A DNA stretch of 64,000 nt from Liolophura sinensis (GCF_032854445.1 NC_088295.1:77466028-77530027), one strand, 5' to 3'; positions 1 to 64,000 are shown, numbered from the stretch's first letter. The notes: a model not told the origin generated them from the letters alone. A program made the numbers and translations.

Positions 1-371
1 ATATATCTCAAAAACAGTAAATTCTGTAATTGCCCTGAAAATTCAACCAAAGTTGCATTGCGAGAATCATGAAAGTCATAAAATATTACTTTTGGCACTG
101 AAACCTATATCTTTCCAGTAGGATATCCACACAAATCTCAGAATACCTTTCTGAAACCACCTAAACTCTAAGAGTCAAGTAAAACAAGTGATTCTGTTTG
201 AGTGAAATTTAATGTTAAATACAGAAATTTAAATCAAGATCTGACACACATGTATGTATTGTATGGTATTTTCAATTATTTAATGTGAATCAGGAAAAAG
301 TCTCATACAAATAATGCTCAGAACAAAAACATTCCAAATTACACATTCATTTGATTACAGTAAGGCCATAC

Positions 372-3300
372 CTTTTTGTCTAAATTCAGTCTGAAAAACT
401 CTCCATTGCTCTCAACCTTGGTCTCCAGTCTGTCCACCACCACAGTGATGCTCTGCCTGTCTCTGCTGATTATAACATCATGCCACTGAAAGTCATCGAG
501 AAGACTGCCACCCACAACTGACGTCTCACCCGGAGAACCTTCAATGCTGCCTGTAACAAAAGTACAACACATCCTTTACAATGACCACCCCTACAATAGT
601 TACTGATTTTATGGATTTGTTTTTAGAATGGTCCTTGAAGTCCACATCTTGTGAAAATCAACATTCCAATATATCCTATGAGTGCACTAATGTAAATGCA
701 TAACAAGAAAGCTTTGCCTCAGGAAACTTACTATAATTTCATTAAAAAAATGGAACTTTGCAACGAGTCACAGAAAAAGCCAGCCAGACTGAAACATGTT
801 ATCAACAAGCTGCCATCACAGATCTACAGAAACCAACCCCTGAGTGCCCCCATTTCCAGTTCATCTAGAGATTACATTATGCATGTAATTGGTTTTTAAC
901 ATTGCACTCAGGATTTTCTTATGGTGGTAGCTAAATTCACAGGATGAGGAAACAACTGCTTCTTGTCTACAGGTACCTGACACAGGACCTGTTTATCTTC
1001 AGTCCTGATGAGCTTAGTATAAGCATCCTGTATTCAGTTCTACTGAAACACCACAGACTCCAATGCACAATCTGAATTCACAAGTTTTTTGGTCTGATTG
1101 GGGTTTAATTTCATTTTCAACATTATTTCAGTCATACCATGATGATGTCAACTTGTAGTAGGGTCAAGGTCAATGGGTTTACAGTGTTGCCTCACTGCAA
1201 TGTCATTTCGAAAACACCAGAGCTAACTGAACCTACAGTGATCTGGAGCAAACAAAAGCAACAAAGGATCCCTAAAAAATAGCTTTTTATGGGATTCTTT
1301 CATTCAGTATGGAAATCTTTCAAAAAAGCTTTAACATTTCCTGGTTTGCATTATCAGTGTTCATCAACATACTGCTTACCTAAGTTCAGACGAAACCACA
1401 GGTAACCTCTCTTAAGTTCCAGTGCAAAGTGGTCACCTTGATTGCCATCCGCATAGAAGAGGATACCATCTGGTTTGTCAGTACGGAACCTAAGTTTAAG
1501 AGAGTCCTGGACCGTCTGGATTGAGTTTCTGCTGGGATCCTGATTTCCAAACTGATTGCCACTAGTCAGATCCAGTACAATGTAACTGTCGGCAAACATG
1601 GCAGGGTCAGCATCTACAATTCACACAGACCAGAAATGTCAAAAACAACCATTTCAAATAGCATTCACCCAGCACAAGTTTCATGCTGGATACAGAAATT
1701 CATACCACTGAAACATTATTTTAGGACAAGTTATTTTCAAACAGCTTCAAAAAGCACACATCTGGAAAAATTATGATGCCAAAATGAGAAATCCAAAGCA
1801 ACCCTAAACAAATGATCCCATAATGTGCTTTATGCTCACAAACAAATAATTGTCTTACGTTTTGTGCAGACATTAACAAAAAGTATAATTAAGCATAAGA
1901 AAGAAACTGTCTTACCAAATTCACATCCATACAGTTCTAGTCGCATCGAGATTCGGGTGTTCCATCTTTGCGGACTGAAGCGAATGTATCGAGCAACAAC
2001 AGGATAACGTAGAGTATTTTTCTTCCTAGCAAAACCATCACTGTTGCCATTGAATATCTGAAGTAAAATTTAACAATGAATATGTGATTGTTGTTAGAGG
2101 TCACATCAGCATTTTTTGAGCAATTCATTTGTAAGGGTTATGAGAAACCCAGCAGCTTGCTTATAATGGCTTCAGTACAAACGGTAGCCTAAGCTTCATG
2201 GCGATACCTTGAAAACTGATAACAGCTGAGCCAAACATAAAACCTTACTCTGAGGCTACATTTACATAGCAAATCCTAAAAATGGTACTTTTTACCATAT
2301 CAAGCCCAAGGAGTTTCATGAACATATCACGAAAATGCTTACTTCACAATGGCGAGGTAAAAATATAAATATCACTAGTTACTCAAAATGCGCAAATCCC
2401 CAAATTTTGTTCATTATTCCCAACCAGTTTCACAAAAATGATGTGAAAACTGTTGGAATATCTGACCCAAACATAAAACCTTACCATGTCCAACAAAACT
2501 GAATAGTTCTGACTAAGATAGATAGGCAAAGTCAAAAACCTGATAATATGATAATGAATAAAAATACAAATATACGTAATTATTTGAAATTATTTACTTC
2601 ATAAAGTCTTCAAAGCTTCAGCAAGATGGTGTAATAACTGTGGCAACAGCTGACCCACACAAAAAAACCTTACCCTGGCCCACATTAGTACTGGGTAAAA
2701 AGTCCAAAACCTGATAATTTCAGTAAGAACATCATTTATCTGATGATGTTTTCAAAGCATGTGCATTGTCCCCATCAAGTTTTAGCAAGATGGTGTAAAA
2801 ACTGTGGTCACAGCTGACACCCCCCCCCCCCCCCCGCCCCCACCACCAAAAAAAAATCTTACCCTGGCCTTTTATAGGAGTGGCTTGAAAAAACTGTCTA
2901 AGTCCAAAACCTGATAATTTGAATAAAAATGCACACATCCCTAATTTGCAATCAAAATGAGTAAATGTACAAATCATATTCATCATTCCCACCAAGTTTC
3001 ATAACGGTAATGTGAAAACTGTGAGACTAGCAGATCCAAACATAAAACCTTACTCAACTGACCCAAACAAAAAACCTTACTCAACTGACACAAACAAAAA
3101 AGCTTACTCAATTGACCCAAACATAAAACCTTACTCAACTGACCCAAACCAAAAAGCTTACTCAACTGACCCAAACAAAAAAGCTTACTCAACTGACCCA
3201 AACAAAAAAGCTTACTCAGCTGACCCAAACAAAAAAGCTTGCTCAACTGACCCAAACAAAAAAAGCTTACTCAACTGACCCAAACAAAAAAGCTTACTTG

Positions 3301-6300
3301 GACATTGACACTGACACCAATGCCACTTTTCTCTCACACTTGCAATACCTAAATACAACCTTCACTGAACCTAGACCATCTAGCAATTTAAAATCCCAAT
3401 TCACGTTGGTTTAACAGAACGCCTGAACCATTAACAATCAGGTGCTTTTTTTATGAATGCCATTAAGTGAAACCACCTTATTAAAGAATTTACAAATTGT
3501 TGATCTTCAAGACAATTGTGATCACTGTCTGCAAGATGAATATCTCTTTTTTTTAATTTTGCATATTAGGTATATTAGGCCAAATGTACTAAAACAATGA
3601 CAATCACTTTTATGGATGGCACACTCTTTAAAGAAGGCAGAGTCAACACAACACCACAGAACCCGGTCAGACAACTGACAAAACCTCTCACGCAAGATCA
3701 ACATCTCTCACCGAGAACAATTAAGTCATGTTGTGGAGAACCCTTTAAATGACTCGGCCAACGTGGGCTCTTGTGGTAACACAGTAGATGTACCAACATT
3801 GACAAACATCTTTCTCCTTACCTGTGGCATGCCAAACTCGTTAGTGTAGTATCTCCAGGTATTCCTATCATCAGAGAACTGAACATAGTACTCAGTGACA
3901 TATTCAGAACTTCCTTTACGTCCCTGTGTCTCCACAGCTGTGACCATCATTCTCCTGCCTATGTCCACACTGATGTACTGAAAGGCATTGGCAGTGGAAG
4001 CCGTCCAGGCACCTGTCAAGTCCAAGCATACAACGATCAGACGCTAAAGTAAAGCAATGCTCTTTATTTCATTTACTTCCTTATTTAATTAATCTTATGT
4101 GCTAAAATCAAAAATACTTCACTTATACGATTGCGGTCAGCATTATGGTAAGTGTTAAACGCACAGAGCCCAGGGAAAACCCACAACCATCTGCAGGTTG
4201 CTGTCAGACCTTCTCACAACACGGAGAGGAAGCCAGCATGGGCTGGACATGAACTTACAGCAATCGGATTGGTGAGAGGCTCCTGGCTCACCAGTCTAGC
4301 AATCTATAAACCAGTAGGCCTTGGAGGCCACTCCAGACCCTAAGAGCAACCATCATAGGTTGTCAAGAAAGTTACAACCTTTTTATAATACAACCACAAT
4401 CAGATGTAACAATGTTATTGTGTGGTAAGTTACATGTGCTTAGTAGGTTCAGAGGCCCTATCACAGTTAACAAAGGAACAAATATGTTAGATATCCCCAT
4501 GTTTTTTAATGCCATTACCAGGTTCATCTCCAACTCGGGCCTGCTGGGGTGGTCTCTTGGGTTCATTTGACGATGCTGTAATGGCAGAATCTGGGATCCG
4601 CCTTGATTCCATGCCCAGTGGTAACGGACCGAGACATTCCTTGTCATGATAAATTTTCTCCAATGTCCCCTCCACACGCTCTGAAAGAACGAAACATAAT
4701 TTTGACATGCAGATAATTGGTGTTATTTATTTTCTGTTAAATGCAAGCTAAAACTATATCCTCTAGGATTGCTGTGTCTACTGATCTGCACAAGAAAAAT
4801 ATAAGCCAATAATAAGATTTTGTTATGTGCTTTGTAAGTTATGAAAACCAACTATAAACTTAACTTAATACTTACGAGAAAAAGTTTCAATCAATGACAA
4901 GAAATTAAAGACTTGGATGTACCTAGTTATACATGCCATCCACTGGACATAAATCTGTGATAAAATTGCACATGCTATGAAGTAAATGTAAGTAAGGAAA
5001 CAATAAGTTATGTGTGAAATGAAATCTATTCAAATCTCTCTGCCAATAATTCATGTGCTGACAATTGTCACAATGATAGTCAAATAAAATTATTTAACTA
5101 TAGTAGTTATTTAAGCAGAACAATGACGTTCTAAATGTCACGCAGACATAGACTTGTCACAGGGTATATTTATTTACTTATTTGATTGGTGTTTTATGCC
5201 GTACCCACGAATATTTCAATTATACGACAGCGGCCAACATTATGGTGGGAGGAAACCGGGCAGGCCTTGCCACGTATGGTCAAAGAAGAAGCCAGCATGA
5301 GCTGGACTTGAACTCACAAGCCCACATTGGTGAGAGGCTCCTGGGTCATTATGCTGTGCTAGTACACTAACCAACTCAGTCTTTCTCTCATATGACATTG
5401 GAGCTGTTAGATGATGTTTTAATTAATGATTTGATTGGTTTTGTTTATTTATTATGGCGAGAGGAAATCAAGCTCTCTGCCCCAGGTAAACCCACAGATC
5501 ATGGGGTATAGCGCCGTGCTCGTGTACTTTAAACATCCAAAGGACTCATTTTATTTTGCCTAATTCTCTTCAAGTTGCAGTGCTAAGGGGTAGGTGAACA
5601 GTTGATTTTTATGTGTTCACACACCGTTTTCAGTCAGTAATGTCTGACCATGTTCCAGTTATAACGTGGCCATCACAGCTTTATGCATCTCATCTCTATG
5701 CACTGTGAGAATATTTGTGATAAACACTGCGCTTATAAAATATTTCACTTAAACAGAAATCTATACAATCACTGTATTTTGAGTTAAAGCCTTGAATTGT
5801 GTAATAAAATGATTTTGTGGGTACATAATGTGCTTGTGTGTTGTATTCAATATTCTTATATGCCAATACCAAGTCCAGTTGAAGCTGGTTTCCTCTCCGG
5901 CTGTGCGTGGAAAGGTCTGTCAGCAACCACAGAAGGTCCTGGCTTTGCCCAGTTTCTTTCCACCATAATGCTGGCGGTAAAAGTCGTTTAAGTGAAATAT
6001 GCTTGAGTACAGCCTAAAACACTAACCAAAGAAATAACTCTGTAACTTTGTACTGAATATCTACTAACTCAGTATGCTGTCTGTTCCACAGTACATATTC
6101 TCTACGTGATACGTATACCCGTAGCACACAGTGACAATTTTGTTGATAGAAATGTATGTGCGTGGATATTAGAATAAGATTAAATATTCCCTCACAGCGC
6201 AAAATTAAATCAGTCAAATCTTGTCACACAAGGCGATACGACGCAGAGGGCCGCCATGTTGTCAGCTAAGGTATCAACGTATCAAGTACACAGGTGATAC

Positions 6301-6445
6301 AGGTAAGCCTACCTTATGTAAGGTACGGGGCAACGTGATTTTCTGGAAACTAAAAAAAGCTTCACTTAGTATACTCACCAGCAGCTTGAGCTAGATCAAC
6401 AACGGAGAGGAGAACTAAAATCCACCACATTTTCAACCGCTCCAT
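372..6445 (-). CDS. Contactin-associated protein / neurexin IV-like, N-terminal part (6 exons, gene continues off left edge)
   Basis: Coding exons on the minus strand, all with GT-AG sites and matching phases: 6379-6445, 4519-4680, 3822-4012, 1916-2057, 1380-1613, 372-550 (325 codons). The first exon gives a hydrophobic signal peptide (about residues 1-22). Residues about 38-184 form an F5/8 type C (discoidin) domain bounded by Cys in KECLGPLPLG and Cys in LELYGCEFG. Residues about 188-325 form the first laminin G domain, with GDHFALELK and SLLDDFQWHDV, the latter close to the SLLDDxxWHxV stretch of vertebrate CNTNAP proteins. Order signal-F5/8C-LamG is that of CNTNAP/neurexin IV, single-pass adhesion proteins of septate/paranodal junctions and neurons. 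The remaining LamG, EGF, fibrinogen-like and transmembrane parts must lie beyond base 1. The start codon is chosen because it opens the signal peptide. A TATATA stretch lies about 55 bases upstream of the ATG. Confidence 0.92.
2220..3000. repeat. Degenerate long-unit repeats in CNTNAP-like intron 3
   Basis: Four or five diverged copies of a unit of very roughly 160-240 bp. Each holds a string like 'gtgaaaactgt' followed by 'ctgacccaaacataaaacc' and 'ttacc' (near 2228, 2462, 2649, 2812, 3028). A poly-C run sits at 2818-2835. Confidence 0.6.
3028..3296. repeat. 27-bp minisatellite in CNTNAP-like intron 3
   Basis: About ten head-to-tail copies of a 27-base unit built on 'ttactcaactgacccaaac' plus an A-run. 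It grew out of the longer degenerate repeat to its left. Because 27 is divisible by 3, both strands stay open as short repetitive ORFs (near 3012-3278 plus and 2983-3255 minus); these are not genes. Confidence 0.9.
4113..4336 (-). mobile_element. tRNA-derived SINE (diverged copy)
   Basis: Minus-orientation copy of the window's common SINE. It shows the 'acttatacga' 3' section, the 'ggagaggaagccagcatg' middle, the B-box region and the 'ggaggcc' tRNA-like 5' end. It lies in CNTNAP-like intron 2/exon 2 flank. Confidence 0.8.
5168..5381 (-). mobile_element. tRNA-derived SINE (diverged copy)
   Basis: Minus-orientation SINE in CNTNAP-like intron 1: 'tttgattggtgttttatgcc' 3' end, 'tatggtgggaggaaaccggg', 'gagctggacttgaactcaca' (B box complement) and 'gagaggctcctgggtcat'. 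The extreme 5' end is degraded. A shorter fragment of the same family follows at about 5430-5520. Confidence 0.85.
5861..6035 (+). mobile_element. tRNA-derived SINE, 5'-truncated
   Basis: Plus-orientation copy starting inside the B box ('aagtccagttgaagctgg'), then 'ttcctctccggc', 'ccaccataatgctggc' and a 3' end close to 'gagtacagcctaaaacac'. Confidence 0.8.
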
Positions 6446-7780
6446 GTTGTAGTTCAAACCCCCATTGCCTGAATGCAATATAGAGGTGAGTTGATGACCT
6501 ATATAAACCATGTGACCCTATTGCGCCTCGGTGATTGGCTAGACAAGTCAAACACCTGCATAGAGGATATAGTGAGTCACATATTCAGATCTTCATACCT
6601 TTGGAATGTGACCTCCGTGATAATTGTTGATAGATACATTATTATTGTGAGTGTGAAACGTACCACACGAAACATGGGAACAAACTGTTTACATCATTGA
6701 CACTTGAGAGATATTAACACCTGAATTGTTGTCTTTTTAAAGTAATTAATCAGCTGTGCAGAATCCTGTCTCGGGCGGCCACAAGTACTGACTTCAGAGG
6801 GTTAGCGAGTCACAAGATTGAGCGAATGGGCGCATGGCCAGCGTAGACCTAGTATGAAAGCAGTGGGAGATCAATTCCGGCATTTGCCAATGTCAATGAA
6901 TCAAATTTAAAAGTCTATTCAACAAGGCTCTGCCACGATGAAAAACACATTATCTTTAGCAGAAATAACAGAAAGCCCACGTCGCAACACTCACAACAAA
7001 AGAATAATAAGTAAGTGATTAAATATGAAAATTTCTTAAAAACTATGAAGTTAAATTAAAAAGCACTGGAACAGATACCTAGCTAATCCCGCTTTACAGT
7101 GGCGCTCGATTTTTGTCATTGGGCATATCGTTTAAACTGTATTTCCAAGGAACATTTTCTTTAAAAAACCCTTGCTGTCCTTCAGTACAGACAAAATCAC
7201 TACATTGAAATGCGTTAATCATACTGCGTTATATATCGACGCAAAGTCCAGTTTGATATTTCGCCCAATTCGTTAACATGCCACATCGTCCACGAATGCA
7301 GGGTTTTGCACCGCCTATTGATGGCTTATCGCTTATACAGTATTACACACCAGCTAATGTATATCCCGATATTTATTTATTTGATTGGTGTACTCAATAT
7401 TATTACACTAGGGGCCGTCGTGTTTTCTAGGGTGGAAGAACCAAGAGAGATGGAATATAGCCCCAAAAGACTTTATAAACACATATTTATAAATGTTCAT
7501 GTACATTTGCATTGATGACAGAACAATTCAATATATTACGATCGAGTGGCGAGATGACTATGGTTTTATTACGGTAAAGATTAAAACCAATCATAATTTG
7601 ATTACTTTATAAAAGACTAGACTTATACTGTACCCGCAAGGCACGTGAGAGCGTTTTAAGGAGCTACACTGTAATAGTGTTTCAGTTTTCTTTTTGTTGT
7701 GCTTATTGTCACGGTATGCAGTCAAACTATGCAAGGTTCGCCCCTTTGTGGGAGATTGACTTGATGAAGAAACGCAGGTT
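6446..7780. other. Intergenic, no gene seen
   Basis: AT-rich DNA with no convincing exon. A short SINE-tail fragment ('tatttatttgattggtgt') is at about 7370-7390. Confidence 0.6.
6495..6510 (-). promoter_or_regulatory. Possible TATA element of the CNTNAP-like gene
   Basis: A TTTATATAGG-type stretch on the minus strand lies about 55 bases before the start codon at 6445. Position fits a core promoter with a very short 5' UTR, but no initiator or transcript evidence is visible; it could be chance in AT-rich DNA. Confidence 0.25.
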
Positions 7781-9330
7781 ACTAGTTGATATGCAGACGG
7801 TAGACAGAGATCTGGAAGACAGAAGGTGATACACATATAGAGCTGGAAGAGGGGAGTTGATACACATAGAGCAGGAAGAGGGGAGCTGATATATACAGAG
7901 CTCAAAGAGGGAAGTGAATACATACAGAGATGGATCAGGGAAGTTGATGCACATACAACAGGAAGAGGGAAAATGCTACACACACAGCAGGAAGGGGGAA
8001 AATGCTACACTTATAGCAAGGAAAGGGAAAATGCTAAACATACAGCAGGAAGATGGAAAATATTACACATACAGCAGGAAGAGGAAAAATGCTACACATA
8101 CAGCAGGAAGATGGAAAATGTTACACATACAGCAGGAAGAGGAAAAATGCTACACATACAACAGGAAGAGGGAAAATGCTACACACACAGCAGGAAGAGG
8201 GAAAATGCTACACTTATAGCAAGGAAAGGGAAAATGCTAAACATACAGCAGGAAGATGGAAAATGCTACACATACAGCAGGAAGAGGGAAAATGCTACAC
8301 ATACAGCAGGAAGATGGAAAATGCTACACTTATAGCAAGGAAAGGGAAAATGCTAAACATACAGCAGGAAGAGGGAAAATGCTACACATACAGCAGGAAG
8401 AGGGAAAATGTTACACATACAGCAGGAAGAGGGAAAATGTTACACATACAGCAGGGAGAGGGAAAATGCTACACTTATAGCAAGGAAAGGGAAAATGCTA
8501 AACATACAGCAGGAAGATGGAAAATGCTACACATACAGCAGGAAGAGGGAAAATGCTACACATACAGCAGGAAGAGGGAAAATGTTACACATACAGCAGG
8601 AAGAGGGAAAATGCTACACATACAGCAGGAAGAGGGAAAATGTTACACATACAGCAGGAAGAGGGAAAATGCTACACTTATAGCAAGGAAGAGGGAAAAT
8701 GCTAAACATACAGCAGGAAGATGGAAAATGCTACACATACAGCAGGAAGAGGGAAAATGCTACACATACAGCAGGAAGAGGGAAAATGTTACACATACAG
8801 CAGGAAGAGGGAAAATGCTACACATACAGCAGGAAGAGGGAAAATGTTACACATACAGCAGGAAGAGGGAAAATGCTACACTTATAGCAAGGAAGAGGGA
8901 AAATGCTAAACATACAGCAGGAAGATGGAAAATGCTACACATACAGCAGGAAGAGGGAAAATGCTACACATACAGCAGGAAGAGGGAAAATGCTACACAT
9001 ACAGCAGGAAGGGGGAAAATGCTACACATACCGCAGGGAGAGGGAAAATGCTACACATAGCAAATGGAGAGGGAAAATGCTACACAGAGCGCAGGAAGCG
9101 GGAAGTTTATACACACATAGCTGTGTATGTGTGTTGATATATAGAGAGCTGGAAGAGGGAAGATCACACACAAGCGGCTGGAAGAGGGACGTTAACACAC
9201 ACAGAGCTGCAAGAGGGAAGGTAATACAGAAAGAGCTGGAGGGCAGAAGTTGATGCACTGAGAGCTGGAAGAGAGGAGGTGATATACACAGAGCTGAAAG
9301 AGGCAAGTTGATACAAACAGAGCAGCAAGA
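7780..9330. repeat. 29-bp minisatellite with degenerate flanks and higher-order structure
   Basis: The core, about 7960-9085, is roughly 38 copies of a 29-base unit built around 'gcaggaagagggaaaatgct' and 'acacatac'. A variant pair ('cttatagcaagg' followed by 'taaacatacagcaggaagatgg') recurs near 7998, 8215, 8331, 8472, 8672 and 8876, the last two 204 bases apart, so groups of seven units have been copied together. Flanks at 7780-7960 and 9085-9330 are older, diverged copies of about 30 bases. Because 29 is not divisible by 3, all three plus frames give the same repetitive peptide; the longest, 335 codons at 8053-9060, is an artefact. Confidence 0.95.
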
Positions 9331-9690
9331 TGAAACGTACAACTAATATACAGAGAAATGAAATAGGATAAATGATGCAGAGAACTGGAAAGCAGTACAT
9401 GATATATTCATATCTGAAATAAACTGTTAGATGAACCAGTGTATGACTTTGGTCACCAAAGAAAGGGGTCAGTTTGGGCAAAGTGCCGTGTTTAAGAATG
9501 TACATCCTTTTCCAGGGCTCGTAATTGGGATGCATATATTAAAATGCATCCACCAAGCAATTATGATTGCACATGACGAGGAAAAACAAACAGTCAGGAG
9601 CACGGTCACTCAAACCCGAAATTCTGGGCCGGTACGCTTGATCGCTGTGAACCTAATTAACTGGTGACATTTAAAAGAGCAAACAGCCGA

Positions 9691-9706
9691 TGTTGACCGA
9701 GTAAAG
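9691..9706 (+). promoter_or_regulatory. Upstream motif shared by the three yellow-like genes (copy 1)
   Basis: 'tgttgaccgagtaaag' lies about 330 bases upstream of the likely start of yellow-like 1. The same string occurs about 132-135 bases before the other two genes. If the 5' UTR intron suggested at 9849-10017 is real, the spliced distance here is about 160 bases. Confidence 0.45.
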
Positions 9707-10018
9707 CTCCACTCGGCTGCGACTGAAACTTCATAAATTACATCCACATATTGCGCTTAGTCAACGCTATTTCAGCATGTAGAACAAGAGCCGACGTAAT
9801 ATACAGCTGTTGTGCAGTGTTTTGAGAGATCTTAGACCAGTCACACAGGTATGCGGTTTCGTGCGTCTGAAGTCCGATCTCAGAGTCTGCCTCTTACCGC
9901 TTGGACAGGTCAGTTCAACTGGGCATGTGGAGAGACGTATATCGTCGTTGCTGTGCAATACAGTACGTCTGCTGAAATTTCTCAGTGATAGTTGAACTCA
10001 CTAGAGTACCGTTACAGG

Positions 10019-11347
10019 ATGTGGTTTGCGTGTATCCTGTGGACATGTATCACAGTAGCTGTTTTCACCGCAGATGATCCAGGTCCCTCTGCAGAAGTTG
10101 TGTATGAATGGGTTTCTCTGGACTATGACTGGCCAAACGATACAACAAAAGTAGACTACACGGCTGCTAGAAAGTATATCAAAGAAAACAATATCATAGC
10201 GGGCGTCAAGGTCTACAAAGACGACGTTTACGTCACCGTTCCCAGATGGCGAGAAGGCGTTCCTTCTTCACTGAATAAGGTGGTCATGAAGAACGGTAAA
10301 CCCATTCTTCAGCCGTTCCCAGCCTGGAAATCTCAGACAGTCGGTGACTGTGACGCTCTTCAGTATGTGCAGAGCATGGAAGTGGATCCAAACCGTGGCT
10401 GGATGTGGATTATCGACGTGGGGCGGATTAACACGAACCCTGCCAAGGGTTCAGCCCCGCAGAACTTGTGCCCTGCCAAACTTATGATTTTTGATATCAA
10501 CAAGCACAGCTTTGTGAAACGCTATGATTTTCCGGCCACTGTAGTGTCTCCTACGACAAACTTTCTTAACGACATCGTGGTGGACTACGTGGACGGACGA
10601 CCTCGCTATGCCTACATCACGGACACATCCAGAGACAACCCGGGATTGGTCGTTTACGACTTTTACAACAATACGTCTCACCGGTTTACGCACGTCCTGG
10701 CTATGACGTCAGAGACTAGCGCGCAAAACATAACGATCAACAACATCACCTATGTTATAAATGCACCCATTGATGGTATAGCCTTGTCTCCGGACTCTAA
10801 GTTCCTGTATTTTTGCCCTTTGGCGGCGTATAGTCTATATCAAGTGTCCACGGCAGTCGTCAGAGACCCTCTGGCTGATTTTGGAGCCGCCGTGCATAAA
10901 GTGGGCCGAAAAGTTGCACAGACCGACGGAATGGCGTACGGACAGAATAACCTTTACTTCGGAGTCTTAAGTCTCAATGGTGTGTATAAGTGGGAAATTG
11001 GTGAAGACGCCAAGGTCATGCAAACATACGACAAGATAGAAATGAAAACCCAAACGCCAGTCGTTCTGGACACTGTAGGAATGCAATGGGTGGACACTTT
11101 CGCCTTTGACCAGTCTGGTTATCTATGGTTTACCGCTAACAGATTACAGCCGTTTTTTCACGGGACATTAGACTTCACAGATACGGCCTCCTCGGCCAAT
11201 ATGCGAATCTGGAAAGTGTTTGTGGGGGAAAAAGGATATCTCGATCACAGCATTTCGGCCAGTAACTCGCTGTTCATCAGTAACACGTTTCTCTTTGTCA
11301 CGGTCAAGCTTATCTTCATTTATTTCCTTAATATTTGTGTGTTATAG
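10019..11347 (+). CDS. Yellow / major royal jelly protein-like protein 1
   Basis: Single open exon of 442 codons. An ATG nine codons earlier (9992) is in frame, but the ATG at 10019 directly opens a good signal peptide (MWFACILWTCITVAVFTA) and follows an acceptor-like 'cgttacag|g', so I prefer it. The protein has the MRJP/yellow propeller pattern: [41 protein letters not shown]...[39 protein letters not shown]...[28 protein letters not shown] and [16 protein letters not shown]. Several N-glycosylation sequons are present. Yellow proteins are secreted; insect members act in pigment and cuticle or as food proteins, but function outside arthropods is not settled. Unlike its two neighbours, it ends in a hydrophobic tail (about 25 residues), suggesting a GPI or membrane anchor. 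No introns interrupt the CDS. Confidence 0.93.
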   Translation: MWFACILWTCITVAVFTADDPGPSAEVVYEWVSLDYDWPNDTTKVDYTAARKYIKENNIIAGVKVYKDDVYVTVPRWREGVPSSLNKVVMKNGKPILQPFPAWKSQTVGDCDALQYVQSMEVDPNRGWMWIIDVGRINTNPAKGSAPQNLCPAKLMIFDINKHSFVKRYDFPATVVSPTTNFLNDIVVDYVDGRPRYAYITDTSRDNPGLVVYDFYNNTSHRFTHVLAMTSETSAQNITINNITYVINAPIDGIALSPDSKFLYFCPLAAYSLYQVSTAVVRDPLADFGAAVHKVGRKVAQTDGMAYGQNNLYFGVLSLNGVYKWEIGEDAKVMQTYDKIEMKTQTPVVLDTVGMQWVDTFAFDQSGYLWFTANRLQPFFHGTLDFTDTASSANMRIWKVFVGEKGYLDHSISASNSLFISNTFLFVTVKLIFIYFLNICVL

Positions 11348-13375
11348 TCAAAATATATCAACACTACATGAGTAACAGCAAACGAACATACTTTTGTACT
11401 TATGATCAAAGATACTATCAGTATTATTAAGAATTTCCTATTTCAAGGACTAAAAGCGATTTTAAGAAGATATAGCGGTATTTAAAATGGAGCAAATCTG
11501 ATTGATGTTTAAATCCAAACATAGGCAAACATTATCTCTCATGTCAACAAAGTGGTATTAAAAGTTACAAGCTCACCCTCGCCAAAAAAGAATTCGGCTG
11601 TAGCGATGTCATCACAGAGAAAAAGGAAAGAAAAACTGCTATGCTCAGATTTGAAGAAAATAATGAAAATAATTACTCTGAAAATCAAATGATAAATCTG
11701 TCTTAACAGAAGTAGGATAAACATGGTTTTCCTTGTTTCTATATCTTTTAAATGACCTGTAACTAAGTGGAGTGTATACAGCACGTGCATTTATCTTATA
11801 TCACCCAAGCCTCCAGTCTTGTAAATGTCTTGTATAAGGAAGTGAAATCAGCGAGCTTGAGGTGTATAGCTCTTCCATGACGTCATTAAAACGTTGACGA
11901 AGATGGAACCGTGGCATCGTGGCTACCCCTTTCTATTTCCGTCAAATTCCAGTTTGATCAGTTAATATTTTCCATTTGTTCTGCATGTTCGATGAATGTC
12001 TGTAGTTAATCTACATGTATATGTCACATAGACATGATTTATGTACAAATTAACTTTTATTGCAAGTATAGTTGTTTGTTATATTTATGAATACAGACAC
12101 TGAGTTAGTTGTATGTGTATTTGGCAACGGCGCCGTGTCACGGTATAATCAGTTAATGAATTATGGACTTTGATACAGAGCCGCACGTTGCCTTCAACAC
12201 AGAGTAGGAATTGCTAGTTATTTTCGGACTATACTTTTCGATACGGCTAACTTCACCAGATAAATTATATCTTATTTTACTTAACCTACAAAACAAACCA
12301 ATATCGACGGGGTAATAATTCTTTCAGAATTGCAATTTTAATTCGTATTGAATTTGTGACATGAAAAAAACATTTATCCAAAGCACGACGTTAAAAATCG
12401 GCTTGGCACATTGAAATGCCTTATACAGAATGTATGCAGCAGGGCCTTGAGTCAGACCTTGTCCTAACTCCTAACAATTTACTGCTTGAAATAGTGTCTT
12501 CCCTTAGGAATTTTTATTTGAATATACCGGTATCAAAGATTTATCTTCGATTTTCGAGACATAATTGCAAATTAGTGGTTCAAGTAAAATTCAGGAATAA
12601 AACCACAAGTCTAAGACAGCTTCCTTCCGGCAGCCTGCGCTGTTTCTCTTGATGACGTCACGGTTCGAGATTTTCAAATGTTTCTTGAAACTGCAATGTT
12701 ATTAATAGATTTCAATAGTTTAATAACATACAAATCCGATAAATTATATATCAAAATAGTCCTTTGTTTCATTAGCTTCGATATATTTTGGTTAAACATT
12801 TATTATACAGTCAAAACGATATCTTTCTTGCAACTGTACATGTAAAAGCATTTACAAACATCTATATGAAATGTTACGTGAATAATATATCTGCATTTTA
12901 TAAGCATTTTCTAAGAGTATATTTAAATGACCTTTGCGGTAGGCAAATTATGCGATACTTAGAAATATGAATATATGGTAAAAAGTAAAGTTTTCTTATA
13001 CGAAAGTTGAAATTCTGCATGCATATTGTTGTGAAACAAACATTGAGCTTGTAATAACATACGGCGTGTCTGAAAAATGTTCGCAACGTTTAGATGGTTG
13101 TTTGGTGTTACTGCATGCATTAATATGACCTTATATAATTCCATATTCAAGTTGCTTCAGTTCTGAATGAATGTGCATGTCGTCTTACTGCAACACCGGG
13201 CTTAATCAGCTGTACGTGACACCATATTTACCGTTTCGGTATATTAAATGGTTACAATATGAAGACATCTTTTCTTGTGTGAATTTTGAATTGTTTCTGA
13301 CCAGTGCGTTGACTCAGCATTTCTACGCCCTCTATGACTTTACGTTTTAAACCGATGGGACAATATGCAACAGTA
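11348..13375. other. Intergenic, no gene seen
   Basis: Spacer between yellow-like 1 and 2: AT-rich, only short random ORFs, no SINE recognised. Confidence 0.6.
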
Positions 13376-13380
13376 AACAT

Positions 13381-13400
13381 GTGTTGACCGAGTTAAAGTT
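13381..13400 (+). promoter_or_regulatory. Upstream motif shared by the three yellow-like genes (copy 2)
   Basis: 'gtgttgaccgagttaaagtt' sits 132 bases before the ATG. An A/T element ('ttttttaaaa', about 13454) follows about 70 bases later, at a plausible TATA distance. Confidence 0.5.
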
Positions 13401-13514
13401 GCCAATCAACATCAAGTTATCTCGTAACCTCCTTAACCCAAGGTCAGCTATCCTTTTTTAAAACTGATCGAGTGCAAGACCCGTAAATTTCAATCGTGTT
13501 GGACATTTAGAAAC

Positions 13515-14771
13515 ATGCGAGTTTTCGTTAGTCTGTTTGTCTTTGTTAGTTTTCGCATCCTTTCCACTGAATCGGGAACAGCTCATAGAGCCGAAGTGGT
13601 TTATGAATGGGTGTCCCTGGATTATGATTGGCCGACAACCAGAATGAAGTCTGACTACATTTCCTCTGGAAAGTTTGTGAAGGAAAACAACATAATAACA
13701 GGCGTGAAGGTGTACAAAGGGGAGGTATATGTGTCTGTTCCCAGAATGCGAGAAGGCGTTCCGTCTTCACTGAACAAGGTGGTCCTGAAGAAAGGTAAAC
13801 CCGTTCTTCAGCCGTTCCCAGACTGGAAATCTCAGACCATCGGTGACTGTAACTCTCTGCAGTTCGTCCAAAGCATGGAAGTGGATCCTAATCGTGGCTG
13901 GATGTGGATCTTAGACATCGGTCGTCTGAACATCCTTCCGGGGGTCACACCACGAAATTTGTGCCCAGCCAAACTCCTGGTTTACGACATCAACCGCCGA
14001 ATGTATGTAAGACGTTACGAATTTCCTGCCACGGTGGTTTCGCCAACGACAAACTTTCTGAACGACATTGTAGTGGACATCATGAATGGTAAACCAAGAT
14101 TTGCTTACATAACCGATACGTCTTTCGAAGACCCAGGTTTGGTGATATACAATTTCCAAAACAACACTTCTCACAGGTTTAGGCACAAGACTATGGGCCT
14201 CGATCCCGAGGCTGTGAATGTGACTATAAATAACGTGACGTACCCTATGCCTGGCACAATTGACGGCATAGCTTTGTCATCGGACTCTAACCACGTGTAT
14301 TTCTGCTCTCTGGCCGGTTACAATTTGTTCCAGGTACCCACAGAAATAGTGAGGTATCCGAACGCTGATTTCGCGGCCGCCGTTCGAAACGTTGGCAAGA
14401 AAGTTTCTCAGGCGGACGGCCTGGCGTATGGCCAGAAGAACCTATACTTCGGCGCTCTTGACCGTAACGCCGTGTACAAATGGCAGATTGACGCTGACGC
14501 CAAAGCACAGCACGGCTACGCCAACGTTCAGATGAAGACTCAAACACCCGTCATTTCTGATAACGCCCGGATGGAGTGGGTGGACACTTTCGCCTTCGAC
14601 GAACACGGGTATTTGTGGTTCACCACAAACTTTATCCCCAAATACCTTTATCAAGTCATGGACTTCTCTGATTCTAACAAATCAGCTAACATGAGAGTCT
14701 GGAAGGTGAATATTGGGGAAAAAGGTTACCTGGACCACAGCGATAATGTAGATCCACCAGTTGTAGGGTAG
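13515..14771 (+). CDS. Yellow / major royal jelly protein-like protein 2
   Basis: Intact single exon of 418 codons. It starts with a signal peptide (MRVFVSLFVFVSFRILS) and then the family pattern: [110 protein letters not shown] and [16 protein letters not shown]. Length is typical of the MRJP/yellow family (about 400-450). It ends without the hydrophobic tail of copy 1, so it is predicted soluble and secreted. Around residues 375-390 it reads TTNFIPKYLYQVM where both paralogues read TANRLQPFF, a local divergence on the propeller. Its 3' half is nearly identical over about 180 bases to copy 3. Polyadenylation signals (AATAAA) occur at 15168 and about 15206. Confidence 0.95.
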   Translation: MRVFVSLFVFVSFRILSTESGTAHRAEVVYEWVSLDYDWPTTRMKSDYISSGKFVKENNIITGVKVYKGEVYVSVPRMREGVPSSLNKVVLKKGKPVLQPFPDWKSQTIGDCNSLQFVQSMEVDPNRGWMWILDIGRLNILPGVTPRNLCPAKLLVYDINRRMYVRRYEFPATVVSPTTNFLNDIVVDIMNGKPRFAYITDTSFEDPGLVIYNFQNNTSHRFRHKTMGLDPEAVNVTINNVTYPMPGTIDGIALSSDSNHVYFCSLAGYNLFQVPTEIVRYPNADFAAAVRNVGKKVSQADGLAYGQKNLYFGALDRNAVYKWQIDADAKAQHGYANVQMKTQTPVISDNARMEWVDTFAFDEHGYLWFTTNFIPKYLYQVMDFSDSNKSANMRVWKVNIGEKGYLDHSDNVDPPVVG

Positions 14772-15167
14772 ACACGAGAAACTATACAGGCAGCATCCAG
14801 ATGATGGAGTTCTTAGTCTTAGATCTGATTAAATTTTTGAGTGACAAAATAATTGTATTTGGTCTTTTTGTTTGAACACTGGAGAACCAAAGCTGAGTTT
14901 GTTGAAGACGAATGCTTTATGATCCACACGATTAGAAACTTTCTCAAAATAGTTGTATACACATACCGCTATAGCAGATTGCTGAGCACAGCATCATGCA
15001 ATAGACCTATACCAGGTAAATTTTTCTGTATCTGCATGTCATTTGCTGCAGAAACAACGTGTCAACATCGCGCATGCAAGTATATACACTTACTTTTTTG
15101 CCTAGGCTTATCTTTTAATAGAAAATCAAATTTACTATTTAACTTCTTGTGCTGATACTTGTTGAAC

Positions 15168-15173
15168 AATAAA
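15168..15173 (+). other. Polyadenylation signal, yellow-like 2 (candidate)
   Basis: AATAAA about 400 bases after the stop codon; a second occurs near 15206. Confidence 0.4.
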
Positions 15174-15411
15174 TAGCTAAACGATAGTCATCAGACAATC
15201 ACAGTGAATAAATGTCACCTCAATGTTGTTCTCAAAACGGGTTCCCGGTGATGTTCTCAGCACTCGGCAGACAGATGCTTTAAAACAACGAAAAACAGCA
15301 TCATATACGTCATCGAAATTACAGGTGGTGTTTTGTCATCTTCAGGGCCTCAGCATTCATGTCAGTGAAAGCCAAGCCAAAGAGACACGCTTAGTTGTTC
15401 ATTTACTGCCA

Positions 15412-15960
15412 AAGAATGTTTTACTTATATGACAGCGGTCAGGTTTATGGGTAAAGGAAATCGGAGATAATGGAGGAAACCGAATATATTGGAAGACACC
15501 GGGTAGATGCTGGTGGGAACCGAGGGGGCGGAGGAAACCGGTGAGGGTGAAGGGAAAAGGGGAGAATTGACGAAACTGGGTAGATGTTGGAAGAAATCGG
15601 GTATATGTTGGAGGGAACCGAGGGGAGGAGGAAACTGGTGAGGGTGAAAGGAAAAGGGGAGGATTGAGGAAACTGGGTATATGTTGGAAGAAATCGGGTA
15701 TATGTTGGAGGTAACAGAGGGTGTGGCGGAAACCGGGGAGGGTGGAGGAAACGGGGGAGGGTGGCGGAAACCGGGGAGGGTGGAGGAAAGGGGGAGGGTG
15801 GCGGAAACCGGGGAGGGTGGAGGAAACGGAGGAGAGTGGCGGAAACCGGGGAGGGTGGAAAATCTCCTCATCTCATCTGACCTCGGACACCCTAAAATGC
15901 AGAAACTAGATTCGAACTCGCGACAGCATTCACCATTTGTTCGCGGGCCTGCTAAAGGAA
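15412..15960 (-). mobile_element. SINE-like element with internal G-rich minisatellite
   Basis: The left end reads like a SINE 3' section in minus orientation ('acttatatgacagcggtcag', then 'tttatgggtaaaggaaa'). The right end holds a tRNA-like B-box complement ('agattcgaactcgcgacagc'). Between them, 15481-15860 is a tandem array of 'ggaggaaaccggggagggtg'-type units of about 19-20 bases plus longer older units. The unit resembles the SINE's own 'gtgggaggaaaccggg' segment, so the array probably grew inside the element. Confidence 0.6.
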
Positions 15961-16938
15961 AGTAGAAACTAAATTCATCTCAGTCAGCGAAAGTACAGGT
16001 CTATAACTGTACTGCATCCTTATCGTAAACTAGTCATAAAAGTTAAGCAGGTAATAGCCCACCTGTAGCCCAGCCTTGGGCCAATTGTACTCTCTTCGAC
16101 GCTGAATACATTCGTGGCTTGCCATTCGTGGTGGCAACCGATTTCACTGACGTATGTATACAGTAGGTCTATACCACACTAAATTTAAACAGGAAGCTTG
16201 GGAGAAAGCCACGTGAATGTATCGAAGATGTAATATACTGACCCAAACTGAATTGTTGTTTGACTGTGATTTAGTTTCGGTCATCAGAGTACATTAACAC
16301 CGATAATGTCATGTAGCAATATAGATAGTCAAATCAACGAAAGAGCGACTTTGTCATCAATAGTAACATTGAGTAACACTTTCTGTGAATGCTGTAATTT
16401 CAAACATCTTTTAAGTGAAAAAAGTTAAAATATGAAGTATAGAGGCATACACCTGAATCTGTCCCTAAAATGCTTTAATTTAAATTTGGCATTAATTTTT
16501 AAAAAGAGGGATAAATGCATTCAGATGCTTGAATTCTATGCGTCGTTGACTGTGTTAGCCATCTAAGTGATGTTTAGGTGCTAAACACAATACCTAGTTT
16601 TTGATGTTGGAATAGCACTTATTTCCAGAAGTAAAAGATTCTTCAGTGCTTTCAGTTCGCCTGTAGGTAAATATAAAGACGAAAAAAAGTGAGGTTACGT
16701 CAGAGACATATTCCGATGTCTACATTGTTCATAAAACCCATCTTACAATTCAAACATCCGTGAAATTAGTGGAAAATGTCGAAAAGAATAAGTACACATA
16801 TTTTAAGTTCCAACGGCCTCCTCCTTGTGAGCACTTCATCTTTTACACATTCAAATTTTCTTGGATATTTTCTTCCGTTTTTTTTGTTTCTCTCTCCATT
16901 TTAGAGATATAACAGGACTATTTCTTCGTATTACAAAG
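15961..16938. other. Intergenic, no gene seen
   Basis: No exon or repeat recognised between the expanded SINE and the next SINE. Confidence 0.55.
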
Positions 16939-17102
16939 GGGGGCTCCGTGGCTCAGTTGGTTAGCGCGCTAGCGCAGCGTAATGACCCAGGAGTCTCTCA
17001 CCAATGCTCTGCCCGGTTTCCACCCACCATAATGCTGGCCGCCGTCGTATAAGTGAAATATTCTTGAGTACGGCGTAAAACACTAATCAAATAAATAAAT
17101 AA
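16939..17102 (+). mobile_element. tRNA-derived SINE, internally deleted, with target-site duplication
   Basis: Has the tRNA-like head ('ccgtggctcagttggttag', A-box region) joined directly to 'ctctgcccggtttccaccca' and the 3' tail ending in 'aaataaataaat'; the middle section, including the B box, is missing. Flanked by 'cgtattacaaag' (16927-16938) and 'cgtataacaaag' (17103-17114), a near-perfect 12-base duplication. A minus-strand SINE-tail fragment lies at about 17290-17345. Confidence 0.9.
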
Positions 17103-17980
17103 CGTATAACAAAGCCTAACCTAGTCGTGCAGCCTGATTGGAGACAACAGAGATGTGCTATCTCAGTGACCACAGCATATAGGCAACGGGCAGATCACAC
17201 TTGCTCGTGGTCAGTGGACTCGTTCACAAACAGGACAACATTTGAAGAACAATGCATATTCCCATACCCGAGCGAGAACTGGACTCATTCATTTATTTAT
17301 TTCATTTGTGTTTTACGCTGCGTGTAATGAAGAATATTTCGGCCACGGTTCCCCCAGAAATGGACTGAACCCAAGTGTTTGACATACATTCAATGACAAT
17401 AAGTTTTACACTATGAGCATTTTGTTATTTATATCCCTCTATAAATCTTTTATCAAGCTAGACATTTGCGAAGATTACTTGTGGTAATAGTAACTGATAA
17501 CACTGAATAACACCTTTACAATTTGTTACACTGGTTACTAGCATCTTTTGGGGGTAAAATTTTAGCAGTTTACAGTTGTTTTTGTTGCAACTACAATCGG
17601 TAATCAAGCCTTTCAACAAATGATAACATATATTGTACATACTTACGTTAAGAAGAAAAACAATACCAAAGTTTTAATATCTAGTGAATGTCTTGACGAT
17701 CTAAAAAATTTATCAAATAAATAAATTACAATTACCTATCTAAGTGAGCCCTTCTTTTCTTTCAAAGGAAGTCTTGTAATTTACTTTTATTCATAAAATA
17801 ATTAGTACAAAGCTAATTAACAAACATGCAGTCTAAATAAACACACATAAAGCTATATCCCCCCCCCCCCAAAAAAAAACAGCTGGTCGCATAATTGCAA
17901 ACTCATCACAACTCAGCATGTCTTGATGTTATGAGTTTGCCTTTTTGAGGCCATGTGACAAGAATCACTGACCACCATGT

Positions 17981-17999
17981 GTTGACCAGGTTGGAAGTT
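17981..17999 (+). promoter_or_regulatory. Upstream motif shared by the three yellow-like genes (copy 3)
   Basis: 'gttgaccaggttggaagtt' sits 135 bases before the ATG of yellow-like 3, almost the same offset as in copy 2. 'tatttaaat' at about 18053 is a TATA-like element at matching spacing. Confidence 0.5.
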
Positions 18000-18115
18000 C
18001 AAATAACCTGTAAGATATGATGGGATATATAGTTTATCAGGTCACGAACGCCTTATTTAAATACTTCTGTTGAAATGCTTGTTGATTAATTGAAGCAAAA
18101 ACTGAGCAAACTACG

Positions 18116-19368
18116 ATGAAGGAAATTTTCGCCGTGCTGCTCTTGATTCACGTTTGTGGGAGACTGTCGACAACTCCTCCTCCTGCCGAGGTCGTCTATG
18201 AATGGGTGTCCATAGATTACGATTGGCCAAATAATACCACGAAAGCCAAGTACATTTTCCTCAGGAAAGTATATCAGAGAAAACAACATCATAGCGGGCG
18301 TGAAGGTCTACAAAGACGACGTTTACGTCACCGTTCCCAGATGGCGAGAAGGCGTTCCTTCTTCACTGAATAGGGTTATTGTGAAAAAACGGTAAACCCA
18401 TTCTTCAGCCGTTCCCAGACTGGAAGTCTCACACTGTGGGTGACTGTGACGCTCTTCAGTATGTGCACAGCATGGAAGTGGATCCTAAGCGAGGCTGGAT
18501 GTGGATCATAGATATCGGCCGTTTGGATATCCTCCCGGGGGGAACACCGCGTAACCTCTGTCCACCCAAGATTCTTGTGTACGACATTAACACCGCCAGC
18601 TACGTTAAACGGTACGTCTTTCCCGCTAGTGTTGCTTCTCCCGCCACAAACTTCCTGAATGACATTGTGCTGGACGTTATAAATGATAAACCCACGTATG
18701 CCTACATAACGGACACGTCTTTCAATGACCCAGGGCTAGTGGTCTACAATTTCCAGCATAACACCTCTCATAGATTCAGTCATAAATCAATGGGACCAGA
18801 ACCAGAAGGTAGAAGCATAACGATAAATAACGTGACCTACGCCATGGCAGCTCCCATGGATGGGATTGCCTTGTCCCCAGATTCTAAATATGTGTATTAT
18901 TGCGCGCTAGCTGCTTATAGTTTATTTCAAGTACCAACCAATGTGGTGAGAAATCCTTCCGCGGATTTCGCCTCTGCCGTAAAGAATGTTGGTAAGAAAG
19001 TGTCACCAGCCGACGGTTTGGCATATGGCCAAAAGAATCTGTTCTTCGGCGCTCTTGACCGTAACGCCGTGTACAAATGGAGGATTGACGCTGACGCCAA
19101 AGCACAGCACGGCTACGCCAATGTTCAGATGAAGACGCAAACACCCGTCGTTTCCGACAACGCCCGGATGGAGTGGGTGGACACTTTCGCCTTCGACGAA
19201 CACGGGTATTTGTGGTTCACCGCCAACCGCCTGCAGCCATTCTTTCAGAACACGATGAACTTCTCGGATTCGAACAGTACGCCCAACGTTAGAATCTGGA
19301 AGGTGTATGTCGGGGAAAAAGGTTACCTACACCATGCTGACAAGGCCGACCCCTCAATTATCGGCTAA
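18116..19368 (+). CDS. Yellow / major royal jelly protein-like protein 3, interrupted by two +1 frameshifts
   Basis: Same family as copies 1 and 2: signal peptide ([18 protein letters not shown]), [15 protein letters not shown], then two breaks, then an open 310-codon remainder with all the downstream family motifs to a stop at 19368. The first break is an extra T in the TTTT run at 18255-18258 (copy 2 has TTT); the second an extra A in the run at 18384-18389. The two insertions exactly account for the frame difference, and the middle segment has no stop in its own frame. Apart from these two bases the gene looks functional at 416 aa. Either the insertions are homopolymer errors in the assembly or this is a very young pseudogene. 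It has no hydrophobic C-terminal tail. Tracts near-identical to copy 1 (18303-18372) and copy 2 (19044-19221) suggest gene conversion. Confidence 0.88.
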
Positions 19369-20065
19369 ACTGATACAAGACAGCCTCGTAGGTATAGTCC
19401 TGCAAAACCTTGTACTCTCCAAAAGCAATTGTGTACAAAAAATACACAAGATGTAAATTAACTGTAAAAGATTTTCATAAGAACATTAATGTGTACCGTG
19501 TATACATCATCTTTATGTAACTACACATTTAATCTGTACCTGTGATACACATCTTGTTTACATAGCAGGCTACACAAAAATGTGTACAAAATGATACACA
19601 TCTGCTATTTGAGCCAATACCGTCTCGGGTTATCAGATGTGCAGTAGACAGTCCTGTAACACATCAGGGAAAAGGTTATGAATTCAGCATATGTATGACG
19701 TCAGGGAACTTTGACTTTGCTCCATGTCGCATGACATGCGCTCTGACGTTTGCTGTTCTCAAATATGCAAAAAAGCTGGCACTATACCAATTAAAATTTA
19801 CGCAATCGTTTCAAACAATCCAGTGGCGGTGTTTAGTTGGAACGTTTGAAACGGTTTCCCTATTAGAGAGATAAGACCGCCATATCCGACCGATATAAAG
19901 AGAGGTACATTGTAATGCATCCATTTGCTTACGAGACTGATCTTTCACGCCAGGTTTTGCGAGACTACTCATGGGTCACATAACAAATACATGGGTCATA
20001 ATACACATGTATACATTTCAATAACGCTAACTTTATTAACAGTTACCCCCCCCCCCCCCCCGTGA
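19369..20065. other. 3' flank of yellow-like 3
   Basis: No gene. About 19420-19610 is rich in partly palindromic 'tgtacac'/'gtgtac' strings and may be a decayed inverted-repeat element. A poly-C run is at about 20046-20061. Confidence 0.4.
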
Positions 20066-20067
20066 TT

Positions 20068-20366
20068 TGATTTATTTATTTGATAGGAGTTGTATGGTTG
20101 TATACTGAAGAATTGTCCATTTATTTATTATTTCATTGATGATTTACGCCGAATTCATTATTTCACTAACGACGGCGGCTAGCATTATGGTGGGAGAGCC
20201 CGCGGAAAACCATGACAATTCGTACGTTGATGGAAGACCTTCCCACGTACTGCCGGAGAGGAAGCCAGCTTGAGCTGGACTAGAACTCACAGCAACGGCA
20301 TTGGTGAGAGGCTCCTGGGTCATTGCACCACTCTGGCGTGCTAATCCCCTCGGCCACGGAGGCCCC
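20068..20366 (-). mobile_element. tRNA-derived SINE, minus, plus adjoining tail fragment
   Basis: 20119-20366 is a near-complete minus copy: 'gcattatggtgggag', 'ccggagaggaagccagcttg', 'gagaggctcctgggtcattg' and 'ggccacggaggcccc' (tRNA-like head complement). 20068-20118 is a second copy's tail ('gatttatttatttgatagg'). Confidence 0.85.
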
Positions 20367-20974
20367 AGTTTGCCATTTATAGGACGGCGGTCGGCCTTAT
20401 GGCCTCAGACCCTCATTAATTTTCCGTAAACGACAATGTTAACGTTTATCGCTGTAGCTCAGTCCCAAACATTCCGTGGCCAATAAGCTTTGGCGCATAC
20501 CTGGCCCAGCCTGTGAGAAACAAGCCATAAAAATCTTGACATAGATTGACCGTCAAAATCTGGACCTTTCCATGCCGGCAGCTGGGAGGCGTGCCTAGCA
20601 ACGCCAAGGGGACGTCACTCGCTGCCTCATAACTACCTGACACCTTGTGTCTTCTCACCAAGAATTTCAAACTTTCATCACTAAAGCTCATACCTCCTCA
20701 AAGTTTAGACAGTTTCCAGCAAAAATGGACGCCTAGGAGCATAAAAAGACTTTATACCCTAAAATTCACACAACTACAATCGTCCCTAACGAAAAATGTT
20801 CCGTTAAACATGAAAGCTTACCTTTCGGTTAGCAGAACACGCGAGCGAGAGTAAGTCTGTTCCAGTCTTTGATAGCGCCTGCTTATGCCAAATTGTGTGA
20901 ACTTTTGTTTCTATCTCAGTATCTCACCAAGTTACCACCATAGCAGGGGGGAGTGTGGTCATTGGAAGAACCGT

Positions 20975-21238
20975 GGGGCCTCCGTGGCTCAGTTGGTTAG
21001 CGCGCTAGCGCAGCGTAATGACCCAAGAATCTCTCACCAATGCGGTCGCTGTGAGTTCAAGTCCAGCTCATGCTGGCTTCCTCTCCGGCCGTACGTGGGA
21101 AGGTTTGCCAGAAACCTGCGGATGGTTGTGTGTTTCCCCCGGGCTCTGCCCGGTTTCCACCCACCATAATGCTCGCCGCCGTCGTATAAGTGAAATATTC
21201 TTGAGTACGGCGTAAAACACCAATCAAATAATAAATAC
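20975..21238 (+). mobile_element. Full-length tRNA-derived SINE with target-site duplication
   Basis: Reference copy for the window. It has the A-box-like 'tggctcagttgg', B-box-like 'gttcaagtcc', a body with 'ggtttccacccaccataatg', and the tail 'gagtacggcgtaaaacacc' followed by A/T-rich 'aatcaaataataaa'. It is bounded by 'cattggaagaaccg' (20960-20973) and 'catcggaagaaccg' (21239-21252), a 14-base target-site duplication with one mismatch. Confidence 0.95.
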
Positions 21239-21774
21239 ATCGGAAGAACCGACTCAGGGCACAGTTATACACAAGGGAGATTACTCCGACACAAAGCTGC
21301 TTCAGTTGTTAGGTATATTTAGGTGTAACATATTAGGTGAAATATTAGGTGTAAATTGTTTGCAGTTAAAAAGTTGGTTTAAAGACTGATTAAGCTGGAC
21401 ATATCATAAACATTTCAGATTAAATAGTTTGATTCAAATATCAGATTAACTCTCTGCTATCATTAATTCAGTCTTTATTATAAAAGTCTAAAAATTTACA
21501 AGTATTAAACAGGAATACTAAAATAAAACACACAACATGAATAATACTGTACTATTTACTACATAACATGTTCAATATTGTACACCAACAGTGTTGTTCT
21601 TGGCAGATAATATTTCACGCTGTCACTGTTACTGAATAAAACTTGTTAAAAATGAACAAAAAACTTTTGAGCAAGTAATGTTTAGAGTAAGGTTTGATTA
21701 GCTTGGAGATTGGCTGGCCATGTTAATAGCTTAGCTTCCACAATAACCGCTCTGCACTGTCACATTCACTAACC

Positions 21775-21993
21775 TAGGGCCCATTCCACAAAGCCATTTC
21801 TGACTTAAGTCAAAAATTGAAATAGAATCATAAAGCTTAACTGTCCGCTTAAGAAATTAAAATTTTGTGCACCTCATCAGTATTAGCTAAAGACAAAAGC
21901 GTCCACATTTCTACTTCCAGCACCAAAAACTAAGCATTGTAAAGAGGTTTTAAATTTTGACAAGTCAGAAATGGATCTGTGGAATCAGCCCCT
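21775..21993. mobile_element. MITE-like element with about 33-base terminal inverted repeats
   Basis: Left end 'gggcccattccacaaagcc' plus 'atttctgactt' is matched, inverted, by the right end 'aagtcagaaat' plus 'ggatctgtggaatcagcccc'. It is about 215 bp with no coding capacity. The family of the mobilising transposase is not recognised. Confidence 0.7.
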
Positions 21994-22969
21994 GGAACTC
22001 AGCACTTTGTACTGTACTCCAAACAAACTGGTTTCCCTTGTAATTCAAGTCCTCGTGACTTCATATCACCTCAGTATCTCTGAATAATAAATACTATAGC
22101 TTTGCAAATACCACAAATATAACCGATGTAACCATGGCATTAAGTCAAACAGCATGTGAACGTCGCAAACCACCATTTTCCAATCACATGTTGCTAAGGT
22201 TGACTCTTCCCAAAATTAAGATAATCATCTTTTTACCAGTCGCTTGTAGTTTTCTCCATTCATGATCAAAACAATATTAAAAGACTCCCAAACACTTTGT
22301 CCATCACCCTTTTCAATGATTTTATTGGCTGTCAATGCACCAGTCCCACTCATGCTTACTTTGATGTTATAGTCTTTATTAATCACCAATAACAATGTAA
22401 CATGAAGTTTGTTTTTTGTAGCGTACAGCTTTGCATATTGAGGATAGCACACTGGAAAAGATTGAGTTCCAGGTTAGTGAATGGAAGAGTACAGATCTGT
22501 ATTCCTGAAAGCAAAGCTGGGAAGGATGAAACAGACCTCAGATCAGTTTGGTCTGATATTTGATTAACTCTATTTCAAGATTCAGGCCACACAGGTTGCA
22601 ATGAAAGAAATCAAGCTGCCAGCCTTCTGATATCCACCACTTACAGAAAATGCCAAAAATTTTGTCCTAGATGTCCAATTAATCAAAAGTTAAAACTCAT
22701 AATGACATTGCACTGTAGTGTGCATAGATGGCAAAATATTTTCCGGATACAAAATCAAGAGTGACCATGGAAAGCATGAAGCACTTAACAAACATAAAAG
22801 AAATGTAGAGACATCTGAGGATTTCAGGTAAAAAAAAATCATAAAATATGTTCAGAGCCTCATATTCATATTCAAATGTATGGTGACGTAAAAACTAGGT
22901 AAGAGATACAGCTTAAAACTAGTCAGGTGAACTGATACCCAACTAATAATAACATGGATCCATCAAGTT
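21993..22969. other. 3' flank / possible 3' UTR of CenH3 gene
   Basis: No second gene I can recognise. A 75-codon minus ORF (22225-22452) with an acceptor-like upstream sequence is discussed under rejected items. Confidence 0.4.
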
Positions 22970-25900
22970 TCACCAGTCCCTATTTCGTCCTCGTATTCTT
23001 CTGGCAAGCTGAATGTCTTTCTGCATCAGAGTCACTCTTTTGGCGTGAATCGCGCACAGATTGGAGTCCTCAAACAGGTGGACGAGAAAAGCTTCGGATG
23101 CCTGTGGAAATAGGAATGTATGCACGTTGAGAAGCGGGTCAGTTTATATTAATAAAATGTAAAGACAGTGTACATGTATTTAGTATTTTATTAAAAATTC
23201 AAAAATACTACAAGACACTGGCACTGCGTCCTGATCAAGCACTAAGCCATGTTCTGAGGTTTTTATGGATTATGTGCATTTGCAGACAAACTATTGGCAG
23301 CATGAGACTTACATGACACCAGAAAGTGCAGATGAGTGTAAAACTAGCAGAGAAATGCTTTATTTCTGAAATCGTTAAAAAGTTTGTTTCTGACCTTGCC
23401 TTTCTATATACGCACAGTACACATACAGAATACTAGTATGGCTGGGTGTATTGGAAACAAGGTCCTGTGACCATGTCCTAACTTGTGCTCTTTGTGGATG
23501 TTTATAGCTTAATACTAAATCACTCCTATGTCAGCCAGGTTTAAAGAGAGGAAGTTACAACTAGGTGTGACCCGACCCAGGAATGACCCTGGATCTACCA
23601 CCTCCAGAAGCTTACGCTCTACCAACTTCCTGGTATGAAGCTGCAGACAAATTAGCAGTTCCTGGATCTGAACATTCAACTATACAATTTAATTAAACCA
23701 AGAATGCCTGTCAAGAATATCGTAACCTTCTGATAATGTGTAACAGTTTAATAAGAGCTGATATCAAGTATTGTTCCACAGACTCTATTTCTGCAGTTGG
23801 GAGTCCTCTCTGCATACCCCAGTTGTACTCTGAACACAACCCCACACCACCCCACCCCACCCCACACACCCGTGCCCCTGAAGTTTTCTCAGTAAATTTC
23901 ATAGACCACTTTGGACGATGTTATATCCTAGCTCATGTTTTGTATACTTGGAAAATGAATTCTCACAACACAAGGGAGACAATCACAATATGACAACAGA
24001 CAAATACTAAGAGAAAACTTCCCCTTTTGATTGAGCAAAAACACAGGTATTGCCTGCTTGGAAATGAAAACGATCTAATAAAGACAAACCATGACAGAGG
24101 CTGACAAACACCTGCAATTAGTCCAGTAAACAAAATCACAATAACACAACTTTACGTATGGACAACCAAGATCTCAGTATCAGTGAGTAATGAAAGAAAT
24201 TTTTCAACTAAGTATTCATATTACTCTTTGGTAACATGATAGCCAGTGATAAGTCATCTACAAAAAATCCAGTGTAATTATAAAAAAGGCACTATTAAAG
24301 TCACATCTCTTCACTTACCTCTTGTAATGCCAGTATAGCCATTGCTTGCCACCTCAGTGGTTCACCTACATAAAAATATTCTGCTATCTCCCGAACCTGT
24401 AACAAAACTTTCCAACCTTGACAAAGAGTTATAAAACATTCACATATAGTTTAATAAAAATGATACACTTGCAGAAAGAATAATTATGATCAAAGAAAAA
24501 AAATAAATGATACAAAAAAAAATAATAAATAAATTTTGTTTCATAATCAGTAATTAGTGGTCTAGCTGAACAATATTTTACCCCTACATTTATTATAATA
24601 AATCAAAACACAAATTCTAGATATGATATCGCAACCAGGTATCTGGTATATGGTGTCAAACATCTAATCTAAATCAAAATCAAACAGTTAAGAAGTAAAT
24701 TATAAATTTAGCACAAAAAAAATCAACAACTTACAACTCTTGCAAATGGCAATTTTCTTAATAATAAATTTGTAGTTTTCTGGTAATGCCGTATTTCCAT
24801 AAGTGCTCTGGTTCCTGGTCTAAACCTGTGCTGTCTGGAAGGACTGGATTTGGAAGGCCCTGGTTTTGCAAGACTTTTGCCTTACATAAGTCAAACAACA
24901 AAAGCATAAAATTATTCCCTCCTCATTAACAACAGTCCGAATTAATCAGCAGTTAATACAACAGTTGTGTGGTGTCTGACAGTAAACCATCTGACAATAT
25001 CTAACAAACTACATGTATACCGTCCCAAGGCCCAAAGATATCCATCTCTGTCAGTCTTAATAAGTGTTTTATAAAATCACTGTAATAAATATAAACTCAC
25101 TGTAATGGTTGCTTTTTGGCTTATTTCACCAACTACAGCATACAGCTCTGTAGTTAAGAACTATTTACTTATATATCTGTGGTTAAAAACTATTTACTTA
25201 TACATTTGATTGTACATGAATATTTCACTTCTACATGCAGCCAGATGGCTGTATGTGGGAGGAAACTGCCCACAACCATTCGCAGGTTACTGCAAACCTT
25301 CCCACATGCAACCGGAGAGGAAGTCAGCATGATCTGGACTCAAATTGACCGCAATGGCGAGAGGCTCCAGGGTCATTTTGCTGCGCTCACACAATGACCA
25401 CTAAGGGACAGAGGCCTTTTTCATCTGGGCCTGATTCCCCAAAGCCACTGATGAACCAATACAAGATAAGTGGCTGATTAAGCATACACAGAAAAAAGAG
25501 TGTATACAGCTGTAGCTTAACATCATGATAGTTATAATATACCAGTACATGATCATCGTGTTCATGTGCACTTACAACAAAATTCATGTAAATTATACAT
25601 AATAAACTTTGAATTACCTATGGGATGATCGACAGCTCAGATTTTAATCAATCGGACAGTCGGGGAAGTTGAAATGAACTGTCCAACTCGGTCCAAACAT
25701 AAATAGGCAAACATCGTCATCTTGGGCTAAATTCAGAGTGGCATATGAACAGAAACCTTACAAGCTAGGTAGCCTAGATGTACAATTTGCAATTTGCCTT
25801 GAACGCCAATGTTTGATATCTATATGTTTGGATGGCGCTTGCATAATCAAGGATTGCTAACATTCAAGCCTGACATACCTGAAGGAAGTTTTGTGAAATT

Positions 25901-26762
25901 TCAGAAAACAATTGATTACTAACCTCCCTGGCCTATGGAATTTACTCCTTTACAGTGCTTAGGCTCCCTGACCACCTGGTTGATAAAAATCCTAAACTGT
26001 TGATCACCCCACAGTAAATATCCATCCACATTTCATCAAGCTCAACCTGTCCGTTGATTCCAAGTTCCTGAAATGGTGGCTGTCTTCTGTCTGTAACGAT
26101 GCTGAATATGGTGATTATCCAGGTTGCTGGGCCTCATGACAACAACAGTGGGAATGTGTGGCCCAGGAACCCGAATGGAGTATATGATAGGCGGCCATTT
26201 GTGTGAAGTTCAAGCGAGCGGAAAAGTTGATGAAATATGGATGGATATTTATCTATGGGATGATCGACAGTTCGGGAATTTATCAGCCCAGGTCCGGTTT
26301 CATGAAGCTCACTTAGCCAGGTAAATTAAGGGCTACATAACACGAAATCTGCTTCATGAAACCGGCCTAAGATGCTCTAGGATATTAAGCATTGTAAAGG
26401 CGCCGAGTTGTAAAGAGTGAGTGAGTGAGTGCTTGGGGTTTGCCGAGTTGTAAAGACCAGGTTGATGCTTTTCTTGGTCGCTGACCCATTCCTAAGATGT
26501 TCATTGTGAAAAGGAGATTATTCGATGAATTGTCACTCTACCACGTGACACCAACCCAGTCTTTACACTGGCCACATGGATAACGTGTGCTCCAACTTTC
26601 CAACACTAACATTCGACACAACAACAACAGCCAACAGCCGTTATCAGCAAGAATATTAACAGGCAGTACCGCACAGGTCTGTATATACTAACCTGGAACA
26701 TGTTTGGACTTGTGTTTAGGATTGTTGTTGTTCCTGTTGGCGGCCTGCTTTGTTCTGACCAT
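22970..26762 (-). CDS. Centromeric histone H3 variant (CENP-A / CenH3), complete, 4 exons
   Basis: Exons 26693-26762, 24735-24880, 24319-24396 and 22970-23101 (stop included) join in phase to 141 aa. The tail starts MVRTKQ, followed by an Asn- and Lys-rich stretch. The fold starts [15 protein letters not shown], with [19 protein letters not shown] (alpha-N and alpha-1), then a loop 1 two residues longer than canonical H3 ([10 protein letters not shown]), [16 protein letters not shown] (alpha-2) and [23 protein letters not shown]. Longer loop 1, Trp at about residue 88 where H3 has Phe, FLVHLFED instead of YLVGLFED, introns, and a C-terminus RGRNRDW instead of RGERA all mark CenH3 rather than replication H3. 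It replaces H3 in centromeric nucleosomes and specifies kinetochore position. The exon 1 donor is GTTAGT; the exon 2 acceptor is a less usual AAG, but phase and protein continuity support it. Confidence 0.93.
25197..25415 (-). mobile_element. tRNA-derived SINE, minus (diverged)
   Basis: In CenH3 intron 1: 'gaatatttcacttctac', 'tgtgggaggaaactgccc', 'ccggagaggaagtcagcatg' and 'gagaggctccagggtcatt', ending in 'gacagaggcc'. Confidence 0.8.
26291..26367. mobile_element. Short inverted-repeat element (MITE-like hairpin)
   Basis: 'tccggtttcatgaagc' at the left and 'gcttcatgaaaccggcc' at the right are near-perfect inverted copies around a 40-base centre. Lies in CenH3 intron 1. Confidence 0.6.
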
Positions 26763-27840
26763 CTTGAAACTATTTTTTCATTTACATTTTACATTTAGTG
26801 CTGTTCAGAGGCATTTTAAACCAAACCGCCACATTGCACAGAATTTTTACCTTCTGCACGAAAGAGTTCTAAAGGGCAATACAAAAAATGGAATTGATTA
26901 GAACACGAACACGGATTCAGTGACACTGACGGATTTAATGTCTCTCCCCATATTTCTTTTAACAGCATAATCAGTTATTTACTATGTTTGCAGCTTAAAG
27001 CCCTTCTCAAGAGTTATTAACATACACGACTACGGTTTGAGGGTTGGAGGAAATCCAGTAGGGCTAAAGTTATGAGAGGATTCAAGGCTAGTTACGAGTT
27101 CAATGGTTTCCTCCAGGAACATCCCAATGAGCCGGTAAACTTACAATATAGCAAGACGTTTTGGTGTAATTTATTCTCTGATTATGTACATATGTGCAAT
27201 GTAAAATTAAAAACTGTTATAAACGTCATGTGTAAAATCCTTTTGTATATACTTACGCACTTACAGGGCCTGTAGTGCAATTATTTTATGCACGAATAAA
27301 AGTATAGAAATTAAAGTGTTCCATGTTTGTAGGCCTACAAGCAAACGAAAACTTTTGGACATACCGTACGCATAAATATTTGTTTATATGTGTCAGTTGC
27401 CTTGTATGGCCGTTGTGGTTGACTTGGTCCCAAGAAGTTTTCACTTGTATGAGGTCTGTCAGTTTTATTGCATGGATAACACAGCGGCATGCCCAGAGTA
27501 AACCACTACCACCATAACTGACAAACCCTCCTGATCACAAAACCCAAGCGGAAATAGCGAGAGCTGGATTCGAACATGTATCCCACGGATCAAGCTGATA
27601 GTCGCAGCGAGCCCAAGCTGTTTTGTTAATTATTTTCTAATTATACATACAAGGGCCTTATGCGCATAAGAATTTTTCTGTTATGTAAATATGTAAAGTT
27701 CTGCTTTTATACATATTATAATGATTTGCACACATGTGCAAACAAAATGCATTTAACGTACCGGTGTGTACCAAAGAAATTGGATGTTTCATTAGAAAGT
27801 AAACACCGGAAACTTCGCCATATAATAAGCTAAGGCTAAT
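26763..27840. other. Upstream of CenH3; no gene seen
   Basis: Contains the CenH3 promoter side and, at about 27430-27625, a minus tRNA-like SINE candidate with a B-box complement 'gctggattcgaaca'. No exon is recognised. Confidence 0.4.
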
Positions 27841-27879
27841 CAGATAAGAACTTCACCAGTTGTACTGAAATCAATCAGT

Positions 27880-30170
27880 TCACTCCAAACAGTAAAACCA
27901 GTTCAGTTCAAAGATAGAATTCATACCAGCAAATTCAGTTCAACACAGAATTAAGTTCACACTAACCAATTAAATTCAAACACAGAACTAGCGCCATCCA
28001 GTTCAGTTCAAACATAGAACTCACACTATCCAGTTCAGTTCAAACACAGAACTCACACTATCCACTTCAGTTCAAACACAGAACTTGCACTATCCAGTTC
28101 AGTTCAATCACAGAACTCACACTATCCAGTTCAGTTCAAACACAGAACTCGCACTATCCAGTTCAGTTCAAACACAGAACTCGCACTATCCAGTTCAGTT
28201 CAAACACAGAACTCGCACTATCCAGTTCAGTTCAAACACAGAACTCGCACTATCCAGTTCAGTTCAAACATAGAACTCACACTATCCAGTTCAGTTCAAT
28301 CACAGAACTCGCACTATCCAGTTCAGTTCAAACACAGAACTCGCACTATCCAGTTCAGTTCAAACATAGAACTCACACTATCCAGTTCAGTTCAAACACA
28401 GAACTCACACTATCCAGTTCAGTTCAAACACAGAACTCGCACTATCCAGTTCAGTTCAAACACAGAACTTGCACTATCCAGTTCAGTTCAATCACAGAAC
28501 TCACACTATCCAGTTCAGTTCAAACATAGAACTCGCAGTATCCAGTTCAGTTCAAACACAGAACTCGCACTATCCAGTTCAGTTCAAACACAGAACTCGC
28601 ACTATCCAGTTCAGTTCAAACACAGAACTCGCACTATCCAGTTCAGTTCAAACACAGAACTCGCACTATCCAGTTCAGTTCAAACACAGAACTCACACTA
28701 TCCAGTTCAGTTCAATCACAGAACTGGCACTATCCAGTTCAGTTCAATCACACAACTCTCACTATCCAGTTCAGTTCAAACACGGCTAGAACTCACATGA
28801 ACTAGATTAGTTTAAATTTGCAGATCTCACACCAACCAGTCCATTTCACAGAACTTACACCAACCAGTCCATTTCACAGAACTTACACCCAACCAGTCCA
28901 TTCCACAGAACTTGCACCAACCAGTCTATTTCACAGAACTTACACCAACCAGTCCATTCCACAAAACTTACACCAACCAGTCCATTTCACAGAACTTACA
29001 CCAGCCAGTACATTTCACATAACTTACACCAAGCAGTCCATTTCACAGAACTTACACCAACCAGTCCATTTCACAGAACTTACACCAACCAGTCTATTTC
29101 ACAGAACTTACACCAACCAGTCTATTTCACAGAACTTACACCAACCAGTCCACTTCAAACACAGAACTTACACCAACCAGTCCACTTCAAACACACAGAA
29201 CTCACACCAACCAGTCCACTGCAAACACAGAACTTACACCAACCAGTCCACTTCAAACACAGAACTCACACCAACCAGTCCACTTCAAACACACTGAACT
29301 TACACCAACCAGCCCACTTCAAAGACAGAACATATACCAACCAGCCTACTTCAAACACACAGAACTCACACCAACCAGCCCACTTCAAACACAGAACTCA
29401 CACAAACCAGTCCACATCAAACACAGAACTTACACCAACCAGTCTACTTCAAACACAGAACTCAAACCAACCAGTCCACTTGAAACACAGGACACACACC
29501 AACCAGTCCACTTCAAACATAGAACTCACACCAACCAGTCCACTTCTAATACAGAACTCACACCAACCAGTCCACTTCAAAGACAGAACTCACACCAACC
29601 AGTCCACTTCTAATACAGAACTCACACCAACCAGTCCACATCAAACACAGAACTTACACCAACCAGTCTACTTCAAAAACAGAACTCAAACCAACCAGTC
29701 CACTTGAAACGCAGGACTCACACCAACCAGTCCACTTCAAACATAGAACTCACACCAACCAGTCCACTTCCAATACAGAACTCACACCAACCAGTCCACT
29801 TCAAAGACAGAACTCACACCAACCAGTCCACTTCAAAGACAGAACTTTCACAAACCAGTCCATTCCAAATACAGAACATAGACCAAACAGTCCACTTCAA
29901 AGACAGAACTTACACCAAACGGTTCACACGTAGAATATTTAAGTCCAAATGTAACACTTACATCAACCAGTTGAGTTTAAACATAGAACTCCCATCAACT
30001 AGTCCAGTTCAAACACAAACCATTACAATTCAAACACAGAGCTGACAGGCACCCATTCATTTCAACCGTAGAGTTCGCACCAACGTATTCAGTCCTAACA
30101 CAGAACATATCAGTTCAAACACAGAACGCACACCTACTTGTTAAGTTCAAATGCAATCTTTATTGTCTTT
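27880..30170. repeat. Satellite block: 32-bp units, then 28-bp and 32-bp variants
   Basis: 27990-28790 is about 25 copies of a 32-base unit ('ctatccagttcagttcaaac' plus 'acagaactcgca'). From about 28830 to 29150 the unit is a 28-base relative ('aacttacaccaaccagtcca' plus 'tttcacag'), and from 29150 to about 29900 a 32-base form of that ('ccaaccagtccacttcaaac'). The edges are degenerate out to about 27880 and 30170. All share 'acagaac...ccagt'. Repetitive plus-strand ORFs here (for example 28818-29297) are artefacts. Confidence 0.95.
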
Positions 30171-30347
30171 ACAGCTGAACAGGTGTGTACATTGTAAGTC
30201 GCCGTGAAATACATTACAACATGATTGTAGCTTCTTCGGTTATCTGAGTCGAGTATAAAAATATGAAATGCATTGTTTTACAAACTGATAAAAATATAGC
30301 TTGCAATTTATTTATATGCAATTGTGTCTGATACGTTCGAAAATCGT

Positions 30348-30604
30348 CTAAGGGTTAATATTAGCCTTCCGTTTTTTCCGGCAGTAGGCGGACGGTATCT
30401 TTGGCGGCCGGACATTGAATCCGGGGAGACACGGAATGTAACGAGAACAGGCGAGCTTCTTAAGACATGGCATTATGAGAGGTAAATCATAGGTACTAAT
30501 GTCCGTGGGAGTGCCGGTATCGTCCTCACACGTGAGCTCCACCTGAGCTCGCCACTTCAAGATGCCCCGTTCCTCATCACTACCTGCAAAATACAAACAC
30601 ACTT

Positions 30605-30639
<35 letters not shown>

Positions 30640-33600
30640 TGTATTTGTTTGTTTGTTTGTTTAAATGACTTGCTTTTTTTCCCTCGCCATGTAGATTTAA
30701 GTAATTTCCATATGTATGACAGCTGTCGGGTTTACAGCGTAACTTCACTACGTGTAAATTACAAACACACTTATTTCTTTGCTTCAGTGTTTTTCGGAAT
30801 TGTGTTTCATGCCAGCATGCCACCGACTGAGGCGTGGGAATCTAGGGTGCCCTGATACAACCCCCCACCACCAGCAGGACATCAGCATGTCACCTCATTT
30901 ATGAGGGGCATGGCCACCAAATGAGGCGGGGAAATCTAGGGTGCCCGGATGCAACCATCCACCACCAGAAGGACATCAGCATGTCAACTCATTTATGAGG
31001 GGCAAGGCCACCGATTGAGGCGGGGGAATCTAGGGTCCCCGGATACAACCACCCACCACTAGCAGGACATCAGCGTGACATCTCATTTATGAGGGGCACG
31101 GCCACCCATTGAGGCGGGGGAACGCTTTATTGACATATGTGGCAGACATGGGAATCGTAAACAAACGACTATTTCTAGCAAGCCAAACTTTGCAAAATTC
31201 AGAAACAAGCAAATACGTTTACACAAACTCTTCAATATTAAAAAAAAATCCCGTTTGATAGAGACAAAATCCATACAACATCTGAATGAAAATTGAGATT
31301 TTTATTTAGTAATTTTATATACAAATATTTACAAAGACTTTTAAATGATTTTTCATTTTGAAACAAATAATGTGGAATGAGATGTGGAAGATTGAAAACA
31401 TCATTGTGTAATTTTGTAATGCGCTTTTAGTATATATCTCACCCTCTGGGAATAAGTACCGTTATACCAATCACAGACGGCCCATCATCTGCGTTTTTGG
31501 AGCATGACATTTTTCCGCATCACAAGCAGTCAGTGGAGATATACGACCGTAAATGTCCAAAACTATTTAATGTCGCATTTATAGGCTGTATCGCATTTAT
31601 CAAATGGGATGTTCTATAATGTGGTTGGCTGCACAATTCATTAGTATTTATAGACTGTCTGTCCTAAAAGGGTGAGCTCGAGCTGATAACAGTTTATTTA
31701 TTTGACTGGCATTTTACGACACCATATTGAAGAATATTTCACTTATACGATCGAGCATTATGGCGATGTATCCGAATAGAGGTGGTATTTGTACACTCCG
31801 TGAAGATTGGATATTGGATAATAACAGTTGTGGCGATTGTATATAGCTGTGCTGTGTGTGATGTTATTATGTAATCAACAAATGTCAGGTGCGTTACCTG
31901 GTACTGTGTTGTCCAGTATAAACCCCAAAGCTCCCCCCACAAACATCGAGGTGGACAGTAACACCTTTATAGCCTGATCAAATTCCGAGTTACCTGCAAA
32001 TGTCAACAGAAGAAACAGTAAGTTTAAAGAGATTTCAACAATGTCCAAAACACAACTGCAACCCACTAAATTATAAATGTTTTCCCCACACCTACTGCCG
32101 CATGTCGGCATTCACATGCACCTCATGTTGCATTCACACAGGGTTAAGAAAAAATGTTGAAAAACACAATGTCATTTTCGACCAGACCCGTTCACTAGAT
32201 TTATTTGTTATTTTCATTAATTGCAGTCAACATTTTTTTAAACTAATTGTGCTTAAACCATGGTATTTGTGGTCATGTAACTTTGTACTTTTTCAGCATT
32301 TACACGAACAGTTACAGCGACCGGGTGGTCAGCCAGATAGCAAAATATAATGAATCCTCACACCAATGAGGTGTGTCCAATTCATGCTGGCTTCCTCGCC
32401 GGTCGTATGTGGGAAGGTCTTGCAGCAACCTGCAGATGGTCGTGAGTTACCCTAGAATTCTACCAGGTTTCCTCTCACCATAATGCTGGCCGCCTTCGTG
32501 TAAGTAAAATATTCTTGAGTACGGCATAAAACACCACTAATACACATAAATGAGCAGTTATAGTAAAATCCAATGTGAGGTAAAATCTGGTCGGATTTAA
32601 GAGGTTATGTGTGACCATTTGCCAACTGTCACACGGCCGTTGCCGCTCTGGTTTTACCCTCTGCAGTTTTTTTTTATTTTTTATTTTTTTATATATGAAC
32701 ATACTATAATCCAATATGAGATCACTATGCCAAATATCAGTTCATCAAGAAACAATTTTAGTACCTGTGTTGATAACATCCGGGTACTTGTGGAGATACT
32801 CTGGCACCATCAAACCAATCAGCATGGCAGAGCCAATGATGGTGAGGTTTCGAGATGACGTCATGTTCACAAACTGCATGTTGGACAACCCGACGGAAGT
32901 GACTAGTCCAAAGCCCACGAGGAGGACCCCGCCAAGCACGGGATCCGGGATCATGGTGAGAAAGGCCCCCAGCTTACCCAGGACCCCTGACACCAGGAAG
33001 ATCAGGCCGGCTGTCACGAACACAGCACGGCTTGCTACCTGTGTGTGAGAGAAATTAGTAATACTCGATTAATGATTATTAAGACTGGTCATACCTAGCA
33101 TAATAAATGTAAGACAGCAATTTTAAGCGCATGTCACGGCTGTGTTTTTATGGTATTCCTCTCTGCTTACTGATTGGTCGATTATACCCTCCGAGCAGTA
33201 TCGTGTGTCCTATCCAGCAGATAAGACAAAGCCTCGTTTCGGCACACTCGATATGGATTGCGATCGTTACCATTGGGGGCGCGCGAAATTTTACCCTCTG
33301 ATAAGTATCAAAAATTGCTGTTATGTTGTTAGTACAGATAATCGGGCACAAAAGTGTTTCATGATTAGCATTCTATAAACTTGTTGGTAATTTTGAGAAT
33401 ATAGTATTCTGCCTCTCTTGACTTGGGTCCGCCTGCTTGGCCAGCCGTTAAGTTTCTATGTCGGGACACTGCCAGCGCTGACTTTCACCTCCCTGTCGAC
33501 ATCCCTAACTCGCCAATTCCATGATCTACCCTCGCCTGTTCCAACAACAACTTTAACCAAAGGCCAAGATGACATTCTTGGCCCTTACCGACCTGTCACA

Positions 33601-36600
33601 CTTTTTTGATGACTTTATTTCAGCATCGAGAAGTAAATCCGTCGCAATAAACGACAATAAGATCATTATCACGGTTGGTTAAGGAGGATACAAAGTATTT
33701 ACATGGTGATTAATAAAACTGTTGCCGGTCGAGCCGACAGCCTGGACGGCTGCCAATTCCACATTCAACATGTAAATACGTCGTATCTTTCCAGCTCTGC
33801 CCCCTTAACCAAACATGACATCTTTCTGACCAATATTACGGCCCCGAAACATTAAGGCCTTATCTCGATGTTTTACCGGTGGATCTCTTTTGTCCAAGAC
33901 GACCAGCATGTGGACTTATCCAGGGAACATCTGTGTTTGAGTATCTCAGCCCACTGTGGCCTTCCACAGGTAGCCCATACCTGAGTCGTGAACCATTACA
34001 ATGCACTGGTCAAAACGAATGTACCCTTTAGACAGGAAAAAAAATGGAAAGTGCAAATAATCTGACCTACGGGTATTATCAAGTATGAGCATTTATACTA
34101 TTTCATGTTTGTCCTTAACTGGCTCTTCATTATACATCATTATATATGAGTTATAAAGAAATTTTTTTCCTCTAACTTGAACATTCATAAAAGAAAGATG
34201 GTGATACCCTAGTGAATCCTATAGCCCCCACGTTCTGGCTGTAAGAGGTTGTAGCACCCCCGGACCCCACCGCTCCAGAGAGTAAGCTTCCTACACCCTC
34301 AATGAAAATCCCTCTGTTCACAGCATGCGCCGGTGGCGGGGGAACGTCACTTATTCGCGCGCATGCGTAGTAATCTCCAACGGATTCAATGATGGAGGTT
34401 ATGGTCGCTGCCAACATCGCAGCAAAGCTCGCCGAGCTGATGGTTGGCATTCCCCATTGGCCTACACAAATAAACATTATAACACATGAGAATTTCTGAT
34501 TTAAGGCGACGTATAACAGGTAAACAAATTCTCGCGCATGTATAAGGTAGAAAGACTATGTAATTATTGGTTAACGTAATAACAAAACAAACTACACGAC
34601 TCTTATGTGGTCACCAAGAATTACTCACCAGTGAATAGTTATACTCAAACAAGTGTTTAATCAGTACTGAGGCGTATAAATTACGGATATAATTATTGTC
34701 AATTACTAGGGAAATACTTCCCTATGTTTCCTCGCCAAGCGGCAATTTCGCGCGCTCTCTCTCTCTCTTCACCAGTGAAAGGGAAATTTCAGAATGGTGA
34801 CAGCCTTTAAGCTTGTACCTTGAATCTTAGGGAATGCATCACAGGGCTAAAAAAAAGTTTACTACATCTTAATATTCAATCCAAGAACTGTAAGCTGTCT
34901 GGGGAAGCCCCTATTATTTTTGTTTATGTTTTGAAGGGAGTTGCTTCCTTTAGCGCTATAACTTTTATTTTTATTGTTCATGAGACACTTGCCAGGATAT
35001 GGGAAAAAGAACCATCGAGACTGTTGTAGCACGTGTTGCTTGGCATCTGTGCGTGCCATCTTCTCGGGCCCCGTGGGTAAGAATACATCATAGGAGGTGA
35101 GTATCGCACATAATCCCCATGCAATGATCACAGTCAGGATAACCTGCCAGTGTACGCAAACAACACAACCACAATTCCTAATTCATTGACCTGATTTGGC
35201 AAAGTTCCAATAAAGTATTTTCATATTAAACAGCACAAGTTAATAACTTTATTATCTTAATATGTATTTTCTGACATACATGCGTAATTCCCAAATTCGA
35301 GGTTGTCCAGGCTTGGTTGGAGTAAATTGGGAGGACAATGCATGCCTCTGGTAACCGATCTATACATGCAAATGTTTACTAAATTGGTCATATTTGGATA
35401 GTAATATACGCCATCATATAAATGATATATTTTGATTACGGCGTTAAAGCACCAATGAAAAATATTTAATGACTGGGGTGAAGAGTACTCACTTCTCTGT
35501 GTATTGTATGGAGTGAAGGCCAGCGTGTAAAATATTTTGTGCTAAACAGCTGAGGTACTAACTCTCATATATCAACCTTGCTTTCTGTCCTAAGCTATCT
35601 GGCTTGCCAGATGCTCAGCAAAAGCCCGCAGCAATACTTACCGAAAATAGTTTAAAAACTGGATAGTTAATGATATGGAGGCCTTCTTTTCTACTCCAGG
35701 CCGGTAGAGGAGGTTTAATATTACCCAGATACAGAGAGAAGACGAAAATCAGGCATACCGTCCTGTGGAGAAAACAAAACAACTCTTTATCTTTGGTCAT
35801 GCATCAAACTGTTTGTACCACGCACCTTAATTGTGCACGTATTAAGCTTGTTTCACTGTTACAATACAATTGCATAAGCATCTGTGTAGCTGCCTAGAAT
35901 ATAAAATACACATTACTAATACTGAACATATGTATATATTAGCATCTATCTACATGTATGCCTTAGCACAAACATGCATTATCATGCACAGGGACACGAT
36001 GATGTGAATAAATTATATGGCCACTGATTGAGTGGACTCTATAGGCCCGTTTACGTCGGTTGTTGTATTGACTTCCCGTGACGTCATACAGGTACGACCG
36101 TAAGTACGCATGCTTGTCGCCTTGGTTCATGTACTGTTTAATGATCGGTATTAACATTCATGCGAGTCACGAAGCACATTTTTTTTGTATTGCATTGATA
36201 CTCTGAATACTTATAAATGAGTCTTTGTGTAAAACTCCGAATAGAGCAAATTTTTCCCACACTGGACAGATAAAGCTGCCAGTGGAATGACTGATAAATA
36301 ACAAAATTGTACATGTTATAGAAAGAAACAGTCCAGAACCATGCGTATGCTTCTTGGCCTTAATGTTTAGTATGCTCATGCAAAGTTGGAAAGGTCTGTG
36401 CCCGTACAGGTAAAAAAGTTTTAACACAGGTGTACAGAAAAATGAAACTTCCTGTGACTGTTCTTCACAAAAAAAGATCTCTCGTAGTAAAATTTTCATC
36501 TGTAATTCATCACGGCGGTATCCTTCAGCTTCTCTTTTGAAAACGTTTTGCTTTAAACATTATACATCAGAATGCATGAAGGACCCTATATACTTACAGA

Positions 36601-39600
36601 GCAGCTATACCCAATTGACTTGCGCAGAAGTTCAGGGCGACGTTCACCAATGACAGGCCAACAAGGGTGATGCAGGGAATGATAGTCAATGGTCCCAAAT
36701 AGTTCAGCAGAAATCCCAGGATGCCTGTGCAACCAATGGCGACTTGCACGAGTGAGGCCAGCATAATCCCTCCCTGAATCTGAGCAACATAACTACTTTT
36801 ATCATGAGGTTATGATTGCTAAACAATGACAGTAACAAATATATATTCTTAATAAATATAAATATCATGATGGTGTTGGTTTTTATGGTGAGTATTTTAA
36901 GCCATACTCCGCAGTTTTTAAAATCGTAGAAGAGAATTGATATTGAGAACATTTTTATATAAAGTCCTGTTTTGCGAACCTTTCGCAACGAACATCATAA
37001 CATTAGCCACGTACATTAGAGTTCTATAGTTAATATGTTTTGCTAACATCAGTTTTGAAGATGCTGTCAATATCGCTGAGGCCGCCATCGCATAAGTGAG
37101 ATATTCTTGAGTACGGCGTAAAACATCAATCAAATAAATAAATCAATATCGCTGACGTCATAACTGAGCTCGTAATTCATACTGCCGTAAAAGTGACAGA
37201 GTATGTGTAATATATAAACACAACTATAAATGCATTTATTTTACATTATTGCCGTGATTATTGACCAACAGAAACGCAGAATAATTTCGTGAACATGTCT
37301 TAGTGCAAATCTTGAGAGAAAGACATCCATAAGATCTTGTGAGCATAACATAAAAAAGTTCTCGAAAGCATGACATTACAAAGGTCTTAAAATCTTCACC
37401 GAGTACAACTTAATGAAGATTTCGAGAGAACAACATGATCAAGGGCAAAACATAATTAAAATAACTCATACTTGTGTTATCCAGTTTTAACATATTTTTT
37501 AAAATCCGGTACAATGCATGGTTTACGCTTTATCAGAAGTTCAGACAGTGACAGATTTGCGTTGACATGACACTTATGATAGTTCCCAATTTTAAACCCA
37601 GAAAAAAGTAAGGATTCAATGATCTGTTGCGTCCAAACTGTTGCGTCCAAAACTGCTTCGTGGAACTGTATGCCTCCTAGTACATTTAGCCACGCCATGT
37701 GTTTTCGGGCCCTCTATACTTACATGGTGTATACATCCGATAACGGAAACAACACGTGGCAAATTATCATCAGTTAAATAAACATATCGCTGTTGATTAG
37801 ACCAGCGCCATATGTCGTCGGGCCGTCTATTCTTACATGGTGTATACACTGAAACTGACATGTTGTACGATTTCAGTGACTCTGCTCCACTTTTAGAGCT
37901 CCTACTGTTGTGTCTTCAGACTCAAGGAGCACAGCGACCTTATGACAGAGTGTCAGGTAAAACACTTATATCTCTCATCCTTGCATGTCAAACTTACCTC
38001 TGTCATTCTTTCCATGTCAGGTTAAAACAGTTACGTCTCTCATTCCCGTGTGAGGTTAAACACTTAACTCTCTCATCCTCACTTTGCAACTTCCGTCTGA
38101 GGTTAAACACTTACCTCTCTCATCCTCGCTTTGCAAACTACCATGTCGTGTAAAACACTTATTTCTCTCATCCTCGCTTGCAAAAATTCCTTGTAAGCTC
38201 TCACTTAACTTAACTCTCTCACCCTCGCTTTGCCAACTTTCATGTCAGGTAAAACACTTAGCTCTCTCATCTCGCCAACCAAACTTCCCTTTTGAGGTTA
38301 AACACTGGTTCTCTCATCCTCGCTTTGCAAACTCCCATGTCAGGTAAAACACTTACCTCTCTCGTCCTCGCCTACCAAACTTCCGTGTCAGGTAAAACAC
38401 CTACCTCTCTCATCCTCGCTTGCCAAACTTCTGTGTCGTCGTACAAGGTGACGTTCAAGTCTACTGCATCTGCTTCGGTTCCATTCCAAACGGATTTCAT
38501 CAGTTCTGGAGAAAATATTAGACACCATTGCCAGTAATTAATCACGCTTTTGTATTTTATTTACTTATTTTCTTATCTGTTGTTTTGCACAGTCCTTACG
38601 AACATTTTATTACTATTATATGGTAGCTAGGTTTATAGGTGGAGACAGCCTTGCCAAGTGCCTGACTAACTACCCTGAGATAGATCCCTACACGTTATCC
38701 TATCGGTCCCTTCGTCTGTGAAAAATCCATTACACCAGGATGACAGAGGTAAGTGTTTTACCGGACACGAAATTTTTCCCGCTTGTATGTGTACCCTAGC
38801 CCAATCGATGGCATATAAACTCATCAATGTTCAAGTCGGGTTCTCAGTGTTGTTTTTCCCAGGTGGGGGAAATCAGCCAGCTTTTGATTATTTATGAGAT
38901 TATGCTGTATCTGTGCCACGATTACAATACGGACCCTCGCCGGCTCAGTCGCGTGAAGCTTAGCCCTCTTCCCAGCTGACAAGTGACGTCGCAGACTCGA
39001 ATCCAGCTCTGGCTGGATAGGTTGAGGGGTTTATAAGTAAAGAAGCTTGCCAACTACGTTTTGAAAGGCGATTGCTTAATATGGGCTCCCTTTACTCTGG
39101 TAATCAGTAACCATTTCTTAAATAAGGCGACACCAATCAAGTAAACAAAACTCACCTTTTGGTGGACACTTCCAGACGTCAAGGGACATCAAGGCTGCGA
39201 TTGCGGGCAGGAACTTATGACAACCGCCTTGAAGGATCGGTAACCTGTTTTGCAAAAAAAAAATTAAAAATTAGAAAAGATGTAGAAGATACCTTTATTC
39301 TCGTGTTTTGATTTATTTTCATTTGCCTAACTGATGATACTTACAAAATATTTTTAATTGCTTTTAATTTGTATTCATTAACACAGGGATGGTATTAGGA
39401 GTTCTGAGACTACGCGCAGCTGAGGTCACTTTCACAAAACTTCAGTTAATTCACTTTTTTCACCGGTGCAGGCGATGTGTGGGTTACAATACTATATATT
39501 GACGTAATTTATCAGGACAGTTAGGTCAAATCGTCCTGTGAGCCCCACGTCAAAATGAGATGCGAAACAGCGTATACAGTGCGGTTACCCGAAGTGGCAC

Positions 39601-42600
39601 GTTAGATTCATCTCCGTGAAAGCCTGGGTTTGACCGTAAAGTTAAGATTCCTGTAGACTGACCTGACGCCAAGAAGATCCTGAAGCAGGGTGCAGACTCC
39701 ACACATGAACAGGAATGTGGCCATGATCTCGGCGGTGACCAGATCCAAGTGGTCAGCACACACATACCTACTGACCACCAGCGGGATAGAGATGGTAGAG
39801 CTTATACTGAGTAACACTTGCTGAAACGCAAACATAATGACCGTGACAACTGCGCCCGTGCAAGGTCAGAAAATATTTATGCCTCACTGCTACCCTGGGG
39901 ATGACCAATGCACTCTACCCTGTGAATGACCAATGCACTCTACCCTGTGAATGACCAATGCATTTCTACCCTGTGAATGAACATGCATTCTACTCTGTGA
40001 ATGACCAATGAATTCTACTCTGTTGATTAAACACAGTGGATGACATAATGCATTCTATGCTATCGATGACTAATCAGTGCATTCTACACAGTGAATGACC
40101 TTTGAAAAAAAAGGTATTGAACGTGAAATAACAATTAAACTATAATTATAACAATGCAAAAGGGACAAGCCCTCGGGGGTGCTTATCCTTCAGAAAATTC
40201 TGGTTTACGCAGGCATACACTATACAAAAGACAGCATACATAGCGTAAGACCAGAGCAGCAACGACAGTGTTACAGTTGGCAAATGCATAGTCTCGCGTC
40301 ACCCGTGAAATCTGGCCTCTCGTCAATTTACCTCAGGGTTTTAGGCCTCCTGCTTGCGCGCCAGTCGTCTCGTGTAACCAAGCAGTTGCCCAAATGAACG
40401 CTTAGCCTGTGCAATATTTTGTCAAGAAATGAAGGATTTTGTGGTTTACTGAAAGCCGGTTTTAATGGCTCGTAGTAATTGTCTGGTTGTGCAACTTATT
40501 TTTAGTAAAGCAATACATCTGGAAGTCGTTGAAACAAAAAGGATACAAACATGTAGCAACTTTATGACGCGTTATGATTTCATGCGCGGAAGGATTTACC
40601 TGGAGTCCAAATATAAATGACAAGAAGGGATGAGGTACATCGTCTAGTTTATAAATCAGCGGGGAAATGGCCGGTTTATGTGACTCCTGATAGCTGGTCG
40701 TCAATGAATCCTTCTCTAAAATACAAGATCAGTAAAATCCAAATTTGTACGGAATGCACAATTTCGATTCATAAGCTTTAACTGATGAAAACGTCATTCG
40801 TCAAATTCAGTGAAATCTACAAGTCACATGAGTACAGATTTTAAATATATAAATTAGTTGCATTTTTTTTCAACTCTATTTACAGCTATAAATCCAAAAG
40901 CGCAAACCCTTATCAAATGTGAAAGTACCGTTCTCATTCTCTCTGCTGATGGCCGGAATCTCTTCAGAGAGAAGCTGATCTTTTGTCTCTACGCCCGCTG
41001 CCCGTAACTCCATCATCCAGCTAACTCGTTCCTCTCTATCCCTTGTCATTTTCTAAGACTAAACCCTCCGGTTTTGAGAATAGCACTTGTCCGCATGAGA
41101 ATTAGTTTATCAGTATACGTGTCAGATACGCCAGTTTACACGTCCGGAGCAGTTCGACTACTGTGCATTATACAACACACGCGTGATGCTGCATTGTTTA
41201 CACGCCTATGGCTACAAAATTAGATAAATTTCCCTTTGAAAAGATCGTGAATGATACTATCTGGAATGCACAGCTGCATAGCTCAAAACTTAACTGTGCC
41301 TTTTCAACTGTTGTACAATGCAGGCGACTGATAAATTTGTACAAGTAAAACGATTTATGTATGTATATCTGGTTAGAATATAGGTAGTTATGTCACCCAT
41401 ATGTAACAAGCAGGGACAGCTCAACGGGCGATGTGACCTTCAGATGCCAACACTCCTGTGGACATTCAGGCGTTTAGGTCACCATTTAACAAGCAATTTC
41501 TGGTAAGTACTGTCGGTAAACTCAATTATTCTGTATAGTTCTACTCCTACCCTTCACGTGGTATGTACGGGTACATAGCGGTAAGAGGAAAGATCAAGGG
41601 CTGTAGTTCACTAATGGCCATTCTGATTGGTAATCATTACAGCCCATCCCACCTGGCTGCATGTGCTTCAACTGATACAGCCTGAAAGGATTTCATTAAG
41701 AAATGGTTGTATTATATCACTCTTGTGCCAAAACAACGTTCTTGACTATGTTTTGAAGTTGAAATTGTAAAAACATTACATATGGGGTGATTGAAAACTT
41801 TTTTGACCTACATTCAAATATTTGTTCTTTTTTCCTTTCACAGTAAAACTAATTTCACAATTTTCTAGCGCCACGATGATGAATCTATTTCATCGTTTTA
41901 AAATGCATAATATATAAGAATTTATCAAATTTTCAGTATATGGGCTGAGCGTATGATGGTCTTAAACATGAGTCTGAGAACAAATTTCAGCGGAATGATC
42001 ACAATAATATAAAATAATAATTATTATTCATATACCATCCGTTATGAGCTGGATATAAGACTTTAGTAAAAGTGAACAAATTGCCCATATTTATGACGTT
42101 ACCGTACAAAAGATAACGACCATGACGTAGTTATAACTGTTGTGGGAAAACACAGTTGTAGTAATATTCTAATCAATGGTATATTCCATACCTGATTCAC
42201 ATTCTATGACAGTCATATTTAAAATATTTACTTCTTAACTCGCGTGTATTTGGGTAGTAAAGTCAAGTTATTCTGTGTGATTGTGTGACGGGAAATGCAT
42301 CATATAGCATACAAGAACTGAAAGAATCCGGAACAAAACGCCCTCAAGCATAATCAGGAGGATTTACAACTCTGTGCGTTTCGACCACTTTTAACACGAG
42401 CCGAATGATGGAGCATATCCATTTGATCTGAGTATTATAACTATGTGTATAAATTGATATATTAACCCATATAAAGGACCTAGGATATTTTGTTTTAACG
42501 TAGCGCATTGTCGACGGATTTTAAAGAGATACACTCATTTAAAGTCAACAGTTAATTCTTTGTCTATTCTAAAACATGCAACAAAGTGTGGCTTAAAATA

Positions 42601-44383
42601 TTTTAATTTATTGCTTATACGTTTACTGGGTCAGTCGTGCCTATGTATATACGGGCAGGAATCCGTGACGGAGATCGCCCTGCCTCAGATTAAAATCAAG
42701 TAGTTGGACGTAAAACACACTGAAGTTTTAATCCTGGGGTCTTGCTTTGGTTTTGTGCGTGGATTATAACAGGTGCATGCTATAACCTTGTGTATGTATC
42801 ATGGCGATAAGCCATTTAGCCCATGACATGACGAATTGGTCTACTTAAAGCCTGAAGCACACATGAGAAATATAACACGGGCTTAACACTCATCTGTCAG
42901 GAGTAACACCCTCTTTACGTATCGCATGTCTATAGTGTGCCCGGATTAAGCTCAAAGAATACTTCTCCTCATGCTTTACAGGAAAGTTTTCTGTGATGTG
43001 TACGATGATCTTGACAAACTGCATTGAACCACCATGAACGGGGGAAAATGAGCAGGAAAATATACGGAGGAAAGAATGGTGGAGTTTGGCGACGACGACA
43101 ATAACGATAGACTTGACAAGACCAATCCGAAATGTATATATACACTCTAAATTTTAGTAATTTTATCCCTCTTTTCCTCAAGTTTCAGGTCATTTATATC
43201 TGGGGTCGTACTCTCAAAAATCAAATATGTACTTCTTTGTACACATCCCGTGTTCGTTTGTACGTTGTAGTGTTAACCAAGTGCATGTGTACCATCTGTA
43301 GGTACACAGTTTGGTACACATTTAGAGTGTAGTCTCCTAAGGATGCGTTATGCAATGTAAAGAATAATGTGTCAGTGCGAATTTATTACAACTAATGTGT
43401 ATCACGTAAAATGAAGACAGGCGAATAAAGCACTTCTACCTGAAACCCAAACACAAAAACACGTGTATAAAACACTTTTACCGGAAGCCCAAACATAAAA
43501 GTATGTGAATTAAACACTTCTACATGAGGCCTAAAGATGAAAACACGTGTTTAGTACACTGTTACCGAGAGCCCAAATATGAACACAAGTGTATAAAAAA
43601 GTTGTACCGAAAGCCCATATAAATGAACACCGGTGTATTTGGCGTCCGTATATGAGCATTTGTGTACATAAAACTAGAGTCCGAAGATGACGACATGTGT
43701 ATAAAACACATTCACCACGAGCTCGAAGATGAACACCGATGTATAAAACACTTTCGCCTAGAAGCCAAAGATGAATATTGGTGTATAAAACACTTTTATC
43801 TGGAGCGCGAAGATGAATTAACACAGGTGTATAAATCTTTTATCTAGAGGCTGAAGATGAAGTCAGGTATATAGAACACTTTTGCCTGGAGCGTAAAGAC
43901 TGACACAGGTGTATAAAACACTTTCACTTGGAGCCTAAAGATAAAAAAAATACGTGTACGAAACACCTTTACATAGAGCGTAAAGATTAACATAGGTGTG
44001 TAAAACACTTTTACCTGGAGCCTTAAGCTGAAGACAGACGTATAAAACACTTTTACCTGGAGCCCGAAGATGAAGCAGAGGTGTACGGGAGGGATATCGG
44101 TGAGTTTATACTCGAGTGATGTTTCACTTCCAGCCGCTGGCCGCTTCGCCATGCTATCCCCCATATCTCCGATGGATCCATTCTGTGCCCCGACTCTGAC
44201 TCTTATATCCCCTAACGCATCCTTATCAGGTGGTCGCTTCGAGAGGCTGTCTTCTCCTGTCTTTCCGATAGACCCAGTCTGTTCCCCGACACTGATCCTT
44301 GTATCCCTCAGCACATATTCATCAGCTAGTCGTTTTCCAGTCCTTCTGGCCTCGTCGTCCGTGGTGTAGCCCGCATTTTCCAT
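30348..44383 (-). CDS. SLC23-type nucleobase/ascorbate transporter, complete, with alternative N-termini
   Basis: Shared exons, phases all matching: 39663-39820, 39156-39244, 38405-38505, 36598-36779, 35642-35762, 34993-35143, 34208-34461, 32765-33038, 31898-31993, 30348-30583 (553 aa plus stop). They are preceded by either exon 1a (total about 662 aa) or exons 1b+2b (about 632 aa). Family marks: [12 protein letters not shown] and [10 protein letters not shown] (first membrane segments); WQARMRE then [69 protein letters not shown]; the NAT signature [51 protein letters not shown] near the C-terminus. SLC23 proteins are multi-pass Na+- or H+-coupled carriers of ascorbate or nucleobases; substrate cannot be assigned from this sequence. 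One intron is GC-AG (donor at 34992). Confidence 0.95.
30604..30662. repeat. (ATTT)n / (GTTT)n microsatellite
   Basis: About nine 'attt' units followed by 'gttt' units, in the last SLC23 intron. Confidence 0.9.
30812..31122. repeat. About 94-bp tandem repeat, just over three copies
   Basis: The unit contains 'gaggcgggggaatctagggt', 'caccaccagcaggacatcag' and 'ctcatttatgaggggca'. Lies in the last SLC23 intron. Confidence 0.9.
31690..31765 (-). mobile_element. SINE 3' fragment, minus
   Basis: 'tttatttatttgactggcat' followed by 'gaatatttcacttatacgat' and 'gcattatgg', then no further SINE sequence. Confidence 0.7.
32347..32551 (+). mobile_element. tRNA-derived SINE, 5' end degraded
   Basis: 'tcacaccaatgaggtgtgtc', 'ttcatgctggcttcctcgcc', 'ctcaccataatgctggccgc' and tail 'gagtacggcataaaacacc'. 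Lies in an SLC23 intron. Confidence 0.85.
33673..33813. mobile_element. MITE-like inverted-repeat element
   Basis: 'ggttggttaaggagg' with 'gtatttacatggtg' on the left is mirrored by 'caacatgtaaatac' and 'gcccccttaaccaaac' on the right. A related end ('cccttaaccaaac') is seen alone near 61667. Lies in an SLC23 intron. Confidence 0.55.
34991..34992 (-). other. GC splice donor (GC-AG intron) in SLC23
   Basis: On the minus strand the exon ends CCATATCCTG and the intron starts GCAAGTG. Joining here to the acceptor at 34461 gives the conserved FPYPGQWGMP in frame; no GT nearby does so. Apart from the GC, the donor is a strong consensus, as is usual for GC introns. Confidence 0.85.
37075..37143 (+). 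mobile_element. SINE 3' fragment
   Basis: 'gaggccgccatcgcataagt' then 'ttgagtacggcgtaaaacat' and 'caaataaataaat'; only the 3' section remains. Confidence 0.8.
37960..38452. repeat. 48-bp array made of SLC23 exon 4 end plus its 5' splice site
   Basis: On the minus strand each unit is about 33 bases of exon end (GAAGTTTGG...GATGAGAGAG) followed by 15 intron bases (GTAAGTGTTTTACCT). The true exon end (boundary 38405) is the first unit. About nine more copies follow at 48-49-base steps (near 38357, 38311, 38262, 38213, 38164, 38116, 38068, 38035, 37971), several keeping a good GTAAGT or GTAAAT-type donor. Reading on in frame past the true donor meets a stop in the first copy. Confidence 0.9.
38934..39145 (+). 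mobile_element. Possible second-type tRNA-derived SINE
   Basis: 'ggctcagtcgcgtgaagc' (A-box-like), 'gactcgaatccagctctgg' (B-box-like) and a distant 3' end 'aaggcgacaccaatcaagt', about 200 bp in all. Lies in an SLC23 intron. Confidence 0.4.
39890..40110. repeat. About 25-bp minisatellite in SLC23 intron
   Basis: Degenerate copies of 'gaatgaccaatgcactctac' plus 'cctgt', just upstream (in gene sense) of the exon starting at 39820. Confidence 0.85.
40600..41049 (-). CDS. SLC23 alternative first exons 1b and 2b (proximal)
   Basis: Exon 1b 40929-41049 starts [11 protein letters not shown] and ends in phase 1 (AAC G|GTACTT, a weak donor). Exon 2b 40600-40715 continues in phase and ends [18 protein letters not shown] with CAG|GTAAAT, again phase 0 into 39820. 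It is paralogous to the end of exon 1a, so the GLQ-ending exon has been duplicated and each copy acquired its own N-terminal tail. Confidence 0.82.
41050..43140. other. SLC23 intron 1a region, no exon seen
   Basis: Between the two alternative starts. AT-rich; no further SLC23 exon, which argues that exon 1a uses the shared body. The promoter of the proximal start should lie just right of 41049, but no clear element is seen. Confidence 0.4.
43141..43333. mobile_element. MITE-like inverted-repeat element
   Basis: 'tacactctaaatttta' at the left and 'acacatttagagtgtag' at the right are inverted copies; the interior has repeated 'gtgtacc'/'ggtacac' strings. Non-coding. Confidence 0.5.
43405..44085. 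repeat. 42-bp array made of SLC23 exon 1a end plus its 5' splice site
   Basis: On the minus strand the unit is exon end TTCATCTTCGGGCTCCAG followed by intron GTAAAAGTGTTTTATACA. The real junction (44057|44056) is the first unit; about 15 increasingly diverged copies follow at about 42-base steps to 43405. Because 42 is a multiple of 3, the frame stays open for 70 codons past the true donor, giving 14-residue repeats. Confidence 0.9.
44057..44383 (-). CDS. SLC23 alternative first exon 1a (distal)
   Basis: 109 codons from ATG at 44383: a hydrophilic cytosolic tail (starting [10 protein letters not shown]) followed by [18 protein letters not shown], the stretch that precedes membrane segment 1 in SLC23 proteins. 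It ends in phase 0 at CAG|GTAAAAG, matching the acceptor at 39820. It cannot splice to exon 2b, whose acceptor needs phase 1, so the two starts exclude each other. Its 3' end and donor are tandemly amplified in the intron. Confidence 0.85.
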
Positions 44384-44399
44384 ACCGTTACATATAACT

Positions 44400-46037
44400 A
44401 TGTAAAATAATTAACCCTAAACCGCCTTTCTGAACTCCCTGTTATCAGTGGCTTGTTGATATGTTTGCATGGCTTTATATACGGGCACTTCATATCGCAG
44501 CCCCCTCCGAAACGTCACATGGTCCCACGTGCCCTCCGTACCTTTTTGCATGTACACATACATACACAGCTGCAAGAAAAAAAAAGCCTCAGGGGGAAAG
44601 TGCATCTAGGAACAGCCTACAGAGCATGTTTTACAAAAAGTACACCGGCAACATATACAATGACTGAACCATCCATCATCCTCTAGGCGTATACAGGTAT
44701 TCATGTGAAAGAATAGTTACTGTTGCCAAACAAAGATATGTGTAGCAGTGAATGACGGTAATACTTAACATGTCACAAGCTAGGTTATACGGTAAATAGG
44801 CAGAATTATTAAAAGATAAAAGGATAAAAAGATAAAGGCCAGTATACAATCAAGTATGATTCATAACAAAATGAATAAGTTTTGAACCTATTCAAATCCT
44901 TTGTATTATTGATTCAGGTACAAAAAACACGGTATATTTTTACATACTGTACAACCTTAATCGAAGCAAATCTTTCAAACCACCCACGTGGAAATAAAAA
45001 AAGACGTTTTTCTCCTATGTCTTTGTCAAAGTCGTTAACTTCTTGTTATTTCGTATTAATTGCTGTTGTCATATTGACGGCATATTGATATAAGATAACA
45101 GCCACATTCACAGAAACTAACAGAAAACACCATGTCTAGTTGTACATTTTCGGGTTGTTGCGTGCAGGTTACATGGTGGCTTTACGCTGAGCACCATAAA
45201 TTTTTACAGCCCTTCTCAAAATCATATCGACAGACTATTGATTTCATTTTAATTTTTACACTTTTCAGGGAAGGTCATATGGAATTGATACTTTATACTA
45301 AGTTACGTTGAACAGTTGTATTCCATCCTACATAAATGAGCTGAAAGAAGGTACAGGCAGAAACCACATGTATCGGGTGCTGAACGGTCCAAGACAATGT
45401 TGATATATATATACCTTTTCCCACACCAAGGTATTTTAATATCTGGGTTAATTCTGTTCGGGTTATCTGTGGACTATATCAGGAGGAGTTAACGCATAGT
45501 TTATAGTATTATGCATTGAACTGACGTGGAGATCACTGACCTATACACCTCAACTTACAACACAAACCCCACATTGAGGCTGCTAAATTTGAACCCGCGT
45601 GTGAACTCTTGCTTCGAGAGGATTGTTCATAATCATTCACTGGAATCGTGTGGTGGGGTTGGGCGGAGGGACGGGCATGTATATACATGTGAGGAAATGG
45701 AAAAGATTATAACTGCATACTTACGAGCACGATAGATACACTGAAATACAGGCAGATATTATTGTAGTTTTTTGTTTTTGTTTTAATTATACTGTGTATA
45801 TGTATGAAGTACTGTATTTAGGTCATGAAACCAGAGTGTTTTTCGACATTTCTGCGATAGCTGCGGTCATACCATATCTTTTAGAAGGGATGCGTTTAGA
45901 GGATGGGGAACTAGCGCTCCCAATTTAGGTGACAAATTGACCTCCTGACTCACGGATGTAGCCGAACCAGTGACACATGGTCATTGCTCAGTGAATGGTG
46001 CATTTAACCTTCTGTATGTAAAACTGATTGTTTAATA
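44400..46037. other. Upstream of SLC23 exon 1a, no gene seen
   Basis: Likely holds the distal promoter of the SLC23 gene. Short ORFs only, none recognised. Confidence 0.45.
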
Positions 46038-46165
46038 TGATGTTTTACGTGGTACTCAAAGATATTTCCCCACCCGCAGTTTGATCTTCCGACCTACAAC
46101 CGGAGAGGAAGCAAGCAAGAGCTTGGACGTGAACCCCTGGGTCATTGTGCCCCAGGGTCTTTGGA
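46038..46165 (-). mobile_element. SINE fragment, minus
   Basis: 'gatgttttacgtggtactca', 'ccggagaggaagcaagcaag', 'ggacgtgaacccctgggtca': a decayed copy with an internal deletion. Confidence 0.65.
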
Positions 46166-48782
46166 CCGCACACATCACACTCTGTGCACAAGAAGCCGTA
46201 TTATTCCCCATCATCAAATTACATGGACTCAAACATTTAATCACAATGCCTATAGTTGCACCACACAAAGGCAAAGTCTGGGTATAATGTCATACCATAA
46301 AAACGTCTGTCGTCCCGCCTTTGTTTGCCGACATTCTTCTGTATTTGTGGATTTCTACGAGGCATGTATAAGAGGGAGGCTTTTCAGTTCGGATATTTAT
46401 GGCTATGCAAAAGAGCAGACTACACCATAATTGCAGTATCATGATTGTCCATAGATAAAGTTATACCATTATTCATTCATACTTCAAATGTATTATATTC
46501 TGTCTTGGTAAGGTACACAAAGGAACCAAAGAAAACTACATCGGGATATACATTAAAGTAAGGAAGTCATAGTAATATGCTGATGTCGTGCACCTATATA
46601 CAGGCTTAGAAGAAATACATAACAAGCAAAAAGTACAGGACTGTTTTGATATATCGGTAAGGATTTCACAAAGTCCTTTGACCATTCAGCATCTCTTTGA
46701 AATAACCTGACAAGTTTACCTCAGTAAATTAAGTGGCCTAGTATTGCCACCCAGCGGACAGCTTTGACCTCTCGAGTCAGACGATACCTCAAGTTTGTTT
46801 CTCTGGTAACTATTTAAAACAAAGTGTTTGCACATCGACTGCTGTTATGTTACCCGTTCAACCTACGACAAGGCCTTAAGAGCCAACAAGGCGGCAAGAC
46901 TTATATCGTGGGAAGGCAACAGCTCTCAAGTAGACGAAATACGCGCTCCTTGCACAGATTTTATACAAGATAAAATGTCCATATCGGTAAATTCGTCCGC
47001 AAGTGTATCAACGGACATGGTTCACAATGATATGACAAATAAATTTAAAACTGTAGCATACAGGCACAAAACATAACGACCACTTTCACTCTATCGCTGT
47101 GGAACACGCAAACGTACTTTAAGATACATGGGGCCTCCCCTACAACTCTTAGCCAAATGATGCAAGATGAGCTAGCATGAAGAATTTTAAAACTATGTAT
47201 TTTGATTCGATTTATGATTAACACGACTTACTGACACTGATAATACACTATGGTTCAATGCTATGAATTGACAGCCTAATTAATTAAAGTCCATGTGAAG
47301 CCAGGCAATATGAAAACGTTAATTCTGCTTTTGCTAAAATGCTGATAAAGATGTAAACGTGTTTACTATAGTCACATGTGTACCATAACAAACGCAATTC
47401 TTAGTTACTAAATATAAGCTTTTTATGACTTCAAACCCAGGCGCGTTTCTAAACTATAACGAAAAAGTGTTTAAAAATGAAACACGTATTTTTAGTGTGT
47501 AAGAGACATCTTAATCCCAGGTGTACAATACAGTTATAAACCGATATATTTTAAACTGATACATGTTTACATACGGATATTATTTTAACAGATAACTGTC
47601 GTGAACTCTTGGCATATAAGTACTACTATTTAAATTTTTATGTAAAGTGAAATTAATCTAAAAATGTCAATTCTTAAAAATATGCTCAATTTATCCGCTT
47701 AATGACATTATATTGTGATGGGGTCAGATAAAAACATGGTCAAACAAATAAATAAATATAATAAATCTACGTCATCACGTGCGTGTATCACACTTGCGTG
47801 TATCAAGATTAAACTGGAAGAATTAAAGATATTTTGTTTCCTGGCAGTTAAGACGCTGAACCATCTGCCTTATTCACTGACGTAAGTGCCTGCAAAGGTA
47901 ATATCTGTAGAGATCTGAACCCAGTGTTACACACACTCATAAATGAAGATGAAACTTTCTCTTCATTTAGCAATCTGCCCGAATCTGATTGGGTTTTGCT
48001 CGAGTCTTGTGAACGTCTCGATCACGGGATGACTGTCGATGCCACAAATGCTTCTCGACTTGTGACCTATCGTTCAAAAACAAAATTCTAATCTCTAATC
48101 TCTAGGTAGCGGTAAAAGGGAGATGGCGTTTTTTTCTTTAACTGTGCGTATTTTTAAGCAGATTCAAAAAAAAAAAGCAGAAAAAGAAACTCTGATGATC
48201 GGATTTGCTGATTATCTCGGGACCCAAGATTTTTTTCTGGGAGTTTTTCTTCGCCTGCTTGAAAAGAAAATCAAACCGAATCGTTTTTCTGGGAGTTTTT
48301 CTCTTTTTTGGAGGGAGGGGGGGGGGGGGGGGGGGGGGCGGGCTTAAAGGGGTATTTAACTTTTAAAAGATTTAGACACCAATATAACTAACAGTATTAT
48401 CGTTAATACGGATTACACTTCCTGAATATAAAATGACATCTATACCTGACCAATATAACTAACTAAAAATAAAAAAGCGTGATTCTTAGTTCACTCAAGT
48501 TTATTATTACTTGTTTACATCCGTACCCCAGTCGACTTACCCGTACCATTTGAAAATCGAATGAAGTCTTTTTACTTCTTTCCCCAGAGAATATCAATAC
48601 GTCCACGTCGATACTCTGAGTCTAGGCAATGCTTTCAAATATTTTGCATGTAACTGAACGAAGTCAACTGCTTTACACTATAGTATCACAAGAATTTAAA
48701 TCAATTTAATTTTTCGATTAAAAGTTAGAGATTAAATGTTTAGCGTACATGCAAAATATGATGTTATACATACAGTCTAACA
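46166..48782. other. Intergenic, no gene seen
   Basis: No supported exon. A long poly-G run is at about 48316-48338. Confidence 0.5.
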
Positions 48783-49045
48783 GTGAGCCGTTCGCCTAGT
48801 TCGAAGTCGGGAGACCCTGGGATCAAACCCGGGTCGGGTCATACCAAAGACTTTTTAAAAATGGAGCAGCTACATCGCTTGGTTCTCAGCACTAGGAGGT
48901 TGGAGTAATGAAACAGGACTCGTTGGCCCGGTATCAGTATAATTTGACTGCGCGGGGTGTCTGGTGTCTTTGATCTGATACTTCCGGGCGGCAGCACTTT
49001 CGCGGAATGGACTCGCCCTTTCACGAGAAGACACAATATAATTAT
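48783..49045 (+). mobile_element. Second-family tRNA-derived SINE
   Basis: Starts with a tRNA-like 5' section carrying a B-box-like 'gggatcaaacccgggtc'. The body reads 'ggcccggtatcagtataatt', 'ggggtgtctggtgtctttga', 'cttccgggcggcagcacttt' and ends 'tcacgagaagacacaat'. It does not share its body with the common SINE of this window. I recognise the general pattern as a widespread lophotrochozoan SINE type. Confidence 0.6.
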
Positions 49046-50795
49046 ACACACACATCTAATGACACCTCGTCGTCATATGACTGAAAAATAATATAATAAT
49101 AATGAATAAACCACAAGCATTACAAATATGTTATAAGGAGCATAATGTGGAAGCGTACCAGTTTGTTGGAGTTCACACAAATTACTTTCAGTCGCTGATG
49201 TAAATAAACACTGTGCGTAAAATTTTGACGAGAATCACAATCGCACTCTGATCTGAGTGTGCTTCGTACAAACCTTTCCACATGTCAGGCCATACATCCT
49301 TGTCATAATTTTGTTGACAACTGCATGACACATTATTGCTGACTTAATAAATAACATCGTAAAACTGTTTACATCTGTAGGCCTATATATAAGGATTTAT
49401 GATGCTTTGCCATTAAGTAGAGAGGCATCTGATGTCCATATGGACAGTATCCATGTTCAGATTATATACGTTTGCATCGATAAAGTTAAAGACTACCTTG
49501 ATTAATGAATTAAAACTCACATGGAAATGGAATTGGTCTTCAGTTTGTGGCGATTGGACATTGTTGTTACTGAAAATATCTTTAACATGCATTTTACTTG
49601 CATTGCACTTGTGATCATAGATCATGGCGTCGTTTTGTTCTTGTGATTGTGTTATTATTCCCTAAGATTTCGTTAAAACATCTGTTTTTCTCCCAGGGGA
49701 CGATAGGAATTTGTGGAAAGTTACAGCTTCCTAATTAAATATATTTACCAAATATTTTCATTTCCATTGATTTCCAAAAGCTTGGTTTGTCGTCAAAATA
49801 TCTCTGCGCCCATGTGAACTTTAATGCTCGAGTATGTAAGTTAAAGTTTCCAGCATTAATACAGCCTTAAGGTTATCTGTGCATAAAGTAATAACTCACC
49901 CAACTTTTCCTTACATGTAGTCCAGACCAAACCTGTAAAGTTATTTATTTATATAGGTATACAACAGAAGCTACATACGGCTACTGCGATATTCCTTTTA
50001 CCTGTGTTTACACGTGCGTGAACATGAACTGCCCCGTTTAAGATTCACCCTGCCATACGTTTTTCTATGTCCCCCCCTCCCCACCTTTCGTCTTCAGTGT
50101 ATTACCCTAATTCTTTCAATTTTTGGGACAGATATTAGTTTACGTTGAAAGTAGAATATTTCATTTCTTTACCAGCCTTTTGGAAAAGTAAAGATATGAG
50201 TATGTTGTTCATTAGATGGCCTAACCATGTTGAAAAAGATAAACTCTATTTCTGCTACAATTACATATATATTGGCTAAAATGAGCAGACCAGGTGTCAC
50301 AAAAATTAGAAGAGATGTGGTAAGCTAAAGGAGATCGTTAAAAACTCCCCACAAATAACAAATGATATTTTTTTTAGATTATATCTATAAATTAGAAAGT
50401 TTCTAAAGTGTTAGATATGTATATATTTGCAATGGTAAAGTCACATTTTCAAAATTTACTAATGTTTATGGATCTCGTCGCTGTTGGTTTCTATGGTGAA
50501 CCAATATAGAAATAGGCCCGTGACATGAACACATATTGAACACGGTAGGTTAATTATGGCCTATTCGCATATAGCTGCGACACACCAACCTCCACACAAT
50601 GCGGATTCATGTTACTGATACTTGTAGTGTTTATCTCTTAACGAGGCACTCGTTAAATAAATGACTGACAAACCGATAGATAAAGCCTCGAACGATTTGC
50701 TGCAACTAAAATCCTCACGGTGTATAAAGCTGTAGTCAGCTTATAACTAGAGGGACATGTAGTACGAGTTGACTTGCGACGGCCAGCTACTAGCT

Positions 50796-50799
<4 letters not shown>

Positions 50800-50865
<66 letters not shown>
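50800..50865. repeat. (AT)n microsatellite
   Basis: About 32 uninterrupted 'at' dinucleotides. Confidence 0.98.
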
Positions 50866-50869
<4 letters not shown>

Positions 50870-50888
50870 TAATAGTGGTTAAATTTGT

Positions 50889-51100
50889 GTATTTATTTGG
50901 TTGGTATATTTCACTTATACGATGGAGGCCAGCATTATGGTGGGAGGAAGCAGGGTAGAGCCGGGGAAACTCACGGCCATCAGCAGTTTGCTGACAGACC
51001 TTCCCACGTACGACCAAAGAGGAAGCACACATGAGCTGGACTTGAAGTTACAACGGCCACATTTGGTGAGAGCTAGAGTGCAATAGCACGCTAACCACTA
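50889..51100 (-). mobile_element. tRNA-derived SINE, minus
   Basis: 'atttatttggttggtatatt', 'gccagcattatggtgggagg', 'ccttcccacgtacgaccaaa', 'gagctggacttgaagttaca', ending 'gcacgctaaccac'; the 5' head is slightly shortened. Confidence 0.85.
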
Positions 51101-52990
51101 TTCAGGGGTCTTTCAAGCCCCAAAAGTCGTCAATGAAATGACCCTGTATATAATTTAAAAACACGCATACAGGTGCATGTATGCATTTTGTCTTAGCGCT
51201 ATATTTGATTAACAAATGCATAAACGGTTAATTATTTATTATTTATACAATTATTTAATTAATTAATTAAAAAATCACCTCCACCCTTAGCTTAATATAA
51301 TAGGCCTACTAAGAAGACTAGAGAGGTACAACCCTGTGCTACATAAAAATGTATGGCGGAATGTTGTATATTACAACAAAGTGGGTATATGTTCAAACAG
51401 TGTTTGATTGATACTAGTAATGTTTGTTACATACTGTAGATCTTTAAAACGGTTCAAGTATTTGCAGCTTACAATAAATCAACCCAAAGACTCCCAAAGA
51501 TTATCGTTATACTACACCTTGTAACCCCGGACCACATGGGAACGATAGGGGTTAACAATGTAAAATCGTGTTCAAGGGCCGAGTAAATGCCCAATGGCAT
51601 GCCCAGGGCTAAAAAAGTAAAGAAAAGAATAAATAATGAATAAAGAAAAAAGAAAAAAAAACACATTAAAATAATACAAAATTACAACAAAGAAGTTAGT
51701 TCATGCAAAGTGAACATCCCACGATAGGCATTTGCTTCCTGACATGTACATAGTTTAACTGGCACGTCAGTGTCCCAAGTAGCGCGGCTGGATGTTTTTA
51801 CTGTGCGGAGAGTTTTATTTTGTTGCAATGTTTAAGTCGTAGGATTACTTGAAACACTACTCCCCCTCCTCCGATACGGACTTAAGTGTTGAGCAAACAT
51901 AACGCATATTCTTTGCTGTCCTCGAAACTGGACTAAATATAGTAGACTACAGTAGATCTATGTCCATATTGGAAAAAGGTTAACAAACATAAAAATGTCG
52001 TGAACGGTTAACGAGTATTCCCTGTCCATTTCCGTTTATATTTTCGTTCTTACTTTTTACATCTCCCCGACACTCTACTTAAGATTACCTTGGGTAAAGT
52101 TGTACAAGAAAGTGACCTCTGCAGTAACTGATGTGTTAAAAAGAACAGTAACTTGCGTTAAGACATATGCGATTTTTTTTTCTGCAAACCAGTGCATCTT
52201 AAGAATTTGTGAAACACTACTGGGATATAAACTAACGACGTAACTAAGGAATCCACATAAGACACGAAACTGTCGAACGACACAGGGTACGCATCACGAA
52301 ATCACGTGGTTGCCGATTACCAGTCATGTGATGTTTTTTTTCCTAAGTATGTCATACAACTGAATGAAATTCATGGGTTGTCGAACTTACCACTATATGT
52401 ACTAGGGTATCGGTAAGTTGAAAGTTGTTTAAAACATGCCGTCAGTGGAGAGTTAAGAGTGAGCGTATTGTCTTCGTCTCATGGTTGAACCACCGATGGC
52501 TAGTGTGGATGCACTGGTAGCTCGAGCTGGGTTAACGATTACGTGCAGGCCGATCTACGATGTAGTTCATTCACGTTAAACTGCACACTACAATAATATG
52601 CATGCGTATCAACTGTCGACGTTGACGTTGCATGACATATTTCCTAACTTGAAATTTTAAATAGGACTTTTAATAGATCCAATCTCCTACATTAAGGGAT
52701 GGAGGTTTAAACCTCCGTGATTAAGGCTCTAGGCTACATCAAATAATGCACCTTAGTTATCACAGAAATTGTAATGTTTAAACACGGGTTGGAGTTTTGG
52801 TCAGATGATAGCAGATACCTCAAGGTATGTGCAAACACACAGAAAAATCTGAACATATCACCGTGTTTTTTTTTTATACACAAGTTACTTGTGCCTCATA
52901 TTGCCATATTGCCTCATATTGTCAGTGATTCGTTGTGCTGTACTTCCTTGTGTCAGCAAAGTAAGTTGTAGATGCGATGTTGGAAGGGTA
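51101..52990. other. Intergenic / upstream of sulfatase, no gene seen
   Basis: No exon supported. May contain the sulfatase promoter and a non-coding first exon, since an acceptor at 53316 precedes the start codon. Confidence 0.4.
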
Positions 52991-52996
52991 ATGAGG

Positions 52997-53134
52997 GTGA
53001 CCCAAGCAGGTAGTCTGGATAGAGAGTATACTGACCCAGGCAGATAATCTTGATAGAGTCTATTGACCCAGGCCGGTAGTCTGGATAGAGAGTATTCTGA
53101 CCCAAGCAGGTAGTCTGGATAGAGAGTATATTAT
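52997..53134. repeat. About 34-39-bp tandem repeat, four copies
   Basis: The unit is 'gacccaagcaggtagtctgg' plus 'atagagagtat'. It lies just upstream of the sulfatase coding start; each unit contains a 'cag|gtagt' string. Confidence 0.85.
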
Positions 53135-53338
53135 GTGACCAACAGGTAAATTAATGCCACACCTTATGTGTTGGGTTTTCCACCTTGTGGTGAATGTGGA
53201 TGATGAGTGTGTTGTTTCTGGTTTGCTTCTTATGTGAAATTTACATGATCTTGCAATTTATCCTTAGCTGTGTAAAATGGATTAAATATATATCCCCATT
53301 TTCTTGTTTTTTGCAGGCAATAGTGGCATTCCATCATT

Positions 53339-56300
53339 ATGAAGGGGACTTTCTTCTCGGGCCCTTTTGTCTTGATACTAGTCCATTTGTCATCACAAGC
53401 ATCCAGGCCACATATAATATTTATTGTTGCTGATGATTTGGTAAGACTTCAGGGCTCAGTTTTTCCAAAGGGTATTTGAACTTGAGCTCAGTATTAACTT
53501 TAGTTTAGACCTAAATATCATTGATTTTGCACTTTGCAGCTTTAGACTTTTTTTTTTTTTTTTTGGACAAATGACTGTGTACCTGAAACCGCTTTCCTTT
53601 TTTATTTTTATTTTCATCGTTTGTTACAGGGTTGGAATGACGTCAGTTTCCATGGTTCTTCCCAGATCCCTACCCCCAACATAGACAAACTGGCATATAA
53701 TGGCATCATCCTGAACAATTACTATGTGTCACCTATCTGTACACCAACCAGGAGTGCTATCATGACCGGCAAACACCCAATACACACAGGTCAGTGTTCT
53801 CATCATGACAAACACACACCACAAACAGGTCAGTGTTCTCAGAATGACACATGATGCACTCAGGTCAGTTTTCTCACTTTGGCAGACCAACATCTTGTAC
53901 GCACGGATCAGTTTTCTCACTGTGGCATACAGAGACCCAATACACACAGGTCAATATTCTCACTATGACACACAAATAGACACCCTACATGTATGCACAC
54001 AGGTCTGTCTTCTTGCTATGACAGACATCCTGTACACACGTCCATGTTCTCACTGTGACAGGTAGACACCAGGTATACACAGGTCATTGTTCTCACTGTG
54101 CCAGGTAGATACCAGATACACACGACAGATTTTTCGCTGTGACTAGTAGACACAAGGTATACACAGGTTGGTGTTCTCGCATTCCTGGCAATGTTGTGGA
54201 CTGCTTCTGATTCTGATTATGTTGTGGACTGTATCTTTTCCTGATAATGTTGTGGACTGTATCTTTTCCTGATAATGTTGTGGACTGTATCTTTTCCTCA
54301 GGTTTACAGCACAGTGTCATTGTTGGCTCTCAGCCGTATGGACTACCCCTAAATGAGACAATCATGCCACAGTACCTCAAACAACTTGGTTACACCTCAC
54401 ACATCGTGGGAAAGGTGAGCTATCCTGTGATAAATTTAGCATATCTGTGATAATCGATTATCACATTTTCTTAAGTATATGTACACGAAAAATGAAAGTG
54501 AAAGTTTGAAGACGGTGTTGAAAGACAACGATGTAAGAAAGAGGATTTCTTTTGGTGTCTCTCACACAAACACTTATATGCAGCACTGTTCATTCTTGAA
54601 AAAAGGGGAATCCACCAAAAAGGGGAATCCCAGTGTTTCATACAATATGTAATGTGTTTATACGTCACAGTAGTACCACAACAGCTTCAGTAGCTACATG
54701 TAGGTGCACAGTGTTTAAAGTAGACATAATTATAATTGTTTTGTTTTTATGCTACATTATTATGACTGCGATATGTAAATGGATTACAATACCACATTTC
54801 CTCTAAAAACCCACACATACAACTTTATAATGTATGAATATACATTAGTTGATTTATATCATGCAGGAACTCCTTCAGAAAGCACATGTATTGAAATTTT
54901 TAAAGACTAACGAAACTTCCGTGGCCCATTTGCCTAGAGAGGGGCCATAATCTTTTAGTACAATAGCCACACCCTTCTTATTAAAAACCAGCTTAAGCTG
55001 GCTCAGCTGTCACTTTATGTCGGGGCCTCCGTGGCTCAGTCGGTTAGCGCGCTAGCGCAGCGTAGTGACCCAGAAGCCTCTCACCAATGCGGTCGCTGTG
55101 AGTTCAAGACCAGCTCATGCTGGCTTCCTCTCCGGCCGTACGTGGGAAGGTCTGCCAGCAACCTGCGGATGGTCGTGGGTTTCCGCCGGGCTCTGCCCGG
55201 TTTCCACCCACCATAATGCTGGCCGCCGTCGTATAAGTGAAATATTCTTGAGTACGGCGTAAAACACCAATCAAAAAAAAAAAAAAAAAAATCAATTTAT
55301 GTCAGTGTGTGTCTGTAGTATGTTGCATAGGTCAGAGTGTTATACAAGGCCTTGCACTTTTTTCCAGTCCTACACTTGATTACCATTGCCTAGTTGAAAT
55401 ATTCTTGAATGCAGAGTAAAATTCCCCGTACAGTATGTTTGGTGTTGAATGTTGTATATATCCACCATATGATGTAACAGGTTGAGGTATAGATGAGCTC
55501 ACCTTTTCACACCTGGTGGCAGTTAGGTTGAGGAATTAGGGTATGTGCTGTGTGATTTGCCTGATTTCTGCTTTGTTTAGGGCTGAAGGGATGGTTATTT
55601 AGTTAATTTTAATGTGTTTGATTTCCAGTGGCATTTAGGCTTCATGAGCAAGAACTACACGCCGACGTACCGAGGATTTGATTCACACTTTGGGTACTGG
55701 CTGGGGGAAGAGGATTATTATGATCACACTTCTGAGGCAGATTATGTAAGTAGGTGTCCTCAGCAAATGGGATGTATAAGTAACCCACATTGCTGACAGT
55801 GCTAAGAAAATTCTTTGTGTACATCTTAACACCTTTGAAGTTAAGGTATCTGCCGACATGAACAGGAGGCCTTGTTAATGGTTATTATGATAGATTATAC
55901 CAGGGGCCTCCATGGCAGAGGGGGTTAGCACACCAGCACGGTGCAATGTCCCAGGAGCCTCTCACCAATGCTGTCTGTGTGAGTTCAAGTCCAGTTCAGA
56001 CTGGCTTTCTGTGGATGGTCGTGGGTTTCCCCTCGGCTCTGCGAAGTTTCCTTCCACCATAATGCTGGCCACCGTCATATAAGTTGAATTAAGTCCGGCA
56101 TAAAACACCAATATATAAAAGATAAAATAAATAGATTATACCAGGGCATTATTTTATTTTAATATCTGCTCTTCAGAAGTTTTTTAAAAGTTTGAGTGAT
56201 GTCACGATGACTGATGATCATTTGATGATGGTGTTTTAGGGAGCCTGGGGCCTGGACTTTCGCAGGAACATGGATGTGGTCAGGAACGCCACAGGTCAAT

Positions 56301-59300
56301 ATTCCACAGAGTTGTTTGCTGAGGAAGCCGTCACTATCATCAACAGACATGATGAAACACAGGTGAGTAGACTTCCATGAACAATTTTAAAGTCTTATCT
56401 GTACACGCAACCATTGGGAATGTACACACTCAGGCAATTTTGTCAATGCAGTCCTTATATGTAAATACAATGGAAGACTTACTGTCTCACTGAGCTCACA
56501 TACACAGATAGTTGTGACGTAGTAAAGGAAAGAAGAAATGAGTTCACAGCTTTGGATCATCTTGACACAGGTGGGAAGGAGTTTTACGAGTTCTCCATTA
56601 CCATAGCACCATTGTTCTTGTACATTACATGAGAAATGCCCTTACAATTCTTGGGGCTTGCAAGATTTATGATTTAAGGTAGACAGAATAGCTGAAGGGT
56701 GGCAATGAAAAATGAATGTCCTGTAATTTGTCAGCTGACAGCTGTCAGCAGTATAAACCTACTGACATGGGGTCTGCTACATGCAGTTGTGTCATGACAT
56801 GACTGAAATAATGTTGAAATCTGTGTTAAACCTCACACAAAGAAACAGACAACTATAAATTCAACTCATCGTATTGTTGCGTGTCTTATACAGTTACTAT
56901 GGTCAATTAGCTTTGAGTCTGGTTGCCATGAACATTTGTTACCCATTTGGCTGATTGTGCAGTTGCAAGTCTCCAACAATCAAGTGGCCTTGATTCTTGT
57001 TGCCTTAAAGATTTGATGTTACTCTAAATAATTGTACAAAACCAAACCAAGTAATTTTTTTGCATTAATTTTATCAAATGTTACCCTTGCAAGTAGTGAA
57101 ATAAAGAAGGATTAGGATAAAACGTCATTACCTCTGTTGCAAGTACATATAATTACACAGGGTACCTCTGCTTCTAGCTCATATAGGGGTAGCCTCTACT
57201 ACAAGTCATTACACAGGGTACCTCTGCTTCTAGCACTTTTAAGTGGGATCCTCTGCTTCAAGTTGTTACAAAGGATACCTCTGCTTCTAGCTCATATAGG
57301 GGTAGCCTCTACATCAAGTCATTACACAGGGTACCTCTGCTTCTAGCATTTATGGGGGTAGCCTCTACTACAAGTTATTACACAGGGTACATCTGCTTCT
57401 AGCACTTATAGGTGGAATCCTCTGCTGCAAGTTGTTACACAGGGTACCTCTGCTTCTAGCTCATGTAGGGGTAGCCTCTACTAGGAATTGTTACACAGGG
57501 TACCTCTGCTTCTAGCTCATATAGAGGTAACCCCTACTAAAAGTCATTACCCAGGGTACCTCTGATTCTAACACTTATAGGTGGAATCCTCTGCTGTAAA
57601 GCGTTACACTGGGTACCTCTGATTCTTGCACTTGTAGGTAGACTCCTCTGCTGCAAGCTGTTACACAGGGTACCTCTGCTTCTAGCACTTACAGGTGGAA
57701 TCCTCTGCAGCAAGATGTTACACTGGGTACCTCTGCTTCTAGCACTTATAGGTGGGATCCTCTGCTTCAAGTCGTTACACTGGGTACCTCTGCTTCTAGT
57801 ACTTATAGGTGGAGTCGTCTGCTTCAAGTCATTACACAGGGTACCTCTGCATCTAGTACTTATAGGTGGAGTCGTCTGCTTCAAGTCATTACACAGGGTA
57901 CCTCTGCTTCTAGTACTTATAGGTGGAGTCGTCTGCTTCAAGTCATTACACAGGGTACCTCTGCTTCTAGTACTTATAGGTGGAGTCGTCTGCTTCAAGT
58001 CATTACACAGGGTACCTCTGCTTCTAGTACTTATAGGTGGAGTCGTCTGCTTCAAGTCATTACACAGGGTACCTCTGCTTCTAGTACTTATAGGTGGAGT
58101 TGTCTGCTTCAAGTCATTACACAGGGTACCTCTGCTTCTAGTACTGATAGGTGGAGTCGTCTGCTTCAAGTCATTACACAGGGTACCTCTGCTTCTAGTA
58201 CTTACACTGTATAGAGGGAATGTCTGGTCTCCAAGAGATAGAAGTAGACGTACTGTGTGTAACCACGTGACGTGCTTGAAGTAATTTACCTCTGCTTTTA
58301 GCACTTTCATGAGAACTTGCAAGGGGCACATTTACCAAAAGGGGAACAAATCTTTGAAAAAAAGAGAGTTGCAAATTTTTTTGTTGGGAAGTGAGTTGGG
58401 TTGGAGGCAGAGTTTGGAAGTGGGCTCAGACATGAGATATGTTTTCTCTTGGCTCTAGTTTCCAGGGTCAAATAAGATGTTAATACCATTAAACTCTGAT
58501 TGAGATGCTTTGCTTGCAGCCATTGTTTCTGTACCTGCCATTCCAAGCTGTGCACAGTGGTAATGGGGACGAGGAGCCCCTGGAAGCACCTCAGAAATAC
58601 ATTGACAGATTTCCACATATCAAAAATGTCAAGAGAAAAATATTTGCAGGTAGGTGTTTGGGCATAGCGCCGCATGTATCCCAAGATGAAAGGAAGATAG
58701 GTCTTTTCAACTGAGAGTAAAGTTTGAACCTAGCTTGTGCTGACTAAAATTCAGCTTTATGTCAAATTTGTCAGGGACTTTGTGTGTGGTGGTTTCTGCC
58801 AAGGCACTTTTATGCTTCAGTAATAATCCAAGTTGCTGATGTGTCTACAGCAGAACTGAACATTGGGCAATGACCATAGACTGTTGGTGAGTGTCCTCAT
58901 CAGAGGGAAATGATACTGAATTGATATGAACTTGTAGAAAGTGATAACTGTGTCTCTCTGTTAATGAAATGCCAGAATGTGAAAAGCCATGAAAGTTCTG
59001 AGTTTCTGCATGGGGCCCTCCCTGGCCTGGTGGGTAGCGTACTAGTGCAGCACAATGACCCAGGAACCTGTCACCAATGCGATCGCATGAGTTCAAGTTC
59101 TCTGGTTGTACATTTGAAGATCTGCCAGCAACCTGCAATGTTTGTGTCCTCTGGGCTTTGGCTGGTGTCTTCCGGCCATAATGCTGGCTGCCATCGCATA
59201 AGTGAAACATTCTTGAGTACGGCGTAAAACACCAATGAAATAAATAAATAAATAGCTGCATTAATATAGCTGCATTAATATAGCTGTATTAGATCGTGCA

Positions 59301-60846
59301 TTGTAATTCAGACTACAATGCTCTATAACAGAAACACATACATGGGAAGGTCTGCCAGCAACCTGTGGATGGTCATGGGTTTCCACAGGGCTCTGCCTTG
59401 TTTTCTCCCACGATAACTCTGGCCATCGTCATATAAGTGAAATATTCTTGAATGTGGCCTAAAACACCAATCAAATAATTAAATAAATATAACAGAAACC
59501 TACATTTTATTTTTATTTCCTGTCACAGGCATGGTATCAGCCCTGGATGATGCTGTTGGTCAAATAACTGAAACATTATTGGCCAAGGGAATGCTGGGAA
59601 ATTCCATCATTGTCTTCACCACAGATAATGGTGGACCAGCCAATGGGTTTGACTTCAATGCTGCGTCTAACTGGCCTTTGAGGTATGTTCAACCACCATC
59701 CATTTTCTAAGTAACTAGTCTGCATCCTCAAATTGTCCTAATGTTGATTTTCACCCGGTGACATCGAGAATTGTATGATAACATGTATATAAACAACTAG
59801 TGCATATGTTTTATTCTGCCTTCTAATTGCAATCATTGTCAGGGAATATATCGAATTTTTTTTATGATTGATTTATTTATTTTGTTTGGTGCTATACGCT
59901 GAATATTTCATTTATATGACAGCAACCAGCATTATGGTGGGAGGAAACACATCAAATAGAAGTGAACTCTTTATAACAAGCAAGCCATTTTCATCTGAAG
60001 TGAGCAGTTCAACTGGTAGAGCAGCAGGACTACACACCCTATAGAAAAATTCTTAATTTCACTCCAGAGCATCACTGTACATTAATATATACGTTATATA
60101 TCTTCATGGTTTTAATTGGGTTTGATTTATACAGAGGTGTGAAGGCCACACTATGGGAAGGAGGAGTGCGAGGGGTGGGGTTTGTCTCCAGTCCTCTCCT
60201 ACAGAAGATGTCCTACGTGTCTGAGAACATGTTCCATGTCTGTGACTGGTTACCCACTCTGTTTCGGGCTGCAGGAGGCGACTCCAGTACCCTAAAACAC
60301 ATGGATGGTTACGACATGTGGGACATGCTCTCTAACAACGATGAGCCAGTTAGATCAGAGATCCTCCATAATATTGACCCCATATCTCAGATTGCTGCCC
60401 TGCGAGTCAAGGATTACAAGCTGGTGATGGGCCAGACATACGGTGGGGCGTGGAGTGGGTGGTACCCTCCCTGGCAAGCGGAAGATGATGACTTGGACAC
60501 CCAGTTGACTTTCACATCACTCAAGGGGCATCAGGATGAAGTCAGGTCTGAAAGCTTGACCACTCAGTTTCAAGGTGAACAGTCAGTCCCAGTAAAGTGT
60601 GGAACCAAGCCTGCCAATGCTAGCACCAACTGTCAACCTACTGTTAAACCATGCTTGTTCCACATTCCGTCAGATCCATGTGAGTATAACAACATAGCAG
60701 CCGAGTTTCCTGACCTAGTTAGACATATGATGCATCGTCTGACCGAGTACAACAACACCGCAGTACATCCCCTCAACTACCATCTACGCCAGGACCCAGC
60801 GGGTAACCCAAAACTTCATGGTGGAGTCTGGTCGCCATGGAGATGA
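53339..60846 (+). CDS. Arylsulfatase (ARSB/ARSI/ARSJ group), complete, 8 exons
   Basis: Exons 53339-53440, 53630-53789, 54302-54414, 55629-55745, 56240-56362, 58520-58649, 59529-59682 and 60135-60846 join in phase to 536 aa, close to human ARSB (533). Signal peptide about 1-21. Metal-binding DD at 32-33 ([14 protein letters not shown]). Sulfatase signature [11 protein letters not shown], with Cys71 to be converted to formylglycine. [16 protein letters not shown] (Lys125, His127); AVHSG (His217); TTDNGG (Asp281, Asn282); [17 protein letters not shown] (Lys303); LHNIDPI; C-terminal GGVWSPW. All catalytic positions are present. This group removes sulfate from glycosaminoglycans in lysosomes (ARSB) or after secretion (ARSI/ARSJ); DGYDMWD, LHNIDPI and the GGVW end lean to I/J, but subgroup and substrate are not certain. 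An acceptor 'ttttttgcag' at 53316 implies a 5' UTR intron. Confidence 0.95.
53764..54180. repeat. About 40-45-bp array made of sulfatase exon 2 end plus its 5' splice site
   Basis: The true junction reads 'caatacacacag|gtcagtgttctca'. About nine degenerate copies follow in the intron (donor-like positions near 53828, 53865, 53947, 54000, 54078, 54163 and others), each with 'cacaggtca' or a variant and 'gttctcactatgaca'. The first extra donor is 39 bases on, so its use would add 13 codons in frame. Confidence 0.85.
54187..54301. repeat. 28-bp array of the sulfatase intron 2 acceptor region
   Basis: About three and a half copies of 'gataatgttgtggactgtat' plus 'cttttcct'; the last copy ends in the real acceptor 'cttttcctcag' at 54301. 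Each unit carries a pyrimidine tract and a branch-point-like 'tgataat'. Confidence 0.9.
55022..55291 (+). mobile_element. Full-length tRNA-derived SINE, young copy
   Basis: All sections present: 'tggctcagtcgg' A box, 'gttcaagacc' B box, 'gagtacggcgtaaaacacc' tail and a long A-run. 'tttatgtc' just before and after the element is a probable short target-site duplication. Lies in sulfatase intron 3. Confidence 0.93.
55905..56130 (+). mobile_element. tRNA-derived SINE with 15-base target-site duplication
   Basis: Copy with a partly deleted middle, in sulfatase intron 4. 'atagattataccagg' occurs immediately before (55890-55904) and after (56131-56145). Confidence 0.93.
57137..58240. repeat. 57-bp minisatellite in sulfatase intron 5
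   Basis: About 19 copies. The right half (57715-58200) is very regular, unit 'acttataggtggagtcgtct', 'gcttcaagtcattacacagg', 'gtacctctgcttctagt'. The left half is more variable, including 'cctctactacaag' variants. Because 57 is a multiple of 3, both strands are open (264 codons minus at 57537-58331, 189 codons plus at 57715-58284); neither looks like a gene. Confidence 0.95.
59012..59254 (+). mobile_element. tRNA-derived SINE
   Basis: Diverged full-length copy in sulfatase intron 6: 'tggggccctccctggcctgg', 'gagttcaagttctctggttg' and tail 'gagtacggcgtaaaacacca' with 'ataaataaataaa'. Confidence 0.88.
59336..59489 (+). mobile_element. 5'-truncated tRNA-derived SINE with target-site duplication
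   Basis: Begins in the body ('catgggaaggtctgccagc') and lacks the tRNA head, yet is bounded by 'tataacagaaac' (59324-59335 and about 59488-59499). It therefore inserted already truncated. Confidence 0.88.
59868..59951 (-). mobile_element. SINE 3' fragment, minus
   Basis: 'gatttatttattttgtttgg' then 'gctgaatatttcatttatat' and 'ccagcattatggtgggagg', in sulfatase intron 7. Confidence 0.75.
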
Positions 60847-61141
60847 GACTCCCAGTAGATAAATAAGATTTGGGAAGAGCATTATGTCATAGAAAGGAGT
60901 GGAAGATGCTGTGTAAAAAACATTTTAAGGCCGAATATGCAGTTCTCGCTATTCTTCCTGTTTGACAGAGACTGTCAGCATACTCCTTACAGCGAATGCG
61001 TTGCTCTGTCGGTTTGGTTTACATCACTGCCACCAGTAGACAAGCTTGTTTAGCCTTACCCTCACCACTTCTTAGCCCGGAGCTATTTAATTAGCAGTCA
61101 TCACTATAATTGTTTCATATTTTGGTTATAAACACTCTTTA

Positions 61142-61147
61142 AATAAA
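61142..61147 (+). other. Polyadenylation signal, sulfatase gene (candidate)
   Basis: AATAAA about 300 bases after the stop codon at 60846. A later one (near 62784) would give a longer 3' UTR. Confidence 0.5.
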
Positions 61148-61149
61148 GT

Positions 61150-64000
61150 GAATGTATGTGTATGAAGTATCATTAGAAACATGGGTTGAGATGAGTTGTT
61201 TGTGTTTTCTGACATCACTTCCTGCCTCATCACTGTGAGTGACCAGTGACCTTGGCTTTGTTCAAAGATTTCTGGACAAAAGATGCTATCGATGGCAGTG
61301 ATGTAAAGCGAATGTAGAGAGCGCCTCGTGAGCTGTTAGGAGTATGGTGTGTCAGTAGGATTAGTCCCGTTTGACTCTACAATTGTCAGTCGTCTGTCTT
61401 GTTCAAGTATTAAGGTGAGGCTTCTATTTCCTTCTATGCTTTTCCCAGCTGTGATACTGCTGGCCAGGAAATGCATTTCAATGTTAGACATATATTTTGG
61501 GGGGAAACAGTTTATTTTGTAGAGAAATTGATAATCGATTTTGATGGATCTTTTTCTGTTTGCTTTTTTCTTAATATCGAATATAGCTTTACAGTGTTTG
61601 AGAGTAAATCTACATTGTAATGCTATCTTGCCATGATGGACACCATGTACAGTGTATCAGTACTCCCTTAACCAAACATCCTCTCTTGTACTTAATCTGT
61701 TGATTAATTATGCATAAGTATGCATATGGGGGTTACTGTAAATCTTCAACCTTTTAAATTTCCAAAGGACTTTTTTCAGGGGAATTTATCCATACAATTA
61801 TTATAAAAATGTCGCCTAAAATGATTTGTTTGTGTCACTATAGATGCAAGCTTCATAAAACTGCACAACCACACTCTGGAGTTCTCTCAGAGTGTTTCAA
61901 AATGTTGGTTGCAGTAGTGGTTGAAAAGGTTGAAGAATTGTGGTATGTGGAAAACAATGATGGTAGGACCATCTACAATGACAAAAGTGGTACATGCATA
62001 TAAATGACACTTATTTAGTGCTCTTTGTTGTCGATCCTTGGGATCCTGTATATAAATTGATTACATATTTTAATTCCAATAATATGTTTTACATTGGTTC
62101 AGTTCTCCCTTAAGTGCTATATGGGGCTGTATGGAAACAATCAGACTGGTACTCAAATGGGATAATATTTTGACATAAAGACCTGTGGTATACAAGATTT
62201 GTATTAGTTGTGCTCCCTGTGTACTGTTGAAATTGTAATGTATAACAAAAACTTTAATTTTTTTATCTATTGGGAGGTACATGTACTTTAATTTTCATGA
62301 ATACCTTGATGTTAGTAGATCAATAATAGAATCTGGACTACTGTTGTTGACTTTTCCAAAGACAGTTAATTGTTTGTGAATATTTGTTCATATCCAAGAA
62401 AGTATCAATATTAACACGGTTTGTTGCTGGCACGCTTTCCTGCATCCGACAAGTACTTGTACGTGTATTGTTGACATTACATGTAGACTGGCATAGCATT
62501 TTAAGTGTTGAAAGTACTCGCCTGGTTCTCTGGATGTCTACATGTGCCATAATATGGTGGTACAAAGATGATATTTTTATGCAGTATATTTCCACTTATA
62601 AATACCAAAATCTGCTCACCATAATGAGATTAATATTTTGGGTGGATGGTGTATCGATTTTGTTATGATTGAATTGGGTTTACACTGGTATATATTTATT
62701 TTATAGAGACACATTTTTGTCAGAAAGCTTTAAAATGAAAATATGCAAGCATTTTGATCTATAAACATGCTCCTTCACATTTCAATAAAATGTGTACTAA
62801 AAATTTGTGATTGCACAGAAGTTCCCAAACATGCTTTTCATTTCTGTGTGAGATTGTCCACTAAAGGAGAAGGAAACTGATGGAGCAGAAGAGAATGCCT
62901 CTTATCAGCGGTTGTCTCTCTCTCTCTGTTGTTTTGTCAAATATTTGACATCCTATCTTTTGACGTTCCAGGTGATTTGACGTTTACTATAACTCTTCTA
63001 AATTTTGATGGGCTGTTCTACAAGCATTTACTTTCTGCGAAATTTGAACAATATTACGAATTTTGACTATTTTTTTTTTTTAAAAACAGAAGTCAAAATG
63101 ACCTTGACATCAACTATTTCCTTTAACATCTAAGACAACAGTTCATTTACATTTGAGGTGTCTGAAAGGGTTAGAGAATTTTTCACTGATAATGGCAGGA
63201 TAATTCAGGAAGAAATGAAACCAGATTGCATGGAGCACTGCACTCACAAAACCTTCTGATTGAGAGCCAAAGCCATTGAAGCAAGATTTGGATTTTAACC
63301 TGCACCTTTGGTTTGTGGTCAATAAGCTGGAGCCGTAATGCTAATTCAAAGCTGCTTAAAAAATCTGAGCAAACTTTTATATCAAGACACCCACATACCA
63401 TATCTAACACTAATCAGATGCATTTGAGTTGATATATCATACTGACATCAATTTCTTGACCAGCAGACAAACGTTTGGTAAGCTAAGGCAAAACATAATC
63501 ACCAGGATCCATGCCTAGGTACCCGAATGGCATATCTGAGACCAGTCCAAACTGTGTAAGCCAAGATATCGCGCGGAAACAAAATTCTACATGCAGGTAT
63601 TTATCGTTATGATTGGTCTTTGATGCCATAATGAAGAATTTTTCACGTACAAGGTGGCAGTCAGGTTTATGGGTGGAGAAAAGGGAGGGAGGGATAAACA
63701 AGCTGAAACCATGTGTGTACAGGGGCAATAAACACAACTAACCAATCCGTCAAACATGGAATATTGTAACACAACACACAATAAACAGAAATTGAAATTA
63801 AAACACTAGGAACATTTAATTTATGTATACCATATGCAGATTTATTGTTATGGAAATCCTTCACAGCTGGTTTATAAGGTTAGTTATTTTACATAAATAT
63901 TTATATTTTGTGCATTTGGGAGAGGTAATAGGTCAGGTCTTTCTTATTGTGTATTATAGATAAACTGAAATCCATCGACTTCAATGTTTCCCGAGGTCTT
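61150..64000. other. 3' flank, no gene seen
   Basis: No supported exon on either strand. A short SINE-like fragment ('aatgaagaatttttcacgta', 'ggcagtcaggtttatggg') is at about 63628-63680. Confidence 0.5.

Follow-up and report, generated by a model that had tools for sequence, protein, structure and literature searches.

Lengthening of introns in a chiton by tandem copying of exon-intron junction segments

Results

Tandem arrays at splice junctions of two genes

The window, the whole stretch of 64,000 nucleotides analysed here, covers positions 77466028–77530027 of contig C1 (96,433,062 bases) of the chiton Liolophura sinensis. The assembly searched (609,464,459 bases, 632 contigs) was originally published under Liolophura japonica, with 28,010 protein-coding genes (PMC11068029), and the name was later corrected (PMC12441733). 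Seven introns were positioned within the window by homology. The three junction arrays described in the initial annotation, two in introns of an SLC23 transporter gene and one in an intron of an arylsulfatase-B-like gene, are present, and all three were detected unprompted by TRF. In each case, homology shows that the first unit of the array is the genuine junction between exon and intron.

The SLC23 gene lies on the minus strand, with exons located by homology. Exon 1 (codons 1–109; 44057–44383) ends in ...CFIFGLQ and is followed by exon 2 (39663–39820; QVLLSISS...LLGV), exon 3 (39156–39244), exon 4 (38405–38505), which ends in ...VWQARMRE, and exon 5 (36598–36779), which starts with IQGGIMLAS.... 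The spliced protein aligns with SLC23A1 (8jew/7ytw) without gaps through both array-bearing junctions (E 2e-40), IFGLQ/QVLL matching LLGFQ/HYLT and MRE/IQGGIM matching IRE/VQGAIM (a slash within a sequence marks the splice junction here and below).

Array B (43423–44079, minus strand) consists of 42-bp units that run from exon 1 into intron 1 across the donor at 44057/44056, which reads ATCTTCGGGCTCCAG/GTAAAAGTGTTTTATAC on the minus strand. Each unit comprises approximately 16–23 nt of the exon end, followed by the start of the intron. Cut at the donor, intron 1 reads CATCTTCGGGCTCCAG/GTAAAAGTGTTTTATACGTCTGTCTT, then CAGCTTAAGGCTCCAG/GTAAAAGTGTTTTACAC, with more copies after. A DNA search of the genome found no other copies of array B, which rules out a dispersed repeat family. 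Array A (37964–38431, minus strand), with units of about 48 bp, spans the donor of exon 4 and intron 4 at 38405/38404 (GCGAGGATGAGAGAG/GTAGGTGTTTTACC, minus strand), and its unit combines 24 nt of exon with 24 nt of intron. The same cut gives GTTTGGCAAGCGAGGATGAGAGAG/GTAGGTGTTTTACCTGACACGGAA for the junction and GTTTGGTAGGCGAGGACGAGAGAG/GTAAGTGTTTTACCTGACATGGGA for the next copy, again followed by more copies. Intron 3 also holds one copy of the junction unit of array A in inverted orientation (38736–38776, plus strand; 87.5% over 40 bp). It matches the authentic junction copy best, suggesting a template switch or an inverted duplication.

The initial annotation had also pointed to a string common to the two SLC23 arrays, gtgttttac or gtgttttat. 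We attach no meaning to this likeness: the local score between the units gives a shuffle P of 0.03, and the string is also present outside the arrays in the window, including SINE-like copies. These tRNA-like SINE copies, at approximately 55020–55285 and 55900–56115, end in ...ATATTCTTGAGTACGGCGTAAAACACCAAT, and their tails include the string. The window additionally contains large minisatellites located off recognised junctions, at 7833–9330, 27896–29918 and 57152–58204 (units of 29, 32 and 57 bp).

The sulfatase gene lies on the plus strand. Its exon at 53630–53789, ending in ...MTGKHPIHT(G), and the next exon at 54302–54414, (G)LQHSVIV...IVGK, were both identified by homology; the spliced product aligns with N-acetylgalactosamine-4-sulfatase (1fsu) without gaps through the junction (E 5e-54), where KHPIHT/GLQH is equivalent to RYQIRTGLQH. 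Array C (53770 to ∼54173, plus strand; 39–43-bp units) crosses the donor at 53789/53790, which reads CACCCAATACACACAG/GTCAGTGTTCTCA on the plus strand. Cut at the donor, the intron reads CACCCAATACACACAG/GTCAGTGTTCTCATCATG, then ACCACAAACAG/GTCAGTGTTCTCAGAATG, with more copies after. A second array, unrelated to array C, adjoins the acceptor of the same intron (54182–54298, plus strand; 28-bp units, 4.2 copies); it stops 3 nt short of the acceptor at 54301/54302, and its last unit constitutes the polypyrimidine tract. Thus, with array C at one end and the 28-bp array reaching to the acceptor at the other, this 512-bp intron is nearly all tandem repeat. A 34-bp array, TGACCCAAGCAGGTAGTCTGGATAGAGAGTATAC, is located approximately 190 bp 5′ of the first sulfatase coding exon (52998–53130, plus strand). 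Its CAAGCAG/GTAGTC and terminal CAACAG/GTAAAT could possibly be donors of the 5′ UTR, which would make it a fourth junction array.

The exon part of the units in arrays A, B and C encodes conserved protein, and therefore the copying proceeded from exon to intron.

Junction arrays in related and unrelated genes

Pfam searches for sulfatase, SLC23 and myosin-head exons yielded 90 further loci, which were merged into 63 regions covering 244 kb. Donor-spanning arrays were found in several of these genes. The myosin array at locus L072 has a 31-bp unit, AACTACCTCACACAG/GTGAGTCTGAGCTTGT, in at least 17 copies, and other myosin donor arrays have units of 66 bp (L079), ∼140 bp with >60 nt of exon (L075) and 32 bp (L087). 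A further SLC23 donor array (L034) has a 65-bp unit. The SLC23 units of 48 and 42 bp in the window are multiples of 3; this is not general, since units elsewhere measure 26, 31, 32, 65 and 140 bp. What seems to be an old donor-spanning array, now diverged, falls under the threshold at locus L048. At the other end of the intron, sulfatase loci L019 and L021 carry an acceptor-spanning array with a 76-bp unit that includes ∼34 nt of the exon start (acceptor at 1503, gene orientation), and a 32-bp unit at L081 includes 9 nt of a myosin exon start (acceptor at 697).

Donors are enriched as first units of arrays

The initial annotation had proposed that minisatellites arise recurrently at splice junctions, and had suggested comparing donors with intronic positions. 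We ran this comparison on the sampled junctions. Donors were taken as the best GT near the exon end, using ends of HMM matches and a weight matrix rather than transcripts; two sulfatase picks were shifted off the second repeat before the final count. A 30-base anchor across each donor (−14 to +16) was aligned with the next and previous 250 bases, and was considered a first unit if the downstream bases contained a strong copy and the upstream bases contained none.

By this measure, 8 of the 94 donors in the myosin, SLC23 and sulfatase genes are first units, two of the hits coming from a single myosin gene. Excluding the gene of the window and one member of a pair of sister paralogues leaves 6 of 92 independent donors, compared to 89 of 7,133 intronic anchors (1.2%) in the same regions. 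A region-matched permutation gives an expectation of 1.24 in 92 donors (P = 0.001). GC content was rejected as the source of the excess, as the GC-matched expectation is still 1.25. The position of the anchor matters: the number of first units among 94 anchors rises from 1 at offset −45 to 8 at the donor (offset 0) and 9 at +15, and drops to 0–5 deeper in the intron, so that array starts are most frequent at offsets 0 to +15. Both the enrichment and the shape of this profile bear out recurrent birth at junctions. For acceptors as last units, no excess was found (3 of 98, two of them paralogues, versus 1.7% in controls). Although the sample is modest (94 donors in three families), the excess probably reflects a birth bias specific to donors.

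We also searched the whole genome for three donor motifs in tandem with unit lengths of 21–50 bp. Tandem triples of CAGGTRAGT number 928; the control motifs give 238 (reversed motif), 144 (swapped motif CAGTGRAGT) and 223 (reverse of CAGTGRAGT), so that the donor motif is in four- to sixfold excess. Single occurrences number 19,957, 7,605, 13,902 and 10,336, respectively. Over 18.84 Mb at the start of C1, distinct arrays number 14 for the donor motif, 3 for the reversed and 2 for the swapped motif (P = 0.003, with site frequency allowed for). Among the first hundred places of each motif, 13% of donor sites lie in arrays versus 4–7% for controls, a weaker per-site excess (Fisher P = 0.057); the motif test, therefore, supports the donor excess without settling it.

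Six donor-motif arrays were fetched by position, three of which start at an exon end. One (L092) starts at the donor of the exon ...FVEVMACPS/G, which encodes part of a protein of the Fe-hydrogenase family (PF02906, E 1.5e-12), with the alignment reaching the junction, and leads into an array that spans ∼3.6 kb; the gene is presumably CIAO3/NARFL. Another (L096) belongs to the gene for RPC1 of RNA polymerase III; it starts at the donor of the exon ...DKYMRAKIEP/ (E 3e-8), and its unit includes 31 nt of exon. The third (L093) starts at the end of an open-frame exon that has no database match. No exon is visible at the array of L094, and L095 and L097 were assigned to neither class.

The donor excess would not reflect a birth bias if duplications occur everywhere in a minisatellite-rich genome and those spanning donors simply persist because selection does not see them. 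Arrays cover about 11% of intronic anchors and a similar share of donors (8–9%), which agrees with such an absence of bias, and the sample of donors is small. However, the proper null for arrays seeded at a junction is the first-unit rate of 1.2%, against which 6.5–8.5% was observed, and donor-motif arrays outnumber composition-matched controls across the genome. We consider an unbiased origin unlikely, while giving it real weight.

Sulfatase paralogues and the position of the intron

The sulfatase paralogues on contig C13 (L013, L014, L017, L018) have their intron at GKYQ/IHTG, its position in human ARSB as well. In the C1 genes (L025, L012, L023, L029), the intron follows IHT G/, a shift of 10 nt downstream relative to the C13 genes and a hint of intron repositioning. 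Three of these four genes have arrays at the shifted position. Since the fourth, L012, shares the shift but lacks an array, a link between arrays and the shift is only suggestive. Within this one assembly, the paralogues differ in both unit length and copy number: the sister genes L023 and L029 have a 26-bp unit at the junction that carries units of 39–43 bp in the window gene. This suggests that arrays either arose more than once at a single junction or expanded anew with changed unit boundaries.

The shifted position, along with AG/GT at both ends of the intron, is what might be expected if the arrays were remnants or by-products of an intron-creating duplication of an AG/GT-containing exon segment (the Rogers model), as the initial annotation had entertained. 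The signature of such an event would be a likeness of the intron start to the next exon start, and of the exon end to the intron end. It is absent in array B (P = 0.27 and 0.92, respectively) and array A (0.60 and 0.85), and marginal in array C (0.05 and 0.24). Furthermore, the units hold intron sequence after the donor, and therefore the intron predates the amplification. An origin in intron creation is thus improbable.

Fate of the copied donors

In eight arrays, the GT of the copied donors is kept at a frequency of 0.858, compared to 0.849 for the other columns. GT is thus lost about as readily as the other parts of the unit, and the extra donors evolve as neutral DNA would. Individual arrays vary widely, with GT present in 17 of 17 copies in the myosin array L072 and in 2 of 8 copies in array A. 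The strong donor consensus in many copies, of which L072 is the best example, would be explained if extra donors were selected as spare splice sites or as sites of U1 recruitment; however, the lack of preferential GT retention and the state of array A make this very improbable. Two arrays, L058 (SLC23) and L085 (myosin), start just inside the intron and contain no exon sequence, but a chance adjoining of intronic minisatellites to exons is refuted for the arrays considered here, nine of which (A, B, C, L072, L079, L075, L034, L092 and L096) include between 14 and >60 nt of conserved exon end in their units.

Discussion

These results support the conclusion that introns of L. sinensis have been lengthened by repeated tandem copying of pieces of their exon-intron junctions, while the encoded protein remained unchanged. 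We interpret the arrays, with a probability of roughly 0.85, as minisatellites of the "mirage" type, born by tandem duplication across splice junctions and adding length to introns that already existed.

Mirages were described in amphioxus as minisatellite-like repeats across exon-intron boundaries in Adh3, the globins BflGb6 and BflGb9, troponin C and PGBD5 (PMC3087553, PMC3902484). The chiton arrays share several of their features. The repeat units hold both exon and intron sequence across the boundary, the unit at the edge of the cluster is the authentic junction (according to homology and the first-unit test), many copies keep AG/GT, and either boundary may be involved, 5′ in most cases and 3′ in the acceptor-spanning arrays L019, L021 and L081. 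Unit sizes also overlap, being 10–72 bp in amphioxus Adh3 and 150–160 bp in the globins (PMC3087553, PMC3902484). The amphioxus cases, which leave regular splicing undisturbed and may vary in length between alleles or in the soma, were described for single genes on evidence that included RT-PCR and haplotype instability, whereas the chiton arrays were recognised from the genome sequence alone, in many unrelated genes, and with a measured donor excess.

A comparable human case is intron 7 of F7 (IVS7), where repeats of 37 bp form an array and the working donor lies in the first of them; normal splicing uses the most upstream 5′ splice site alone (PMC6627357). It is a single locus, and was not presented as a genome-wide process. 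Expansion of boundary minisatellites also alters introns in human segmental-duplication genes, where exons are mostly modified, or new introns and alternative transcripts arise (PMC2812944); in the chiton, the arrays add length to existing introns and leave the coding sequence as it was. Tandem duplication with AG/GT at the junction is likewise the basis of the AGGT route to intron gain (Rogers; Hellsten et al. 2011; reviewed in PMC3443670). However, that route makes a new intron from exon, whereas in the chiton the junction pre-exists and duplication enlarges the intron. The initial annotation had raised the possibility of an undescribed mode of intron growth. Growth is what we observe, as the arrays do lengthen introns, but the mode is not new, given the amphioxus mirages (PMC3087553, PMC3902484) and human F7 (PMC6627357), and the idea that mirages feed intron gain had already been stated for amphioxus (PMC3087553, PMC3902484). 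A search of mostly open-access literature found neither mirages in molluscs nor a genome-wide estimate of enrichment.

We propose that a duplication arises with its ends flanking a junction, usually a donor, and would take in ∼10 to >60 nt of exon and 10–80 nt of intron. The upstream copy would remain on the exon and still function, while the new copy, a duplicated piece of exon with an extra donor, would land wholly within the intron. Unequal exchange or slippage, the latter a presumed mechanism, could then multiply the copies to between 2 and ∼90 units (the upper figure being estimated from span and unit length). The copies would drift neutrally, and the mRNA would stay constant while existing introns lengthen. 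By analogy with human F7, the most upstream donor alone is expected to be used. Because a donor-spanning duplication spares the upstream exon and donor, it would be nearly neutral under this condition. An acceptor-spanning duplication would need the last copy to serve as the used acceptor, and may be less tolerated; the lower acceptor count is consistent with this.

More tentatively, and with a chance that we put a little under even, donors may be hot spots of tandem-duplication birth in this lineage, approximately fivefold over other intronic DNA, with 5–9% of them now seeding minisatellites.

With these arrays, a curiosity known gene by gene in amphioxus becomes countable across a genome, including how frequently introns grow via their own junctions, the preference for donors, and the neutrality of the extra donors. 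If the donor excess holds genome-wide, it would suggest that splicing or transcription is coupled to a mutational process, and intron lengthening in animals would gain a datable mechanism. Should donors indeed be hot spots, junction-born arrays would represent a standing, transcription- or splicing-linked source of intron lengthening, with occasional small shifts in intron position.
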